Part shown: positions 1-64,000 of the stretch, in pieces | How positions within the stretch are numbered: the first letter of the stretch is position 1 | How the letters are laid out: every line of letters begins with the position of its first letter | Assembly (NCBI RefSeq): GCF_016863615.1 | Contig: NZ_BOPF01000030.1 | Location: 1-64,000 of the forward strand | Origin: Virgisporangium aliadipatigenens | GTDB lineage: Bacteria > Actinomycetota > Actinomycetes > Mycobacteriales > Micromonosporaceae | Length of the DNA: 64,000 nt | Direction of reading: 5' to 3' | Position numbers and translations under genes: made by a program | Notes under the pieces: generated by a model | Seen by the model: only the letters and a program-made list of their open reading frames with translations | Told to the model about the DNA's origin: nothing | The model's database searches: none

Positions 1-2
1 CG

Positions 3-30
3 CTAGGCCCCTCCTTCGGGAGGGGCCTAG
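3..30 (+). terminator. Intrinsic terminator of a gene left of the window
   Basis: A perfect 12-bp stem (CTAGGCCCCTCC / GGAGGGGCCTAG) closed by a TTCG tetraloop is followed by a T-rich stretch (TTGCATTTCT). It most likely ends transcription of a plus-strand gene that lies outside the window. It could also work on the opposite strand. Confidence 0.75.
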
Positions 31-115
31 TTGCATTTCTCCGAAGGAGAAGCAGTCCCGAAGCCCGTGTGCGCTTGCGCGTATTGGCCGTGCGGTGCCC
101 GTTCCCACAAACAGA

Positions 116-138
116 AAGGCCGCCCGGAGGCGGCCCTT
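116..138 (-). terminator. Terminator of the proline-rich membrane protein gene
   Basis: GGCCGCC (118-124) and GGCGGCC (129-135) form a 7-bp stem with a 4-nt loop. Read on the minus strand it is followed by TTTCTGTTT. It sits about 20 nt beyond the stop of the minus-strand gene at 158-1156. Confidence 0.7.
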
Positions 139-157
139 GCTGATGGACGGGGGAGGA

Positions 158-1156
158 CTAACCGCGGTGCAGGATCTCTGCACGGATCTTCACGAACAGG
201 TCGCCGCTCTCGGTGACCGAGCGGTTGAGGAAGATCCCCAGGGCGAGGCTGCCGCCGTCGGCCCAGCCGCAGACGGTCAGCGCGACCCCACCGGAACTCG
301 TGTTGCCGCACTTCATGACACCGCCGAGCGGGCCGGCGTCGACCTTGCGGACACCGGACACCGCCAGCGCGCTGCTGAACGCGCCGTCGAGCTCGCTCTC
401 GGGGTCGGTGATGCGGGTGGTGGCGCCGACCAGGCCGACGATCTTCTGCACGTCGCCGTCGGGCGCGTAGTAGGCCGCGATGGCGCTGTCGGCGTCGGTG
501 GAGTTCTTGATTTTCGTGGCCGTCTCGTCCGCGGTCTTCTGCAGGTCCGCGTCGTCGACCTTGGTCATTCCGGCGACGGTCGCCGGAAGGCTGATCGTCG
601 CCGGGTACTCCGGGGCCGGCCCGGTCTTCGACGGGGACGCCTCGGGGGACGCGCCGGCCGAGGCCGCGGTGCCGGGACCGTTGGCGACCGGTTCGTCGTC
701 GTCGCGCAGGAGGGCGACGCTCGCGATCGCGGCGATGAGTAGGACCAGCACGCCGCCGGAGGCCACGAGGGCGATGAGACCGTTCTTGCTGCGGGCCGGC
801 GCCGGCGTCGCGTACGGCTGCGCCACCTGGTACGCGGCCTGCGGTTGCTGCGGGTATCCCTGGTCGTAGGACGGCGCAACCGGTTGCTGCTGCGTCGGGC
901 CGTAGGGGCCCTGGTACGGCTGGCCCGAGTACGGCGGCTCCGTCGTATACGACTCCTGCGGATATCCGGGGGGGCCGCTCTGCGGATAGGACGGGCCACC
1001 GCTCTGCGGGTATGCGGGGCCGCCGCTGTAGGGCACGCCGGACGACGGATTGGTGCCGTACGGATCGGGTGCCGGCCCGCCGGGGTACCCGCCGTACTGC
1101 GGCTGGTTCTGCCCGGGCTGCCCGTAATAGGGCTGACCGGACGAGGGGTGCGACAC
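158..1156 (-). CDS. Proline/glutamine/tyrosine-rich single-pass membrane protein with conserved extracellular domain
   Basis: 332 aa. The GTG start at 1156 is chosen because GGAGG lies 6 nt upstream; longer reading frames have no such site. About 120 N-terminal residues are low-complexity and rich in Pro, Gly, Tyr and Gln. One transmembrane helix follows (NGLIALVASGGVLVLLIAAI), then an Ala/Ser/Pro linker and a folded C-terminal domain of about 160 residues with two cysteines (MKCGN, VCGWADGGSLALG). The C-terminal domain is clearly homologous to that of the gene at 39993-41171, so the window holds two paralogues. The layout predicts a cytoplasmic disordered tail and an exported domain. I do not recognise a named family and assign no function. 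It is transcribed divergently from valS. Confidence 0.85.
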   Translation of the reverse strand: MSHPSSGQPYYGQPGQNQPQYGGYPGGPAPDPYGTNPSSGVPYSGGPAYPQSGGPSYPQSGPPGYPQESYTTEPPYSGQPYQGPYGPTQQQPVAPSYDQGYPQQPQAAYQVAQPYATPAPARSKNGLIALVASGGVLVLLIAAIASVALLRDDDEPVANGPGTAASAGASPEASPSKTGPAPEYPATISLPATVAGMTKVDDADLQKTADETATKIKNSTDADSAIAAYYAPDGDVQKIVGLVGATTRITDPESELDGAFSSALAVSGVRKVDAGPLGGVMKCGNTSSGGVALTVCGWADGGSLALGIFLNRSVTESGDLFVKIRAEILHRG

Positions 1157-1400
1157 GGAGTCCCTCCACGACGTCGTTGTATCTGTCTTGCCGACAAGTG
1201 TCCTGCTCACACGGGCTTCATCAGTACCCACGCAGTGCCATCCGGCACGGTTCAGGGAGTTGACGCCCTCCAGCATCATGGGCCAAACGGACGCACCGGA
1301 AGAATCAGCCGACTGTGTGCCGCTCATTGCCGACCGGCCGGACGTGCGGGCGGGTGCGGCCTGCGGTGACGCCGGGGAAAAAGGTGTCGGACGGCGCCCG

Positions 1401-1412
1401 TAGACTCGGCTG
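1401..1412 (+). promoter_or_regulatory. -10 box of a leaderless valS promoter
   Basis: TAGACT (1401-1406) matches TANNNT and is followed by 6 nt before the GTG start of valS. No Shine-Dalgarno sequence is present, so the mRNA probably begins at or next to the start codon. No good -35 box is visible. Confidence 0.5.
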
Positions 1413-4034
1413 GTGAGCGATACGACACCCACCGCCGCGCGGGAGCTGTCCGCGCAGTACCAGCCCGCCGAGGTCGAGCAGCGACTGTACGAGGGCTGGG
1501 TAGCGGCGGGTGTATTCGCGGCCGACCCCGCTTCGGACAAGCCGCCGTTCGCGATCGTGATCCCGCCGCCCAACGTCACGGGCTCCCTGCACATCGGCCA
1601 CGCACTCGACCACACCATCCAGGACTCGCTGATCCGCCGCCGGCGCATGCAGGGCTACGAGGCCCTGTGGCTGCCCGGCATGGACCACGCCGGGATCGCC
1701 ACCCAAAACGTGGTGGAGCGCCAACTCGCCGCGTCCGGGCAGTCGCGGCACGACCTGGGGCGGGAGGAGTTCGTCGAGCGGGTCTGGCAGTGGAAGGCCG
1801 AGTCCGGGGGCAAGATCCTCGGGCAGATGCGCCGGCTGGGCGACTCCGTCGACTGGGACCGCGAGCGGTTCACGATGGACGAGGGGCTGTCTCGTGCGGT
1901 GCTCACCATCTTCAAGCGGCTCTTCGACGACGGGCTGATCTACCGCGCCGAGCGCATCATCAATTGGTGCGTGCGCTGCCACACGGCCCTGTCCGACATC
2001 GAGGTCGAGCATTCCGACGACGACGGTGAGCTGGTCTCGATCCGGTACGGCGAGGGTGACCGTTCGATCGTCGTGGCGACCACCCGTGCGGAGACCATGC
2101 TCGGCGACACCGCCGTCGCGGTGCATCCCGACGACGAGCGCTACAAACACCTGGTCGGCACCCTCGTGGAGCTGCCGCTGACCGGGCGTTCGATCCCGAT
2201 CGTGGCCGACCCGCACGTCGATCCGGCGTTCGGGACGGGTGCCGTGAAGGTGACGCCGGCGCACGACCCCAACGACTTCGAGATCGGGCAGCGGCACAGC
2301 CTGCCGAGCCTCACGATCATGGACGAGACCGGCATCATCACCGTGCACGGGCCGTTCGAGGGGCTGGACCGGTTCGAGGCGCGGCCGGCCGTTGTCGCCG
2401 CGCTGCGCGCCGAGGGGCGCATCGTCGCGGAGAAGCGGCCGTACGTGCACGCCGTCGGGCACTGTTCGCGCTGCGGCACGACCGTGGAGCCGCGGCTGTC
2501 GCTGCAGTGGTTCGTCAAGACGGCACCGCTGGCGCGCGCCGCGGGCGACGCCGTGCGCGACGGGCGCACCCGGATCGAGCCGCCGGAGCTGGCCAAGCGG
2601 TACTTCGCGTGGGTCGACAACATGCACGACTGGTGCATCTCCCGCCAGCTCTGGTGGGGGCACCGGATCCCGGTCTGGTACGGGCCGGCCGGCGAGGTGC
2701 GCTGCGTCGGACCCGACGAGGAGCCGCCGGGCGAGGGCTGGACGCAGGACAACGACGTGCTCGACACGTGGTTCTCCTCGGCGCTGTGGCCGTTCTCGAC
2801 GCTGGGGTGGCCCGCTGACACGCCCTCATTGGCGAAGTTCTATCCGACGAGTGTGCTCGTCACGGGGTACGACATTCTCTTCTTCTGGGTCGCCCGGATG
2901 ATGATGTTCGGGCTCTACGCGATGGAGGGGCGGCAGCCCTTCGACGTGGTGGCGCTGCACGGGATGGTGCGCGACCAGTACGGCAAGAAGATGTCGAAGT
3001 CGTTCGGCAATGTGGTGGATCCGCTGGACTGGATCGAGCGGTTCGGTGCCGACGCCACCCGGTTCACGCTGGCGCGGGGCGCCAACCCCGGTGCGGACGT
3101 GCCGGTGTCCGAGGAGTGGTGTCAGGGTTCGCGCAACTTCTGCAACAAGTTGTGGAACGCCACGCGGTTCGCCCTGATCAACGGCGCGACGGTCGAGGGT
3201 GACCTGCCCTCCGCCGCGGAGCTGTCCACTGTGGACCGCTGGATCCTGTCCCGACTGGCCGACGTGACCGAGACGGTGGACCGGCACTTCGAGGCGTTCG
3301 AGCTGGCCAAGGTCTGCGACGTGCTGTACCACTTCGCGTGGGACGACGTCTGCGACTGGTACGTCGAGCTGGCCAAGCCGGTGCTGACCGGGGAGGACGC
3401 CGCGGCTGCCGGGCGCACCCGGCGGGTGCTCGGGCACGTGCTCGACGCGCTGCTGCGGCTGCTGCACCCGGTGGTGCCGTTCGTGACCGAGGAACTGCGC
3501 ACGGCCCTGGTGCCGGGTGGGGGTTCCATCGTGACGGCCGCGTGGCCCGCCGCTTCCCCCGAGGCGCGGGACACGGCCGCGGAGGCAGAGGTCGCCGGGC
3601 TGCAGCGGGTCGTCACCGAGGTGCGCCGGTTCCGGGCCGACCAGGGGCTGCGGCCGGGGCAGCGGGTGGCCGCCCGGATCGACGGGCTGGAGGGTGCCGG
3701 GCTTTCCGCGCACTCCGTGCTGATCAGGTCGCTGGCGCGGCTGGACGAGCCCGGCGACGGGTTCGCCGCCACGGGCACCGTCGCCGTGGGCGGTGGGGTC
3801 GAGGTGGCGCTGGACACGCGGGGCTCGATCGACGTGGCGGCCGAACGCGCGCGGCTCACCAAGGACCGGGCGGCGGCCGAGAAGGAGATCGCGCAGTGTC
3901 GGGCGAAGCTGGACAACCCGGCGTTCACCGAGAAGGCTCCGGCGCCGGTGGTCGGGAAGATCAAGGAACGGTTGGCGGCCGCGGAAGCGGATCTCGCGCG
4001 GGTGTCGGCGCAGCTGGCGGCGTTGGCGGGATGA
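1413..4034 (+). CDS. valS: Valyl-tRNA synthetase
   Basis: 873 aa, the usual length for bacterial ValRS. It charges tRNA-Val with valine in the cytoplasm. Class I signatures are present: HIGH at about residue 60 ([12 protein letters not shown]) and KMSKS at about residue 526 (KKMSKSFGN). Between them lie the CP1 editing domain and Cys pairs ([12 protein letters not shown]). The end is the typical Arg/Ala/Glu-rich coiled-coil arm. The GTG start is supported by a -10 box 6 nt upstream and the family N-terminus ([14 protein letters not shown]). It overlaps the next gene by ATGA, so it heads an operon with the methyltransferase and folC. No T-box leader is seen for valS, in contrast to ileS in this window. 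Confidence 0.97.
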
Positions 4035-4966
4035 TCGGGGCGGGCCCGGGCGTCGACCCGGGCCGGGACGAGGCGTTTCGGCCGGGCACAGCGTCCGGCG
4101 GCCCGGCCGTGCCGGTCGGTGGTGCTCCGGCGGTGCGGGGCGATCGGGGCGACGGTGCTCGCGGCGGTGATGATCGGTCGCCGGGCGGTGGGACTGCTGC
4201 CGGCCGCGGTGCTGCTCCGGCGGTGCCGGGCGAGCGCGGCGGCGGTGGTCGCGGCGCAGACGGCCGGTCGGCGGGGCGGGGCGTGGATTCGCGGGACGAT
4301 CGGCCGGTCGAGCTCGTCATCGACGGCGGGGCGCGCGAGTGGGCGCGCCTCGACGCGGCCCATCGCAGCGGCGACCTCGACGACGCCGGCTGGTTCGCGG
4401 CGGCGCAGGCCGTCCTCGTGCCGGCCTACCTCGCCGGCGACAATCCGCGCGCCCAGTCGGGCCACTCCGGCGACGAGGCCCGCTGGGAGGAGGCCCGCCG
4501 GCACATTCTCGCGGCGGTCGACCGTCCCGGCGATCTCCTCGACGTCGGATGCGCCAGCGGGCACCTGATGGAGTCGCTGCACCGGTGGTCCTCCGGCGCC
4601 GTCGAACCGTACGGGCTCGAGCTGTCCCCGGAGCTGGCCGATCTTGCGCGCCGGCGGCTGCCCGCCTGGGCACCCCGGATCTGGATCGGCAACGCGCTTT
4701 ACTGGATACCGCCGGCCGGACGACGGTTCGACTATGTGCGCACCGGGCTGGACTACGTGCCGGCCGTCCGGCGGGCCGACCTGATCGCACACCTGCTGCG
4801 GCATGTCGTCGCGAGGCGGCTCGTCGTGGGGTCGTTCAATGAGGAAAACGCCGAACGGACCACGGAGCGGGACGTGACGGCGATGGGATACCGGATCGCG
4901 GGTCGGGACGAGAGACCGCACCCCGATCCGCGCGTGACAAGGCGGGTGTTCTGGATCGATGTCTGA
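4031..4966 (+). CDS. Class I SAM-dependent methyltransferase
   Basis: 311 aa from the ATG that overlaps the valS stop (ATGA). The SAM-binding motif I is [15 protein letters not shown], followed by an acidic second strand ([17 protein letters not shown]). The substrate is unknown. The first 84 residues are Gly/Ala/Arg/Pro-rich with no recognisable fold. An alternative GTG at 4283 would give a 227-aa protein that starts just before the ordered part ([14 protein letters not shown]), so the true start is uncertain. The stop overlaps the folC start by 8 nt, so translation is probably coupled. Its place between valS and folC suggests a housekeeping or neutral passenger role, but nothing more specific can be read. 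Confidence 0.85.
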
Positions 4967-6293
4967 CTCAGCACGGGAGGCGTACCGCGCGGCCGAGGAG
5001 GAGCTGGCCGATCGCGGATACACCCGCATGGTCTTCGAACTGGGCCGCATCGAGGCGCTGCTCGACCTGCTCGGCAGCCCGCAGCGGGCGTATCCGGCGA
5101 TCCACCTGACGGGCACGAACGGCAAGACCTCCACCGCCCGCATGATCGATTCGCTGCTGCGGGCGCACGGGTTGCGCGTCGGCCGCTACACGAGCCCGCA
5201 CCTGGAGACCGTTCGGGAGCGCATCAGCATCGAGGGCGAACCGATCAGCGAGGCGCGGTTCGCGGAGATCTACGCGGAGGTGGCGCCGGTCGCGTCGTTC
5301 GTCGACGGGCAGGTCGACGAGCCGCTGACGTACTTCGACCTGACGACGGCGCTGGCGTTCGCGGCGTTCGCGGACGCGCCGGTGGACGTCGGCGTGGTGG
5401 AGGTGGGGCTCGGCGGCGTCGACGACTCCACGAACGTCATCCAGGCCGGCACCTGCGTCATCACCCCCATCGGGCTGGATCACACCGAGTGGCTCGGCGA
5501 CACCCTCGAGGACATCGCGCTGGCGAAGGTCGGCATCGTCCACAAGGGAGCGACGCTGATCTGCGCGGCGCAGCCGCCCGAGGCGATGGAGCCGATCCTG
5601 CGGCACTGCGCCGAGATCGACGCCACCATCGCGCGGGAGGGGTCGGAGTTCGGGGTGCTGCGGCGTTCGGTCGCGGTCGGCGGCCAGGTGCTGACGCTGC
5701 AGGGGCTGAGCGCCACCTACGAGGACGTGTTCCTGCCGCTGCACGGCGCCCACCAGGCGCAGAACGCCGCGCTCGCGCTCGCCGCCGTCGAGGTGTTCCT
5801 GGGCGGCAAGCGGGTCCTGGATCCCGAGGTCGTGCGGGAGGGCTTCGCCGGTGCGTCGTCGCCGGGTCGCCTCGAACGGGTGCGCAACGCCCCGACCATC
5901 CTGCTCGACGCGGCGCACAACCCGGCCGGGGCGGCGGTGACGGTGACGGCGCTGCAGGAGGAGTTCGACTTCCGGCGGTTGATCGGTGTCGTGGCGGTGC
6001 TGGCCGACAAGGACGCCCAGGGCATTCTCGAGGTGCTGGAGCCGGCGTTCGACGCGATCGTCGTCACACGCAACACGTCGCCGCGGGCGATGTCGGCCGC
6101 TCAGCTCGGCGAGATCGCCGTGGAGATCTTCGGCGAGGACCGGGTGCGGGTTCAGCCGTCGCTGCCGGACGCGATCGAGGCGGCCGTCGCGCTCGCCGAG
6201 GACACCGAGAACACGGCCATGGGCGGCTCGGGCGTGGTGATCACCGGTTCGGTGATCACGGTCGCGGACGCGCGGAAGCTGCTGGTGCGGTGA
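4959..6293 (+). CDS. folC: Folylpolyglutamate synthase / dihydrofolate synthase
   Basis: 444 aa, normal for FolC. It adds glutamate to dihydropteroate or tetrahydrofolate with ATP, in folate biosynthesis and retention. It is a Mur-ligase superfamily enzyme: P-loop GTNGKTSTARM at about residue 50, the folate-binding strand TSPHLETVRERI, and the C-terminal Mur domain with DAAHNPAGA. The ATG lies inside the end of the upstream methyltransferase gene (8-nt overlap), and the stop overlaps the next GTG (GTGA). The whole stretch valS to DUF4233 is therefore one tightly packed operon. Confidence 0.96.
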   Translation: MSDSAREAYRAAEEELADRGYTRMVFELGRIEALLDLLGSPQRAYPAIHLTGTNGKTSTARMIDSLLRAHGLRVGRYTSPHLETVRERISIEGEPISEARFAEIYAEVAPVASFVDGQVDEPLTYFDLTTALAFAAFADAPVDVGVVEVGLGGVDDSTNVIQAGTCVITPIGLDHTEWLGDTLEDIALAKVGIVHKGATLICAAQPPEAMEPILRHCAEIDATIAREGSEFGVLRRSVAVGGQVLTLQGLSATYEDVFLPLHGAHQAQNAALALAAVEVFLGGKRVLDPEVVREGFAGASSPGRLERVRNAPTILLDAAHNPAGAAVTVTALQEEFDFRRLIGVVAVLADKDAQGILEVLEPAFDAIVVTRNTSPRAMSAAQLGEIAVEIFGEDRVRVQPSLPDAIEAAVALAEDTENTAMGGSGVVITGSVITVADARKLLVR

Positions 6294-6646
6294 GCACGCC
6301 CTCTTCCAAACCGTCGGGGTTGCGCAACCCGGGCGCGGCCGTGCGGGGGATCGGCGCCGGTGCGCTCGCCACGATGGCGGTGGTGCTGCTGATGGCGATC
6401 GTTCCGCTGATCAGGTTGGACGTGCCGGGTGGGGCGGTGGCGACCGTCGTGGTGCTGGTGGTCGTCGCCGTCGTGCTGTGCGGGATGCTCGGGCGGGCGT
6501 GGGCGTGGTGGGCCGGCTGGGTGGTGCCGGTCGCTCTTCTCGTCTCGGGCATCTGGTGGAACGTCGTATTGACCGTCCTCGCCGTCGTCTTCGGCCTGCT
6601 CTGGGGCTATGTGCTGTATGTGCGCAGGAGCGTGCTAACGACGTAG
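6290..6646 (+). CDS. Small DUF4233 family membrane protein
   Basis: 118 aa from the GTG that overlaps the folC stop. The protein is almost entirely membrane: four hydrophobic segments (ALATMAVVLLMAIVPLI, VATVVVLVVVAVVLCGM, WAGWVVPVALLVSGIWW, VVLTVLAVVFGLLWGYVLY). A DUF4233 protein directly after folC is a conserved actinobacterial arrangement. Its function is unknown. Its last 12 nt overlap, tail to tail, the 3' end of the VOC-protein gene on the other strand. Confidence 0.9.
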   Translation: MSTPSSKPSGLRNPGAAVRGIGAGALATMAVVLLMAIVPLIRLDVPGGAVATVVVLVVVAVVLCGMLGRAWAWWAGWVVPVALLVSGIWWNVVLTVLAVVFGLLWGYVLYVRRSVLTT

Positions 6647-9600
6647 TTCCCAGCGGGTGATCGCGATGGCGTGGCCGTCGGGGTCGCGGAACTGGGCTGC
6701 CCACAGTTCGTACTGCTCGCCCTGGTTGACGACGGTCGGCGGCAGGACGAACTCGACGCCCCTCTCGCGCAGCGCGTTGTAGGTGGCGTGCACGTCGGCG
6801 ACCTCCATGTTGAGGTGGATCACCGCCTGGTTGAGCAGTGGCCGTTTGGCCTCGCGGTGCAGTTTCACGCGCGCGTCGCCCCTGGCCAGCACCGCCGAAC
6901 GTGGGCCCGACTCGACCTCCTCCATGTCCAGCACGTCCCGGTAGAACGCCACGGAGCGGGCCAGTTCACGCACGACGAGCGTGACGCTCTCGCCGCCGAC
7001 GGTGCCGAGCTGGGACATGCTCGCGGACGGCGCGGCGAGGAACCGTTCCGGGCCGGTGGGTGCGTCGTCCCCGTCGGGCAGCCGGGACTCCGGAGGGAGC
7101 GCGCCGGTCAAGGGATCGTCGTCGCGCGGGGCCGGGATGGTCTCGGCGTGGCGTGGGGAGTGTGTGACGTACGACGTCGAACGTCGTCGCGGCAGCGGCG
7201 GGGGTTCCTCGGCGGGTGCCGTCGTCTCCGGCTCCGCGGCGGCGGCGTCATCGCCCGCGGCGGCTGGAGCGGCGTCTCGGCTCGCGGCGGTCGGGGCGGC
7301 TGCGCCGGAAGTGGCGGTGCCGTCGGTGCCGTCAGCGGCGTCGGTGGCTTCCGGGGTGGTGGCGTGCGTGTCGGTGGCAGGGGTGTCGCCGCCGTCCGTG
7401 GTGGCGTCGCCGGCGCGGCCGAGCGGGTGCCCCGGTGGGTCGGTGCGACCCGAGCGTCCGGTCTCGTCGGAGCCGGCGAATGCGCGCGGGGAGGCCTCGT
7501 CGGTGGGCGTCGACCGCGCGGCGCCGTCCGCACGGTCGAGGCCGCCGCTGCGTTCGTCCGCGTCGGCAGTGGTGTCGGTGTGGTCCGCGTCGGGCGCCGG
7601 GCCTGCCGGGCGGCGGACCGGTGCTTCGTCGGGGCTGAGCGGCCGTAGCGACAGCTCGATAGTGGCCGGGCCGGAGCTCGCCGGCGGGGTGTCCGGAGCG
7701 GCGGCCGGCTCGTCCGCGAACGCGCCCTCCGCCTCGTAGTCGTAGGGCTCCTCGACGAAGGCCGCCTCGGCCTCGTGGTCGTACGGCACCTCCGGGCCGG
7801 CCGGCGGCGTGGGAGCGGGCCGCTCCAGCGTGTTGGAGTAGCCGTTCACCCGGGAAGGGTCGTCGACGACCACCGTCTCGACGGCGATGCCGACCGGCGG
7901 GCCGGCGTCGGCACCGGGCCGGCCGGCGAAGTCGCGGTCATCGACGTCATCGACGTCGTCGGGCTCGTCGACGTCGGGGGAGAAGGCCTCGGCGTCGAAC
8001 CCGGGGCCCGCCCCGGGCGGGGCCCCGGCCGACGGCCCGTCCTCGGTGCCGCCGGGTACCCGCCATACCGGCGCGATGGTCGAACGCGGCACCTCCGCGA
8101 CGGGTGCGGCCTCGCCGGGCGGCGGGGCGCCGACAGTGGTTCCCGCGGGGGAGGCCGCGTCGTCGGAGTCGAGGCGATCAAGGAGGCCGTCGTCCGGCGC
8201 CGACGCGGTCGCCGGGTCATCCGCCGTGACGGCCGTCCCCGAAGCCGCCGCGCCGGCCGGAGCGTCCGCGGCGGAGGAACCGGGGGAGGCGGGCGTCCCG
8301 AAGGTCGACGAGGGCGCCGGTCCGGTGGCGGCGGAGAGCGCCGAACCGGACTCCGCGGCGGCGGCCCCCGAGACGGCGGTGCGGAACGGCAGTTCCTGCT
8401 CGCGATCGGGTGCGCTGCTCGGCGGCACCGGCTGCGCCAGCGGTTCCCAGATGTCGCCCGCCGGCGTCGATGCCGCGATCTCCGCGTTGTTGTCGTCCGG
8501 CGCGTAGTAGTCGGAGGCGTACGGGTCGGGCGTGTAGGTGTCGTCCTCGGAGTAGCGGCCGCCGGCGTACCGGTCGTCGGGCGGAGTGTCCTCGGTGGGA
8601 GAGGCGTCGGTGGGAGAGGCGTCGCCCTCCAGGTCGTACGGCACGTCGGTGCCCGAACGGCCGGCCGCGAACGCGAACGGCTCCTGCGGCGGCGGGGGCG
8701 CCTCGACCGGCCGGCGGTGCTCCTCGGCGGTGTCCCACACCTTGGCGGCGCGGCGCGGCGGGTCGATGATCGTGCCGGTCAGCACGGGGCCGCCGCTGTC
8801 GCTGTCGCGCGGCTGCCCGTGGTCGCCGGCGAGCAGGTCACCGCTCATGACGTCGAGGTCGCTGGGCTCGGGGCGGGACTCCGGGCGTTCCGGATAATCG
8901 GAGACGCGCGGAGCGGGACTGACCGGCGGCGGCACGGCGGCCGCGTCCTCGGGGTCGGTGACCGGCAGCGGCCAGGAGGGTGGCGGCTGGGCGGGCGACG
9001 TGGGGGCGGTCTCGACCGGCTCGTCGGCGTAGCGCGGGCCGATGGTGTGCGCGCCGGCGGCGGCCGCGACGGGGGTCTCGTCCGGCGCGCGTCGCGGCCG
9101 TGGACGCTTGCGGCCCGGGGAGGGGCGGCGCGGCGGGGCGGCGACCACGACGGGCGGCGGAACGGCCACCTCGACGGGCTCGACCTCCTGCGCCTGCATG
9201 ACGATCACCGGCGCCGATGCGGTGCGGTCGTCGATCTCGACCTCGGCCGGCGGCTGCGGAACGGGCGGCAGCGGGCTGCCCGGCATCGCGACGACCACCG
9301 GGTCGTACTCGTCCACGTCGACGGCGGGCGGGACGCTGGTGACGTGCTCGGGGAAGAGTTCCTCGCCGGCGAGTGCGTGGGTGGCGATCCGGTCCCACAG
9401 CACCTTGACCTTGCGCGCGTTGTTGGCGGCGACCTCGACCGGCAGCGTGGCGCCGTCGTCCGGCCATTTGCTGATCGGAACGGCCGGGTCGAGCACCCGC
9501 ACCGCGACCCCGTCGATGCCGTGGGCGTAGACGGACAGGTGCAGTTCGCAGCGGCCGACGGTGCCGGAGGAGGGCGGCGGAGAGGCGCTGTGCACATGGG

Positions 9601-9811
9601 CGGTGCCGTAGACCCATTCGTGCTCGCGCCCACGCACGGCGGTGACGACGAGCAGCACCGGCCCGAGAACGCCGATCGCGACGCCCAGGGCCATGATGCC
9701 GGGGTTGCCGAGGCCGATGCCGAAGCAGAAGACGAACAACCCGAGCGCGATCAACCCGACGGCGATGAATGCGCGCCCGTGCGACAGCGAGTAACGATTG
9801 CTGTTGGCCAA
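6635..9811 (-). CDS. Membrane-anchored protein with long disordered linker and C-terminal VOC (glyoxalase-like) domain
   Basis: 1058 aa from TTG 9811, which has GGGGAGGA 5 nt upstream; an ATG five codons earlier (9826) has no ribosome site and is the alternative. Order: two adjacent membrane helices (residues about 10-50), a small domain (HLSVYAHGIDGVAVRVLDP), about 700 residues of Pro/Ala/Asp/Glu/Thr-rich linker with several Tyr/Asp repeats (PYDHEAEAAF, PYDYEAEGAF), and a final 118-residue VOC fold (TLVVRELARSVAFYRDVLDM to FRDPDGHAIAITRWEL). VOC domains bind metal and small substrates; this one keeps the His/Glu-type positions (IHLNMEVADV, YELWAAQF). A VOC domain on a long tether next to a secretion locus is unusual. 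The substrate is unknown. Confidence 0.85.
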   Translation of the reverse strand: MANSNRYSLSHGRAFIAVGLIALGLFVFCFGIGLGNPGIMALGVAIGVLGPVLLVVTAVRGREHEWVYGTAHVHSASPPPSSGTVGRCELHLSVYAHGIDGVAVRVLDPAVPISKWPDDGATLPVEVAANNARKVKVLWDRIATHALAGEELFPEHVTSVPPAVDVDEYDPVVVAMPGSPLPPVPQPPAEVEIDDRTASAPVIVMQAQEVEPVEVAVPPPVVVAAPPRRPSPGRKRPRPRRAPDETPVAAAAGAHTIGPRYADEPVETAPTSPAQPPPSWPLPVTDPEDAAAVPPPVSPAPRVSDYPERPESRPEPSDLDVMSGDLLAGDHGQPRDSDSGGPVLTGTIIDPPRRAAKVWDTAEEHRRPVEAPPPPQEPFAFAAGRSGTDVPYDLEGDASPTDASPTEDTPPDDRYAGGRYSEDDTYTPDPYASDYYAPDDNNAEIAASTPAGDIWEPLAQPVPPSSAPDREQELPFRTAVSGAAAAESGSALSAATGPAPSSTFGTPASPGSSAADAPAGAAASGTAVTADDPATASAPDDGLLDRLDSDDAASPAGTTVGAPPPGEAAPVAEVPRSTIAPVWRVPGGTEDGPSAGAPPGAGPGFDAEAFSPDVDEPDDVDDVDDRDFAGRPGADAGPPVGIAVETVVVDDPSRVNGYSNTLERPAPTPPAGPEVPYDHEAEAAFVEEPYDYEAEGAFADEPAAAPDTPPASSGPATIELSLRPLSPDEAPVRRPAGPAPDADHTDTTADADERSGGLDRADGAARSTPTDEASPRAFAGSDETGRSGRTDPPGHPLGRAGDATTDGGDTPATDTHATTPEATDAADGTDGTATSGAAAPTAASRDAAPAAAGDDAAAAEPETTAPAEEPPPLPRRRSTSYVTHSPRHAETIPAPRDDDPLTGALPPESRLPDGDDAPTGPERFLAAPSASMSQLGTVGGESVTLVVRELARSVAFYRDVLDMEEVESGPRSAVLARGDARVKLHREAKRPLLNQAVIHLNMEVADVHATYNALRERGVEFVLPPTVVNQGEQYELWAAQFRDPDGHAIAITRWELRR

Positions 9812-9918
9812 CGTCTTCCTCCCCATCGGCAACAAGTTCGAGGCTAGGCCCCCGAGGGAGAACGCGAAAGCCGACGCAGCGGCGGCGGACGAAGCAATTC
9901 CGCAAATAGTTCGCGTGA

Positions 9919-12501
9919 TTAGTTCTTGCGGATCTGCCAGACGGCGAAATCGTCGACGCGGGGGCAGGCGAGGTACACGTCGACGGCCGCGCACCCGCTC
10001 GAACGGATCGCCGTGCGGCCGACCTCGGTGCGGAAGTCCCAGCCGAGGTCGATGCCGGTGAGCGTGACCGGTTCGGCGGCGGTGGTCAGCGCCGACAGTT
10101 GCAGAACGGCGTCGGCGTCGACCGGGAGCATCGCGCCGTTGAACTTGATCGACTTGCCGCCCCGGTCGACGGCGACGGTGCGGGCCGCGTTGTCCTGCCG
10201 CGTCGGCACGAGCAGATATTCGTCGGAGTACGGAACCGATGCGGCCGGCGCGGCGAAGGGCACCGGCGTGCGGGTTTTGCGGTCGACGCCGTGCACGGCG
10301 AGTTCGCGGCTGGACGGGTCGCCGGGGCGCTGGTCGATGACGCAGGGATCCTGGCCGCAGTGGCCGACCCAGAAGGGTTCGCGGTCGCCGCCGCTGGCCA
10401 ACTGGCCGGCTCCGGAGAGGAGTTGGTAGCCCGTCTTCTTCTCGGCGAGCAGAACGTCTCCGGTGCTGGTCACCTCGACGAGTTCGGGGGGCAGGTCGGT
10501 GGGGATCGTGGTGGGTAGTGCGGTGGGTGCGGATTCGCCCTGGTACCACCAGAGTTTTCCGTCGCGGTCGGCGAAGTGCGCGGCGTCGGTGGGCAGTTCG
10601 GGGCGGTCGAGGGCGCGGGCGCCGGCGGGCAGGCGGTGCGCGGTGCCGTCCTTGACGGTTCCGTCGCCGTCGACGGTGAGCGCGCTGACGGTGCCGGCCG
10701 TGGTCTGGATCCAGTACAGCTCGACGTTGTCGGGGAAGCCGGTGCTGGGGGTTCGCAGCAGCAGGAGGTCGTTGCCGCCGATGCTCTTCTGCGCCGCCTT
10801 CCCGGTGGCGCCGTTGGCGAACACCGCGAGCCGCTTGCCGTCCCGGCCGGGCACGGCGATCGCCACGACCCAGTCGCGCGCGACGCGGACGGATTCCCAC
10901 GAGGTCGCGGTGGCGGTCCGGACGCGGTCGACCTCCTTGTCGGTCAGTCCGTAGCGTGCGACCTCGAGACTTCCGTCGGTCCGTTGCGCCACCGCCGTGA
11001 TCGAGTCGATTCCGGGGAACGCCTTGCGCACGCCGTTCGCCGCGAGATCGTCGAACGTGATCTTCGCGCTCTCGCCCAGCGGCTGGAACGACGCCTCCGG
11101 CCAGAACGCCTTGTACAGCGCTCCGCCGCAGCCCCCGCAGATCATCACGATCACCAGCAGGATGACCGGCCAGGTGCGGTACTTCGGCCGGGGCGGCAGG
11201 GGCCGGCCGGGCGGCTGCACGGCCTGGGCCGCCGGCGCCCCGCCGAACCCGTAGGGCGGCGCACCCCGCGGCGCGGCGGGAGCCGGCGGGGCCGACTGCG
11301 GATAGGCCGGCTGCGCGTACGCCGGCTGCGGGGCGGGCGACACCGGACCGGTGGAGTGCGGCGCGGCCGGCATGCCGGAGATCGGCAGCCCGGTGACGGG
11401 TGTGCCGGAGCTGGGCGCCTCGACCGTGCGCCCGTCCAGGAGCGCACCCTCGGCGACCGGGAGTTCGGGCTGGTCGAGAACGGTCGGGGCGACCCCGAGC
11501 CGGGTGTGCAGGATGCGGCTCACCAGCGGGACGCGGCTGCTGCCGCCGACCAGGAACACGTCGCTCAGGTGTGCGGGGGTGAGCCCGGCGCCGCGCAGGG
11601 TCTCCTCGACGGCGTCGACGGCGCGGGTGACGAGCGGGGTGGCGAGGTGTTCGAGCTCGTCGCGGGTGACGTGCAGGGCGGTGCTGACGCCGGGCACCGG
11701 CACGGGTGCGGAGGCGCTGCGGGAGAGCATCTCCTTGGCGGCCCGCACGTCGTCCCAGAACGTCTGCCGGTGCCGGCGGTCGATGGCCTCGGTGGGCCGG
11801 CTGATGGTGGCCCACACCTCGGGGTGCCGTTCGGCGACGAGCCGGCCGAGGTGCTCCACGAGGAGCGCGTCGATGTCGAGGCCGCCGAGGTCCTCCAGGC
11901 CGCCCGTGTTGGCGACGACCAGGGTGGAACCGTCATTGCGGATCAGCGCGACGTCGAGCGTTCCCCCGCCCAGATCGAAGATCGCGAGAACCTTGCCGGG
12001 CGGGACCGGCCGGCCCAGCGCGACCGTGAAGTACCACGCGGCGGCGACCGGCTCCGGCACCAGTCGAACATCCGACCAGCCGGCCCGGGCGGCGGCGTCG
12101 CGCAACACCTGGCGGCGGTTGGCGCCCCACTCCGCCGGGCAGGTCAGCGCGGCCGGTGGCAGATGGCCGGCGGTCTCGGTGGCGACGCGGGCGACCTGGT
12201 GCAGCGGCGCGGCGAGCAGGTCCACGACCTCGATCGGCCGGTCCCCGAGCAGAACGGCCCCGTCGTCGACCCGCCGCTTCGGGTTGGGCTCGTAGCGGGC
12301 CGGGTCCAACTGGGCGTGGCGCTGGGCGTCGCGGCCGGCCAGGAGCCCGCCGGTGTCGTCGAGGAACACGGCGCTGGGCAGGATGGGCTGGCCGTCGAAG
12401 AGGAGCGGCCGGCTGCGGCCGTCGGGCCAGTGCAGGACGGCGACGGTGTTCGACGTCCCGAGATCGATACCGAGCGTGTGGCCGCGTGGATCAACGCTCA
12501 C
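9919..12501 (-). CDS. Membrane-anchored Hsp70-family protein with extracytoplasmic C-terminal domain
   Basis: 860 aa. Residues 1 to about 385 are an actin/Hsp70 ATPase domain: phosphate-1 loop GIDLGTSNTVAVLH, phosphate-2 loop FDLGGGTLDVAL (about residue 175) and adenosine motif VFLVGGSSRVPLV (about 335). A Pro/Ala-rich linker leads to one transmembrane helix at about 439-459 (WPVILLVIVMICGGCGG). About 400 residues follow with repeated beta-strand patterns that look like a beta-propeller or sensor, and with Cys pairs (CGQDPC). No canonical DnaK substrate domain is seen. The GTG at 12501 is the start that best fits the family; no strong ribosome site precedes it. It follows the PE/PPE-like pair on the same strand behind a terminator. 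A role as a T7SS chaperone or ATPase is inference. Confidence 0.88.
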   Translation of the reverse strand: MSVDPRGHTLGIDLGTSNTVAVLHWPDGRSRPLLFDGQPILPSAVFLDDTGGLLAGRDAQRHAQLDPARYEPNPKRRVDDGAVLLGDRPIEVVDLLAAPLHQVARVATETAGHLPPAALTCPAEWGANRRQVLRDAAARAGWSDVRLVPEPVAAAWYFTVALGRPVPPGKVLAIFDLGGGTLDVALIRNDGSTLVVANTGGLEDLGGLDIDALLVEHLGRLVAERHPEVWATISRPTEAIDRRHRQTFWDDVRAAKEMLSRSASAPVPVPGVSTALHVTRDELEHLATPLVTRAVDAVEETLRGAGLTPAHLSDVFLVGGSSRVPLVSRILHTRLGVAPTVLDQPELPVAEGALLDGRTVEAPSSGTPVTGLPISGMPAAPHSTGPVSPAPQPAYAQPAYPQSAPPAPAAPRGAPPYGFGGAPAAQAVQPPGRPLPPRPKYRTWPVILLVIVMICGGCGGALYKAFWPEASFQPLGESAKITFDDLAANGVRKAFPGIDSITAVAQRTDGSLEVARYGLTDKEVDRVRTATATSWESVRVARDWVVAIAVPGRDGKRLAVFANGATGKAAQKSIGGNDLLLLRTPSTGFPDNVELYWIQTTAGTVSALTVDGDGTVKDGTAHRLPAGARALDRPELPTDAAHFADRDGKLWWYQGESAPTALPTTIPTDLPPELVEVTSTGDVLLAEKKTGYQLLSGAGQLASGGDREPFWVGHCGQDPCVIDQRPGDPSSRELAVHGVDRKTRTPVPFAAPAASVPYSDEYLLVPTRQDNAARTVAVDRGGKSIKFNGAMLPVDADAVLQLSALTTAAEPVTLTGIDLGWDFRTEVGRTAIRSSGCAAVDVYLACPRVDDFAVWQIRKN

Positions 12502-12543
12502 GGATGGCGATACTACGACGCCCGCGCACCTGTCCACGCACGG

Positions 12544-12575
12544 CGGCGGGTGGACCGCGATCGATCCACCCGCCG
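12544..12575 (-). terminator. Terminator between the PPE-like gene and the Hsp70 gene
   Basis: A perfect 11-bp stem, CGGCGGGTGGA (12544-12554) and TCCACCCGCCG (12565-12575), encloses a 10-nt loop. It lies just past the stop of the minus-strand PPE-like gene. No T-run follows, which is common in high-G+C genomes. Confidence 0.6.
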
Positions 12576-12586
12576 TGAGAACGCCG

Positions 12587-13924
12587 TCACTGGGAAGGCT
12601 CGCGCGGCTCCGGCGGCTCGCTCCCGCCGAGAACGGGCGGCGGCACGTCGGAGTCGTCGCCCCAGACCAGCCGGTCCTCGGTGAGCCAGGTGTCGTACTC
12701 GGCCGTCTCGTCGGGCGCCGCGCCGCGCCCACCCGTCGCGGCGGTCGGACGTCCGGCTCGCTGGGCCGGTGCCGGCCGGTTGCCCGGGGCGGATCCGGTG
12801 CCGGTCCGGGCCGCGGCTGTGCCGGAGGGGCCGCGCATCGCCGAGCGGTCGGTGCCGGTCTCGCCGCGCGTGCCGCTCGTGGGCCGGCGGGGTGCGCTCG
12901 CCGCGCGGGTGCCCCCGGTGCCGCGCCCCACCCCGGAGGCCGAACGCGTGTCGACGCCGTGGCCGGGGCCGGCCGGGGTGCCGCCGAGCGGGGTGCCGGT
13001 GCCCAGCTGGCCGGCGCTGAGCGAGGTGCCGGCGCCGGCGGTGCCCAGCCCGGCGACCGGTCCGCCGGTGCCGGCGCCGAGTCCGGCACCGGCGCCCGCG
13101 AGGGACGTGTCGGGGCCGGCGCTGACCGGGACGACGGCGCCGTCGGTGAGGGCCGGGTCGGTGCCGCCCGGTCCGACGTCGGGGCCGCCGGAGACCTGGC
13201 CGGGCAGGTCGACGCCGCTGGTCTGCTCGTTGCCGGGCGCGTGCGTGCGGTACAGCAGGCTCGGGTCGGTGGCGCCCGGCCCGAACCGGTTGCCGCCGGT
13301 CTGGTCGACGCTGCCGAGCGGCATCTCGATCGGCGGCTCGGGCACCGGGTAGAGCTGGACGTTGCGGACCTCGAGGTACTGGTTGGAGAGGCCCTCGACG
13401 AGTTGGATCATGCGGTCGTGGGCCGCCTTCTTCTCCTTCTCGTCCTGGTCGTGCCCGTTGAACGCGCCGATGACGCCGCCGGTGATCATGCCGGGGAGCC
13501 CCGCGACGGCGCCCGTGCTCGCGCCGTCGACCGCGCCGGCGAGCAGCTTGTCGTGGTCGTCGTGCTTCTCCGGGCTCTCCGCCACCGCCTGGGCGTCACG
13601 CAGGTTGTTGCCCATGACGATGAGGGCGAAGCCGGTCTCGTTCTGGCTGACGGACAGCTCGCGGGCGTACCGGCCGATGGCGCCGACGCGCGTGACGTAC
13701 TCGACGCCGGCGGGGCTGTGCCATCCGGCGGCGACCTGCTTGAGCGTGCGCGTGAACGAGTCCGCGATGGCGGCGGTGATCTCGTACGCGGTGCTCCAGC
13801 CCAGGGCGGTGTTGAACACCTCGGGCGGATTGCCGGCGAGCAGCTGCCGGTACAGCTCCTCGTGCGACTTGCCGTCGTAGCGGCCGTCGGCGTGTTCGCG
13901 GATGCGGCCCTGCTCCTCAGCCAT
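12587..13924 (-). CDS. PPE-like / WXG-type T7SS substrate (module 1, large partner)
   Basis: 445 aa. The N-terminal half is helical, with a WXG100-like helix-turn (GWHSPAGVEYVTRV at about residue 67) and a Gly/Ala segment (AGAVDGASTGAVAGLPGMIT) that may touch the membrane. About 230 residues of Gly/Ala/Thr/Pro low complexity follow. The C-terminus carries TWL-x-ED-x2-VWG followed by D-x-PP-x2-LG, a motif also present at the end of the protein at 30714-32081. Its ATG overlaps the stop of the small upstream gene by 8 nt, exactly as in the second module. I infer a secreted or surface-exposed partner of the 131-aa protein, analogous to mycobacterial PE-PPE pairs; sequence identity to true PPE proteins is not claimed. 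Confidence 0.8.
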   Translation of the reverse strand: MAEEQGRIREHADGRYDGKSHEELYRQLLAGNPPEVFNTALGWSTAYEITAAIADSFTRTLKQVAAGWHSPAGVEYVTRVGAIGRYARELSVSQNETGFALIVMGNNLRDAQAVAESPEKHDDHDKLLAGAVDGASTGAVAGLPGMITGGVIGAFNGHDQDEKEKKAAHDRMIQLVEGLSNQYLEVRNVQLYPVPEPPIEMPLGSVDQTGGNRFGPGATDPSLLYRTHAPGNEQTSGVDLPGQVSGGPDVGPGGTDPALTDGAVVPVSAGPDTSLAGAGAGLGAGTGGPVAGLGTAGAGTSLSAGQLGTGTPLGGTPAGPGHGVDTRSASGVGRGTGGTRAASAPRRPTSGTRGETGTDRSAMRGPSGTAAARTGTGSAPGNRPAPAQRAGRPTAATGGRGAAPDETAEYDTWLTEDRLVWGDDSDVPPPVLGGSEPPEPREPSQ

Positions 13925-14312
13925 CGTTGCCCCCGTTCAGCGCCGCGGCCACGCCACCGAGCACGTTCTCGATGTCCTTGGAGTTGGCGTTGTTGCGGGC
14001 CTCGGTGCTGGTGTAGTTGGTGATGATCGTGTCGGTGGCCCGCTGCGCCGCCTCGATCGCCGAGATGAGCCGGCGGACGTTGGCGACCTGCGTGGCGTGC
14101 CGGGTCGCGTGCTGACCGGACGTGGTCCCCGCGTCGTAGAAGCCGCCCAGCGGTAGCGACGCCGGGACCTGGTCCCGAAGATGGGCCAGGAGCCCGTTGG
14201 CTTCCTTCAGACGGTTGTCGAGCGTCTTGCGGAAATCCTCCAACGACAAAATGTCGATGTTGGTCGATTGATCAACCATCGACAGCCCCCCGTTCTCTGC
14301 GGTGGTTGCCAT
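13917..14312 (-). CDS. PE-like small T7SS protein with Y-x3-E export signal (module 1, small partner)
   Basis: 131 aa, predicted all-helical. Near the C-terminus it has NYTSTEARNNAN, a Y-x-x-x-E motif of the type that targets one member of an ESX pair for export. The same block occurs in the proteins at 30287-30721 (QYKTTEARNAAN) and 25116-25400 (NYITTEANNAKV). Two starts are possible: ATG 14312 with AGGA 4 nt upstream, or ATG 14279 with GGGGGG 6 nt upstream. The gene overlaps the PPE-like gene by 8 nt, so the two are likely co-translated and form a heterodimer. No exact family name is claimed. Confidence 0.8.
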   Translation of the reverse strand: MATTAENGGLSMVDQSTNIDILSLEDFRKTLDNRLKEANGLLAHLRDQVPASLPLGGFYDAGTTSGQHATRHATQVANVRRLISAIEAAQRATDTIITNYTSTEARNNANSKDIENVLGGVAAALNGGNDG

Positions 14313-14441
14313 GTATTCCTAGATGGGTCTCTAGGGGGATACGCCGGCCCGCGTATCACGGTTCACTGGCACCAAGGCTAGTTCCTTGGCGCCAACCATA
14401 TCGGTCGGGGGCACTTCGAGCAGCATCTATTACCGAGTGTG

Positions 14442-16001
14442 TCAACGTGATGACGATGCCGCCGGGGCAGAACGGGACGGCGGTGACGAACTCGGCGCGG
14501 CGGACGGCGGGGTCGGTGATCGACTCGGCGTCGGACTCGGCGGGGGTGTCGGCGTCCCGGCACCGCCGCCGCTGCCGTTGCCGCCGGAGGGCGTCGGACC
14601 TGCCGGCGTCGGCCGGAAGAACTGCCCCGCCGCGGCCGGGTCGAGCGTCGGCCCCGACGGCACCAGCGCGAGCAACTGCGCCGGAACGGGCACCGGCGCG
14701 TACCCCGCGAAGCCGAGCGCCTCCTGGGCGCGCACCTGGCCGGAGTCCTTGAGCGCGTACCGGATGCCGAGATCGGTGATCAGGTACACCGTCCCGTTGG
14801 CGTTGACGCCCGGCACCGGCTGCTCCCGCACCACGGCACCGCGGCCGTGCTCGACCAGGACCCGGTCGACCGCGAGGATGCCGTCGGCGCTGACGTTCTG
14901 GTTGGTGCTCGGCGGGATGGCCAGCGACTCCGAGCCGGCGGCCTGATAGCCCACCACCGTGCTGATCTTGCCGTTGCGCTCGTCGCCGCGGAACGTCGAG
15001 CACACCATGCTCAGGTCGTTGCGGCCGGTGCTGACCTTGGGCAGTGCGGTCGGGAAGCCCTCCGGCTCGATCTTCTCCGCCAGGTTGGCGGCCTCGCCGG
15101 CCGTGATCTCCACAGCCCGGTCCGAGATGGTCAGCAGCCGCGCCGTCACGTCGCCGATCGGGGCCAGCCCCTTGGTCGTCAGCACGTAGGACGACTGGCC
15201 GCTGCGGTACACCCGGCCGATCACGCCCGGTGACCCGGCGAGACGGATCGCGCTCTGCTGGCCCTTGCCCGCGATGTCCGGCGGCACCAGGTCGGGGCCG
15301 CGCGTGATGCCGTTGACCAGCTGGGTGGCGACCGGGTAGGTCGGCGCGGCGGCCAGGTCCAGCGCGGTGAGCGTCGAGGGGTCCTTGATCTCGTAGAGCC
15401 GGTCCTGCCAGAGCAGGAACCGCTGCTGGCTGCCGCCGCGGCCGGTGGTCAGCAGCAGGGTGGTCTCGCCCGGCAGGGTGCCGCCGGCGGGTGTGCGCCC
15501 CACGAGCAGATGCGTCGTCGGCGTTTCCGAACCCTCGATGCCCGGCACGCTGCACAGCGTCCACGGCACGCCCAGCAGCGACTTCTTGTCCGGCGGCGGG
15601 TCCGGCGCACCCGGGATCCCGATCGGGTCGCCGACCGGGAACGCCGCCAGCGACCGGCGCGACATCTGCTTCACCCGCGGGCTCGGCGACCCGGCGAACA
15701 GCAGCGCGGACGACCAGTTCAGGACGGGGTGCAGGGTGCCCTCGACCATCGCGAAGCGGGCACCGGTCTCCCGCATGATCACCAGATCGCCGTTGTCGGC
15801 CTTGCCGCCGGCCGGGTTGAGGAACCCGTAGATGCCCACCACGGCGAACACGATCGCGGCGACGATCACGCCGCCGAACAGCGACAGCGCGAGCCGGCGC
15901 ATCGGGCGTTCGGTGGTCTCGGGCTCACCGGACAACAGGGCGGAAACGATCCGTCGAGTGACGAACCGGTGTGCCTGCACCTGTTCATGGCGAGTCCCCA
16001 T
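14442..16001 (-). CDS. eccB: Type VII secretion membrane protein EccB
   Basis: 519 aa, normal for EccB. The ATG at 16001 has GGGAGG 4 nt upstream. The start MGTRHEQVQAHRFVTRRI is the typical cytoplasmic N-terminus of the family. A single transmembrane helix follows (LFGGVIVAAIVFAVVGIYGF, about residues 40-60), then the large periplasmic core (GARFAMVEGTLHPVLNWSSA onward) with a Cys pair, and a Pro/Thr/Ser-rich C-terminal tail. EccB joins EccC, EccD and EccE in the ESX core complex and forms its outward-facing ring. It is divergent from eccE across a 111-nt gap. Confidence 0.96.
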   Translation of the reverse strand: MGTRHEQVQAHRFVTRRIVSALLSGEPETTERPMRRLALSLFGGVIVAAIVFAVVGIYGFLNPAGGKADNGDLVIMRETGARFAMVEGTLHPVLNWSSALLFAGSPSPRVKQMSRRSLAAFPVGDPIGIPGAPDPPPDKKSLLGVPWTLCSVPGIEGSETPTTHLLVGRTPAGGTLPGETTLLLTTGRGGSQQRFLLWQDRLYEIKDPSTLTALDLAAAPTYPVATQLVNGITRGPDLVPPDIAGKGQQSAIRLAGSPGVIGRVYRSGQSSYVLTTKGLAPIGDVTARLLTISDRAVEITAGEAANLAEKIEPEGFPTALPKVSTGRNDLSMVCSTFRGDERNGKISTVVGYQAAGSESLAIPPSTNQNVSADGILAVDRVLVEHGRGAVVREQPVPGVNANGTVYLITDLGIRYALKDSGQVRAQEALGFAGYAPVPVPAQLLALVPSGPTLDPAAAGQFFRPTPAGPTPSGGNGSGGGAGTPTPPPSPTPSRSPTPPSAAPSSSPPSRSAPAASSSR

Positions 16002-16092
16002 CGCACCTCCCCCGTGGCGAGCGGCGACCCTACAATACGGCGGCCGTCGTAGGCTGTGGTGGCCGTTCGGCGGTGCGGGGAGGCGACCACAA
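16002..16092. promoter_or_regulatory. Divergent eccB/eccE control region
   Basis: This short gap must hold promoters for both directions. On the plus strand TACAAT (16031-16036) is a good -10 match, but I see no convincing -35 box. On the minus strand GGGAGG lies just before the eccB ATG. No operator-like repeat is visible. Confidence 0.4.
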
Positions 16093-16116
16093 ATGACGAT
16101 CATCAATTCGGCATGA
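16093..16116 (+). CDS. Possible 7-residue leader peptide coupled to eccE
   Basis: ATG at 16093 is preceded by GGGGAGG with suitable spacing and encodes MTIINSA, then TGA. The stop overlaps the eccE ATG as ATGA. eccE itself has no ribosome site at that ATG, so this minigene could deliver ribosomes to eccE by termination-reinitiation. It could also be chance, with eccE starting at an upstream in-frame GTG (16056). Its low T and high A content differs from neighbouring coding sequence. Confidence 0.4.
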   Translation: MTIINSA

Positions 16117-17342
16117 CGGCACCACCGACCAGCCGTCCGCGGGTCGGCGGGCCGCCCGGCCCCACCGGGCCACCGGTCCGGCCGCCCGCTCCGGTCGCGC
16201 CGGCGCGCGTCCGCAAGGTGAGCCAGCGGGTCTCCACGGGACGGCTGGTGCTCTTCGAGATCGTCGCCGTCGCGGTGGCGCTGGCGGCGTTCAGCGGCTC
16301 GTCGATCGCGCTGATCGCGGTGACCGTCTGCGGCGGCGCGGTCGTCTTCGTGGCGTTCCTGCGCGGCAACGGGCGCTGGTGGACCGAGTCGCTGACGCTG
16401 CGGCGGGAGTGGCGGCGCCGGCGCGCCGTGGGTTCGCGGGTGGAGCGGGTGATCGTGGGCCACGACGACCGCGGCACGACCGTCGGCATCGGCTGTGACG
16501 AGGGCGGCTGGTACGCCGCCGTCGCGGTCGCGCCGGCCGCCGGGGTCGAGGGGCGCCGGGGCGGCGCGGTGCCGGTCGAGGCGCTCGCCGCGCTCGTGGT
16601 CGACCCGTCGGTGCCGGTCTCCGCGATCCAACTGACCAGCCTCGCCGTTCCGTCGCCGCAGTACCTGACCCCGCGCCAGTCGCCGGCCGCCGCTTCCTAT
16701 GTCGAACTGGCGCGCGACCTCGTCGCCACCGGACCACCGCCGATCGAGCAGCGCGACTGGATCACCGTTCGGCTGACCGTCGACGACGCGGTGACCGCCG
16801 CGTACAGCCGGGGCGGCGGCACGGTGGGCGTGCACCGGGCGCTGACCTCGGTCGTCGGGCGGGTCGCCAAGGCGGTCAGCGGCGCGGGTGTCGACCACGA
16901 GGTGCTCGGGCCGACCGAGCTGGCCGTGGCGGTGCAGACCTGTTCGGGGATCCCGGGCGGTGCGGAGGCGGCCGTGGCCGTGCGCGAGGAGTGGACCTCG
17001 TGGACCTCGGGCGGGCTGGTCGACGTGGCGTTCGAGGTGGCGGAGTGGCCGACCCGGGACGCGGGCTCGCTGGCGGACCTGCTGCACACGCCGGCGGCGC
17101 GGATGGTGTGCGCGTTGGAGCTGCGGCCGGTGCCTCGGCGAACGCCCGCGGATCCGGGCAGCGGCGGCGGGGTGCTCGTGCGCGGCACCGTCCGGGTGGG
17201 TGCGCTGCCGCCCCGGCTGCCGGACAGCGTGCGCGCCCTCACCGAACGCGCCGACGACCTGGGGATCAAGCTGCGGCGGCTGGACGGCTGGCACGCCCCG
17301 GCCGCCTACGCGAGCGCCCCGACCGGCGGTGGGCCGTGGTGA
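16113..17342 (+). CDS. eccE: Type VII secretion protein EccE
   Basis: 409 aa from ATG 16113; in-frame GTG codons from 16056 are alternatives. A Pro-rich N-terminus is followed by two adjacent membrane helices (LVLFEIVAVAVALAAFSG, IALIAVTVCGGAVVFVAFL) at about residues 49-85 and a cytoplasmic mixed alpha/beta domain. That layout and the position beside mycP and eccD identify EccE, the peripheral subunit of the ESX membrane complex. The stop overlaps the next start by GTGA, so the following protein is made in step with EccE. Confidence 0.88.
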   Translation: MTAPPTSRPRVGGPPGPTGPPVRPPAPVAPARVRKVSQRVSTGRLVLFEIVAVAVALAAFSGSSIALIAVTVCGGAVVFVAFLRGNGRWWTESLTLRREWRRRRAVGSRVERVIVGHDDRGTTVGIGCDEGGWYAAVAVAPAAGVEGRRGGAVPVEALAALVVDPSVPVSAIQLTSLAVPSPQYLTPRQSPAAASYVELARDLVATGPPPIEQRDWITVRLTVDDAVTAAYSRGGGTVGVHRALTSVVGRVAKAVSGAGVDHEVLGPTELAVAVQTCSGIPGGAEAAVAVREEWTSWTSGGLVDVAFEVAEWPTRDAGSLADLLHTPAARMVCALELRPVPRRTPADPGSGGGVLVRGTVRVGALPPRLPDSVRALTERADDLGIKLRRLDGWHAPAAYASAPTGGGPW

Positions 17343-18001
17343 CGCGGGCGCAGCACCAGGTGGAGCCCGCGGCGGTGGGGCGGTTCATGACGGCGGGCGG
17401 CCCGACCGGCCTGCTCGTGGGCCGCGGGACCGACGGGCAGCCGGCGCTGCTGCGGATGTTCCGGGCGCAGCCGACCCGGATCACCGTGATCGGCGGCGTG
17501 TGGCTGGGGCGCCTGGTGGTGTTCCGCGCGTTGGCGCTGGGTGCCCGGGTGCTCGTGCGCACCATGGATCCGGGCCGCTGGCAGGGGCTGGGCGAGGCGG
17601 CGACCGGTTCGGCCGAACGGGTCGTGCTCGTGCAGGGCCAGCCCGGCCCGACACCCGGGTACATCGGGGAGCCGGTGCTGCACGTGTTCGACCTCGACGG
17701 GGCACGGCCGGCCGACCTGGGCCCCACCGACGCCTGGCAGACGACGTTGACCATCGGCGCGCAGGTCACCGGGGCGGCGGCCGAGGCGCTGTCGGGCTCC
17801 GACGCGGCGGTCGTGCAGCGGATGTGGCCGCAGCAGGCGGAGTACGCGGCGGTGGTGCTCGGCATCGATCCGGAGGCGGCGGCGCCGGTTGCGGACCTGC
17901 CCGACGATATGGTCGCCGTGCTGCGCTTCGGCGAGCTGAGTTTCGTGCGCCTGGTGCCGACGAGCATCGAACGGCGGATGTTCGGGGCGCCGCAGCGTTA
18001 A
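17339..18001 (+). CDS. Conserved T7SS-locus protein with a degenerate P-loop-like motif
   Basis: 220 aa from a GTG that overlaps the eccE stop. No signal peptide or clear membrane helix. The centre reads RITVIGGVWLGRLVVFRALA, which has the layout of a Walker A strand-loop-helix (beta strand, G-x4-G, hydrophobic helix), but Lys-Ser/Thr is replaced by Arg-Leu, so it could not hydrolyse ATP in the normal way. The C-terminal part (MVAVLRFGELSFVRLVPTSI, ERRMFGAP) is well ordered. I do not recognise a named family. Translational coupling to eccE and placement before the mycosin argue for a structural or regulatory role in the secretion complex. Resemblance to a dead EccC-type ATPase module is inference. 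Confidence 0.75.
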   Translation: MTRAQHQVEPAAVGRFMTAGGPTGLLVGRGTDGQPALLRMFRAQPTRITVIGGVWLGRLVVFRALALGARVLVRTMDPGRWQGLGEAATGSAERVVLVQGQPGPTPGYIGEPVLHVFDLDGARPADLGPTDAWQTTLTIGAQVTGAAAEALSGSDAAVVQRMWPQQAEYAAVVLGIDPEAAAPVADLPDDMVAVLRFGELSFVRLVPTSIERRMFGAPQR

Positions 18002-18024
18002 GGGCGTTCCCTGGGGAGGGTTTT

Positions 18025-19155
18025 GTGGGTCGGAAGCTTCGCAGCGCAGCCGTCGGGTGTGTGGTCGGGGCGGTGGCTGCGGTGCTCCTGCCCGTTCCCG
18101 CGACTGCCGCACCGACGGAGCAGTGGCATCTCGCGGCGCTGCGGATCCCGGAGGCGCACCAGATCACGAGCGGAACGGGCGTGGTGGTGGCCGTGATCGA
18201 CAGCGGCGTGCGCCCGCACCCGGACCTCGACGGGCAGGTGCTCGCCGGCACGGACATCTCCGACAAGGACCCCTCGGAGGACAACGGGCACGGCACGGTC
18301 TGCGCGGCGCTGATCGCCGGGCGGGGGCCCGCCCCGGGCAAGATCCTCGGCATCGCGCCCGGGGCGAAGATCCTGCCGGTGCGCATCGGCAACGACGGCG
18401 GCGGCGTCGCGTTCCTCCGGCACGACGAGGCGGTGCGCTGGGCCGTCGACCACGGCGCCAAGGTGATCAACATGTCGATCGGCGTGATCGGTCGCGGGGA
18501 GGCCACCCTCGCCGACGCCGTGGCGTACGCGCTCGACCACGACGTGGTGGTCGTCGCCAGTTCCGGCAACAAGGGCGCCGACCTGGACGAGATCCCGGCG
18601 CCCGCCAACGTGCCCGGAGTGATCGCGGTCGGGGCCACCGGCCGGGACGGCAACCTCTGGGACGGCACGGTGACCGGCCCCGAACTGACCCTCACCGCGC
18701 CCGGCGTGGACCTGCCCGGCGCCTACCCGACCGACCCGGGCAAGCCCGCCCGGTACACCACGATCCCCGGCGGGACCAGCGCGTCCGCGCCGATCGTGGC
18801 CGGTGCGGCGGCCCTGGTCCGGGCGAAGTACCCGCAGTTGAGCGCCAACGACGTGATCCAGCGGCTGATCTCGACGGCCGACGACGCGGGCGAGCCCGGG
18901 CGCGACGACGAGTACGGCTACGGCCGGCTGAACATCGTGAAGGCGCTCACCGCCGACGTCGAACCGGTGACCGAGAACCCGCTCGGCGAGCCGGAGCGCA
19001 CGAGCGACGTGGCGATCCCGGCACCGGAGGAGGAACGCGACGTGACCGGTGCGCTGCTCTTCGTCGCCGGCCTGTTCGGGGTCTTCCTGCTGCTGATGAT
19101 CGGCCTGGTGGTGTTCCTCTTCTGGATCAACCGGCGGGCCAGCCTGCAGCGCTGA
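18025..19155 (+). CDS. mycP: Mycosin-type subtilisin protease 1
   Basis: 376 aa; GTG 18025 follows GGGAGG by 5-6 nt. An N-terminal signal sequence (AAVGCVVGAVAAVLLPVPATA) leads to an S8 protease domain with Asp59 (VIDSGV), His89 (NGHGTVCAALIAG) and Ser252 (GGTSASAPIVAG), plus the oxyanion Asn in SSGNKG. A C-terminal helix (LFVAGLFGVFLLLMIGLVVF) anchors it in the membrane with the catalytic domain outside. Mycosins are needed for ESX complex stability and process some substrates. It lies 23 nt after the 220-aa protein, and its stop abuts, tail to tail, the stop of eccD. Confidence 0.95.
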   Translation: MGRKLRSAAVGCVVGAVAAVLLPVPATAAPTEQWHLAALRIPEAHQITSGTGVVVAVIDSGVRPHPDLDGQVLAGTDISDKDPSEDNGHGTVCAALIAGRGPAPGKILGIAPGAKILPVRIGNDGGGVAFLRHDEAVRWAVDHGAKVINMSIGVIGRGEATLADAVAYALDHDVVVVASSGNKGADLDEIPAPANVPGVIAVGATGRDGNLWDGTVTGPELTLTAPGVDLPGAYPTDPGKPARYTTIPGGTSASAPIVAGAAALVRAKYPQLSANDVIQRLISTADDAGEPGRDDEYGYGRLNIVKALTADVEPVTENPLGEPERTSDVAIPAPEEERDVTGALLFVAGLFGVFLLLMIGLVVFLFWINRRASLQR

Positions 19156-20547
19156 TCAGCTGTCGCGGAACGTCCGGATCCAGCCGTACAGGCCGCTCAC
19201 CCACACGATCAGCGGCAGCACGCTGAGCACCATCATGATCTCGATGATGTCGAGGGTGCGGCCCCACATCGGCGACGCCCGGCGGCCGGTGTCGCGCAGC
19301 GCGTAGCCGATGCTGACGCCCGCGACGACGAGCAGCGCCACCACGACCACGGCGAGCCGCACGAGCACGTCCCCGCGGGCGAACAGCGCGATCTCCAGGG
19401 CGGCGACCCCGATCACCCCGGCGGCCAGCAGCGGCAGCCGCTGACCCGTCGAGATGAACCAGCGCGCCCGGCTCAGCATCAGCAGCCCGAGCAGGCCGCA
19501 CAGCACCAGCGACGGCGTCGACTCGGCAACCGCGAGCGTGACGGCGGTGCCCGCCGCGACGGCCGCGAGGGCGGCGAGCATCGCGGACAGGAAGTTGTCG
19601 GCCCGCTCGGCCATCGCCAGGACCCGCGCCCCGTCGACCGTCTCGGCGTCGGAGCGCACGTCCTCGGTGCCGGTCGGCACGGACGGCACCGGCAGCCCGG
19701 CCAGCCGGTAGGAGAACATCGGCAGCGCCGGCATCGCCAGCAGCGCGAACCCGACGACGATCGACGCCGCGCTGGCCGCCGCCGCGCCGGTGAGCAGGCT
19801 GATCGCCGCGCCGAGCGCCAGGGCGGACGCGGCGATACCGGTGCCCAGGAAGACGTGCGAGGCGGTGGCGATCATGACCGACCCGAGCGCCGAGACCAGG
19901 AGCACGGCCGTGGCCGCCACCAGCAGGTTGGCGCCGGACAGGTCGTCGACCGGCCGCTCGCCGGCGAAGACCAGCAGCCCGCCGACGAACGCGTACGCCA
20001 TCGCGACCAGCGCCAGCAGGATGCCCGTCGCCCGGTCGTCGAACGCCCGCGCCGCCACCACGGCGCAGCCGAGCAGCGCGACCGTGAGCAGGAGCGCCAC
20101 CAGCGCGCCCGGCAGGTGCGGCGGCCCGGCGAAGAGCACCGCGATCGCGCCGGCGACCAGGGCGAACGCGCCGAGGCCGACCCCGAACCGGCGGGTGTTG
20201 GCCGCGATCCACCGCCCCGGCCGGGTCTGGGTGGCGGTGGCCACCGCGTCGACGACGTCGTCGAAGACCGGCTCCGGGGCGGCGGCGCCGCGCGGGCGCA
20301 GGTAGAGCATGTCGCCGTCGCGGATCTCCAGTTGCAACGGCGTGCGCGCGATGTCCAGCGGCGCTCCGGCGAGCCGGGCGAGCGACCAGCCGTGCCGGCC
20401 GTCGGGGTCGTCGGCGAGCCGTTCGCCGGCGAAGCGCAGAAGTGTCGGAAGTACGTCAGCGAGCGGGACTTCGGAGGGCAGGGCGACATCGACCCGGGTC
20501 CGGGGGGCCACGATCGTCACGCGACTCAGCCCGGTGGTGCTGGTCAT
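19156..20547 (-). CDS. eccD: Type VII secretion integral membrane protein EccD
   Basis: 463 aa. Residues 1 to about 90 form a ubiquitin-like cytoplasmic domain ([35 protein letters not shown]). The rest is a series of about 11 hydrophobic helices, as expected for EccD, which makes the membrane vestibule of the ESX complex. The ATG at 20547 fits the family N-terminus; only a weak GAGGA site lies upstream. The gene faces mycP 1 tail to tail with no spacer and is divergent from eccC. Confidence 0.95.
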
Positions 20548-20667
20548 CGTTACTCTGCCTTTCCTCGTGGCTGCGGAGGGCTACACGCTTGTCGCGCAGG
20601 TTACCTAAGATTGGCCACTGTCCCGATGTCCAATTTCGCAGGTAGCGGGGCAGCGGGGAGGCGTTTC
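20548..20667. promoter_or_regulatory. Divergent eccD/eccC control region
   Basis: About 120 nt separate the two starts. GGGGAGG at 20655-20661 is the eccC ribosome site, 6 nt before GTG. The gap should hold both promoters, but I could not assign a convincing pair of -35/-10 boxes or an operator. Confidence 0.3.
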
Positions 20668-23600
20668 GTGAGTACCGTCCTGTTTCGGCGACCGCCGCGA
20701 CGGTCCGGGCCGCAGTTGCCCCGTGGCGAAGTTCTGCTGGAATCCCCACCCGAACTGCCGGAGGAGCTGCCCCGCGGGTTCGGTCAGGTGCTGATGATCC
20801 TGCCGATGGTGTGCGGGGTCGGCGCGATGGCGTTCCTCTACGCGGGGCGCAGCGGCGGCGCGATGACCTGGATCGCCGGTGGGCTGTTCGGGGTGTCGAT
20901 GCTGGGCATGGCCGTCGGCACGATGGGCGGCGGCGAGAACAAGAAGGCCGAGGTCGACGCCGAGCGGCGGGACTACATGCGGTACCTGGCGCAGGTGCGC
21001 CGGCGGGTGCGGCGCGCGGCCGACCAGCAGCGTTCGGCGACGCTGTGGCTGCACCCCGCGCCGGACGCGCTGTGGTCGATCGCGGCGTCCCGACGGATGT
21101 GGGAGCGGCGGCCCACCGACGACGACTTCGGGCAGGTGCGGGTCGCGGTCGGGCCGCAGAAGCTGGCCGTCGAGCTGATCCCGCCGGAGACCAAGCCGGT
21201 CGAGGATCTCGAGCCGATGTCCGCGATCGGGCTGCGGCGTTTCGTGCAGACCTTCCGGCAGGTGCCGGACCTGCCGATCGCGCTGTCACTGCGCGCGTTC
21301 GGTCGGGTCTCCGTTCGGGGGGAACGGGAGCACGCGCTCAACACGGCCCGTGCGCTGCTGGCGCAGGCGGTCACCTTCCACTCGCCGGACGACCTGCGGG
21401 TGGCGATCGTCGCCGCGAAGGAACATCAGGACAGCTGGGACTGGGTGAAGTGGCTGCCGCACGCGCAGTTCGACGCGAAGGCGGACGGCGCCGGCGCGCA
21501 GCGGCTGGTCTTCGAGTCGATGGCCGACCTGGAGTCGCTGCTCGCCGACGAGGTGGGCGGGCGGCCCCGGTTCAACCCGTCGGCCAAGCCGGTCGCCGGG
21601 GACCGCCATCTGATCGTCGTGCTCGACGGCGGCGAGGTGCCCGCGACGTGCCAACTCATCGGCCCCGGGCTGCTCGGGACGACCGTTCTGGACCTGTCCG
21701 GGGTGACGCCCCGCGACGCGGGCCGCTGGCTGCTCGCGCTCAACGTGTACGCCGACCGGATCGAGGTCAACCAGGGCAGCCGGGTCACCCCACTGGGCCG
21801 GCCGGACCTGATGCCGATCCCGGTGGCCGGCGCCCTGGCGCGGCAACTGGCGCCGTACCGGCTGTCGCAGCAGGCCCGCTCGGAGGAGCCGCTGGCGGTC
21901 AGCACCGAACTGCCGCAGCTGCTCGGCATCGGCGACGCGGCGGCCGTGGACCCGCGGCGGCACTGGCGGGTCCGGCCCACCCGGGAGAAGCTGCGCATCC
22001 CGCTCGGCAACGGGCCGGACGGCAACGTCGTCGAGCTGGACATCAAGGAGTCCGCGCTGGAGGGCATGGGCCCGCACGGGCTCATCGTCGGCGCGACCGG
22101 TTCGGGCAAGAGCGAGCTGCTGCGCACGATCGTGGCGGCGCTGGCCGTCACGCACGACTCCGAGGAGCTCAACTTCGTCCTCGTCGACTTCAAGGGCGGT
22201 GCGACGTTCGCGTCGCTGGACGCGCTGCCGCACACCAGCGCCGTGATCACCAACCTGGAGGACGAACTGCACCTGGTCGACCGCATGCAGGACGCCCTCG
22301 CCGGTGAGCTGCAGCGGCGCCAGGAGCTGCTGCGCGCCGCCGGCAACTACGTGTCGCGGCACGAGTACGAACGCGCCCGCCTGGCCGGGGAGCAGCTACG
22401 GCCGCTGCCGAGCCTCCTGGTCATCTGCGACGAGTTCAGCGAACTGCTGGCCGCGAAGCCGGACTTCATCGACCTGTTCGTGCAGATCGGCCGGCTGGGG
22501 CGTTCGCTCGGCGTGCACCTGCTGCTCGCCTCGCAGCGGCTGGAGGAGGGGCGGCTGCGCGGGCTCGACACGCACCTGTCGTACCGGATCGGGCTGCGGA
22601 CGTTCAGCGCGGTGGAGAGCCGGATCGTCCTGGGCGTGCCGGACGCGCACGAGCTGCCCAACGCCCCGGGGCACGGTTACCTGAAGATCGACACGCAGAC
22701 GATGCTGCGGTTCCGCGGCGCGTACGTCTCCGGCCCGTACCGGCCCACCGGTGGCGACCCGGAGGTGCGCGCGGCGGCCCAGCGGCAGGTCGTGCCGTAC
22801 GTGATCCACCACGTGCCGCTGCCCGAACCGCTGCCGCAGAGCGCGCCCGAAGAGGCGGAGCCGCAGGCCGAGGGCGGCGGCAAGCAGACCACCATGCTCG
22901 ACGTGATCGTCGAACGGCTGCGCGGTAACGGCACGCCGGCGCACCAGGTGTGGCTGCCGCCGCTGGACCGCCCGTCCACGCTCGACGAGCTGCTGCCGGC
23001 GCTGGCCCCGGAACGCTACCGCGGGCTGCACGCGGCGGGCTGGCCCGGCAACGGCCGGCTGGCCGCACCGGTCGGGATCGTCGACCGGCCGTACGAGCAG
23101 CGGCGCGACCCGATGGTGGTGCAGCTCGACGGCGCCGCCGGCCACGTGCTCATCGTCGGCGGGCCGCGCTCCGGCAAGAGCACGCTGCTGCGGACGTTGA
23201 TCTCGTCGCTGGCGCTGACGCACAACCCGTACGAGGTGCAGTTCATGTGCCTCGACTTCGGCGGCGGCTCGCTGCGTTCGCTGGAGGAACTGCCGCACGT
23301 GTCGGGCGTCGCGACCCGGCGCAACGTGGAGGCGATCCGGCGCACCGTGGCCGAGGCCTCCGCGCTGCTCGACGACCGCGAGGCACGCTTCGCCGAACGC
23401 GGGATCGAGTCCATCGGCGCGTACCGGCGGATGCGCGCGGCCGGCGAGATCACCGACGACCCGTTCGGCGACGTGTTCGTGGTCGTCGACGGCTGGGGCA
23501 CGCTGCGCGAGGACTTCGACGAACTGGAGACGCGGCTGACCCGCATCGCGGCGCGCGGTCTCGGGTTCGGGGTGCACCTGGTGATCACCGCCAACCGCTG

Positions 23601-24621
23601 GATGGAGCTGCGGATGAACATCCGCGACCTGCTCGGCACCCGGTTGGAGCTGCGCCTCGGCGACCCGAACGAGTCGGAGATCGACCGGCGGGTGGCGGTC
23701 AACGTGCCCACCGGCGCCCCGGGGCGCGGCCTCAGCCGGGACAAGCTGCACTATCTCGCCGCGCTGCCGCGCATCGACGGTGACGGCGACCCGGAGTCCC
23801 TGCCCGAGGGCACCGCCGACCTGGTGGCCCGGGTCGGCGAGGCCTGGCACTACCAGCCCGCCCCGCGGGTGCGCCTGCTGCCGCGCACGCTGCCGCTCGA
23901 GGAACTGATGAAGGTCGTCGACGCGGACCGGCCGGGCCTGCCGATCGGGCTCAACGAGTCGCACCTGGCACCCGTGCACCTGGATCTCGCCAACGACCCG
24001 CACCTGATCGTGTTCGGCGAGGCGGAGTGCGGCAAGTCGAACCTGCTGCGGATGATCGCCCGGGTGATCGCCGACCGGTACACCCCGCAGGAGGCGCAGC
24101 TGGTTGTCGTGGACTTCCGGCGCAGCCTCCTGGGCGCGGTCGAGGGGGATCACCTGCTCGGCTACGCCGCGTCGGTCAACGTGCTCAAGGAGATGGTGGG
24201 GGCCATCCAGGGCGCCATCGTGCAGCGCCTGCCCGGCCCGGACGCGACGCCCGAACAGTTGCGCAGCCGCAGTTGGTGGCGGGGGCCGGACCTGTACGTG
24301 CTGATCGACGACTACGACCTCGTCGCGTCGCCGGGCAACAATCCGCTCCTGCCGTTGATCGATCTGGTGTCGCAGGCGCGTGACGTCGGGCTGCACCTGA
24401 TCATCGCGCGACGGATGGGCGGCGCCTCGCGCGCACTCTACGAATCGCTGCTGCAACGAATGCGTGAACTCGACGCGCCGGTCCTGATGATGAGCGGGAA
24501 ACCGGAAGAGGGGGCATTGATCGGCAATCGAAAGCCCACACTGCAACCACCCGGACGGGGCACACTTTTCCGACGAAGTGATGGTGACCAGCTCATTCAG
24601 ACCGCATGGTCGGCACCGTGA
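20668..24621 (+). CDS. eccC: Type VII secretion ATPase EccC (fused EccCa-EccCb)
   Basis: 1317 aa in one chain. Two N-terminal membrane helices ([37 protein letters not shown]) precede three FtsK/SpoIIIE ATPase modules. Walker A motifs: GATGSGKS at residue 475, GGPRSGKS at 831 and GEAECGKS at 1117. Walker B regions: [17 protein letters not shown] and LYVLIDDYD; only the first keeps the Asp-Glu pair of an active ATPase. EccC is the motor and substrate receptor of the ESX machine, and its last module binds the export signal of Esx proteins. The GTG start is set by GGGGAGG. The two Esx genes follow immediately. Confidence 0.97.
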
Positions 24622-24777
24622 TAGATCTGAGTCGATCACTAACGCACTGTCAACTCTGGCGGCGGTCGGCTACCGTGCATTGAACCGACCTCGACGTCGG
24701 GACGTATTACGGTTTGTGGCTACGCGGGGGCTCCCCTCGGGCGCGTGCCGCACCTGACAAGTGAAGGGGTGAAACCG

Positions 24778-25089
24778 ATGACCATCGCAATGGATCCGGC
24801 CACACTTCGTAAGGCGGCCAACGACATCCGCACCACCAAGGACGAGGTGGACGGTCAGCTCAAGTCGCTCTGGGGCGTGGTCGACGACCTTGCGGCGGCC
24901 TGGCTCGGTGAGGCTTCCAAGGCGTTCAACGACCTGATGCAGCGCTGGAGCACCGACACGACCAACCTGACCAACGCGATGACCAACATCGCCAGCCTCA
25001 TGGACGACGGCTCCGTCAAGGGCGAGGCCAACGACCAGGAGCAGGCCGCGATGATGAACAAGTTCAACGGCGTGCTCAACCCGTCCTGA
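24778..25089 (+). CDS. WXG100-family Esx protein (first of pair)
   Basis: 103 aa; ATG 24778 has GAAGGGG 8 nt upstream. It is a helical hairpin with the WXG turn as WLG (AAAWLGEASKAFNDL, about residue 42). It has no tyrosine and thus no Y-x3-D/E signal, so it is presumably carried out as the partner of the next protein. The 156-nt gap after eccC includes TACCGT (24671-24676), a possible -10 box, so the pair may have its own promoter. Esx proteins are exported as heterodimers by the EccC machine. Confidence 0.92.
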   Translation: MTIAMDPATLRKAANDIRTTKDEVDGQLKSLWGVVDDLAAAWLGEASKAFNDLMQRWSTDTTNLTNAMTNIASLMDDGSVKGEANDQEQAAMMNKFNGVLNPS

Positions 25090-25115
25090 CCGTTCCGACT
25101 GACCTGGGGAAAAAC

Positions 25116-25400
25116 ATGTCACTGATTCAGGTGAGCCCGGCCCAGTTGGAGGCCGCGCAGCTGAGCATCCAGAAGATCTCGAAGGAGATCGACACCAAGC
25201 TCGACACCCTCCGCGCCATGCTGCAGCAGCTGGAGTGGGAGGGCGCCGACCGTGAGGCCTACAACGCCTACCAGGCCCAGTGGGACCAGGCGGTGCGGGA
25301 CATCAACGCCGTTCTCAACCAGATCGGTGGGGCCGTCGGCATCGCCCGGGACAACTACATCACCACCGAGGCCAACAACGCGAAGGTGTGGAGCGCCTGA
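25116..25400 (+). CDS. WXG100-family Esx protein with export signal (second of pair)
   Basis: 94 aa; ATG 25116 after GGGGA. The hairpin turn is WEG (QQLEWEGADREAYNAY, about residue 40). The C-terminus ends NYITTEANNAKVWSA, giving the Y-x3-E export signal that the last ATPase module of EccC recognises in studied ESX systems. The gap to the first Esx gene is 26 nt, so they are co-transcribed. Similarity of the tail to those of the two PE-like proteins in this window points to recognition by the same machine. Confidence 0.93.
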   Translation: MSLIQVSPAQLEAAQLSIQKISKEIDTKLDTLRAMLQQLEWEGADREAYNAYQAQWDQAVRDINAVLNQIGGAVGIARDNYITTEANNAKVWSA

Positions 25401-25412
25401 CGGCTTCTTCCG

Positions 25413-25443
25413 CGGCCCGGTTCTCCCGGTGGGAGCCGGGCCG
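25413..25443. terminator. Terminator after the Esx pair (convergent with mycosin 2)
   Basis: CGGCCCGG (25413-25420) with CTCCC, and GGGAG with CCGGGCCG (25436-25443), form a 13-bp stem with a two-base bulge and a GGT loop. It lies between two convergent genes and may serve both. Confidence 0.7.
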
Positions 25444-25469
25444 TTCGGCGTCCCGGGGGGGCCGGCGGC

Positions 25470-26645
25470 TCACATGCGGGCGCGCAGCGCGCGGGCCCGA
25501 CGCACGGACGCCGCCGCGAGGAGCAGCACCACGGTGAGCCCACCGAGCGTGACCGCCGTGATCACCGCCGCCGTGCGGGTGCCGCCGAACGGGTCGTGCG
25601 GTGGCGCGGGGCGCTCCAGCGTGGCGGGGGCGGCAGCGGCGGTCCTCGACGGAACGGCCTGCTGCACGACCGTCAGCGCCCGCAGGGGATTGACGACGCC
25701 GTAGCCGACCTGGATGTTGAACCCCTCCGGGGGATGGTCCGCCGTGCTGGTGATCCGCGCCGCGACCTGGGCCGGGGTCAGCTTCGGGTCCTGGCCGCGC
25801 AGCAGGGCCGCCAGCCCGGAGACGTAGGCCGCCGCGAAGCTCGTCCCGCCGGCCTTGAACTCGGCGAAGCCGCCGCCCGCCGGCGTCGGGCCCAGCACGT
25901 TCGCGCCGGGCGCCGCCACGTCGACGAACGTGCCCGAGGTCGAGGTGTCGACGTGCTTGCCCTCCTCGTCGACCCCGGCGACGGCGATCACCCCGTCGTA
26001 CGCGGCCGGGAAGGCGGGCCCCTCCTGCTTCGAACCGCCCTCGTTGCCGGCCGCGGCGACGATCACCACGCCCCGCCCGAGGGCGTACTGGACGGCGTTC
26101 TTCAGGGCGGGGGTGTCGGGCGTGACGAGCGACATGTTGATCACATCGGCGCCGTTGTCCGCCGCGAACACGATCGCCTCGACGATGTGCTGCGGGATGG
26201 TCGCGTCGGAGGTGCGCTCGGTGTCCCGCAGGACCCGGATCGGCAGGACGGTCGCCTTCGGCGCGATCCCGGAGAACGCCCCCACGGGACGGCCGGCGAT
26301 CACCCCCGCGACGATGCTGCCGTGCGCCGCCTCGTCGCACCGGCCGTCGTTGGTCTGGTCCACGTAGTCCTTGCCGGCGAGGACCGCACCCGCGAGCGAG
26401 GGATGATCGGCCGTCACCCCGGAGTCGATCACCGCGACCCGGACCCCCTCGCCCTGGCTCAGCGGCCACACCAGGTTGGGCTGCAGGCGCCGCAACGGCC
26501 ACGGCGTCTCGGTCACCGGGTTGTCGTACCGGACCCTGCTGGTGTCGCACGCCGCCAGCGCGGGCGTCGCCGGTGCGAGCGCGACCGCCGAGGCGCACAC
26601 GGTCAGCGCGGTCGCGGTCACCGCCGCACGCCACCGGCCTGTCAC
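25470..26645 (-). CDS. mycP: Mycosin-type subtilisin protease 2
   Basis: 391 aa; GTG 26645 with GGGGAGG 7 nt upstream. The signal peptide ends near ATPALAAC. The S8 catalytic set is Asp74 (AVIDSGV), His108 (AAHGSIVAGVIAG) and Ser269 (GGTSFAAAYVSG), with Asn in AAAGNEGG. A Cys pair (C33, C103) may hold an N-terminal extension, a known mycosin feature. The Pro-rich stretch before the C-terminal membrane helix (AVITAVTLGGLTVVLLLAAA) resembles mycosin 1. It converges on the Esx pair and may act in the same export path. It is clearly a separate paralogue, not a recent copy. Confidence 0.94.
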   Translation of the reverse strand: MTGRWRAAVTATALTVCASAVALAPATPALAACDTSRVRYDNPVTETPWPLRRLQPNLVWPLSQGEGVRVAVIDSGVTADHPSLAGAVLAGKDYVDQTNDGRCDEAAHGSIVAGVIAGRPVGAFSGIAPKATVLPIRVLRDTERTSDATIPQHIVEAIVFAADNGADVINMSLVTPDTPALKNAVQYALGRGVVIVAAAGNEGGSKQEGPAFPAAYDGVIAVAGVDEEGKHVDTSTSGTFVDVAAPGANVLGPTPAGGGFAEFKAGGTSFAAAYVSGLAALLRGQDPKLTPAQVAARITSTADHPPEGFNIQVGYGVVNPLRALTVVQQAVPSRTAAAAPATLERPAPPHDPFGGTRTAAVITAVTLGGLTVVLLLAAASVRRARALRARM

Positions 26646-26787
26646 GTCGAAGCCTCCCCGAGAACTGGCCCGTCAGCAGGCAGTGTAGTCGGGCACGGCG
26701 TGCGCAAACGTCGATATCGTGCCGTTGCTCCAGGCTCCCGCGGGATGCTTCCTGGAAACGTGGATGAGGCCGGCCCCAGGGGTCGGG

Positions 26788-26793
26788 TACCCT
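26788..26793 (+). promoter_or_regulatory. Possible -10 box for the T-box/ileS transcript
   Basis: TACCCT matches TANNNT and would place the RNA start near 26800, upstream of the T-box leader. No good -35 box is visible. Confidence 0.35.
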
Positions 26794-26819
26794 CGTAGCA
26801 CAGGCATCGACCCGGCCAT

Positions 26820-27010
26820 CACCGGTGAGCCTCCGGAAGAAAAGACTCCCTGATCTACAGGAGCAGAGGGTCCCAGTAGAACCGGACGGGACGGCCCGTC
26901 ACAGCCGGCCAACGAGCGGCCATCCGGGAGACCGGATGTGCAAGCGGGGTGGTACCGCGGGTCCACGCAGGACTCGTCCTCGCACTGTGCAGTCATACGC
27001 AGTGAGGAGC
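26820..27010 (+). promoter_or_regulatory. Isoleucine T-box riboswitch, translational type
   Basis: The T-box core GGGGTGGTACCGCGG lies at 26946-26960, where it can pair with the acceptor end of uncharged tRNA. Stem I lies upstream, from about CCGGTGAG to AGTAGAACCGG; the loop GATCTACAG holds AUC at 26853-26855 as the candidate isoleucine specifier. Near the gene, TCCT-GC-CACTG (about 26977-26987) can pair with CAGTG-AGGA (27000-27008), hiding the ribosome site of ileS. Binding of uncharged tRNA-Ile would favour the alternative T-box hairpin and free the site. There is no terminator T-run, so control is at translation, as in known actinobacterial ileS leaders. Confidence 0.88.
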
Positions 27011-27016
27011 CACCTG

Positions 27017-30000
27017 ATGACGTTCCCGAAACACGTGTCTGAAGCGGGAGTGCCCGCGAGCCCGGACCTGCCTACGGTGGAGGAGCGGGTCCTGGAGCAC
27101 TGGGCCGCCGACAAGACCTTCGAGACCAGCGTCGAGGCGCGGCCCGCCGGGGAACGCGGCAGCAACGAGTACGTCTTCTACGACGGACCGCCCTTCGCCA
27201 ACGGCCTGCCGCACTACGGCCACCTCTTCACCGGCTACGTCAAGGACGTGGTGCCGCGCTACCACACGATGCGCGGCAAGCGGGTCGAGCGCCGCTTCGG
27301 CTGGGACACCCACGGGCTGCCGGCCGAGGTCGAGGCGGAGAAGCAGCTCGGCATCACCACCAAGGCCGAGATCCTCGAACTGGGGATGAAGGCGTTCAAC
27401 GACGCCTGCCGCACGTCGGTGCTGCGCTACACCAACGAGTGGGAGCGCTACGTCACCCGCCAGGCCCGCTGGGTCGACTTCGCCAACGACTACAAGACGC
27501 TCGACCTCCCGTACATGGAGAGCGTCATGTGGGCGTTCAAGACGTTGCACGACAAGGGATTGGTGTACGAGGGCTTCCGGGTGCTGGCGTACTGCTGGCG
27601 CTGCGAGACGCCGCTGTCCAACACCGAGACCCGCATGGACGACGTCTACCGCGACCGGCAGGACCCGGCGCTGACCGTCGGCTTCACCCTGGAGACGGGT
27701 GAGCGGATCCTGGTGTGGACGACCACGCCGTGGACCCTGCCGTCCAACCTCGCGCTCGCGGTCGGGCCCGACATCCCTTACGCCGTCTACGAAAAGGCCG
27801 GGGAGAAGGTTCTGGTCGGGGAGGCCCGCGCCGCCGCCTACGAGAAGGAGCTGGCGGGCTACGAGAAGACCGGCACCGTGCTCGGGCGGGATCTCGTCGG
27901 TCGCCGTTACACCCCGCTCTTCGACTTCCTGGTCGAACAGGCCGGAGCAAACGCCTTCCAGGTGCTCGGCGCGGACTTCGTGTCCACAGAGGACGGTACC
28001 GGCGTGGTGCACATGGCGCCCGCGTTCGGTGAGGACGACCAGAACGCCTGCAACGAGGCGGGGATCCCGACGATCCTGACCGTCGACGAGCACACCCGGT
28101 TCACCTCGCTGGTGCCGGACTACGAGGGCCTGCAGGTCTTCGAGGCCAACAAGCCGGTGATCCGCGACCTCAAGGAACGCGGCGTCGTGGTGCGCCACGA
28201 CTCCTACGTGCACTCGTACCCGCACTGCTGGCGGTGCGACACGCCGCTGGTGTACCGCGCGGTGTCGTCGTGGTTCGTGGCGGTGTCGACGTTCCGGGAC
28301 CGGATGGTCGAGCTGAACCAGCAGATCAACTGGGTGCCGGGGCACGTCAAGGACGGCTCGTTCGGCAAGTGGCTGGCCGGCGCGCGGGACTGGTCGATCA
28401 GCCGGAACCGGTTCTGGGGTTCGCCGATCCCGGTGTGGAAGTCCGACGATCCGGCCTATCCGCGGATGGACGTGTACGGGTCGCTGGAGCAGCTGGAGAA
28501 GGACTTCGGGGTCAAGGTCACCGACCTGCACCGGCCGAACGTCGACGAGCTGACCCGGCCCAACCCGGACGACCCGACGGGGAAGTCGACCATGCGCCGG
28601 GTGCCGGAGGTGCTCGACTGCTGGTTCGAGTCGGGGTCGATGCCGTTCGCGCAGGTGCACTACCCGTTCGAGAACAGGGAATGGTTCGAACAGCACTACC
28701 CGGGCGACTTCATCGTCGAGTACATCGGGCAGACGCGCGGGTGGTTCTACACCCTGCACGTGCTGGCGACGGCGCTGTTCGACCGGCCCGCGTTCCGCAA
28801 CTGCATGGCCCACGGCATCCTCCTCGGCGAGGACGGCCGCAAGATGTCGAAGTCGCTGCGCAACTACCCGGACGTCTACCAGATGTTCGACAAGTACGGC
28901 TCCGACGCGATGCGGTGGTTCCTCATCTCCTCGCCGGTGCTGCGCGGTGGCGACATGCCGGTGGTGGAGACGGGGATCCGCGACGCCGTCCGGCAGGTGC
29001 TGCTCCCGCTGTGGAACGTCTGGTACTTCTTCACGCTGTACGCCAACGCCGACAACGTGGAGCCGACCAGGCGGACCGACAGCACGCACCCGCTCGACCG
29101 GTACGTGCTCGCCAAGACCGGCGAACTCGTCGAGACCGTGACCGCGCAGATGGACACCTACGACATCTCCGGGGCGTGTGCCTCGGTGCGCACCTACCTG
29201 GACGCGCTGACGAACTGGTACGTGCGCCGTTCGCGCGACCGTTTCTGGGCCGGCGATCGCGATGCGTTCGACACGCTGTACACGGTGCTGGAGACGCTGT
29301 GTCGGGTGGTGGCGCCGCTGGCGCCGCTGACCGTCGAGGAGATCTGGCGCGGGCTGACCGGCGGGCGTTCGGTGCACCTCACCGACTGGCCGTCCACTGT
29401 GGACCTGCCGGCCGACCACGCGCTGGTGTCCACGATGGACGCCGTGCGGGAGGTCTGTTCGGCGGCGCTGTCGCTGCGCAAGGCGAAGGGGCTGCGGGTG
29501 CGGCTGCCGCTCGCCTCGCTCACGGTGGCGACGCCGCAGGCGGCCGAGTTGGCGGACTTCGTCGACCTGGTGAAGGACGAGGTCAACGTCAAGTCCGTCG
29601 TGCTGACCGGCGACCTGTCCGGGCACTGCGAGCAGGTGCTGACGCTGGTGCCGCGGGTGCTCGGCCCGCGCGTCGGCAAGCAGGTGCAGCAGGTCATCAA
29701 GGCGGTGAAGGCGGGCGAGTGGTCCCTTGTGGACGGTCGGCCGGTCGCCTCCGGCGTGACGCTGGAGGAGGGCGAGTTCGAGCTGAAGCTGGTGGCCGCC
29801 GACGCCGAGCACTCGGCCCCGCTGCCGGGTGGCGAAGGGGTGGTCGTGCTGGACACGGTCGTCACGCCGGCGCTCGCCGCGGAAGGGCTGGCGCGGGACG
29901 TGGTGCGTGTCGTGCAGCAGGCGCGGCGCGATGCGGACCTCGACGTGTCGGACCGGATCACGCTCGTGGTCGACGCCTCGGGTGAGGTGGCCGCGGCGGT

Positions 30001-30136
30001 GGAGGCGCATCGGGAATTCGTGGGTGCGGAGACGCTCGCGACAACGGTCTCCGTGGGCGCGGTCGACGGTGGCTTCGCCGGCGAGGTCGGTGAGGGGCAG
30101 CAGGTACGGGTCCGGGTCGAGCGCCAGGCCGGATAG
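27017..30136 (+). CDS. ileS: Isoleucyl-tRNA synthetase (long, eukaryote-like type)
   Basis: 1039 aa. It charges tRNA-Ile. The class I signatures are HYGH at residue 66 ([15 protein letters not shown]) and KMSKS at 609 ([14 protein letters not shown]), separated by the CP1 editing domain ([17 protein letters not shown]). Length, the HYGH form and the long C-terminal region place it in the second, eukaryote-like IleRS clade, which is typical of actinomycetes and often less sensitive to mupirocin (family knowledge). The ATG has AGGAG 7 nt upstream, which is sequestered by the T-box leader. It interrupts the T7SS locus, yet has its own leader and a terminator hairpin after it. Confidence 0.97.
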
Positions 30137-30149
30137 TGAGCGAGTCGTT

Positions 30150-30181
30150 GCGGAGCGCGGTACGTCGGTGCCGCGCTCCGC
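30150..30181 (+). terminator. Terminator after ileS
   Basis: GCGGAGCGCGG (30150-30160) and CCGCGCTCCGC (30171-30181) form a perfect 11-bp stem with a 10-nt loop, 13 nt beyond the ileS stop. No T-run follows. Confidence 0.65.
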
Positions 30182-30286
30182 GCCGTTCGTGCACGATCCT
30201 CGATGGTCTGAGCGGATTGCGGACTGCGTTACGCTGCACAGAGTCGACTCATTCGGCGGGCGGCGGGTCGCACGGGGGGAGGATCG

Positions 30287-30721
30287 ATGAGCGAGTACAA
30301 GGATGCGGGCACGGTGGTCGACATCACCGCGCTCGAGGGTGTCGGTGAATGGGTCAAGCAGCTGAACCAGTTCATCATGGACAACATCCACACCGAATTG
30401 ACCAGCTCGATGATGACGCAGGGCACGCAGACCGATATCTTCGGTGGCTTTCCCGAGGCCGGCAAGGTGGGCGGTAAGGCACACACCTTCGCCGAGCAGG
30501 GTGCCGAGAGCGTCAAGAATATGACCGAATCCCTCTCCGACTTCGCCGATGCGACCGCGAAGATCGTCGAGCAGTACAAGACCACCGAGGCGCGCAACGC
30601 CGCAAACGTCGCGGACATTCTCCGCCTGCTCAGCAGCGGCGGCGATGACACACCGGCGACGTCGGCGACCTCTGTGCCGGGGTCGGACGCAGGCAGCACG
30701 GAGGGGGGCTACGGTGGCTGA
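30287..30721 (+). CDS. PE-like small T7SS protein with Y-x3-E export signal (module 2, small partner)
   Basis: 144 aa; the ATG follows GGGGGGAGG. A helical body with Gly-rich turn (FGGFPEAGKVGGKAHTFAEQ) leads to QYKTTEARNAANVADIL, containing the Y-x3-E signal and the block shared with the protein at 13917-14312. A short Ser/Thr/Gly tail follows. It overlaps the next gene by 8 nt, the same geometry as module 1. It is probably exported as a dimer with the 455-aa protein by the ESX complex encoded upstream. Confidence 0.82.
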   Translation: MSEYKDAGTVVDITALEGVGEWVKQLNQFIMDNIHTELTSSMMTQGTQTDIFGGFPEAGKVGGKAHTFAEQGAESVKNMTESLSDFADATAKIVEQYKTTEARNAANVADILRLLSSGGDDTPATSATSVPGSDAGSTEGGYGG

Positions 30722-32081
30722 CCGGCCCGACTGGGAGACGATGGTCAAGCAGGTCGTCATCGCGGGCGACCCCGGTGCGATCTCGACGCTCCGCCTGAAA
30801 TGGGCCACCGTCTTCACCCGCCTCGGCACCGTGGCGGCGGAGATCCGCACCACCTCGAAGCGGCTTGAGCCCGCGTTCGGCGGCCCGGCCGGCGAGGCGT
30901 ACCGCAAGCGCCTGGAGCAGTACGCGAAGGACATCGACGACTACTGCGAGAAAAACCGCCCGATCTTGCAGATGCTCGACAAGGCCTCGACGGACCTGAG
31001 TAACGCCAAGGCCAACATGCCGATCCCGATGGACATGGTCGACGACTTCGAGGCCTCCCATAAGCAGGTCGTCGACAACAACACCAAGGCCCTCAACTAC
31101 GCCGCCGGCAACGCGGCGATCTCCACCGGCGGGCTGTCGCTGCTCTGGTACGTCGCGCCCGGCAGTTTCAAGGACTGGGTCGCCAGTTCGTGGGTCGGTG
31201 AGTGGACCGCCGAAGTCTGGGGCAAGGTCGACAAGTGGCTCAACGACGAGACCGACAAGGCGTACGAGGAGTACCAGAAGGTCGAGAACGGCTACATGCA
31301 GGCCGGTCACGACGGCGGTAATCCGATGCCGATGAACAGGCAGGTCGGTGGCGACGTTCCGGAATACGACCCGTCCGGCGTCAAGCCCGGCGGCAAGCTC
31401 GGCGGCGCCCCGGGCGGGCTCAACGGCGGCGGGGCGCCACCGGACATCCCCACGCCGACCACGGACCGCGCCATACCCGACGACTTCGGCCCCACGAACC
31501 CCGGGATCGATTCCGACACCGCCGGGTTCGATCCGAGCGCCGGCTCCGGCGACCTGCCGGACACCGGCCTGGCCGGTGCGGGTGGGGGCCTCGGCAGCGG
31601 CGGCCTGGGCGGCGGGGGCGGGCTGAGCCCCGGCCTGGGCGCCGGCGGCGGGCTGGGCGCCGGCAGTGGCGGTCTCGGCGGCGGTGGTCTGGGCGGCGGG
31701 GGTGTCGGCGCCGGCGGGCGGATCCCGGGCGGGACCAAGGGCCTGGGCGCCGGCGGTATCGGTGCCATGGGCGGTGCCGGCGCGGGGCGCGGTGCGGCCG
31801 GTGCCGGCCGCGGCGGTGCCGGTCGTGGCGGCATCGGCAAGGGAGTCTCCCCGGCCGGGTTGCTCGGTAGCGGTGCCGGTGCGGGCGCCCGTGGTGGCGC
31901 CGGTGCTGGTCGCGGCGCTGCGGGTGCCGGGAGGGCTGCCGGGCGCGCCGGCATGATGGGCGGTATGGCACCGGCCGCGGGGCACGGGCCGGGAGACGAA
32001 GCCGACCACGCCACCTGGCTGGTCGAGGACGACGACGTGTGGGGCTCGTCCGACGACCTGCCGCCGCAGTTGCTCGGCTGA
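30714..32081 (+). CDS. PPE-like / WXG-type T7SS substrate (module 2, large partner)
   Basis: 455 aa; GTG 30714 after GGAGGGGGG, inside the end of the small partner. The first 190 residues are helical, with FGGPAGEAYRKRLEQYAKD at the place of the WXG turn and a short hydrophobic stretch (AISTGGLSLLWYVAPGSF). From about residue 205 the chain is dominated by Gly, Ala and Pro, including long GLGGGG and GAGRGAAGAGR repeats. The end has TWL-x-ED-x2-VWG and D-x-LPPQLLG, matching module 1. I infer an exported, possibly surface-exposed protein paired with the PE-like partner. Mycosin 3 follows 21 nt later and may process it. Confidence 0.8.
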   Translation: MADRPDWETMVKQVVIAGDPGAISTLRLKWATVFTRLGTVAAEIRTTSKRLEPAFGGPAGEAYRKRLEQYAKDIDDYCEKNRPILQMLDKASTDLSNAKANMPIPMDMVDDFEASHKQVVDNNTKALNYAAGNAAISTGGLSLLWYVAPGSFKDWVASSWVGEWTAEVWGKVDKWLNDETDKAYEEYQKVENGYMQAGHDGGNPMPMNRQVGGDVPEYDPSGVKPGGKLGGAPGGLNGGGAPPDIPTPTTDRAIPDDFGPTNPGIDSDTAGFDPSAGSGDLPDTGLAGAGGGLGSGGLGGGGGLSPGLGAGGGLGAGSGGLGGGGLGGGGVGAGGRIPGGTKGLGAGGIGAMGGAGAGRGAAGAGRGGAGRGGIGKGVSPAGLLGSGAGAGARGGAGAGRGAAGAGRAAGRAGMMGGMAPAAGHGPGDEADHATWLVEDDDVWGSSDDLPPQLLG

Positions 32082-32102
32082 CCGGCTCGGGAAGGATCAG
32101 GG

Positions 32103-33404
32103 ATGCACCTCGCCAGGCTGCGGGTCGCCGCCGCCGCGATCGCCGTCGTCATCGCCACGGTGCCCTGTGCGGCGACGCCCGCGACCGCGGCCCCGGTCGA
32201 ACAGTGGTGGCTCGCGCCGCTGCGGATCGCCGACGCCCACAAGATCAGCCAGGGCGAAGGTGTCGTGGTCGCGGTGGTCGACAGCGGGGTCGACGCCACG
32301 CATCCGGTGCTGGCGGGCAAGGTGCTCAAGGGTGTTGATCTCGTGGGCGACGCACCGGACGGGATCAGTACGGAGCCCCAGCACCGGCACGCCACCGCTA
32401 TCGCAGGCCTCATCGCGGGCAGCGGTGACTACACCGGTATCGCGCCGCAGGCGAAGATCCTGCCGGTGGCGCTGGGCGGTGCCGAGGGTATCCCGGCGGA
32501 CAAGACCGCCGAGGGGATCCGCTGGGCGGCCGACCACGGCGCCAAGGTGATCAATGTGTCGCTCGCCGGCCCGCCGTACGCGGCCTACGCGGACGCGGTC
32601 GCCTACGCCCTGTCGAAGGACGCCGTGGTGATCGCCGGGGCCGGCAACGTCGCCACGACCGGCAGAGCGGTCGGCAACCCGGCGGCTGTTCCCGGGGTCG
32701 TCGCGGTCTCGGGGCAGACCAAATCGGGCGACTTCTGGCCGGGCTCCTCACGCGGTCCCGAGGTGGTCTTGGCCGCGCCGGCCGAGGCGATGAAGACGCC
32801 CACGCCGCGGTCCTACAACCCGTCCGGCTTCAGTACGACCGAGGGCACCAGCAACGCGACCGCCATCGTCTCCGGGGTGGCGGCGCTGGTGCGGGCGAAG
32901 TACCCGAACCTCAAGGCGCCCGGCGTCATCAACCGGCTGATCAAGACCGCCGTCGACAACGGCGATCCCGGTCGGGACCCGCTCTTCGGCTTCGGCGGCA
33001 TCCGGGTCAACGCGGCGCTCACCGAGAACGTGCCGGACGTGGACACCAATCCGCTGGGTGCCCCGGCCGTGTCCGCACCGCCCAGCGCGCCGCCCGGGGA
33101 CGGTAACGACGCGGCGGACGAAGGGTTCTCGATCCCGGCCAACCCGGTGCTGCGCGGCGGGCTTCTCGTTCTCGGGCTGGTCGTGCTCGTCGTGGTGGCC
33201 GTCCTCTTCAGCCGGCTGCGGAGCCGTGCCCGCCGGGGGCCGGGTGGGCCGCAGCAGTTCGGCGGTTATCCGCCGCCGGGGTACCCCCCGGGAGGACCGC
33301 CGCCCTGGGGTGGCCCGCCCGGCGGGCCCGTGCCGGGCCAGGCTCCGCCGCCTGGTTCGGTGCCGACCGGTCCGTTCGATCCCCGGCGTCCTCCCGGCGG
33401 CTGA
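32103..33404 (+). CDS. mycP: Mycosin-type subtilisin protease 3
   Basis: 433 aa; the ATG follows GGAAGG. The signal peptide ends near PATAAPVEQW. The catalytic set is Asp60 (AVVDSGV), His96 (HRHATAIAGLIAG) and Ser250 (EGTSNATAIVSG), with Asn in GAGNVA. The His block lacks the usual Gly after His, and the Ser block lacks the usual Pro (GTS-x-A-x-P). It may thus be altered in specificity or activity. The membrane helix (LLVLGLVVLVVVAVLF) is followed by about 60 residues of Gly/Pro-rich cytoplasmic tail (FGGYPPPGYPPGG), absent from the other two mycosins. It is 22 nt from the PPE-like gene and likely serves module 2. Confidence 0.92.
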   Translation: MHLARLRVAAAAIAVVIATVPCAATPATAAPVEQWWLAPLRIADAHKISQGEGVVVAVVDSGVDATHPVLAGKVLKGVDLVGDAPDGISTEPQHRHATAIAGLIAGSGDYTGIAPQAKILPVALGGAEGIPADKTAEGIRWAADHGAKVINVSLAGPPYAAYADAVAYALSKDAVVIAGAGNVATTGRAVGNPAAVPGVVAVSGQTKSGDFWPGSSRGPEVVLAAPAEAMKTPTPRSYNPSGFSTTEGTSNATAIVSGVAALVRAKYPNLKAPGVINRLIKTAVDNGDPGRDPLFGFGGIRVNAALTENVPDVDTNPLGAPAVSAPPSAPPGDGNDAADEGFSIPANPVLRGGLLVLGLVVLVVVAVLFSRLRSRARRGPGGPQQFGGYPPPGYPPGGPPPWGGPPGGPVPGQAPPPGSVPTGPFDPRRPPGG

Positions 33405-33539
33405 CGCCCGCCGGGGTGGCGCGGCTCAGTGGCTCCAGACGTTGTCGGCACCCGGCGGTGCGGGTCAGCGTCACCCGGGGCCGGCTCCTCGTCCTGGCCG
33501 TGATCTTCGCGGCTGCGCCCGCCCCGGGGACGTAGGGGG

Positions 33540-33568
33540 CGGAGCCGGTCCCCGGTGATCCGGCTCCG
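33540..33568. terminator. Terminator between mycosin 3 and the XRE-cupin gene
   Basis: CGGAGCCGG (33540-33548) and CCGGCTCCG (33560-33568) form a 9-bp stem with an 11-nt loop, between two convergent genes. The rest of this roughly 200-nt gap shows no gene. Confidence 0.6.
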
Positions 33569-33602
33569 AAGGTTGTCGAAGTCGATGGTGGTCCGGTGCC
33601 GG

Positions 33603-34253
33603 TCAGCTCCGGCGGCGGTCCCATTCGCCGGGGGGCATCACGATCACCATGAACGTCTCCGCCGGCTCCGGTCCCGGGTTGCGGTACCCGTGCGGCCGGT
33701 CCGAACGGAAATCCAGCGTCTGCCCCGCCTCGACGGCGTACTCGGTGCCCTCGTAGCTGACGATGAGTCGCCCGCTGCGCACGTGCCACAGTTCGCGGGT
33801 GCCGGGGGTGTGCTCGGCGGAGGAGTGCGTCTCGCCGGGCTCCATCCGCCAGTCCCAGAACTCCACGAACGCCGGGTCGTTGACGCCCACGAGCAGCCGC
33901 CCGGCGCCGCCGAGGTCGCCGTGCCACAGCGTCGGTTGGGCGTCGGCGTCGATGATGCGCACCGAGGGGGGCGGCTCGGCCTCCAGGAGCCGGCCGACGT
34001 TCACGCCGAACGACTCAGCCAACCGGCAGAGCGTGCCGATGCTGGGGTTGGTCCGCCCGCCCTCGATCTGCACGATCATGCCTTTGCTGACGGCGGAGCG
34101 TTGGGCCAGTTCCTCCAGCGACCAGCCGCGCCCCTGCCGCAGGTGCTTCACGTGGAACGCGACCGCGGCGGCGACCGCTTCGGCCTCGCTGGACCGTCGC
34201 CTGCCGGTGTTCCCGGTCACCCCACTGACCAATATTCTGCCCTCGCAGGTCAT
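33603..34253 (-). CDS. XRE-family regulator with C-terminal cupin domain
   Basis: 216 aa from ATG 34253; an in-frame GTG at 34220 is an alternative. An N-terminal helix-turn-helix (LRQGRGWSLEELAQRSAVSK to SIGTLCRLAESFGV, about residues 35-85) is joined to a cupin barrel (ELWHVRSGRLIVSYEGTEYA, LDFRSDRPHGYRNPGPEPAE) with the His residues typical of small-molecule or metal sensing. This HTH-cupin layout is common in regulators of transporters and amine or amino-acid catabolism. It is divergent from an EamA transporter over a 51-nt gap with an inverted repeat, so it probably controls that gene and itself. TATATT (minus strand, 34271-34266) would give a nearly leaderless transcript. Confidence 0.88.
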   Translation of the reverse strand: MTCEGRILVSGVTGNTGRRRSSEAEAVAAAVAFHVKHLRQGRGWSLEELAQRSAVSKGMIVQIEGGRTNPSIGTLCRLAESFGVNVGRLLEAEPPPSVRIIDADAQPTLWHGDLGGAGRLLVGVNDPAFVEFWDWRMEPGETHSSAEHTPGTRELWHVRSGRLIVSYEGTEYAVEAGQTLDFRSDRPHGYRNPGPEPAETFMVIVMPPGEWDRRRS

Positions 34254-34259
34254 TATTGT

Positions 34260-34279
34260 GATACGAATATAGCCGTATC
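34260..34279. promoter_or_regulatory. Candidate operator between the XRE-cupin and EamA genes
   Basis: GATACG (34260-34265) and CGTATC (34274-34279) are perfect inverted half-sites with 8 nt between them. The spacer holds AATATA, the likely -10 box for the regulator gene. A regulator bound here would block its own promoter and could affect the transporter. Confidence 0.5.
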
Positions 34280-34304
34280 CGTTCATCTTCTCAGTGAGGT
34301 CCGC

Positions 34305-35159
34305 ATGTTCCCGCTCGTGCTCGCCGCCGTCTCCGCAGGTGTCTGGGGGACCGCCGACTATGTCGGTGGCCGCGCCACCCGCCGGATCGACGCGTTCCGG
34401 GTGGCCGTCCTGTCGAAGCTGTTCAGCGTGCCGCTGCTCGCGGTGTACCTGACGCTGCTGCCGGTGGCGTTCCCCGGCCGGAGCGTCGCCTGGGGGCTGG
34501 CGGCCGGCGGGGCCGGGATGGCCGCGCTGATCACGTTCTACCGGGCGCTGGCCTCGGGGGCGATGGCGGTCGTGGCGCCGGTGTCGGCGGTCACCGCGGC
34601 CGTGCTGCCGTTCGGGGCGGGGTTGGTGGCCGGTGAGCGGCCGGGCCTGTGGGCGATCGTCGGCGTGCTGTGCGCCGTCGCCGCGATCGGGCTGGTCAGC
34701 ATGGCACCGTCGACCGGCCGGGCGACGATGTCGCTGGTCGGGCTGGCGTTGCTGTCCGGGGTGGGCTTCGGGCTGTTCTTCGTGCTGCTCGACCGGGCCG
34801 CGGCCGCCGCCGGGGGCGACGCCGGCCTCTGGCCCATCGCGTTCTCGCAGAGCGGCGCCCTGCTCGTCGGTTTTTTCCTGTGGGAACGGCATCGGCGCGC
34901 CGCCGGCCGCACCCCGTCGCAGCGGCCCGCCGGCATACTGAAACTCATCGCCCTGTCCGGGATGCTCGACATGACCGCCAACGCGCTGTACCTGCTGGCC
35001 GTGCGGGACGGCATGCTCAGCATCGTGGCACCGCTCGCGTCGCTGTACCCGGTCAGCACGGTGCTCCTGGCGCTCGCCCTCGACCGCGAACGGGTCCGCC
35101 CCGTCCAGGTCGCAGGCCTCGGCCTCGCGGTCGCCGCCCTGGTCCTGGTCGCCTCCTGA
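34305..35159 (+). CDS. EamA/DMT-family transporter
   Basis: 284 aa; ATG 34305 with GAGGT 5 nt upstream. About ten hydrophobic helices in two repeats (MFPLVLAAVSAGVWGTADYV; FVLLDRAAAAAGGDAGLWPI) with the EamA pattern of drug/metabolite transporters. It likely exports a small metabolite or amino acid; the substrate cannot be read. The divergent XRE-cupin regulator and the shared operator suggest induction by the transported molecule. Confidence 0.9.
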   Translation: MFPLVLAAVSAGVWGTADYVGGRATRRIDAFRVAVLSKLFSVPLLAVYLTLLPVAFPGRSVAWGLAAGGAGMAALITFYRALASGAMAVVAPVSAVTAAVLPFGAGLVAGERPGLWAIVGVLCAVAAIGLVSMAPSTGRATMSLVGLALLSGVGFGLFFVLLDRAAAAAGGDAGLWPIAFSQSGALLVGFFLWERHRRAAGRTPSQRPAGILKLIALSGMLDMTANALYLLAVRDGMLSIVAPLASLYPVSTVLLALALDRERVRPVQVAGLGLAVAALVLVAS

Positions 35160-35163
35160 CCGC

Positions 35164-35182
35164 CCCCGGTCGTCAGCCGGGG
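35164..35182 (+). terminator. Terminator after the EamA gene
   Basis: CCCCGG (35164-35169) and CCGGGG (35177-35182) form a 6-bp stem with a 7-nt loop just beyond the stop. It is a modest hairpin with no T-run. Confidence 0.45.
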
Positions 35183-35425
35183 TCGGCAGGTCAGGCGCCT
35201 TCGACCGTGAGGCGGTTGTCCGTCACACGGACGATCAGGAAGGCGGCCGGATGGTAGTGCGCGGCCGGCTCATGCGTCTCGGCTGGGGGTGTTTCTCTTC
35301 GGTCTGCTCCGTTAACCTGCACGGACACCAGGCCGGAGACGGAGGGGTCGGCAGCGCGTTGGTCCGGGGAAACACGCCGTGGGTTCATGCGCCGGACTTC
35401 TACAAGAACCCACCGAGGTAGTCCG

Positions 35426-35758
35426 ATGTCCCTGCAGGTGGCCGGCATGCTGACGCTGGCCGTACTGTACTTCGCCTCGCCCTTCCTCCTCACGGTGTCC
35501 GGGTTCCTTGACCGGGACGGAGCGCGCCCGGGAATCGTCCGCCTGGTGACGTTCATCAACTGGTTCAACATCGTGGCGATGACTGCGATCGCCGTCGCGA
35601 TTTTCTGGGCCGGCCGGCTACGACCCATCGGCGTGGTTGCTCTGATCGTCGTGGCCGCGAACGGCTACCTGCTCATCGCCCGCAGGCGTGCGGCGACGCG
35701 TCGCGACAGCGGCATCATCCTGCCGCCCGAGCGGCGCACCCGGCGCGACCGTTCCTGA
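35426..35758 (+). CDS. Small membrane protein of unknown function
   Basis: 110 aa from ATG 35426, with GAGGT 7 nt upstream. Three hydrophobic helices (VAGMLTLAVLYFASPFLLTV; FINWFNIVAMTAIAVAIFWA; IGVVALIVVAANGYLLIA) are followed by an Arg-rich tail. I do not recognise a family. The 266-nt gap before it holds no clear gene. It converges on the isoaspartyl methyltransferase-like gene with 16 nt between the stops. Confidence 0.75.
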   Translation: MSLQVAGMLTLAVLYFASPFLLTVSGFLDRDGARPGIVRLVTFINWFNIVAMTAIAVAIFWAGRLRPIGVVALIVVAANGYLLIARRRAATRRDSGIILPPERRTRRDRS

Positions 35759-35774
35759 CCGGCGCGCGCCGCGG

Positions 35775-36818
35775 TCAGGCCGAACGGTGCCAGTTCGCCG
35801 GTTCCCACAGCTGGTCGTCGGTGCGGACGAGGTCGCAGCGCCACGCGGAGATCGGCGGCCCACCGGCGGCGTGCCAGCCCGCGACCAGCCCGAACACGTG
35901 CGCGACCAGGTCGGGATCGGCGTCGACCGGCCACAGCGCGTCGGGCTCGACGAGGACCGCGCCGGCGCGCGGGTCGGTGACGGTGTGCTGGTACGCGGTG
36001 CCGCCGCCGGCCGGGTGCCGCAGCCCGCACCGGGGATCGTGCGCGGCGAGCCAGAACCACCGGTCGACGAAGCGTTCCCGGGGGACCGGCGGGATCGGCA
36101 GGCGGGGCGGCTCGGCGGCGGGGTCGAGCGGCGGGAGCCGGACCGGGTGCGGGTGCAGCCGCCCGGCCGCGCGCATGAAACCGGAGCCGATCAGGGCGTG
36201 GCCCACCGGGCCGTCGGGGCCGTCCGTCACGAGCAGGCACGGCTGGTAGCCGCCGTGTTCGACCGGGGCGAGGATCGATCCCCCCGGTGCGAGCAGGTCC
36301 AGCCAGGTGGGCGGCACTCCGGCCACACCGACGGTCGCGATGATCCGGTCGAACGGCCCACGCGTCGGCGTTCCCTCGTATCCGTCACCGAGAACGACCT
36401 CGACGGCGGTGACGCCCGCGCGGGCGAGTGCGTCGCGGGCCCGGTCGACCACCTCGGGCTGCACGTCGACGCTGACCACCGGAGCGCCGGTGACCTCGGC
36501 GATGAGCGCGGCGTTGTAGCCCGTGCCGGCGCCGATCTCCAGGACCCGCGTCCCCGGCCGCAACCGCAGGGCGGCGAGCATCCGTGCCATCAGCGACGGC
36601 TGCGAGCTCGAACTGCTCGGCAGCCCGTCGCACAGCTGCGTGACCAGCGCCTCGTCGGTGTAGGCGCGCTCGGGTGCGAGATCGACGTGCCCGCCCGCCG
36701 GATCGGCCAGCCGCGGCACGAACAGGTGGCGCGGCACCCGCGCGAACGCCGCCCGCACCGCCGGGTCCTCGACGCCGGCCGTGACCCGGTCGGCGTACTC
36801 CTGGAGCAGGGCCTCCAT
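35775..36818 (-). CDS. Protein-L-isoaspartate O-methyltransferase-like protein
   Basis: 347 aa from ATG 36818; in-frame GTG codons further upstream are possible. The N-terminal two-thirds carry the PCMT layout: FARVPRHLFVPRLADP, the SQPSLMARML region, and SAM motif I VLEIGAGTGYNAALIAEV, then VLGDGYEG. Such enzymes methylate damaged isoaspartyl residues for repair; related proteins also act in peptide maturation. A further C-terminal region of about 120 residues (WFWLAAHDPRCGLRHPAGGG) exceeds the classic 210-residue PCMT, so the substrate may differ. No strong ribosome site is seen. Confidence 0.88.
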   Translation of the reverse strand: MEALLQEYADRVTAGVEDPAVRAAFARVPRHLFVPRLADPAGGHVDLAPERAYTDEALVTQLCDGLPSSSSSQPSLMARMLAALRLRPGTRVLEIGAGTGYNAALIAEVTGAPVVSVDVQPEVVDRARDALARAGVTAVEVVLGDGYEGTPTRGPFDRIIATVGVAGVPPTWLDLLAPGGSILAPVEHGGYQPCLLVTDGPDGPVGHALIGSGFMRAAGRLHPHPVRLPPLDPAAEPPRLPIPPVPRERFVDRWFWLAAHDPRCGLRHPAGGGTAYQHTVTDPRAGAVLVEPDALWPVDADPDLVAHVFGLVAGWHAAGGPPISAWRCDLVRTDDQLWEPANWHRSA

Positions 36819-37015
36819 CCCGCAACGATCGCACGGCGGCGCGTTCGGGTGACCGCCGTTCACCCCTGCGGTAGTAGCCTCGACTGCACCGCCGGAGCGA
36901 TCACCAGCAGCGGTGTGAACAGGGTGACCTTCGTCGCATACCGGGGGCGCGCAGCGTCGTTCACACTGCACGATCGCAGGGTCGGGTCGGGGCGGCCCGC
37001 ACGGGAGGGGGCCGG

Positions 37016-37669
37016 GTGTCCGCGCTTTACCAGTTCGGCAGGGTTGTCGTGGCACCGGTCTTACGCCGGGCGTGGCACCTGGAGGTGACCGGGGCGGAAA
37101 ACGTCCCCAAGCACGGCCCGGTCATCGTGGCGGCCAACCATCACTCGTTCATCGACTCGACGATCCTGCCGATGGCCACCGGCCGGCAGCTGTTCTTCCT
37201 GGCCAAGGACGAGTACTTCCAGAATCCCGTCACGCGCTTCGTGATGAAGGAGCTCAACCAGATCAAGGTGGACCGCTCCAGCGGCCGGGCGAGCCTGATG
37301 GCGATCGACGCGGCGCTGCCGTTCCTGTTCGCCGGCAAGCCGTTGGGGATCTTCCCGGAGGGGACCCGTTCGCCGGACGGGCGGCTGTACCGGGGGCGGC
37401 CGGGCGTGGCGAAGCTGGCGCTGGACTCGGGTGCGCCGATCGTGCCGGTGGGGCTGTTCGGGACCGAAGGGGTGCAGCCGATCGGGAAGCGGTTCCCCGG
37501 GACCGGACGTGTCCGGGTGGTGATCGGAAAGCAGCTCGATCTGGCACCGTTCCGTAACGAGCAGCACAACTCGAGGCTCTACCGTGAGATCGCGGAGCTG
37601 CTCATGCGGCAGATCGCGGAGATCACCGGGCAGGAGTACGTGGGCCGCTACGCCCGCAGGGATCGATAG
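37016..37669 (+). CDS. PlsC-type 1-acyl-sn-glycerol-3-phosphate acyltransferase
   Basis: 217 aa; the GTG follows GGGAGGGGG. Motifs of the PlsC superfamily are present: NHHSFID (the H-x4-D catalytic motif, about residue 42) and FPEGTRS (about residue 119), with a substrate pocket (ALDSGAPIVPVGLFG). It transfers an acyl chain to a lysophospholipid or related acceptor at the membrane. Exact acceptor unknown. It stands alone, followed by the TetR/exporter operon. Confidence 0.92.
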   Translation: MSALYQFGRVVVAPVLRRAWHLEVTGAENVPKHGPVIVAANHHSFIDSTILPMATGRQLFFLAKDEYFQNPVTRFVMKELNQIKVDRSSGRASLMAIDAALPFLFAGKPLGIFPEGTRSPDGRLYRGRPGVAKLALDSGAPIVPVGLFGTEGVQPIGKRFPGTGRVRVVIGKQLDLAPFRNEQHNSRLYREIAELLMRQIAEITGQEYVGRYARRDR

Positions 37670-37692
37670 GGTCCAGCTCACAGTTAAATACT

Positions 37693-37728
37693 TTGCAGTG
37701 CCTGCAATGTTTGCGTAGCGTGCAATCC
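37693..37728 (+). promoter_or_regulatory. Promoter and twin operator of the TetR/exporter operon
   Basis: -35 TTGCAG (37693-37698) and -10 TAGCGT (37716-37721) are 17 nt apart and place the RNA start at the GTG of tetR. Two copies of TTGC-N7-GCAA, at 37693-37707 and 37711-37725, cover the -35 and -10 boxes. The first is a near-perfect palindrome (TTGCAG-TGC-CTGCAA). This is a strong candidate autoregulatory site for the TetR protein. Confidence 0.72.
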
Positions 37729-38376
37729 GTGATGGTCGACGGGGGTGGGTCCGGGCTGCGCCAGCGGCGCAAGCTCCAGACCAAGCGGGAGATCGCCCGT
37801 GCGGCGCTCGACCTCGTCCTCGCCCGCGGGCTCGCGGACGTCACGGTCGAGGACATCGCGGCTGCCGCCGGGGTCTCCGCCCGCACCTTCTTCAACTACT
37901 TCACGTCCAAGCGGTCGGCAGTGGTGCCCGGACCGGAGCCGCTGTCGCAGGACGTGATCGAACGGTTCGTGGCCGATCAGGAGACCCCCGTTCTCGACGG
38001 GCTCTTCGGGCTGATCAAGAGCCACCTCGCCGAGTGGCCCGACGTGCGCCAGCAGATGCAGTGCGCGCACGTCCTGGTCACCACCTATCCGGAACTGATG
38101 AGCGTGCTGCACGAGCGGGTCGCGGAGTTCGAACGCGTCCTGGTCGACGCGGTCGCCCGGCGGCTCGACGCGCCCGAGGGGGACCGGCGGCCGCGCGTCG
38201 CCGCCGCCCTCGTGGGTGCCCTGGTCAAGGCGTCCTTCATGGGGCGTGCGGACGAAGGCGACGACCCGCTGGACGACCTCAACGCCTGCGAGGCGGCGCT
38301 GCGCAGCCTGCTCATCGGTTCCTGTTCCGAAGGTTCACCCGGGCACCGGCCCGCACAGAGAAAGAGCCCCGAATGA
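37729..38376 (+). CDS. TetR-family transcriptional regulator
   Basis: 215 aa from GTG 37729; ATG 37732 is the next option. There is no ribosome site, but a promoter ends 7 nt upstream, so the mRNA is probably leaderless. The HTH is KREIARAALDLVLARGLADV to AGVSARTFFNYFTSKRSAVV, the TetR consensus with FFNYF before Lys. The ligand-binding part is typical of the MftR-like group that includes many drug-exporter repressors. It overlaps the DHA2 exporter gene by ATGA, so it is likely a repressor of that exporter and of itself. Confidence 0.92.
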   Translation: MMVDGGGSGLRQRRKLQTKREIARAALDLVLARGLADVTVEDIAAAAGVSARTFFNYFTSKRSAVVPGPEPLSQDVIERFVADQETPVLDGLFGLIKSHLAEWPDVRQQMQCAHVLVTTYPELMSVLHERVAEFERVLVDAVARRLDAPEGDRRPRVAAALVGALVKASFMGRADEGDDPLDDLNACEAALRSLLIGSCSEGSPGHRPAQRKSPE

Positions 38377-39944
38377 CTACCAGCAGCGTGGGCAAGGCCC
38401 CCGCCGCAGACGACCGACTCGACGGGACGGTGCTGCGTCAGGCTGCCGTCGTCGTGCTCGGCGTGATCATGTCAATTCTCGACATCACGGTCGTCAGCGT
38501 CGCGCTGCCGACGTTCCAGCGCGAGTTCGACGCCAGCTACGCGACCGTCGCCTGGACGATGACCGGGTACACGCTGGCGCTGGCCACCGTCATCCCGCTC
38601 ACCGGCTGGGCGGCCGACCGGTTCGGCACCAAGCGGTTGTACATGCTCGCGCTGGTGCTCTTCGTCGCCGGCTCGGTGGCGTGCAGCTTCGCCACGACGA
38701 TCGAGATGCTCGTCGCGTTCCGGGTGCTCCAGGGCCTCGGCGGCGGCATGCTGATGCCGCTCGGCATGACGATCCTGACCCGGGCCGCCGGCCCGCACCG
38801 GATCGGCCGGCTGATGGCCGTTCTGGGCGTGCCGATGCTGCTCGGCCCGATCGGTGGCCCGATCCTCGGCGGCTGGCTGATCGAGACGCAGAGCTGGCAC
38901 TGGATCTTCCTGATCAACGTGCCGATCGGCATCGTGGCGCTCGTCTCCGCCGCGGTGATCCTGCCGAAGGACAACCCGAGCCCGTCGGAGTCGTTCGACT
39001 TCATCGGCATGCTGCTGATGTCGCCCGGCCTCGCGCTCTTCCTCTTCGGCGTCTCCTCCATCCCGGAAGAGGCCTCCGTGACGGCGACGAAGGTGCTGGT
39101 CCCGGCCGGGATCGGCATCGCGCTGATCGTCGGGTTCGTCTTCTACTCGTTCCGCCCGGCGCACCCGCTCGTGGACCTGCGCCTGCTGAAGAACCGCAAG
39201 TACACGATCGCGATGATCTCGATGTTCCTCTTCGCGATCGCGTTCTTCGGCGCCGGCCTGCTGATCCCGAGCTACTTCCTGGAGATCCGCGACAAGACCA
39301 CGCTCGCCGCCGGCCTGCTGGTCGCACCGCAGGGCCTGGGCGCCATGGTCACCATGCCGATCGCCGGCCGGCTCGCCGACCGGATGCCGATCGGGCGGAT
39401 CGTGCCGGTCGGGCTGGTGCTGATCGCGATCGGCATGTCGCTGTTCACCCAGCTCGAGGCCGACACCTCGATCCCGCTGATCTGCGGCGCGCTCTTCGTC
39501 ATGGGCCTCGGTATGGGCGCCACGATGATGCCGATCATGACGGCGGCGCTGCAGACGCTCAACGCGGCGTCGACCGCCAAGGGCTCCACCCTGCTGAACA
39601 TCATCCAGCAGGTGGCCGCCTCGATCGGTACCGCCGTGATGTCCGTGGTGCTGACCAACCAGATCCAGAACTCGGACGCGATCGCGAAGCTCGGCGAGCT
39701 CGGCAAGACCCCGCCGCCGGCCCAGCCCCCCGCGCCGGAGGTGCTGGCGCAGATGCAGCAGCAGATCGAGCAGCTGAAGTCGCAGGCGCTCACCGACTCG
39801 GCCGCGGCGTTCGCGACCACGTTCACGGTGGCGTTCGTGCTGCTGTTGCTGACCTTCATCCCGGCGTTCTTCCTGCCGCGCAAGAAGTCGGAGACGCCGA
39901 CGCCGGAGGGCGAGCAGGCCGCCGCTCCGGTGATGGTGCACTGA
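38373..39944 (+). CDS. DHA2-family (EmrB/QacA-type) multidrug exporter
   Basis: 523 aa; ATG 38373 overlaps the tetR stop. Fourteen membrane helices are expected. Family motifs: D1 LDITVVSVALP in helix 1, motif A as WAADRFGTKR, motif C as LLGPIGGPILGGWLIE, and LNIIQQVAASIGTAVMSVVL near helix 13. It exports hydrophobic drugs or metabolites using the proton gradient. A Gln-rich cytoplasmic loop (QMQQQIEQLKSQ) and the C-terminal tail are normal. Expression should be controlled by the TetR encoded just upstream. Confidence 0.94.
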   Translation: MTTSSVGKAPAADDRLDGTVLRQAAVVVLGVIMSILDITVVSVALPTFQREFDASYATVAWTMTGYTLALATVIPLTGWAADRFGTKRLYMLALVLFVAGSVACSFATTIEMLVAFRVLQGLGGGMLMPLGMTILTRAAGPHRIGRLMAVLGVPMLLGPIGGPILGGWLIETQSWHWIFLINVPIGIVALVSAAVILPKDNPSPSESFDFIGMLLMSPGLALFLFGVSSIPEEASVTATKVLVPAGIGIALIVGFVFYSFRPAHPLVDLRLLKNRKYTIAMISMFLFAIAFFGAGLLIPSYFLEIRDKTTLAAGLLVAPQGLGAMVTMPIAGRLADRMPIGRIVPVGLVLIAIGMSLFTQLEADTSIPLICGALFVMGLGMGATMMPIMTAALQTLNAASTAKGSTLLNIIQQVAASIGTAVMSVVLTNQIQNSDAIAKLGELGKTPPPAQPPAPEVLAQMQQQIEQLKSQALTDSAAAFATTFTVAFVLLLLTFIPAFFLPRKKSETPTPEGEQAAAPVMVH

Positions 39945-39954
39945 GTTTCCGGTA

Positions 39955-39990
39955 GCGAGAAGGGGTGGCCCGCGGGTCACCCCTTCTCGC
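39955..39990. terminator. Bidirectional terminator between the exporter and the proline-rich gene
   Basis: GCGAGAAGGGGTG (39955-39967) and CACCCCTTCTCGC (39978-39990) form a perfect 13-bp stem with a 10-nt loop, between two convergent genes. Confidence 0.85.
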
Positions 39991-39992
39991 GT

Positions 39993-41171
39993 TCAGTCGC
40001 GCTGCAGGACGCTGGAGCGGATCGTGCGCAGCAGCTCCGCCGCCTCGTTGGTGGAGCGGCCCGGGAAGACACCCACCGCGAGCGAGCCGTGGTCGGCCCA
40101 GCCGCAGACCGCGGCGTCCCGCCCGCCGCTGCTCCCGGCGGCGCAGCGCATCTGGCCGGCGAGCGGACCCGGGTCGACCTTGGTGGGCGCGCCGAGCTTG
40201 AGCCGTTCGGTCAGCTCGCCGAAGCGGGCGTCGAGATCCTTGCCCGGGTTCTGGACGAAGCGGGTGGTCGCGGCCACGGTGACCGCGCGCTTGTTGTTGT
40301 CGTTCCAGATCAGGGGGAACGACTTCTCGTCCAGCTGGTCGGCCTCGATCACCCCGGCCAGCTCCTCGGCGGCCTTGCGGCGCGCGGCGTCGGTGGTCGG
40401 CGTGAGGCCCGGCACCGCCGCGCCGGCGGAGATGCTCGCCGGGTACTCGTCGACGAACGGCCGGGCCCAGCCGATGATGCCGCCGCAGCACGCCACCGTG
40501 AGCGCCAGGAACGTCACCGTCTTGAACGGGAACCGGCTCCGGCGCCGCGGCGGGGGAGGCGGCCCGTAGCCGCCGGGCGGCCCGTAGCCCGCCGGTCGCT
40601 GTTGCTGCGGCCGGCGGCCGAACCGCCCACGGCGCGCGGGCGCCCCGGTGGCCCCCTGCGGCCCGTGGCCCGGGTGTCCCTGGGGTCCGTAGCCCGCGTG
40701 GCCCTGCGGCCCGTAGCCGGCATGGCCCTGCGGCCCGTAGCCGGCGTGTCCCGGGGGCGGGTAGCCCGGCGGCGGCCCGTAGCCCGCCGGCGGGTAGCCG
40801 TGGCCCGGGTGCCCCGGCGGCGCACCGTAGGCGTGCGGCGGGTACCCCTGCCACTGTCCGGGGTGCGGCGGCCCACTGGTCGGCGGGCCACTCGTCGGTG
40901 GCGCGCCGACCTGCGGCTCGGCGTCCCGCCGCTGGCGGAAGCCCCACCGCTCCAGGAACCCGGGCCGCCGCTCGCGGGCCGGCAGGTCCAGCGTGTCGTG
41001 CCGGGTGTCCTCGTCGTCGGCCGGCCGCTCGGGAACGGCCGCGGAGCCGGTCCACGCCGGTGGCCGTGGGTGGATCTGGGTGGTGGGAGAGTCGTCGTCG
41101 TCGAACGCGCCTCCCGGCATCGCCGGAGTGACCGGGGCAGCCGGTAGGTCCGGCCGCTCCTGGTGCGCCAT
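39993..41171 (-). CDS. Proline/glycine-rich single-pass membrane protein, paralogue of the gene at 158-1156
   Basis: 392 aa from ATG 41171 (AGGGGGC 9 nt upstream). About 200 N-terminal residues are low-complexity, with Pro/Gly/Tyr/His repeats including four units of GHAGYGPQ type. One transmembrane helix (FKTVTFLALTVACCGGIIGW) follows, then an exported domain of about 150 residues ending AVCGWADHGSLAVG and IRSSVLQRD. The domain matches the 158-1156 protein over its last 60 residues, including both cysteines. The function is unknown; the pair may be a family-specific surface or cell-envelope protein. Confidence 0.85.
   Translation of the reverse strand: MAHQERPDLPAAPVTPAMPGGAFDDDDSPTTQIHPRPPAWTGSAAVPERPADDEDTRHDTLDLPARERRPGFLERWGFRQRRDAEPQVGAPPTSGPPTSGPPHPGQWQGYPPHAYGAPPGHPGHGYPPAGYGPPPGYPPPGHAGYGPQGHAGYGPQGHAGYGPQGHPGHGPQGATGAPARRGRFGRRPQQQRPAGYGPPGGYGPPPPPRRRSRFPFKTVTFLALTVACCGGIIGWARPFVDEYPASISAGAAVPGLTPTTDAARRKAAEELAGVIEADQLDEKSFPLIWNDNNKRAVTVAATTRFVQNPGKDLDARFGELTERLKLGAPTKVDPGPLAGQMRCAAGSSGGRDAAVCGWADHGSLAVGVFPGRSTNEAAELLRTIRSSVLQRD
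40654..40749 (-). repeat. Four 24-bp tandem repeats coding for GHAGYGPQ units
   Basis: Four imperfect 24-bp copies run 40654-40677, 40678-40701, 40702-40725 and 40726-40749 inside the proline-rich gene. They keep the reading frame and may vary in number between strains. Confidence 0.75.
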
Positions 41172-41248
41172 GGCGGATCGCCCCCTTCGTCGCGTTCCTT
41201 CGAGGGTAGTTCGGGTCTTCCAACGGACCGGGCGGCGCGGAAGTCGAT

Positions 41249-41285
41249 TTAGCAACGGCCGGTACCGCGCGTACCCTGACGAAGC
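41249..41285 (+). promoter_or_regulatory. Promoter of the radical SAM operon
   Basis: TTAGCA (41249-41254) and TACCCT (41272-41277) are 17 nt apart. The GTG of the next gene lies 8 nt past the -10 box with no ribosome site, so the transcript is likely leaderless. Confidence 0.5.
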
Positions 41286-43223
41286 GTGAGTGTCGCGAGT
41301 GTCTACCCGCAGCTGGAAGCGCTGCTCCCGCGGATCAGCAAGCCGATCCAGTACGTCGGCGGCGAGCTGGGAGCCGTCGTCAAGGAGTGGGACGCGGCCG
41401 CCGTCCGATGGGTGCTGATGTACCCGGACGCCTACGAGGTGGGGTTGCCCAACCAGGGCGTTCAGATCCTCTACGAGGTCCTCAACGAGCAGCCGGACGT
41501 GCTCGCCGAGCGCACCTACGCGGTGTGGCCGGACCTCGAGGCGCTGATGCGGGAGCACGGCGTGCCGCAGTTCAGCGTCGACGCGCACCGGCCGGTGGGG
41601 GCGTTCGACCTGTTCGGGATCTCGTTCTCGACCGAGCTCGGCTACACCAACATGCTGACCGCGCTCGACCTCGCCAAGATCCCCCTTTTGTCGCGGGATC
41701 GTGACGAAACGCATCCCGTGGTGCTCGCCGGCGGGCACGCGTCGTTCAACCCGGAGCCGATCGCCGACTTCATCGACGCCGCCGTGCTCGGTGACGGCGA
41801 GGAGGCGGTCCTGGAGATCACGGCGATCGTGCGGGAGTGGAAGGCCGAGGGCTGCCCGGGCGGCCGCGACGAGCTGCTGCTGCGGCTGGCCCGCACCGAG
41901 AGCGTGTACGTGCCGCGCTTCTACGACGTCGACTACCTGCCCGACGGGCGCATCCAGCGGGTCGTGCCCAACCGGGCGGACGTGCCGTTCCGGGTGCACA
42001 AGCGCACCACCATGAACCTCGACGACTGGCCGTACCCGAAGAAGCCGCTGGTGCCGCTCGCCGAGACCGTGCACGAGCGGTACGCCGTCGAGATCTTCCG
42101 CGGCTGCACGCGGGGGTGCCGGTTCTGCCAGGCGGGCATGATCACCCGCCCGGTCCGCGAACGCTCGATCACCACCGTCGGCCAGATGGTGAAGGAGGGG
42201 CTGGAGTTCAGCGGGTTCACCGAGGTGGGGCTGCTGTCGCTGTCCAGCGCCGACCACTCGGAGATCGGCGACATGTGCTCCGGCCTGGCCCAGCAGTACG
42301 CCGACACCAACGTGTCGCTGTCGCTGCCGTCGACCCGGGTGGACGCGTTCAACATCGAGCTGGCCCAGGAGCTGTCCCGCAACGGCCGGCGCACCGGGTT
42401 GACGTTCGCCCCGGAGGGCGGCTCGGAGCGGATCCGCAAGGTCATCAACAAGATGGTGTCGAAGGAAGACCTGATCCGCACCGTCGTCACCGCGTACACC
42501 AACGGCTGGCGCCAGGTGAAGCTGTACTTCATGTGCGGCCTGCCGACGGAGACCGACGAGGACGTTCTCGAGATCGCCGACATGGCGCACGAGGTGATCC
42601 GCGCGGGACGCGCCGCGACCGGCTCCAAGGACATCCGCTGCACCGTGTCGATCGGTGGCTTCGTGCCGAAGCCGCACACGCCGTTCCAGTGGGCCGGCAT
42701 GGACACGCCGGAGACCATCGACCACCGGCTCCGGCTGCTCAAGCAGGCCATCAACGCCGACCGGTCGCTCGGCCGGGCCATCGGCTACCGGTATCACGAC
42801 GGAGAGCCGTCGCTGATCGAGGGGTTGCTGTCGCGCGGCGACCGCCGGGTGGGTGCCGTCATCCGCAAGGTGTGGGAGAACGGTGGGCGCTTCGACGGCT
42901 GGTCGGAGCACTTCTCGTTCGCGCGCTGGGTCGACTCGGCGGCCGAGGTGCTGCCGCAGTTCGGGGTCGACCTGGACTGGTTCACCACCCGGGAACGCGA
43001 GGAGGCCGAGGTCCTGCCCTGGGACCACCTCGACTCGGGGCTGGACAAGGAGTGGCTCTGGCAGGACTGGCAGGACGCCATGTCCGAGTACGAGCAGGAC
43101 GACTGCCGCTGGACGCCGTGCTTCGACTGCGGCGTGTGCCCGAGCATGGACACCGAGATCCAGATCGGCCCCACCGGCAAGAAGCTGCTCCCGCTGACCG
43201 TCAAGCCCGGATTGAAGGTCTGA
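41286..43223 (+). CDS. TIGR03960-family B12-binding radical SAM protein
   Basis: 645 aa. The N-terminal B12-binding-like region (VLMYPDAYEVGLPNQGVQIL) is followed by a radical SAM core with the [4Fe-4S] motif GCTRGCRFCQAG (C-x3-C-x2-C) at about residue 275, then a C-terminal region with CFDCGVCPSMD that may hold a further metal site. This family nearly always sits next to a TIGR03936/DUF2344 protein, as here. Its reaction is not settled; a role in RNA or cofactor modification has been suggested for relatives. The GTG start relies on the leaderless promoter. The next gene begins 1 nt after the stop. Confidence 0.92.
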   Translation: MSVASVYPQLEALLPRISKPIQYVGGELGAVVKEWDAAAVRWVLMYPDAYEVGLPNQGVQILYEVLNEQPDVLAERTYAVWPDLEALMREHGVPQFSVDAHRPVGAFDLFGISFSTELGYTNMLTALDLAKIPLLSRDRDETHPVVLAGGHASFNPEPIADFIDAAVLGDGEEAVLEITAIVREWKAEGCPGGRDELLLRLARTESVYVPRFYDVDYLPDGRIQRVVPNRADVPFRVHKRTTMNLDDWPYPKKPLVPLAETVHERYAVEIFRGCTRGCRFCQAGMITRPVRERSITTVGQMVKEGLEFSGFTEVGLLSLSSADHSEIGDMCSGLAQQYADTNVSLSLPSTRVDAFNIELAQELSRNGRRTGLTFAPEGGSERIRKVINKMVSKEDLIRTVVTAYTNGWRQVKLYFMCGLPTETDEDVLEIADMAHEVIRAGRAATGSKDIRCTVSIGGFVPKPHTPFQWAGMDTPETIDHRLRLLKQAINADRSLGRAIGYRYHDGEPSLIEGLLSRGDRRVGAVIRKVWENGGRFDGWSEHFSFARWVDSAAEVLPQFGVDLDWFTTREREEAEVLPWDHLDSGLDKEWLWQDWQDAMSEYEQDDCRWTPCFDCGVCPSMDTEIQIGPTGKKLLPLTVKPGLKV

Positions 43224-43224
43224 C

Positions 43225-43998
43225 GTGGGCCGTCCCAAGAACCAGCCGGAGGGCGGCCAGGCGCCGATCGTCCAGCGGGTGCGGCTGCGCTACACCAAGC
43301 GGGGGCCGCTGCGCTTCACCTCGCACCGCGACTTCGCGCGGGCGTTCGAACGGGCGATCCACCGCGCCGGCGTGCCGATCGCGTACTCGCAGGGGTTCAG
43401 CCCGCACCCGAAGGTCTCCTACGCGTCGGCGGCCCCCACCGGGGTGGCCAGCGAGGCGGAGTACCTGGAGATCGGCCTGCGTGAGCCGGTCGACCTGAAC
43501 GACCTGATGCGCGCGCTCGACGCGGCGCTCTCCCCGGGGCTCGACGTCGTGGAGGCCGTCGAGTCGCCGGGTGGCTCGCTGGCCGATCGCATCGATGCCG
43601 GCCGCTGGCGGGTGGAGCTGCCGGGGCTCGCCGACGACGTGCTGCGACTCGCCGTGGAGGCGTTCGTGGCCGCCGACGAGGTCATGATCGAACGCCTCAC
43701 CAAGCAGGGCATGCGCACCGTTGACGTGCGCGCGGCCGTCGTGTCGGCGGTCGCGGTTCCGGCACCTACAGGGGTCGGGGTCGTACCGTGTGCGATACTC
43801 GACCTTGTCGTACGGCAGGTAAGTCCGACCGTACGGCCCGATGACGTCCTGGCCGGCCTTCGCGTGGTCGCCGACCTGGAGCCGCCGGCCCCTCCTCGGG
43901 CGACCCGGCTGGCCCAGGGCCTGCTGACCACGCAGGGTGAGATCCTCGATCCATTCGCGGCGGATCGGCCTACCGCCATCGGCGCCCCGTCGGCCTGA
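43225..43998 (+). CDS. TIGR03936-family (DUF2344) radical SAM partner protein
   Basis: 257 aa from GTG 43225, one nt past the radical SAM stop. The family start VQRVRLRYTKRGPLRFTSHR and the block SQGFSPHPKVSYASAAPTGV are clear. In many bacteria the two proteins are fused or adjacent, so they likely act as one complex. The exact reaction is unknown. RNase E/G follows after 122 nt. Confidence 0.92.
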   Translation: MGRPKNQPEGGQAPIVQRVRLRYTKRGPLRFTSHRDFARAFERAIHRAGVPIAYSQGFSPHPKVSYASAAPTGVASEAEYLEIGLREPVDLNDLMRALDAALSPGLDVVEAVESPGGSLADRIDAGRWRVELPGLADDVLRLAVEAFVAADEVMIERLTKQGMRTVDVRAAVVSAVAVPAPTGVGVVPCAILDLVVRQVSPTVRPDDVLAGLRVVADLEPPAPPRATRLAQGLLTTQGEILDPFAADRPTAIGAPSA

Positions 43999-44120
43999 CG
44001 GGGTGGGCAGACTTCGGCGGCGCACCGCTACCCGTGGGCGCGTCGTCGGTACGCAAACGGCGCCCCCGTGCGGCTGCGTTATTACGCGCCCGGGAGTGCC
44101 AGAACTGGAGAACGTCCGGA

Positions 44121-47093
44121 ATGCTCGACAACGAGTTGAGCGGCCACCCGGGCGGCGCGCAGGCGCAGCCCGAGGCCGACACGAATAGTGAATCCATTAC
44201 CGATCCGGCCCTGACCACCGAGCCCGTCCGGCGCACGCGCCGACGCGCCGTCAAGGCCACCGAGCCGACCGGCGACCCCGCCGCCGAACCCTCCGGCGAG
44301 GCCGTGGCCCCGGCGCCCCGCACCCGGCGACGCGCGACGAAGGCGACCGCCGCCGTCGCGGAACCGGTGCCGTTCGCGGACGCAACGGGCGAATCCGGCG
44401 TGTCCGTGGCGGACGGGGTGATCGAGCAGGTTCCCGCCGATCTTCCCGAGCCCGCGCCGACCCGCACGCGCCGCCGCCGCACGAAGGCGGAGGTCGTCGA
44501 GGTCGCGCCCGTCGAGGAGCCGGTCGCCGAGATCGTCGAGCCGGCCGACCCGGACGCCGTCCTCGACGAGGAGGAGGAGACCGAAGCGGGCGCCGACGCG
44601 CCGGCCGTGGGTGCGACGACTCCCGCCGGGGTGACCGGGGCCGCCGTCCCGGCCGTGGGACGCGCGCGGGTCGTGACCGGCGGGGCGGCTCCCGTGACGG
44701 ACGCCACCTCCGGCCCGATCGCTCCCGCTCCCACCGCCTCCACATCCACCGACTCCACATCCAGCGACTCCGCGCCGGCCGGCGCGGTGGCCGTCGGAGC
44801 TGCCGGCGAGGCCGGTCAGGGGGAGGCACCCGCCGCGCCCACCACCGGGCGGCGGCGTCGTGCCGTGGCGACCACGGTGCTGTTCATGGCGCCCACCGAG
44901 GCCGAGGTCGAGGCGGCCCGGGTCGCCGACCGGGCGCGCGCAGAGGCGGCACAGCCGGCCGCCGAGGCTTCCGACGTTCCCCCGGAAACCGCCGAGGAAC
45001 CGACCACCCGCAGCCGGCGGCGGCGCGGGAAGCGCACGGCCGAGCCCGAGCCCGAGGTCGTCGAGGAGGCCGAGCCGGAAGCGGTCGAGGCGGACGCCGA
45101 CGAGGACGACGACGAGGACGAGAACGGCAACCGCCGCCGGCGCCGGCGCGGACGCCGCGGGCGGGGACGCGGCCGCGGCGGCATCGACGACGAGTCGGAG
45201 GAGCCGGCGGCCGCCGAGGCCGAGGAGCCCGAGGCCGCCGACGGCGACGACGAGGAGGACGACGAGTCCGGCGAACAGCTGACCCGGCGCCGCCGTCGCC
45301 GCCGTCGCAAGGGTGCGGCCGACTCCGAGCCGGCCGACGCCGAGCCCGGTGTGGTCGTCAAGATCCGCGAACCGCGGGCCGCCCGCGACGAGGTGCAGGG
45401 CGTCAGCGGCTCGACCCGGCTGGAGGCCAAGCGGCAGCGCCGGCGGGACGGGCGCGAGCAGCGGCGCACCCGGCCGCCGATCCTCAGCGAGGCCGAGTTC
45501 CTGGCCCGGCGCGAGGCGGTCGACCGGGAGATGGTGATCCGCCAGAAGGGCGACCGCACGCAGATCGCCGTGCTCGAGGACGACATCCTCGTCGAGCACT
45601 ACGTGACCCGCGCCAGCGCCGCCACCATGGTCGGCAACGTCTACCTCGGCCGCGTCCAGAACGTGCTGCCCAGCATGGAGGCGGCGTTCGTCGACATCGG
45701 GCGCGGGCGCAACGCCGTCCTGTACGCCGGCGAGGTCAACTGGGACGCCACCGGTCTCGAGGGACGCACCCGCACGATCGAGCAGGCGCTGAAGTCCGGC
45801 GACCCGGTGCTGGTGCAGGTCACCAAGGACCCGATCGGCACCAAGGGCGCGCGGCTGACCAGCCACATCGCCCTCTCCGGCCGGCACCTCGTGTACGTGC
45901 CGCACGGCAACGCCTCCGGGATCAGCCGCAAGCTCTCCGACGTCGAACGCAAGCGGCTGCGCGACATCCTCAAGAACCTCGTTCCCGACGGCGCCGGCGT
46001 GATCGTGCGTACCGCCGCCGAGGGCGCCTCCGAGGACGAGCTCGAACGCGACGTGACGCGGCTGCAGGCGCAGTGGGAGGAGATCCACAAGCGGTCGCAG
46101 TCGGCCAGCGCCCCGTCGCTGCTGTACGAGGAGCCGGACCTGGCGATCCGGGTCGTGCGCGACCTGTTCAACGAGGACTTCCGCGATCTGGTGGTGCAGG
46201 GCGAGCGGGCCTACGAGATGGTCGCGCCGTACCTGGAGCACGTCTCACCCGACCTGGTCGAACGTCTGCGCCGGCACACCGGTGTCAACGACGTCTTCGC
46301 CGAGAAGCGGATCGACGAGCAGCTGATGAAGGCGCTCGACCGGAAGGTGTTCCTGCCCTCGGGCGGCAGCCTCGTCATCGACCGCACCGAGGCGATGACG
46401 GTCATCGACGTCAACACCGGCAAGTACACCGGTGCCGGCGGCAACCTCGAAGAGACCGTCACGCGCAACAACCTCGAGGCGGCCGAGGAGATCGTTCGCC
46501 AGCTGCGGCTGCGCGACCTCGGCGGGATCATCGTCATCGACTTCATCGACATGGTGCTGGAGTCCAACCGCGACCTGGTGCTGCGCCGGCTCACCGAGTG
46601 CCTGGGCCGCGACCGGACGAAGCACCAGGTCACCGAGATCACGTCGCTCGGCCTCGTCCAGATGACCCGCAAGCGGGTGGGGCAGGGGCTGCTGGAGGCG
46701 TTCAGCGAGACCTGTGAGCACTGCAAGGGGCGCGGGCTGATCATCCACCCCGAGCCGGTGGGCGACCGCCGCCCCGCGCAGCCCGCACAGCAGCCCTCCG
46801 CGCGGGGCGGTGAGTCGGACGAGGGCGGCCGTTCGGGCCGGCGCCGCGGCCGCCGTGGATCCGGCGGGCCGGCCGTGGCCGTGGAGGACGAGGCCGAGAC
46901 GGAGAACGAGGACGTCGAGGTGATCACGGACGCGGTCGTCGGCGACGGCGAGCCGGCCGAACCGGACGACGTCGACGCCGACCCGGTGACCGCCGCCGAC
47001 ACCGACGAGTACGACGGCGACGCGCCGGAGACCGGAGGCGAACTGCGGCGGCGCACGCGTCGCGGCGGGGTGCGCAGGAGGACACGCCCATAG
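44121..47093 (+). CDS. rne: Ribonuclease E/G
   Basis: 990 aa from ATG 44121. It cleaves single-stranded RNA in mRNA decay and rRNA processing. About 480 N-terminal residues are disordered, with alternating acidic and Arg-rich blocks (TRRRRRRRRK-type tracts), likely RNA- or protein-binding. The S1 domain (MVGNVYLGRVQNVLPSMEAA) and the catalytic core (MTVIDVNTGKY, IIVIDFIDM: the two metal-binding Asp) follow, then the Zn-link CEHCKGRG. A shorter acidic/basic tail ends the chain (TRRGGVRRRTRP). This inside-out layout, with catalytic core in the middle, is typical of actinobacterial RNase E/G. It is upstream of rplU-rpmA-obg, a conserved order. Confidence 0.96.
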   Translation: MLDNELSGHPGGAQAQPEADTNSESITDPALTTEPVRRTRRRAVKATEPTGDPAAEPSGEAVAPAPRTRRRATKATAAVAEPVPFADATGESGVSVADGVIEQVPADLPEPAPTRTRRRRTKAEVVEVAPVEEPVAEIVEPADPDAVLDEEEETEAGADAPAVGATTPAGVTGAAVPAVGRARVVTGGAAPVTDATSGPIAPAPTASTSTDSTSSDSAPAGAVAVGAAGEAGQGEAPAAPTTGRRRRAVATTVLFMAPTEAEVEAARVADRARAEAAQPAAEASDVPPETAEEPTTRSRRRRGKRTAEPEPEVVEEAEPEAVEADADEDDDEDENGNRRRRRRGRRGRGRGRGGIDDESEEPAAAEAEEPEAADGDDEEDDESGEQLTRRRRRRRRKGAADSEPADAEPGVVVKIREPRAARDEVQGVSGSTRLEAKRQRRRDGREQRRTRPPILSEAEFLARREAVDREMVIRQKGDRTQIAVLEDDILVEHYVTRASAATMVGNVYLGRVQNVLPSMEAAFVDIGRGRNAVLYAGEVNWDATGLEGRTRTIEQALKSGDPVLVQVTKDPIGTKGARLTSHIALSGRHLVYVPHGNASGISRKLSDVERKRLRDILKNLVPDGAGVIVRTAAEGASEDELERDVTRLQAQWEEIHKRSQSASAPSLLYEEPDLAIRVVRDLFNEDFRDLVVQGERAYEMVAPYLEHVSPDLVERLRRHTGVNDVFAEKRIDEQLMKALDRKVFLPSGGSLVIDRTEAMTVIDVNTGKYTGAGGNLEETVTRNNLEAAEEIVRQLRLRDLGGIIVIDFIDMVLESNRDLVLRRLTECLGRDRTKHQVTEITSLGLVQMTRKRVGQGLLEAFSETCEHCKGRGLIIHPEPVGDRRPAQPAQQPSARGGESDEGGRSGRRRGRRGSGGPAVAVEDEAETENEDVEVITDAVVGDGEPAEPDDVDADPVTAADTDEYDGDAPETGGELRRRTRRGGVRRRTRP

Positions 47094-47217
47094 GTGCGAC
47101 ACGCTTCTCGTGAATGCGATGGGGGCGGTTCGGGTATCAATGTCCGAGGCCGTGCAGACAGGCCGTAGCCCGGCGCGGTCACCCGGCCGCACCCCTGGTC
47201 GAGCGAGGAGTTTTGGC

Positions 47218-47727
47218 GTGAAGCGACGCATACTGGCCGGAGCGGCACTGGCGGTGCTGCTGCTGACCGGTGCCGGTTGTACGGACACCAACGGTTCGGG
47301 CAGTGCGTCCGGCCCCTCCGCGAGCGCCGGTTCCGGATCCGGTGCCAGCGGCACTCCGGGCACCGGCACCTCCGGCGGGCCGGCCTCCGCCGCGGACAAG
47401 CAGATCTGCGACGACACCGAGGCGCTGGTGGCGCAGTCGACGAAGAAGTTCGGCGAGGAGGTCGTCAAGGCCGTCCAGGGCGGTGGCGGGGAAGCGGCCG
47501 CCGTCGCGGCGATCAAGACGCTGTTCGCCGAGTGGTCGGCCGGCATGCTCATCCAGTCGGAGAAGGCCACCAACCCGGAGCTGAAGAGCGCCCTGAAGCA
47601 GTACTCGCAGGGGCTGGAGAAGCTCAACAGCCAGATCAACACGGCTGCCGACCTGACCAAGCTGCAGGATCTCAACACTCCCGAGATCGAGGCCGCCACC
47701 GAGAAGGTCTCCCAGATCTGCGGCTGA
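47218..47727 (+). CDS. Putative lipoprotein with helical domain
   Basis: 169 aa; GTG 47218 with GAGGAG 8 nt upstream. The signal sequence [19 protein letters not shown] ends in a lipobox-like cysteine. A Ser/Gly/Thr-rich linker of about 40 residues leads to an Ala/Lys-rich helical domain of about 110 residues with two cysteines (ICDDTEALV near its start, QICG at its end) that may be disulphide-linked. I do not recognise a family. A strong terminator follows. Confidence 0.82.
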
Positions 47728-47741
47728 ACCCCGTTCGCGCG

Positions 47742-47773
47742 CCGGCCGGTCCCCGTCTGGGGCCGGCCGGTTT
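47742..47773 (+). terminator. Terminator after the lipoprotein gene
   Basis: CCGGCCGG-T-CCCC (47742-47754) and GGGG-CCGGCCGG (47759-47770) form a 12-bp stem with a single bulge and a 4-nt loop, followed by TTTGGGTT. Confidence 0.8.
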
Positions 47774-47801
47774 GGGTTACGGCGTGTCGATGGCGTACTC
47801 T
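47772..47801 (+). promoter_or_regulatory. Promoter of rplU-rpmA
   Basis: TTGGGT (47772-47777) and TACTCT (47796-47801) are 18 nt apart. The resulting leader of about 90 nt before rplU is longer than usual for this window and could fold for ribosomal-protein feedback, though I see no known motif. Confidence 0.5.
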
Positions 47802-47900
47802 TGCCTGCGGCGCATTTCCGTGCGCCACGTTGCTGCGTGCCTGATCGGTGCGCCCACGCAACTCCCCGTTGTAAGCCCGCAGGACAGGAGCACGCGCCCG

Positions 47901-48215
47901 ATGTACGCGATCGTCAAGACCGGCGGCAAGCAGTACAAGGTCGCCGAGGGTGACGTGATCGAGGTCGAGAAGCTCGCCGGTGCGCCGGGCGACGCGCTGA
48001 CCCTGACCGCGGTGCTGTTGGTCGACGGCGACAACCTCGTGACCGACGCGAAGGCCCTTGCCGGTGCCACCGTCGACGCCGAGGTCGTCGCGCACACCAA
48101 GGGTCCGAAGATTCGGATCCACAAGTTCAAGAACAAGACCGGGTACCACAAGCGCCAGGGTCACCGTCAGCCGCTGACCCAGGTGAAGGTCACCGGCATC
48201 TCGTCCGGAAAGTAG
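47901..48215 (+). CDS. rplU: 50S ribosomal protein L21
   Basis: 104 aa, standard L21 length. It starts [20 protein letters not shown] and ends with the conserved RNA-binding region ([16 protein letters not shown]). AGGAG lies 11 nt before the ATG. It is co-transcribed with rpmA, which starts 7 nt after its stop. Confidence 0.98.
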
Positions 48216-48222
48216 GCAGGCG

Positions 48223-48480
48223 ATGGCACACAAAAAGGGTGCGTCCAGCTCCCGCAACGGTCGCGACTCCGCTGCCCAGCGCCTCGGGGTGAAGCGCTTC
48301 GGCGGGCAGGTCGTCAGCGCCGGCGAGATCATCATTCGCCAGCGCGGCACCAAGTTCCACCCGGGCGAGCTGGTCGGGCGGGGCGGCGACGACACGCTGT
48401 TCGCGCTGGCGCCGGGCGCCGTCACCTTCGGCACGAAGCGCGGTCGCAAGACCGTCAGCATCGTTCCGGTGGAGAACTGA
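48223..48480 (+). CDS. rpmA: 50S ribosomal protein L27
   Basis: 85 aa, standard L27. It starts [20 protein letters not shown], whose N-terminal tail reaches the peptidyl transferase centre, and continues [20 protein letters not shown]. There is no N-terminal extension needing protease removal. A terminator hairpin separates it from obg. Confidence 0.98.
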
Positions 48481-48496
48481 CACACGGTTTTTCCTG

Positions 48497-48546
48497 ACGG
48501 CGGGTAGGGGCCTGAGCGGCTCCACCCGCCGTTTCTGTTTTTTGGC
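48497..48546 (+). terminator. Intrinsic terminator between rpmA and obg
   Basis: ACGGCGGGT (48497-48505) and ACCCGCCGT (48524-48532) form a 9-bp stem followed by TTTCTGTTTTTT. It is the strongest T-tail in the window. obg starts 13 nt later, so obg must rely on read-through or a promoter not recognised here. Confidence 0.82.
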
Positions 48547-48558
48547 TCGGAGGCACAT

Positions 48559-50118
48559 ATGACCAGCTTCGTCGACCGGGTGGTGGTGCACGCCCAGGCC
48601 GGTAACGGCGGGCACGGCTGCGTCTCCATCCATCGCGAGAAGTTCAAGCCGTTCGGCGGCCCCGACGGCGGCGACGGCGGCCACGGCGGCGATGTCGTGC
48701 TCGTCGTCGACCCGGGCGTGCACACGCTGCTGGACTTCCGCTTCCGGCCGCACGCCAAGGCGGAGAACGGCAAGGGTGGGCAGGGCGACGACAAGGACGG
48801 TGCCAAGGGCGCCGACCTGGTGCTGCGGGTGCCCGACGGCACCGTCGTGCAGACCCCCGACGGGGAGGTGCTCGCCGACCTCGTGGGCGAGGGCACGACC
48901 TATGTCCTGGCGCGGGGCGGCCGGGGCGGGCGCGGCAACGCGGCCCTCGCGAGCACCCGCCGCAAGGCGCCCGGCTTCGCCGAACTCGGTGAGCCCGGCG
49001 ACGCCCTCGACGCCGTTCTGGTGCTGAAGAGCGTCGCCGACGTGGGGCTGGTCGGCTATCCGTCGGCCGGCAAGTCGTCGCTGATCGCCGTGATGTCCGC
49101 CGCGCGGCCGAAGATCGCGGACTACCCGTTCACCACGCTGGTGCCGAACCTCGGCGTCGTGCGCATCGACGATCACACGTTCACCGTGGCGGACGTTCCG
49201 GGGCTGATCGCCGGGGCGGCCGAGGGCAAGGGGCTCGGGCTGGAGTTCCTGCGGCACATCGAGCGTTGTGCGGTGCTGGTGCACGTCGTGGACACCGCCG
49301 CGCTGGAGACCGAACGCGACCCGCTGTCGGACATCGACGCCATCGAGGCCGAGCTGTCCGCCTACGGCGGCCTCGCGGACCGGCCCCGCATCGTCGCGCT
49401 CAACAAGGTCGACGTGCCCGACGGGCGGGCCCTCGCCGAGATGGTGCGCGCGGATCTCGACAAGCGGGGCTGGCCGGTGTTCGAGGTGAGCGCCGCGACG
49501 CGCGAGGGCCTGCGCGAGCTGATGTACGCCATGGCGAACGCCGTCGAGGCGCACCGGGCCGCGGCGCCCCCGCCGGAGCGCACCCGCATCGTGATCCGTC
49601 CGGTGGCCGTCGACGACGACGGGTTCACCGTGGCGCAGGACGACGAGGGCGTCTGGGTGGTGCGCGGCCCGCGCCCCGAACGCTGGGTCCGGCAGACGAA
49701 CTTCGACAACGACGAGGCCGTCGGGTACCTCGCCGACCGGCTTGCCCGCCTCGGTGTCGAGGCCGCGCTGGCCAAGGCCGGTGCGCAGGCGGGGGCACCG
49801 GTGCGCATCGGGGCCCGCGAGTTCGACTGGCAGCCGACGATGTACGCCGGGCGGGACTACGTTCCCGGAAGCCGGGGGACGGACTACCGGATCGAGGGAC
49901 CGGCCACGCGGACCGGGGCCGCCGAACGCCTCGCCGCCCGCAAGGCGCGGCGGCAGCGCTACGAGGACCTGGAGATCGCGGCTGAACCGGCGCCCGCGCT
50001 CGACGCCGACGCCGACGCCTTCACGCTCGACGCCGACGACGAGGTCTGGGACGACGACCTCGATGACGACGTGGTGGACAACTCCACCGACGACGCGGAA
50101 CCGGACACGGCTCGGTAG
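48559..50118 (+). CDS. obg: GTPase Obg
   Basis: 519 aa; the ATG follows CGGAGG. Obg has three parts, all present: the Gly-rich Obg fold ([20 protein letters not shown]), the GTPase domain with P-loop [14 protein letters not shown] at about residue 168 and [16 protein letters not shown], and the C-terminal OCT domain ([20 protein letters not shown]). An acidic tail extends it beyond the usual 430-480 residues. It acts in 50S assembly and stress signalling. Confidence 0.97.
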
Positions 50119-50128
50119 TCTCGCATCA

Positions 50129-51295
50129 GTGGACGCAGGGGATTTCGTCGCCGAGGTGCTCGCCGAGATGCGGGCTCAGGGCGCTGCCGGCGCCCGGTTC
50201 GACGCCGACCGGTTCGCCGTGGCGTACCAGCGCGACAACGGCGCCGCCCAGCCCGTCTGGATGTACCTGTCGACGCTGTTCGCCGAGTGCGAGCGGGAGC
50301 CGGAGACCCGCGGCGACCGGATCAGGCGCTACGTCACCACGCTGCTCGGCACCGAGGAGCCGCCCGCGGACTGGGACGCCGTGCGGCCGCTGCTGCGGCC
50401 CGTGCTGCGCGGGGCGATGTTCGGGCGGACCAGCGACGCAACCCGCCCGACCGTGCTGCGCCGGCCGGCACAGCCGTTCCTGGACGAACTCGTCGTGGTG
50501 GACCGGCCGACGTCCATGTCGTACGTGACCGTCACGATGACGGCCACGTGGGGCGTGAGCGACGAGGAGGTGTTCGCCGTCGCGCGGGCCAACCTCGCCG
50601 CCGCGGGTGTGCTGCCGGAGGCCGATCCGACCGACGGGCCGGTGCTGCTGCGGTTCGTCGACGACGGGGACGCCTACTGGCCGTCGCACCTGCTGCTCGA
50701 CGGCTGGCTCGCCGGGCTGGCCGAACGGGTGGGCGGGCCGCCGGTGGCGTTCGTGCCGGACGTCAACACGCTGCTCGTGACCGCCGCCGCGCCGGAGGCC
50801 ATGGAGTCCCTGCTCGAACTGGTCGCCGACGAGTACCTGGAGGCACCCCGGCGGTTGTCGCCGGTCGGGTACACGGTCGACGGCGTGGGCCGGGTCGTGC
50901 CCTACCTCGCGCCGCCCGGCCACCCGGCCGCGGTGCTGCTCGGCCGCGCCGAACGGCTCCTCGCCACCCGTGAGTACGCCGCCCAGCGCGAGCTGCTCGA
51001 CGAGAGCCCCGTGCCGGAGTACGTGGCCAATCTGGAGCTGTACGCGCGGGACGACGGCAGCGTCTTCACCGTCACCGCGTGGGCCGTAGCCCTGCCCACC
51101 CTGCTGCCCCAGGGCGACTACGTCGGCATCGTCGTCGAGGGCGAGGAGGAGCCGTTCTTCCTGCCCTGGGGCGTGATCGTCGACGAGGGGCTGATCTCCG
51201 AGGCGGTCGAGTACCGACCCGTGCGCTACCACTCCGCCCCCGAACCGCCGATCGACGTGGTCGAGAAGTTGCGGGAGCGGGCCGTTCACCCTTGA
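50129..51295 (+). CDS. DUF1444 (UPF0354)-like protein
   Basis: 388 aa from GTG 50129; TAGTCT lies 7 nt upstream and suggests a leaderless start. The middle (MSYVTVTMTATWGVSDEEVF; NLAAAG; DDGDAYWPSHLLLDGWLAGL; VAFVPDVNTLLV) resembles the DUF1444/UPF0354 family (Bacillus YtpQ type). A C-terminal region (FTVTAWAVALPTLLPQGDYV) is extra. The assignment is tentative and the function unknown. It is cytoplasmic, with no signal or membrane helix. Position between obg and nadD is common to related actinomycetes but gives no function. Confidence 0.75.
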   Translation: MDAGDFVAEVLAEMRAQGAAGARFDADRFAVAYQRDNGAAQPVWMYLSTLFAECEREPETRGDRIRRYVTTLLGTEEPPADWDAVRPLLRPVLRGAMFGRTSDATRPTVLRRPAQPFLDELVVVDRPTSMSYVTVTMTATWGVSDEEVFAVARANLAAAGVLPEADPTDGPVLLRFVDDGDAYWPSHLLLDGWLAGLAERVGGPPVAFVPDVNTLLVTAAAPEAMESLLELVADEYLEAPRRLSPVGYTVDGVGRVVPYLAPPGHPAAVLLGRAERLLATREYAAQRELLDESPVPEYVANLELYARDDGSVFTVTAWAVALPTLLPQGDYVGIVVEGEEEPFFLPWGVIVDEGLISEAVEYRPVRYHSAPEPPIDVVEKLRERAVHP

Positions 51296-51355
51296 GGGGG
51301 GTGGCCGGGGTGGTGGCCCCTCCGGGGGTGGGGGTGGGGTGGGTACTTTTCGGAG

Positions 51356-51778
51356 GTGGTGGAGGGCGGGGACGGATCGTTTCGGGTTGATCTCTTTCGG
51401 TTCGGGGTGCGGGTGGTCGGTGTGCCGTCGCTGGCGGAGCTGACCGCGCTGTTCCGGCGGTGTGACGACGTGGTGGTCGAGCACGGTGCGCAGGGGTGCT
51501 GCGCCACGGTGCGGTTCGACCGGACGGCGGCGGTGTTCACGGACGCGCTGGTGTCGGGCGTTCGGGATCTGGAGGAGGTGGGGCTGCGGCCGGTGTGCGT
51601 GAGCGGGGACGACGATCCACGGCCGTCGTGGCGACCCGCGTCGGAGGCGTTGGCCGTCGAGGCGGTCAACCTGGTGCTGCGGCTGCGCACGATCGCCCCG
51701 CGGGTCGAGCGGTGGGGCGCCGTCCGGTCGCTCCTGACCGGCCGCGATGCCGTCCGGACGGCCCGGCGCGCGGGATGA
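51356..51778 (+). CDS. Hypothetical protein upstream of nadD
   Basis: 140 aa from GTG 51356, or GTG 51359. TACTTT (51344-51349) is 6 nt upstream, so a leaderless start is plausible. The sequence is mixed alpha/beta (FRVDLFRFGVRVVGVPSLAE; GCCATVRFDRTAAVFTDALV). I do not recognise a family. The coding reality rests on codon bias and the intact frame. nadD follows after 15 nt. Confidence 0.6.
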   Translation: MVEGGDGSFRVDLFRFGVRVVGVPSLAELTALFRRCDDVVVEHGAQGCCATVRFDRTAAVFTDALVSGVRDLEEVGLRPVCVSGDDDPRPSWRPASEALAVEAVNLVLRLRTIAPRVERWGAVRSLLTGRDAVRTARRAG

Positions 51779-51793
51779 TCTACGATTCGGCGG

Positions 51794-52393
51794 ATGAAGG
51801 CTGGCCGGCGTATCGGGATCATGGGTGGCACCTTCGATCCGATCCACAACGGTCACCTCGTGGCGGCGAGCGAGGTGGCGGACCGGTTCGCACTCGACGA
51901 GGTGGTGTTCGTCCCGACCGGTGTGCCGTGGCAGAAGAGCGACGTCACGGTCAGTCCGGCCGAGGACCGCTATCTGATGACGGTGATCGCCACCGCGTCC
52001 AACCCGCGGTTCCAGGTGAGCCGGGTCGACGTCGACCGCGAGGGGCCCACGTACACCGTGGACACGCTGCGCGACCTGCGTCGGGCGTACGGGGCCGACG
52101 CGGAGCTGTTCTTCATCACCGGGGCCGACGCCCTGGAGAAGATCCTGTCGTGGAAGGACGCCGCGCAGATGTTCACGCTGGCGCGGTTCGTGGGGGTGAC
52201 GCGGCCCGGGTTCGAGCTCACCGACGACCACCTGCCGGCCGACACGGTCAGCCTGGTGGAGGTGCCCGCGATGGCGATCTCCTCGACCGCCTGCCGCGAC
52301 CGGGTCGCCGCCGGTAAACCGGTGTGGTACCTGGTGCCGGACGGGGTCGTGCAGTACATCGCCAAGCGCGGGCTCTATACGCCCAGGGATTAA
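51794..52393 (+). CDS. nadD: Nicotinate-nucleotide adenylyltransferase
   Basis: 199 aa, standard NadD. It makes nicotinic acid adenine dinucleotide from NaMN and ATP in NAD synthesis. Nucleotidyltransferase motif [20 protein letters not shown] at the N-terminus and the ISST block ([11 protein letters not shown]) near the C-terminus. TACGAT lies 7 nt before the ATG, with no ribosome site, so the transcript is likely leaderless. It is next to rsfS, the usual arrangement. Confidence 0.97.
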
Positions 52394-52471
52394 CACTGAG
52401 GCCATTGTCCGTGGGACGTGAGACGCTGGACTGGTTGATGTGATTCTTTACGTGACTACGAAGGGATACGG

Positions 52472-52873
52472 GTGCCCGCAACCGAGCGTGCCGTGGAACT
52501 GGCGTTGACCGCCGCGCAGGCGGCCGCCGACAAGAAGGCGCAGGAGATCGTCATCCTCGACGTGGCCGACCAGTTGGTCATCACCGACGCGTTCCTGCTC
52601 GCGTCGGCGCCCAACGAACGCCAGGTCATGGCGATCGTGGACGCCATCGAGGAGAGCCTGCTGACCCTGCCGGAGAAGGCCAAGCCGGTCCGGCGGGAGG
52701 GTGAGCGCACCGGCCGGTGGGTGCTGCTGGACTTCGTCGACATCGTGGTCCACGTGCAGCACACCGAGGAGCGGGAGTTCTACGCCCTCGACCGGCTGTG
52801 GAAGGACTGCCCGGTGATCCCGTTCGTCGACCGCGATCTCGCGGAGGCCTCGGCCGCCGAAGGGGACGTGTGA
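52472..52873 (+). CDS. rsfS: Ribosome silencing factor RsfS
   Basis: 133 aa; GTG 52472 after AAGGGA. The RsfS/Iojap fold is clear: KKAQEIVILDVADQLVITDA, FLLASAPNERQVMAIVDAIE and WVLLDFVDIVVHVQHTEERE. It binds L14 on the 50S subunit and blocks joining with 30S under starvation. Its stop overlaps the start of the phosphatase gene (GTGA). Confidence 0.97.
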   Translation: MPATERAVELALTAAQAAADKKAQEIVILDVADQLVITDAFLLASAPNERQVMAIVDAIEESLLTLPEKAKPVRREGERTGRWVLLDFVDIVVHVQHTEEREFYALDRLWKDCPVIPFVDRDLAEASAAEGDV

Positions 52874-53466
52874 CCACGCTGCTGCTGTGGCGGCACGGGC
52901 AGACCGCGTCCAACGTCGAGAGCCGCATCCAGGGCCAGCTCGACGTGCCGCTGACCGACGTGGGCCGTCGACAGGCCGCGGAGGCGGCGTTGCGCCTCGC
53001 CGGGCGTTCCCCCGAGATCATTGTCAGCAGTGACCTGCAACGGGCCGCGCACACGGCCGCGGCCCTGGCGGAGGTGACCGGCCTGCCCGTCGCCACCGAC
53101 GTACGCCTGCGGGAGCGTCACTACGGTGAGTGGCAGGGACATACCGGTGCGGAGCTTCGGGAACGGTGGCCGGCCGGGTTCGCGCGCTGGCGGCAGGGCC
53201 AGGACGTCGACGAGGCCGGCGTGGAGAGCATCGACGACCTGACCAAACGGGTGGCCACGGCGCTGCGCGAGATCGTCGACCGCGAGTCCGGCCGCACGAT
53301 CGTGATCGTGACCCACGGCGGCGCGGCCCGGCGCGGCATCGGCTCGCTGCTCGGCTGGCCCGAGCCGATCGTGCGCAGCCTGGGCGAGCTGGGCAACTGC
53401 CACTTCAGCGAACTCCGGCACCATCCGGAGGCGGGCTGGCGGCTGGTGGCCCACAATGTGGGCTGA
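52870..53466 (+). CDS. Histidine phosphatase (phosphoglycerate mutase-like) family protein
   Basis: 198 aa from GTG 52870 overlapping the rsfS stop. The catalytic RHGQT is at residue 8 (LLLWRHGQTASNVESRIQGQ), the second His is in VIVTHGGAARRG, and Glu is in LRERHYGEWQG. The family includes phosphoglycerate mutases and many acid phosphatases. In actinomycetes the gene is often next to rsfS. Likely a broad phosphatase; substrate not determined. Confidence 0.92.
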   Translation: MTTLLLWRHGQTASNVESRIQGQLDVPLTDVGRRQAAEAALRLAGRSPEIIVSSDLQRAAHTAAALAEVTGLPVATDVRLRERHYGEWQGHTGAELRERWPAGFARWRQGQDVDEAGVESIDDLTKRVATALREIVDRESGRTIVIVTHGGAARRGIGSLLGWPEPIVRSLGELGNCHFSELRHHPEAGWRLVAHNVG

Positions 53467-53505
53467 GGGGGGAACGTCGGACCGCCGCTTCGCGTCTGAC
53501 CCGGT

Positions 53506-53946
53506 ATGCGTGTACTGACTGTCGCAACCTTGATCGTGGTCGCCCTGGCCGGTGGCGCGCTGTCCGGCTGCGCCGGTGAGGGCGGTGACCAGGCCGGAAG
53601 CGCGCCGAGCGGGTCGGCAACCCCGTCCACGTCACGGTCCGCCCCGGAGGACCCCTTCCCGCCGCAGCCGACCGGACCGACGCAGCCGTCGCGGGGTCCG
53701 GCGCCGACCAACTCTCCGGGAGGAGCGCCCGTGGGCACGACACTGACCGGCGTGCCCGAGGAGGGCGTCGAGCCCGGGTGCATGATCCTCAAGGACAAGG
53801 GGCAGACGTACCTGCTGGTCGGCGGCGACGAGACGCTGATCAAGTCGGGGCGCACGGTCACCGTGACCGGACGCGCCCGCAACGACATGGTGACGACCTG
53901 CATGCAGGGGACGCCGTTCGAGGTGACCGAGGTGCGGCTGGCGTAG
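53506..53946 (+). CDS. Putative lipoprotein with small C-terminal beta domain
   Basis: 146 aa. The signal TVATLIVVALAGGALSGC ends in a proper lipobox (LSGC). A disordered Ser/Pro/Thr-rich linker of about 60 residues leads to a beta-rich domain of about 65 residues (GCMILKDKGQTYLLVGGDET; TVTVTGRARNDMVTTCMQGT) resembling an OB fold with two cysteines. Function unknown. It is probably tethered to the outer face of the membrane. Confidence 0.82.
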   Translation: MRVLTVATLIVVALAGGALSGCAGEGGDQAGSAPSGSATPSTSRSAPEDPFPPQPTGPTQPSRGPAPTNSPGGAPVGTTLTGVPEEGVEPGCMILKDKGQTYLLVGGDETLIKSGRTVTVTGRARNDMVTTCMQGTPFEVTEVRLA

Positions 53947-53985
53947 CGCGGCCAATCCGTTACGGATCTGGGCTAACGTCCCTCC

Positions 53986-54837
53986 ATGGCCGGCTCCACC
54001 CCCCGTATCGCTGTCGTCACCGACTCCACCGCCGCCCTCCCCGCCGACGTCGCCCACGAACTCACCGTCGTCCCGGTGACCGTCGCCATCGACGGCCGGA
54101 GCGGGCTCGAGGGCGACAACACCCCCGCCGACGTCGCCGAGGCGCTGGCCGCGCGGCGTCCCGTCACGACGTCGCGGCCGACGCCCACCGCGTTCGCCGA
54201 GACCTACGACAAGCTCTTCGCCGCCGGTGCCGAGCGCATCCTGTCGGTGCACATCTCGGGTGCGCTCTCCGGCACCGCCGGTTCGGCCTCGGTCGCCGCC
54301 GCCGAGTACGAGGGGCGGGTCGAGGTGCTCGACACCCGTTCGGCGGGGATGGGCGTGGGGTTTCCCGCCCTGGCCGCCGTCGAGGCCGCGCGGGCCGGTG
54401 CCGAGCTGGCTGCCGTCCGGGCCGCGGCGGAGGACGCGATGCGGCGCACGACGCCGTTCATCTACGTCGACACGCTGGAGTTTCTGCGGCGGGGCGGGCG
54501 GATCGGGGCGCCGCAGGCGCTGCTCGGCACCGCGCTCGCCGTGAAGCCGATCCTCGGGGTGCGCGACGGGGTGGTGGTGCCGCTGGACAAGGTTCGGACG
54601 GCGGCGCGGGCGCTGTCGCGGCTCGTCGAGCGGGCCGAGGAGGCCGCCGGCGGTGCGCGGGTCGACGTGGCGGTGCAGCACGTGGCGGCCCCGGAGCGGA
54701 TGGACGCGGTGCTGTCCGCGCTGGTCGCGCGGTTGGACGTGCGGCACCGTTACACCGGCGAGGTCAGTGCCGTCCTGGCCGCCCATGCCGGACCGGGGCT
54801 GGTGTGCGCGGTTATTTCTGTTCTGGAACGGCCATGA
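53986..54837 (+). CDS. DegV-family fatty-acid-binding protein
   Basis: 283 aa. Start region VVTDSTAALPADVAHELTVV, the SGALSGTAGSA loop and the GFPALAAVEAARAG region are typical of DegV proteins, which bind fatty acids and hand them to FakA-type kinases. No fakA homologue lies in the window. TAACGT (53974-53979) is 6 nt before the ATG, so the mRNA is probably leaderless. Its 3' end overlaps the TetR gene on the other strand by 26 nt. Confidence 0.94.
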   Translation: MAGSTPRIAVVTDSTAALPADVAHELTVVPVTVAIDGRSGLEGDNTPADVAEALAARRPVTTSRPTPTAFAETYDKLFAAGAERILSVHISGALSGTAGSASVAAAEYEGRVEVLDTRSAGMGVGFPALAAVEAARAGAELAAVRAAAEDAMRRTTPFIYVDTLEFLRRGGRIGAPQALLGTALAVKPILGVRDGVVVPLDKVRTAARALSRLVERAEEAAGGARVDVAVQHVAAPERMDAVLSALVARLDVRHRYTGEVSAVLAAHAGPGLVCAVISVLERP

Positions 54838-55396
54838 GCACGACCCGGCGCACCGCCTCCGCATCCGGTGGGGTCTCGCCGCGGTGCACATAGATCATGT
54901 GGGTCGTGCCGATGAGGATCGTGGCGAGCGTGTCCACGTCCACGGTCGCCGCGATGCGGCCGAGGTGACGTTCTCTCGAGAGGTAGTCGGCGACCGCGGA
55001 GATGGCCTCCGTGACGACCGGGACCCCGGCGGGCCAGGTATGGCGTAGCCGCTCGGTCAACCCGTCGCGAACGGTGACCAGCTTGACGATCGCGACCGAC
55101 GCGGACGCGTAGAGCGCGGTCAGCGCCTCGGTGAGATTGTCGACGACGGTGCCGCTGCCGGCCGACTCGTGCAGGGTGGCGGTGCCGCGATCCATCCGCC
55201 CCACCCGATCGAGCACGAACTCCGCCAGGAACGCGTCGAAGTCGGCGAAGTGCCGGTGCAGCACGCCCTTGGCGACGCCCGCCTCGGTGGTGACGGCGCG
55301 GCTGGTCAGCGCGTGCGGGCCGGCCCGCAGGAGCACGCGCTCGGCGGCGTCGAAGAGCTGTTCGCGCACGTCACGTAGGGCTACGCCGGTCGGCAC
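54812..55396 (-). CDS. TetR-family regulator of the divergent methyltransferase
   Basis: 194 aa; GTG 55396 with GGGAGG 4 nt upstream. The HTH is REQLFDAAERVLLRAGPHAL to AGVAKGVLHRHFADFDAFLA. The C-terminal ligand domain is ordinary TetR type. The 47-nt gap to the methyltransferase holds two copies of a palindrome that fits as its binding site, so it likely represses that gene. Convergent overlap with the DegV gene by 26 nt may allow antisense effects. Confidence 0.9.
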   Translation of the reverse strand: MPTGVALRDVREQLFDAAERVLLRAGPHALTSRAVTTEAGVAKGVLHRHFADFDAFLAEFVLDRVGRMDRGTATLHESAGSGTVVDNLTEALTALYASASVAIVKLVTVRDGLTERLRHTWPAGVPVVTEAISAVADYLSRERHLGRIAATVDVDTLATILIGTTHMIYVHRGETPPDAEAVRRVVLMAVPEQK

Positions 55397-55408
55397 GCTA
55401 CCTCCCTG

Positions 55409-55451
55409 TTGAAGAGTGGGCGCGTGCCCATTAGTGTGGGCGCGTGCCCAC
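55409..55451 (+). promoter_or_regulatory. Twin operator and promoter of the methyltransferase gene
   Basis: TGGGCGCGTGCCCA occurs exactly twice, at 55417-55430 and 55437-55450, 20 nt apart; each has arms TGGGC/GCCCA. -35 TTGAAG (55409-55414) and -10 TAGTGT (55432-55437), 17 nt apart, give a leaderless transcript starting at GTG 55444. One operator copy fills the spacer and the other covers the RNA start. Two TetR dimers bound one helical turn multiple apart would block the promoter. Confidence 0.78.
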
Positions 55452-56286
55452 TCTACCTTCTGGTCCTGGTCATGAACCTCATCGGCTTCGCGGCGTCGCG
55501 GAGTCCTTCGGCGCCGTTGCCGGGCAGTACGACCGGGCCCGGCCCACCTATCCCGAGGCGTTGATCTCCGCCCTGGTGGCCGCTGTCCCGGTTTCCCGTA
55601 CTTCCTCGACGCGGGCCCGTCCCGAGGTCCTCGACGTCGGGTGTGGGACCGGGATCTCGGCGCGGCAGTTTCAGGCGCACGGGTGTGACGTGCTCGGGGT
55701 CGACGTCGATTCGAAGATGGTCGAGATCGCGCGTCGGCAGGGCCTGACGGCCGAGGTGTCGGCGTTCGAGACGTGGGACGCGCGCGGGCGGACGTTCGAT
55801 GCGGTGGTGGCCGGGCAGACCTGGCACTGGGTCGATCCCGTGGCGGGGGCTGCCAAGGCGCGTTCGGTGTTGCGGCCGGGTGGGTTGCTCGCCCTGTTCT
55901 GGAACGTGCTCCAGCCGCCGGAGGAACTCGCCGAGGCGACCGTGGCTCTGTATCGGCGGTTCGTGCCCGAGCTGCCGATGATGCACAAGCCGGTGTCGGC
56001 CCTTGATGTGTACGGGGTGATGTTCCGGAAGGCGGAGGAGGGGATTCGTTCGTCGGGCGGTGCTTCCGGGGGATTCAGTGAGCCGGTGCGGTTGCGGTTC
56101 GACTGGGAGCGCACGTACACGCGGGACGAGTGGTTGGACGTGGTGCCCACGCAGGGCGGGCACAGCCGGCTGCCGGCGTCCACTTTGGACGCGCTGCTCG
56201 CCGGGATCGGGGACGCCGTCGATGCCATGGGCGGGTCGTTCGTTGCCCGGTACGCGGCGGTGGCTGTTACCGCCTCGGCCCTTTAG
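55444..56286 (+). CDS. Class I SAM-dependent methyltransferase
   Basis: 280 aa from GTG 55444, which lies within the second operator copy. Early block ESFGAVAGQYDRARPTYPEA, then motif I LDVGCGTGISARQF and the acidic strand VLGVDVDSKMVEIARRQ. It resembles the UbiE/Methyltransf_11 group; the substrate is unknown. Expression is predicted to be turned on by a ligand of the divergent TetR regulator, which suggests defence against, or processing of, a small molecule. Confidence 0.9.
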   Translation: MPTLPSGPGHEPHRLRGVAESFGAVAGQYDRARPTYPEALISALVAAVPVSRTSSTRARPEVLDVGCGTGISARQFQAHGCDVLGVDVDSKMVEIARRQGLTAEVSAFETWDARGRTFDAVVAGQTWHWVDPVAGAAKARSVLRPGGLLALFWNVLQPPEELAEATVALYRRFVPELPMMHKPVSALDVYGVMFRKAEEGIRSSGGASGGFSEPVRLRFDWERTYTRDEWLDVVPTQGGHSRLPASTLDALLAGIGDAVDAMGGSFVARYAAVAVTASAL

Positions 56287-56375
56287 CTGTCCCGTTTTCC
56301 ACATGCCAATCTGGTTGTCCACAGATCTTCGACGGGTGATGTGGTCGCGGGTGGTGCGCTTCTACGGTCTGGCGC

Positions 56376-57329
56376 ATGGGTTGGTGGAAGCGGGACGGGC
56401 GGCCGGACGGCGTTGACGAGGCGACGGAAAGGGTTGCGCGGCAACGGTTTGCCCGGATGGTCGGGGAAGCGGTGGTGCCTCCGGCCGTCGTGGCGTCCGG
56501 GGTGTCGAGCGTGGCGGCTTTGTCCACTGTGGACAGTGTCGTGGCGGATGGGCGGGACATCTACTGGACCCGGGGGTCGCCGGAGCCGGTGGGGTCCGCG
56601 CGGGAAGGCGACGACCCGTGGGCGTTCCGGCGCGGCGGTGATCCGTGGGCCGTGCCCGACCCCGGTCCGGACGGCGCGGGTGCGGGTACCGATCCCACGG
56701 TCGACCCCGGGCGGGTGCGGCGGGCCTTGGCGGCGTTCGATCCGGGGCGGCGTGGGGTCAAGGCGCTGGCGTTCGTGGTGGCGTTCATCGCGGCCGTGGT
56801 GGCGGTCATTGTCTGGTGGCAGCGCCCCCGGGTGGAGCCGGTGCCGAGCATCGCCGGGCCCGACGCGGCCGTCTCCTCGGTGGCCGGCAGCGGTGCGCCG
56901 GGCGCCAAGGAGGTCGTCGTCTCCGTCACCGGGCGGGTGCACCGGCCGGGCCTCGTGTCGTTGCCGGCGGGTTCCCGGGTGGCCGATGCGATCGAGGCGG
57001 CCGGCGGGGTGCTGCCCGGTACCGACCTGTCGTTCCTCAATCTCGCTCGGCGGCTGGTCGACGGGGAGATGCTCGCCGTCGGGGTGAGCCCACCGCCCGG
57101 TGCCGTGCCGCCGGGGCCCGCCGGTGACGGTGGCGGCGGGCCGCTCAATCTGAACACCGCCACGCTCGCCGAGTTGGATGCGCTGCCGGGCGTGGGGCCG
57201 GTGCTGGCGCAGCGGATCCTGGACTACCGCACGAAGCACGGCGGATTCCGTTCCGTCGATGAGTTACGCAAGGTGGACGGGTTGGGGGAGGCGCGGTACG
57301 CGCAGCTCAAGGACCTGGTGACGGTGTGA
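56376..57329 (+). CDS. comEA: ComEA-family DNA-binding competence protein
   Basis: 317 aa. A cytoplasmic N-terminal stretch is followed by a membrane helix (ALAFVVAFIAAVVAVIVWW, about residue 130), an SLBB domain (VVSVTGRVHRPGLVSLPAGS) and a pair of helix-hairpin-helix motifs (LNLNTATLAELDALPGVGPV) at about residues 253-315 for DNA binding outside the membrane. The ATG has TACGGT 7 nt upstream, so it may be leaderless. It overlaps comEC by GTGA. The long N-terminal part is unusual compared with Bacillus ComEA. Confidence 0.93.
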   Translation: MGWWKRDGRPDGVDEATERVARQRFARMVGEAVVPPAVVASGVSSVAALSTVDSVVADGRDIYWTRGSPEPVGSAREGDDPWAFRRGGDPWAVPDPGPDGAGAGTDPTVDPGRVRRALAAFDPGRRGVKALAFVVAFIAAVVAVIVWWQRPRVEPVPSIAGPDAAVSSVAGSGAPGAKEVVVSVTGRVHRPGLVSLPAGSRVADAIEAAGGVLPGTDLSFLNLARRLVDGEMLAVGVSPPPGAVPPGPAGDGGGGPLNLNTATLAELDALPGVGPVLAQRILDYRTKHGGFRSVDELRKVDGLGEARYAQLKDLVTV

Positions 57330-59716
57330 GCCGGGGATCCGGCCGGTCGCGCGGCGGACCTCGGGTGAGTGCCGACGGGGAGGCGGTCGAGCCGTGGCCG
57401 GATCTGCGGCTCGTCGGGTGGGCGTTCGGGGCGTGGATGGCGGCCCTGGCCGGGCTGCACGGCTCGGCCGTCCCGGTGACCGTCGGCGCCGTGCTGGCGG
57501 CGGTGGCGGCCACGGCCGTCCTGTCGGTGCGCGGTCGCCGTTCGCCGGCGGCGCTCAGGGTGGCGCGGCACGTCGCGGCGGCCGTTCTGCTCGGGGCGTG
57601 TCTCGGCGCGGCGGTGACCGCTGCCCGCCTGGCCGAACGCGACAGCGGCGCACTGCGCGGACCCGTCCACGCCCGGGCCACGGTCGACGTCGAGTTGGTG
57701 ATCTCCGACGATCCGCACGCCGCCCGGGCGGTGGCCGGCCGCCAACCGACCTACGTGGTGGCCGCGCGGCTGCGCAGCTTCCGCGCGGCGGCCGGCCCGC
57801 CGGTGCGGGCGGCGGCGCGCGTTCTGGTGCTGGGCAGCGATCCGGGCTGGCGCGGGCTGCTGCCGGGGCAGGTCGTGCGCGCCACCGGTCGGCTGTCGCC
57901 GTCGCGCGGCGGGGACCTGCGGGCCGGTGTGCTGTCGGTCAGCGCCGCACCCGAGCCGGTCGGCGGCCCGCCGTGGTACCAGCGCGCGGCGGGTCGGCTG
58001 CGCACCGGTCTGCAAAAGGCGTGCGCGCCGTTGCCGGCCGAACCGGGCGGGCTGCTGCCCGGGCTGGTGATCGGGGACACGAGCCGCCTCGACCCTGGAC
58101 TGGAGGACGACTTCGTCGCCACCGGGCTCACGCATCTCACCGCGGTCAGCGGCTCGAACTGCGCGATCGTCGTCGGCGCCGTGCTGCTGCTCGCCCGCGC
58201 CGCGCGGGCCGGTCCGCGCACCGCGGCCGTCGTGTCGGTGCTGGCGCTGGTCGGGTTCGTCATCCTGGCGCGGCCGTCGCCGAGTGTGCTGCGCGCGGCG
58301 GCCATGGGCGGGATCGCGCTCGTCGGCCTGGCGACCGGACGGCCACGCGCCGCCCTGCCCGCGCTCGGCGCCACGGTGGTGGTGCTCGTGGCCGTCGATC
58401 CCGAACTGGCCGGGCACCCCGGGTTCGCGCTGTCGGTGCTGGCCACGTCGGGGCTGCTGGTGTTGGCGCCCCGGTGGCGGGACGGGCTGCGCCGGCGTCG
58501 GGTGCCGGCCGGCGTCGCGGAGGCGTTGGCCGTTCCGGCCGCGGCGCAGGCGGCCTGCGCGCCGGTGATCGCCGGGATGTCGGGCGTGGTGAGCCTGATC
58601 TCGATGCCGGCGAACCTGGTGGCCGTTCCGGCCGTCGCGCCGGCCACCGTCTGCGGGGTGCTCGCGGCGATCCTGTCGCCCGCGTGGCCCTCGGGGGCGG
58701 AGTTCCTCGCCTGGGTGGGGTCGTGGCCGGCGCGCTGGCTGGTGGCGATCGCCCGGTACGGGGCACAGGCACCGGCCGGTGAGATCCCGTGGCCGGACGG
58801 CACCGGGGGCGGGCTGCTGCTGGGCGGGGTGCTGGCCGTCGCGCTGGTCGCCGGCAGGTGGCGTTCGGCGCGGCGGGTCGTGCTCGTCGTGGTGCTGGTG
58901 GTCGCGGTGGTGGCGGTGCCGGTTCGGCTGGTCGTCGGCGGATGGCCGCCGCCGGACTGGATCGTCGTGGCGTGCGACGTCGGGCAGGGCGACGCCACCG
59001 TGCTCGCCGCCGGGCCGCACACCGCGGTGGTGGTCGACGCCGGACCCGAACCGGACGCCGTGGACCGGTGCCTGAGCCGGCTGGGCGTGACCCGGATCCT
59101 GATGCTGGCCGTCACGCACTTCCACGTCGACCACACGGGCGGGGTCGAGGGTGTGCTGCGGGGCCGTTCGGTGGGTGGGGTCGTCACGACGGCGTTCCCG
59201 GAGCCGGCCGGTGGGCGGGCCGCGGTGCACGCGGCCGCGCGATCGAAGCGGGTGCCGGTGATCGCCGCGTCGCCGGACTGGTCGGCACGCTGGGGATCGC
59301 TCGCCGTGCGGAGCCTCGGGCTGGCGGAGCCGTTGCGCGGCACCCGTTCCGACCCCAACAACAACTCGCTGATCCTCGCCGCGACCGTGGGCCGGCACTC
59401 CGTGCTCCTGCTCGGCGATGCCGAGGTCGAGCAGCAGTCCGCGCTGCTCACCGCCTACGGGCCGGCCGTCCGGGCGGAGGTCGTGAAATTGGCGCATCAC
59501 GGCAGCGCGTTCCAGGACAAAGGAATGCTGGACGCGGTCGGTGCCGGGGCGGTCCTCGTCTCGGTCGGCGCGGGCAACGACTACGGTCACCCCAACGGTC
59601 CCGTCCTCGCGCGGCTCGCCCACCGCGGCGCCCGGATCATGAGGACCGACCGGGTCGGCGACATCGCGATCGTCACCCGCGCCGGCGCTCTCGCGATGGT
59701 GGGGGAACGGCGATGA
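57326..59716 (+). CDS. comEC: ComEC/Rec2-family DNA channel protein
   Basis: 796 aa from GTG 57326. An N-terminal soluble OB-like region, the Competence domain (GLTHLTAVSGSNCAIVVGAV) with about 10 membrane helices, and a C-terminal metallo-beta-lactamase-like nuclease domain (DVGQGDATVLAAGPHTAVVV; THFHVDHTGG; KLAHHGSAFQDKGMLDAVG). It moves single-stranded DNA into the cytoplasm during uptake. The metal ligands look complete. Whether this organism is naturally competent is not known from the sequence. Confidence 0.95.
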   Translation: MSRGSGRSRGGPRVSADGEAVEPWPDLRLVGWAFGAWMAALAGLHGSAVPVTVGAVLAAVAATAVLSVRGRRSPAALRVARHVAAAVLLGACLGAAVTAARLAERDSGALRGPVHARATVDVELVISDDPHAARAVAGRQPTYVVAARLRSFRAAAGPPVRAAARVLVLGSDPGWRGLLPGQVVRATGRLSPSRGGDLRAGVLSVSAAPEPVGGPPWYQRAAGRLRTGLQKACAPLPAEPGGLLPGLVIGDTSRLDPGLEDDFVATGLTHLTAVSGSNCAIVVGAVLLLARAARAGPRTAAVVSVLALVGFVILARPSPSVLRAAAMGGIALVGLATGRPRAALPALGATVVVLVAVDPELAGHPGFALSVLATSGLLVLAPRWRDGLRRRRVPAGVAEALAVPAAAQAACAPVIAGMSGVVSLISMPANLVAVPAVAPATVCGVLAAILSPAWPSGAEFLAWVGSWPARWLVAIARYGAQAPAGEIPWPDGTGGGLLLGGVLAVALVAGRWRSARRVVLVVVLVVAVVAVPVRLVVGGWPPPDWIVVACDVGQGDATVLAAGPHTAVVVDAGPEPDAVDRCLSRLGVTRILMLAVTHFHVDHTGGVEGVLRGRSVGGVVTTAFPEPAGGRAAVHAAARSKRVPVIAASPDWSARWGSLAVRSLGLAEPLRGTRSDPNNNSLILAATVGRHSVLLLGDAEVEQQSALLTAYGPAVRAEVVKLAHHGSAFQDKGMLDAVGAGAVLVSVGAGNDYGHPNGPVLARLAHRGARIMRTDRVGDIAIVTRAGALAMVGERR

Positions 59717-60717
59717 GCCGGCCGCGGCACCCGTGGCACGATGGCGCGATGGCCGATCGCAATGCCGTTCATCTGGTCCTGGGCGACGAGGAACTGCTGG
59801 CCGCACGCGCGGTCGGTGACCTGGTCGCCGCGGCGCGGGCCGCCGAGCCCGACGCGGAGCTGCGCCAGTACATGGCGGGCGAACTCGTCGCCGGCGAACT
59901 CGCCGAGATGCTGAGCCCGTCGCTGTTCGGCGGCGCGCGGGTGCTCGTGCTGCGCTCGGGTCAGGACGCGAAGAAGGACGTCATCGCCGCCCTGCTCGCC
60001 TACGCGAAGTCGCCCGACGACGACGTGACGCTGATCGTTCAGCACGTCGGCGGTGCGAAGGGCAAGGCGCTCTCCGACGGATTGAAGTCGGCCGGTGCGA
60101 AGGTCGCCACCGTTCCCAAAATCAGCCGTCCGAGGGAACGCGTCGATTTCGTTACCTCGGAGGTTCGTCGGCTCGGTGGCAAGGCCGGTGACGCGGCCGC
60201 CGAGGCGCTCATCGCCGCCGTCGGCAACGACCTGCGCGAGCTGGCCTCGGCCTGTTCGCAACTGGTCGCCGACACCGACGGAAACATCGACGTGCGTACC
60301 GTCTCCCGCTACTACAAGGGACGCGCTGAGGTGTCCGGATTCAACGTCGCCGATGCCGCGCTCGTCGGCGACGTGTCCGGCGCGCTGGAGGCGTTGCGCT
60401 GGGCGCTGCACATCGGCGTCGATCCCGTGCCGATCGCCGACGCCATCGCCGACGGCGTTCGAACGGTGGCCCGCGTCGCCTCCGCGGGGCGCGGCAGCGC
60501 CTACCAGATCGCGGGAAATCTAGGTATGCCCCCGTGGAAAGTGGAACGAGCCCAGCGACAAGCCCGTGGCTGGACGCCCGATGCGCTCGTTGATGCCATG
60601 CAAGCGGCCGCGGAGTGCAACGCGGCTGTCAAGGGCGGCTCGGACGACCGGGCCTATGCCCTCGAACGTGCGGTCTTCGCCGTCGCGGCGGCGCGTCAGG
60701 GAGGTGGTGCTCGATGA
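59713..60717 (+). CDS. holA: DNA polymerase III delta subunit
   Basis: 334 aa from ATG 59713, which overlaps the comEC stop (ATGA) and has GGGGGAA upstream. ATG 59749 would give 322 aa and also fits the family start (HLVLGDEELL). It is the clamp-loader subunit that opens the beta clamp. The AAA+ fold has no P-loop, as expected. The block RLGGKAGDAAAEALIAAVGN and the C-terminal collar region are normal. The gene comEC-holA order is conserved in actinomycetes. Confidence 0.95.
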   Translation: MSRPRHPWHDGAMADRNAVHLVLGDEELLAARAVGDLVAAARAAEPDAELRQYMAGELVAGELAEMLSPSLFGGARVLVLRSGQDAKKDVIAALLAYAKSPDDDVTLIVQHVGGAKGKALSDGLKSAGAKVATVPKISRPRERVDFVTSEVRRLGGKAGDAAAEALIAAVGNDLRELASACSQLVADTDGNIDVRTVSRYYKGRAEVSGFNVADAALVGDVSGALEALRWALHIGVDPVPIADAIADGVRTVARVASAGRGSAYQIAGNLGMPPWKVERAQRQARGWTPDALVDAMQAAAECNAAVKGGSDDRAYALERAVFAVAAARQGGGAR

Positions 60718-63308
60718 GTGCCAAGGGGGCACCGCTGTACGCCCGGATGCTGCGCCTGCGCCGGATACGTGTCGGCGGGCTGGCCAGCTTCCTGTTCGTG
60801 GAGTGCGCCATCGCGGCCGGCATCCTGCTGGCCCTGGCGGAACTCGTGAGCTGGTGGGCCGTTCCGCTGCTGCCTGTACTGGTGGCCGCGGTCGTCAAGG
60901 TCAACGACATGGTCGGCGGGGTCGGCGGGATGGCCTCGTCGCGGCAGTCCGCGCCGCCGGTGGAGGAGGTGCCGGTGGAGTCGTCGTCGTGGTTCGACGA
61001 TGACGAGACCGGGCGCGAACTCGCGGGCGCGCTGTCGATCGCCCGCACCGGCGGGGTCTACGGATCGCGGCACGCCCAGGCGCACGGCGACCCCTACGAC
61101 TCGCACGGCGGTGCGGCGTACGAGTCGCGCGGCGGCCTGGCGCTGGAGGAGCGCGACCCCTGGGACGCCGAACAGGAGCACGTCGCGCACGAGGAGCCGG
61201 TCGGCACCGTCAGCGCCCGGGCCGGACGGCGCGACTTCCTGGAGCACACGCGCGTGGGGCTCGGTGCCGTCGCCCGGCACACCCACACCGACGCCCACGA
61301 ACCACAGGCCGACGACCGGCCGATCACGATCGACGACTGGTCCGCGAGCGGGTTCGACGCGCGAACGGCCTCGTGGACGGACACCAGCGGCGGCCGTCGA
61401 CGGGCGCCCGACTCCGACGGCCACCAGGACGCACCCGAGCGCGTCGGCCCTTCCGGCGGCGAGCGTGTCGATCCTTCCGAGGGCCGTCAGGAGACGACCG
61501 AGCGTGTCGGCTTCTCCGGAGGGCGCCAGGGCACACCCGAGCATGTCGGCCTTTCCGGAGGGGGCCAGGGCACGCCGGAGCGGGTCGGCCGGCACGGCAC
61601 CGTCGAGACCGAGCCGTATGTCGGCGGTCGACGGCGGGCCGCTGACGACGACGAGTCCTCGCGGGCCAGCCGCGGCATCCCCACGAACTCCCGCTGGCAG
61701 TACGCGCGCGGCGGATCGTCCGGTGGCCGCACGACGGCGTTCGGGGTGACGGCTCCCGTCGGCACCACGCTCGGCGGCGGAACGCCCCCGGCAACGGCCG
61801 GCCGCGCCCCACTGATCGAGGGCGCGCCGGACCCGGCGATGGACGGCGCGGTCGCCGGCGCGGAGCGATGGGGCCAGCACGACTCGGAGACCCTCGTGCC
61901 GGGCACCGCTCACCGCGAGCCCACAGCCGTCGACCTGAACGGACGCCGCTCCGGCCGCTCCACCGGAGCCCGGGCCTACGACCGGGGCCGCAACGACGCC
62001 TACGAGCAGGCAGACGACCCGGCCGACGATGGAGACATCCCCGCGGACGGTCAGGTCGCCGGCCGGCGCTCGGGGGAGTGGCGCGGCGCCGAGGACGGGT
62101 TCCGGGACGACGACGGCTACCGCGACAGCGGACGATGGACACCCGAACAGCCGGCCGGCCAGCACGATGTGCGCTACGCGGCCGGGTACGAGGTTGATGC
62201 TCGGGCGGCCGGTGTGCCGGAAGGCTTTGACGTCGACGCTCGGGCGGCCGGTGTTGAGGGCGGCTTTGACGTCGACGCTCGCGCGGCTGGCGTGGCGGAC
62301 GGCTATGACGCCCGCGCAGCCGGTGTGCCGGGCGGCGCCGGGCGGCGGGACGCCGGCTGGGAGTACGACGGGTCCGAGGCCGACGGCTGGTCGGACGGGG
62401 AGCCGTACGCGCAGGGCGGCCGTGGCGGATTCGGCGCGGACGAGCGTGCTGCCGACGGCTCGTACCGCGGGTCCGACTATGCGTCCGCCGCCGGTCGGGC
62501 GCGGCGGGAGCGGGGTGGCGGGGGCGCGGACGGGCGTGACTATCCGGCGGCTGAGGGCCAGGCGGCGTTTGCCGGTCAGTCGATCGCGGGTCGGTCGGCC
62601 GGCGATCCGGAGTACGGCGGCCGGGATGCGGACGGGCGTGACTATGCGCCCGCGGGCGGTCAGGCGGCTGGTGCGCGGTCCGCTGGTGCACAGTCCCCTG
62701 GCGGCCGGTCAGCGTCCGCGCACGAGTATGACGGCCACGATGCGGGCGGACACCACTATGCGCCTGCGGCCGACCAGGCGGCTGGTGCGCGGTCGGCATC
62801 CGGGCGTGAGCGTGGTGGCCGGGAGGTGTCCGGGGCTGACCACGCGGCCGCACCCGGGCAGGAGCGCGCTCCCCGGAACATGCCCGGCCAGGGCTACCGG
62901 TCCCCGACCCGCGGCGCCTCCATCCGCCGCACGTCCACCCGCGCCGTCGGCGGCCCCGACGCGGCAGCCGGGCGCTCCGATCGCGGCCGCGACTTCGGGC
63001 CGGCCGGCGAGCAGTCCCGTGGCGGGCACGACCGCCCGCAGGAGAGCCGCAGCGGCGGCCGTCGCCGGGCACAGGAGGCCGCCGGAACGGGCGCCTCGGA
63101 GCCGGCCCAGCCGCCGGCGTCCACCGGTGTCCCGGGTTCCGGAGCCCCGTCGCGTGCGCACGCGATCGGCGCGGCTGTGCGGCGTTCGATGGCGATGCAG
63201 GCGCAGCTCGGAAATGCCCGCGTGGTGCAGGTGTCCGGTAGGCACTCGAGGCACGACTCGGAGCCCGGCGCGGGGCTGAACGAACGCCGGTTCGGCGGTA
63301 ACCGCTAG
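60714..63308 (+). CDS. Large low-complexity membrane protein downstream of holA
   Basis: 864 aa; ATG 60714 overlaps the holA stop (ATGA), and GGGAGG lies 9 nt upstream. Two close membrane helices (ASFLFVECAIAAGILLALAE; SWWAVPLLPVLVAAVVKVND) at about residues 20-65 precede about 750 residues rich in Arg, Asp, Gly, Ala, Ser and Tyr. Two areas contain 13-residue tandem repeats. The last 50 residues (IGAAVRRSMAMQAQLGNARV) are ordered and may be a conserved tail. I do not recognise a function. It is transcribed with holA; a cytoplasmic disordered domain is likely. Confidence 0.78.
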   Translation: MSAKGAPLYARMLRLRRIRVGGLASFLFVECAIAAGILLALAELVSWWAVPLLPVLVAAVVKVNDMVGGVGGMASSRQSAPPVEEVPVESSSWFDDDETGRELAGALSIARTGGVYGSRHAQAHGDPYDSHGGAAYESRGGLALEERDPWDAEQEHVAHEEPVGTVSARAGRRDFLEHTRVGLGAVARHTHTDAHEPQADDRPITIDDWSASGFDARTASWTDTSGGRRRAPDSDGHQDAPERVGPSGGERVDPSEGRQETTERVGFSGGRQGTPEHVGLSGGGQGTPERVGRHGTVETEPYVGGRRRAADDDESSRASRGIPTNSRWQYARGGSSGGRTTAFGVTAPVGTTLGGGTPPATAGRAPLIEGAPDPAMDGAVAGAERWGQHDSETLVPGTAHREPTAVDLNGRRSGRSTGARAYDRGRNDAYEQADDPADDGDIPADGQVAGRRSGEWRGAEDGFRDDDGYRDSGRWTPEQPAGQHDVRYAAGYEVDARAAGVPEGFDVDARAAGVEGGFDVDARAAGVADGYDARAAGVPGGAGRRDAGWEYDGSEADGWSDGEPYAQGGRGGFGADERAADGSYRGSDYASAAGRARRERGGGGADGRDYPAAEGQAAFAGQSIAGRSAGDPEYGGRDADGRDYAPAGGQAAGARSAGAQSPGGRSASAHEYDGHDAGGHHYAPAADQAAGARSASGRERGGREVSGADHAAAPGQERAPRNMPGQGYRSPTRGASIRRTSTRAVGGPDAAAGRSDRGRDFGPAGEQSRGGHDRPQESRSGGRRRAQEAAGTGASEPAQPPASTGVPGSGAPSRAHAIGAAVRRSMAMQAQLGNARVVQVSGRHSRHDSEPGAGLNERRFGGNR
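61507..61587 (+). repeat. Two 39-bp tandem repeats in the large membrane protein
   Basis: Two imperfect 39-bp copies encode VGFSGGRQGTPEH and VGLSGGGQGTPER. Further diverged copies lie just upstream (ERVGPSGGERVDPSEG). Confidence 0.65.
62190..62330 (+). repeat. 39-bp tandem repeats encoding VDARAAGV units
   Basis: Three to four imperfect 39-bp copies encode VDARAAGVPEGFD, VDARAAGVEGGFD and VDARAAGVADGYD, then a shorter DARAAGV copy. The repeat is in frame and could change length by slippage. Confidence 0.7.
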
Positions 63309-63320
63309 GCAGGTGAGGTT

Positions 63321-63353
63321 CGCGGCCCCATCCGGATTCCGGGTGGGGCCGCG
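63321..63353 (+). terminator. Terminator after the large membrane protein gene
   Basis: CGCGGCCCCA (63321-63330) and TGGGGCCGCG (63344-63353) form a perfect 10-bp stem with a 13-nt loop. No T-run follows. Confidence 0.6.
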
Positions 63354-63409
63354 CTGTATGCGACGCCTGTGCCGGTTGGGGCGGGCGGGGGCTGCAAGAT
63401 CGCCACCAG

Positions 63410-63458
63410 TGCTACGCGTGCCACGTCATTCGTCAGCCATTACGTGGCACGCGTAGCA
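63410..63458. repeat. Perfect 17-bp inverted repeat with 15-nt loop
   Basis: TGCTACGCGTGCCACGT (63410-63426) and ACGTGGCACGCGTAGCA (63442-63458) are exact reverse complements. It lies in the non-coding stretch 63309-63761. It is too long and lacks a T-run to be a simple terminator, and there is a proper hairpin upstream. It may be a dispersed REP-like element or protein-binding site. Confidence 0.7.
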
Positions 63459-63470
63459 TTCCCGCCGCCG

Positions 63471-63530
63471 TGGGCCGTGGGCCGTGGGCCGTGGGCCGTG
63501 GGCCGTGGGCCGTGGGCCGTGGGCCGTGGG
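63471..63530. repeat. Heptanucleotide tandem repeat (TGGGCCG, 8 full copies)
   Basis: TGGGCCG repeats exactly eight times from 63471 to 63526, followed by TGGG. It is a simple microsatellite-like array, 13 nt beyond the inverted repeat. The following 230 nt up to 63761 show no gene that I can support. Confidence 0.9.
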
Positions 63531-63761
63531 TGCGGAGGTCGCAGGCCCGCGGGCTTCGCAGTGACGCTTCGCTCGCCTCCGGCCATCAAGGCCGAAGGGT
63601 CTGGGCGGCCGCACGGCGCACAACCGCCCCGCATCGCAGCCTTCGGCGCCTTCGGTCCTGGGTCGGGTCGATCGAGGGGACACGCGGTCGGCTCGACCTA
63701 CGCTTCGGGATACATACGGGGTGGGGAAATAGGCGAACGCGTCGGCCGCCTTGTACCGATC

Positions 63762-64000
63762 ATGACTGCTGTTCCGATGCCATCGGCCGCCGCTTGGCAC
63801 CACCGCGATGCCCGGCAAGGGTTCGAAGTCGTGTACTTCCACGCCGTCGAGGAGGGCTACCGCATCGACGGACACACCGCCGCGGTCGAGAACGGCCAAC
63901 CGTGGGTCGTCCAGTACACCATCCTGGTGGACGCTCGCTGGGCAACGCGCAGGGCCAGCGTCACCGGACACTGGTTCACCGGCACCAGGAAGATCGACAT
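63762..64000 (+). CDS. Putative glycolipid-binding-domain protein (5' part)
   Basis: The frame is open from ATG 63762 to the window end (79 residues seen). The start WHHRDARQGFEVVYFHAVEE, GYRIDGHTAAVENGQPWVVQ and VDARWATRRASVTGHW match the putative glycolipid-binding family (PF06475). The role in the cell is not established for the family. No ribosome site is seen. The gene is truncated by the window edge. Confidence 0.75.
   Translation, partial: MTAVPMPSAAAWHHRDARQGFEVVYFHAVEEGYRIDGHTAAVENGQPWVVQYTILVDARWATRRASVTGHWFTGTRKID

Follow-up and report, generated by a model that had tools for sequence, protein, structure and literature searches.

The window analyzed here, a 64,000-nucleotide stretch of DNA from the soil bacterium Virgisporangium aliadipatigenens, contains a gene on the minus strand that starts with GTG and encodes a protein of 860 amino acids, which we refer to as P0001. 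Its coordinates, 9919-12501, are those given by an earlier sequence-only reading of this DNA. P0001 is 46–49% identical to four proteins from two sister Virgisporangium species, and this conservation of the frame across species argues against a chance reading. On one side lies g6 (6635..9826, minus strand), with an N-terminal hydrophobic helix, a long middle part of low complexity as judged by eye, and a C-terminal glyoxalase domain (Pfam Glyoxalase, 1.2e-16). This gene is located near folC/ileS in all three Virgisporangium genomes and has homologs in L048/L054 and L049/L055. On the other side are a PPE-like gene (12587-13924, minus strand) and a PE-like gene (13917-14312, minus strand), both named by position and reading with no Pfam or NCBIfam match at 0.01. 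An ESX cluster (14442..25400, with no single strand assigned) follows, comprising EccB, EccE, g12, a mycosin-like protease, EccD, EccC and two small WXG100-like genes. The ESX names were taken from Pfam and NCBIfam, with EccE scoring above the cut-off of the former and below that of the latter, while the WXG100 identity of the two small genes, which have no family match, comes from position and reading. The 85-base gap between the PPE-like and Hsp70 genes includes a 13-bp hairpin (12545..12574, minus strand) with a fold z-score of -2.26, a value reached by 3 of 200 shuffles; a scan of 9700-14600 listed no terminator-like or sigma-70-like site in the gap. Should the hairpin act as a terminator, it would speak against the Hsp70 gene sharing an operon with the PPE-like gene.

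Domain architecture of P0001

The N-terminal part of P0001 (residues 1-360; 11422..12501, minus strand) is an Hsp70-type ATPase domain, as claimed previously, with a Pfam HSP70 match at residues 96-357 (3e-33, 115.3 bits). The DnaK model aligns to residues 10-357 and ends at profile position 370 of 596. Alignment with the DnaK proteins of the same genome places P0001 in the Hsp70 superfamily by its phosphate, adenosine and catalytic motifs. The nucleotide-site residues D13, K75, E150, D176, G178-T181 and the G319-R323 region are presumably the counterparts of the named DnaK residues, with K75 placed by eye because the motif script missed the K70 motif. Among them, D13, K75, E150, D176 and T181 are invariant in all five aligned full-length proteins. 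P0001 thus shares the ATPase domain and nucleotide motifs of DnaK/Hsp70 chaperones (PF00012), yet it lacks a substrate-binding domain, with Pfam and DnaK profile matches stopping at position 370-372 of about 600, and also, by reading, the hydrophobic interdomain linker of DnaK. Where DnaK has a substrate-binding domain and lid, P0001 continues into a linker, a membrane helix and an outside domain, in agreement with the proposed absence of a normal substrate-binding part. A canonical chaperone identity was ruled out on these profile matches.

Hsp70 and MreB/actin have a common ATPase fold, and the sequence-only reading had suggested a structural actin-like ATPase as one possibility. A match to MreB_Mbl does exceed the cut-off (36.9 bits against 27; 2.5e-09), although it is confined to residues 108-191 and far below the 115 bits of the HSP70 match, and the best solved relatives of the domain are DnaK and other Hsp70s. 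Judging from these comparisons, P0001 is less likely to be an actin-like ATPase. No EccA or AAA+ profile matches P0001 at 0.1.

The ATPase domain is followed by a Pro/Ala/Gly-rich linker (residues 361-443; 11173..11421, minus strand) that is predicted to be disordered, as it falls in a block of pLDDT 22-40 across residues 341 to 450 in the AlphaFold2 model of full-length P0001. That model, built like our other AlphaFold2 predictions from alignments of only five sequences, has a pLDDT of 63.9 and a pTM of 0.44, with low confidence in the ATPase part. The single transmembrane helix, previously put at about residues 439-459, is located at residues 444-462 by hydropathy (2.22), on which all our transmembrane calls are based, and at 444-466 in the model (11116..11172 for the former, minus strand). 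Four K/R residues lie within 15 residues ahead of the helix and one within 15 behind it, which by the positive-inside rule predicts an N-in/C-out orientation.

The remaining residues, 463-860 (9922..11115, minus strand), would therefore lie outside the cell. The sequence-only reading had described about 400 beta-rich residues there and proposed structure prediction as a check; the resulting AlphaFold2 model is nearly all beta and folds as a beta-propeller (pLDDT 83.4, pTM 0.78). In structure comparison, it matches many propellers (Z 12-18 over 253-337 residues), including VIA (9qzc; Z 17.7, 4.1 A over 337 residues) and BamB (4imm; Z 13.1, 5.4 A over 273 residues). We therefore assign the modeled outside domain as a predicted beta-propeller, blade count aside. 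Two Cys pairs, 715/720 and 837/846, correspond to those noticed earlier and are invariant in all seven aligned tails. The tail of P0001 itself has no Pfam match, but an iterated HMM ties it to tails with weak PQQ/BamB matches; four relatives of the same class (L052, L112, L125 and L029_g14) have PQQ_2 matches of 20.5-27.2 bits, below the 27.6 cut-off. The domain resembles BamB/PQQ propellers (PF13360) in fold and differs from them in being joined to an Hsp70 domain and a membrane helix. Together, the domain, helix and propeller evidence supports the earlier description of a membrane-tethered Hsp70 ATPase with a sensor-like outside domain.

ESX linkage and EccA

The ESX cluster, which sits between the Hsp70 gene and ileS in the window, is absent from that position in the two sister species. 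There, the Hsp70 type stays at valS-folC-g6-ileS, and no ESX gene match was found over about 40 kb near the Hsp70 loci. Our survey of related ESX loci covered 46 of 47 EccC places, from the one ranked next after that of the window (75% identity) to the second such place in the genome itself (64%; the lowest fetched has 62%), leaving out G005:C182 and all weaker places; one of the 46 loci, L066, ends 2 bases past the PPE-like gene. Since the gene caller used the codon usage of the window, the linkage tests were repeated by tblastn on raw DNA, which changed the counts of EccE from 36 to 37 and of EsxA from 37 to 36 and left the Hsp70 result the same. While the 46 loci retain their ESX genes, a P0001-like Hsp70 occurs at none of them by either method, the sole tblastn match being a distant, DnaK-like sequence in L095 (29% identity, 67 bits). 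The PPE-like and PE-like genes, on the other hand, each have a homolog in 44 of the 46 loci, and so the pair travels with the ESX cluster and not with the Hsp70. The absence of conserved linkage in relatives, which the sequence-only reading had itself named as evidence against a role with ESX, contradicts that role, and the proposed handling of PE/PPE-like cargo by P0001 is likewise unsupported.

Matches to EccB/C/D/E or Esx were found at none of the 29 other Hsp70 loci in the same genome and at one of 60 family loci (L165). The diverged EccD of L165 has Pfam YukD and EccD matches and was missed by tblastn with the EccD of the window. Among seven orthologs from a different family of the same order, three place a transmembrane Hsp70 next to EccD, and six have a dynamin-like GTPase beside them. 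The probability of Hsp70-ESX adjacency by chance is 0.19-0.34 when 4-8 ESX loci are assumed; in the genome itself, four of 34 EccC candidates were scored and all four matched. The ESX genes next to P0001 are most likely coincidental neighbors.

EccA had been reported missing from the window, and the same applies to the whole genome, where the best candidate scores 253 of the required 466.65 bits and matches in the AAA part only. None of the 101 genomes of the bacterial family has an EccA (TIGR03922) above the cut-off among the 12 candidates scored per genome, with full-length sub-threshold matches of 347-378 bits in three of them. By these profile searches, EccA absence is the rule in the family. 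The ancestral ESX-4 cluster is described, in the available part of one study, as acquiring eccA later, with eccE, pe and ppe counted among the same additions (PMC4791881); the cluster in the window has EccE and a PE/PPE-like pair.

Relatives of P0001 and their outside domains

P0001 is one of 23 matches of its type in its own genome, compared with 40 and 45 in the sister species, whose assemblies carry contamination values of 10% and 7%, so that these two counts may be inflated. In a phylum search with 10 candidates scored per genome, at least three of 197 other genomes have a match at E<=1e-45. We read 56 relatives from 60 loci, omitting L118, L120, L149 and L160 where the gene was missed by the caller and is found by tblastn. 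A single transmembrane helix follows the ATPase domain in 44 of the 56, with at least 80 residues beyond it in 33 and under 80 in 11; five have two or more helices, and seven have none, five of which are truncated by contig ends. In 49 of 53 cases, more K/R residues precede the helix than follow it. The proposed receptor-like architecture of an ATPase domain, a linker, one N-in transmembrane helix and an outside domain is that of P0001. No description of a membrane-tethered or receptor-like bacterial Hsp70 was found in the openly accessible literature searched, and the family is apparently large and undescribed.

The outside parts include propellers, periplasmic-binding, LCCL and other domains, or are lacking altogether, with Kelch, WD40, Peripla_BP_6 and LCCL above Pfam cut-offs. 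Those of 61 proteins form 29 clusters by sequence at E 1e-4, among which singletons may have common folds. Among the five closest proteins, the ATPase domains are far better conserved than the tails, which are 30-32% identical to that of P0001; many receptors likewise combine a conserved domain with a diverged one. In the tree of ATPase domains, from which L110 was removed because it and L050_g8 are one gene, 5 changes account for the propeller label against a shuffled mean of 22.1, and the propeller clade also holds Kelch, other-domain and transmembrane-only members. This suggests that inheritance accounts for most outside domains, with an occasional swap or loss.

Neighbor clustering of the propeller class found no assembly-complex partner. 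cysS and rlmB are located just upstream in 8 of 22 propeller-type loci, with the gene names tested on L052 only; the position is conserved but suggests no evident function. At eight loci of other family members, that of P0001 not among them, paired dynamin-like GTPases (Dynamin_N) and a GrpE gene lie nearby, and GrpE was above the cut-off in all five cases tested. These neighbors point to envelope or membrane upkeep.

Candidate functions

Taking sequence and models together, we lean towards placing P0001 among receptor-like Hsp70s, a family that has expanded within its lineage. From this architecture we infer that the family most likely consists of one-component transmembrane receptors using the Hsp70 nucleotide switch. 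The propeller would bind a wall, surface or secreted ligand, and the bound protein would cluster differently or come under a different strain along its helix and linker. In response, the Hsp70 switch in the cytosol may change between its ATP and ADP states and could then recruit or release a cytosolic partner until reset by a GrpE-type exchange factor. Tight mechanical coupling is harder to picture through a linker this long and disordered, which favors clustering or tethering. The architecture is no proof of sensing, given the 11 relatives with short tails. If the receptor reading is true, Hsp70, the best-known chaperone ATPase, was repeatedly co-opted to form the cytosolic half of a membrane receptor, some actinomycetes have tens of these proteins each, and a signaling mode would stand next to kinases and sigma/anti-sigma pairs, in which an outside ligand is predicted to change Hsp70 ATPase cycling. 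More tentatively, the family might represent an actinomycete receptor class in which a DnaK-type switch replaces the kinase, outside domains set the ATP/ADP state, a dedicated GrpE resets it, and the paired dynamin-like GTPases are the ancestral membrane-remodeling or repair output. The GrpE and dynamin-like neighbors of other members make such an output testable.

Energy could also flow outward, opposite to the receptor reading. ATP would then move, display or assemble a propeller acting on the wall or on exported proteins, like BamB-like propellers in assembly complexes. The intact nucleotide motifs of P0001, the match of its propeller to BamB among others, and the several propellers or binding domains in the family are consistent with such a machine, which we nevertheless consider unlikely because a long disordered linker between ATPase and helix is a poor force transmitter and the propeller class shows no assembly-complex partner. 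A membrane-anchored co-chaperone or actin-like structural ATPase, polymerizing or recruiting client-handling partners, would fit the fold common to Hsp70 and MreB/actin, the MreB_Mbl match and the members that are linker and helix only past the ATPase domain. It seems rather improbable given the stronger HSP70 match and the Hsp70-like nearest structures, and the lack of a substrate-binding domain argues against direct client handling of any known kind. We see very little prospect for an ESX-dedicated chaperone or sensor that replaces EccA and handles the PE/PPE-like pair. Although the adjacency in the window, the lack of an above-cut-off EccA in the genome and the EccD neighbors in another family would agree with it, the 46 related ESX loci and the sister species led us to reject such a function, and the other Hsp70 loci, the probability of chance adjacency and EccA scores below the cut-off throughout the 101 family genomes searched also stand against it.

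The receptor reading has a parallel in bacterial Ser/Thr receptor kinases, which combine a cytosolic ATP-using domain, a juxtamembrane linker, one transmembrane helix and an exchangeable sensor with lineage expansion. The transmembrane Hsp70s are alike in layout and expansion, with an Hsp70 ATPase in place of the kinase and no homology between the two. IniA/IniC are paired bacterial dynamin-like proteins, and two Dynamin_N genes are likewise found near some family members; these differ in having a GrpE gene and a transmembrane Hsp70 nearby, and the pair is absent at the P0001 locus. Pairing of bacterial dynamin-like proteins in operons is described in the accessible portion of another study (PMC6104087). 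As far as the available text goes, actinobacterial GAP1-N2 GTPase conflict systems include an HSP70 lacking the peptide-binding domain, for which no membrane helix or outside domain is given in the description compared here (Kaur et al. 2020, PMC7159879). Their GTPases are GAP1-centered, in contrast to the Dynamin_N genes near family members, and neither kind adjoins P0001. The likeness to the family, within the same portion of that source, lies in an ATPase-only Hsp70 occurring with GrpE and GTPases in actinobacteria (PMC7159879).

Domain layout of P0001 and its outside domain

The P0001 gene (9919-12501, minus strand) has a GTG start and encodes 860 amino acids, with residues 1-360 forming an Hsp70 ATPase domain (Pfam HSP70, 3e-33) whose nucleotide motifs agree with those of the DnaK proteins of the same genome and are invariant across five aligned full-length proteins. 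Profile matches end at positions 370-372 of about 600, and the protein has no substrate-binding domain. In the AlphaFold2 model, residues 361-443 (11173-11421) are a disordered, proline-rich linker followed by a single helix at 444-466 (444-462 by hydropathy). Since four lysine or arginine residues precede this helix and one follows it, the C-terminal part is predicted to lie outside the cell. The sequence-only reading had proposed a membrane-tethered Hsp70 ATPase without a substrate-binding domain, which Pfam, AlphaFold2 and hydropathy confirm; its coordinates and domains stand, while its helix was off by about five residues and the strand was unstated.

The tail was modeled from an alignment of the P0001 tail with four tails from the sister species V. 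aurantiacum and V. ochraceum, giving a nearly all-beta structure (pLDDT 83.4, pTM 0.78). Comparison of this model with solved structures identifies the predicted outside domain as a beta-propeller: 9qzc matches with a VIA Z of 17.7 (337 residues at 4.1 A), designed propellers with Z 15.6-16.3, and BamB (4imm) with Z 13.1 at 5.4 A over 273 residues, the best Foldseek E-value being 9.2e-08. Two cysteine pairs are invariant in all seven tails compared, and a Pfam search of the P0001 tail found no match. An HMM seeded with six tails converged on a class comprising 26 outside domains; PQQ_2 matches four of them at 20.5-27.2 bits, below Pfam's 27.6. At locus L053 (9218-10624, minus strand), a 468-aa protein with an N-terminal transmembrane (TM) helix and an end like the P0001 tail has no Hsp70 domain, so this type of outside domain may also occur apart from the ATPase.

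Expansion and descent of the TM-Hsp70 family

The V. aliadipatigenens genome has 32 matches to P0001, of which 23 match the ATPase domain at E<=1e-45. This threshold is reached by 40 matches in V. aurantiacum and 45 in V. ochraceum, in assemblies marked 10% and 7% contaminated, and at least one match is present in 18 of the 25 searched genomes (own included). Phylum-wide, with 10 candidates scored per genome, at least 3 of 197 other genomes reach it. We read 56 relatives from 60 loci, gene prediction having missed the family gene in four; the ATPase domain is followed by one TM helix in 44, by two or more in five and by none in seven, five of which are cut by contig ends. Among 86 family members (23 own, 56 relatives and seven more), 61 extend at least 60 residues past the first TM helix and form 29 sequence clusters, and in 49 of 53 members that combine a single TM helix with an outside domain, lysine and arginine are more numerous ahead of the helix than behind it. 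Above Pfam cut-offs, these domains include Kelch (L028), WD40 (L042, L039), periplasmic-binding/ANF receptor (L040, L169) and LCCL (L035). Computation thus shows an expanded family of Hsp70s with this receptor-like architecture, this predicted orientation and exchangeable outside domains.

In a tree of 87 ATPase domains, P0001 clusters (98/98) with its relatives from Virgisporangium and a single protein from genus g44. The propeller label changes five times on the tree versus a mean of 22.1 for shuffled labels, and inside the propeller clade are an own-genome Kelch protein, three members with another outside domain and two that are TM-only. Inheritance therefore accounts for most outside domains, with a replacement or loss now and then; finer reading is limited by long branches and near-copies. 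Tails are 30-32% identical to that of P0001; conservation is much stronger in the ATPase domains.

P[VTIA]SG motifs recur in the linkers (139 in 86 linkers versus 8.4 in shuffles; 14 in 337 other genes), with two or more in 27 of the 86 and, by eye, one in P0001, and could be docking or modification sites. In the own-genome paralog at L047 (5564-9787, plus strand), the frame runs on into a polytopic part resembling, by eye, undecaprenyl-diphosphatase, which may be a fusion or a missed gene boundary.

Linkage to ESX genes

The sequence-only reading had suggested that P0001, beside an ESX locus with no visible EccA, may couple sensing outside the membrane to an ATPase that handles PE/PPE-like cargo, or may be a structural actin-like ATPase. 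EccA has no match above cut-off in the own genome or in any of 101 genomes of its family; full-length EccA-like matches of 347-378 bits (cut-off 466.65) occur in three of these, all of genus g12 (G084:C24:90396-91979; G049:C27:95079-96659; G098:C1:194704-196275). As outlined in PMC4791881, the ESX-4 of non-mycomembrane actinobacteria is ancestral, and eccA is a later addition along with eccE, pe and ppe. The window cluster has EccE and a PE/PPE-like pair and is thus not a bare ESX-4.

From a search of 150 family genomes with the window's EccC we took 46 places, 45 in 44 other genomes plus a second own-genome place, as loci of mostly 20 kb spanning the side where P0001 lies in the window. Besides EccC in all 46, these loci contain PPE-like (44), PE-like (44), EccD (42), EccB (40) and EccE (36) genes, and sequence past the PPE-like gene has a median of 6.6 kb in the 44 loci having one (2 bases in L066). 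The sister species have valS-folC-g6-ileS followed by two propeller Hsp70s, without an EccB, EccC, EccD, EccE or Esx match across about 40 kb of contig; in the window, the ESX block sits between P0001 and ileS. These propeller Hsp70s kept without ESX nearby, together with no P0001-like Hsp70 among the called genes of any of the 46 EccC loci, argue against the proposed role with ESX. Because gene prediction can miss genes, the search was repeated on DNA with tblastn, whose single match in the 46 loci (29% identity, 67 bits) is a DnaK-like gene some genes away at L095, which codes for 564 aa and scores 76 bits as a called gene. None of 29 other own Hsp70-type loci has an EccB, EccC, EccD, EccE or Esx match, and the chance of one Hsp70-type gene within 5 kb of ESX is P 0.19-0.34 (23 genes; 4-8 ESX loci assumed).

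At L165, from another family of the order, a TM-Hsp70 lies 30 bases after EccD. Across 17 genomes, including that of L165, there are seven orthologs; three stand next to EccD and six next to a dynamin-like GTPase (flanks of 1.5 kb beyond the match). At least two lineages have therefore acquired adjacency to ESX genes, and an ESX link could hold in that of L165.

Downstream of ileS (30287-33404, plus strand), another gene pair that by its position and reading is PE/PPE-like precedes a mycosin-like protease (TIGR03921 8.5e-73, 245.5 bits, below the 278.75 cut-off). The neighboring gene g6 (6635-9826, minus strand) encodes an N-terminal hydrophobic helix, a long middle of low complexity (by eye) and a C-terminal glyoxalase domain. 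Homologs of 830-833 aa lie near ileS/folC in both sister species, that of V. ochraceum having no NCBIfam match at 1e-10.

Receptor-like reading and candidate partners

P0001 is best read as a receptor-like Hsp70, in which the outside propeller would sense and signal through one helix and the disordered linker to an Hsp70 switch inside, with an output there. An inside-out machine is the strongest of three rivals and a structural anchor the next; an ESX chaperone, given the linkage results, ranks last. GAP1-N2 systems of actinobacteria and firmicutes include HSP70 with GrpE, and some have a second HSP70 domain without a peptide-binding domain (Kaur et al. 2020, PMC7159879); that paper's passages on these proteins give neither a membrane helix nor an outside domain, whereas P0001 has both. 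We recognized no description of the P0001 architecture in a literature search judged mainly by titles and abstract openings. What is new here is a known ATPase in what would be a previously unknown, receptor-like role.

At 7 of 60 family loci and 1 of 29 own loci (L032), the family member has dynamin-like GTPases nearby, and Dynamin_N was confirmed in every one tested. In all five cases tested, the small gene flanked by or next to these GTPase genes is GrpE, above the Pfam cut-off. These neighbors suggest that the family's switch works with GrpE as exchange factor and that its early outputs included membrane upkeep. Six of the eight members with dynamin neighbors fall in one 15-member clade of modest support (87/65), 10 of which are TM-only, and the other two are long branches on the ATPase tree. 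At L032, a TM-only Hsp70 lies within a few genes of a dynamin-like/GrpE/dynamin-like row (9184-12999). For the propeller class elsewhere, cysS and rlmB are the immediate upstream neighbors in 8 of 22 loci.
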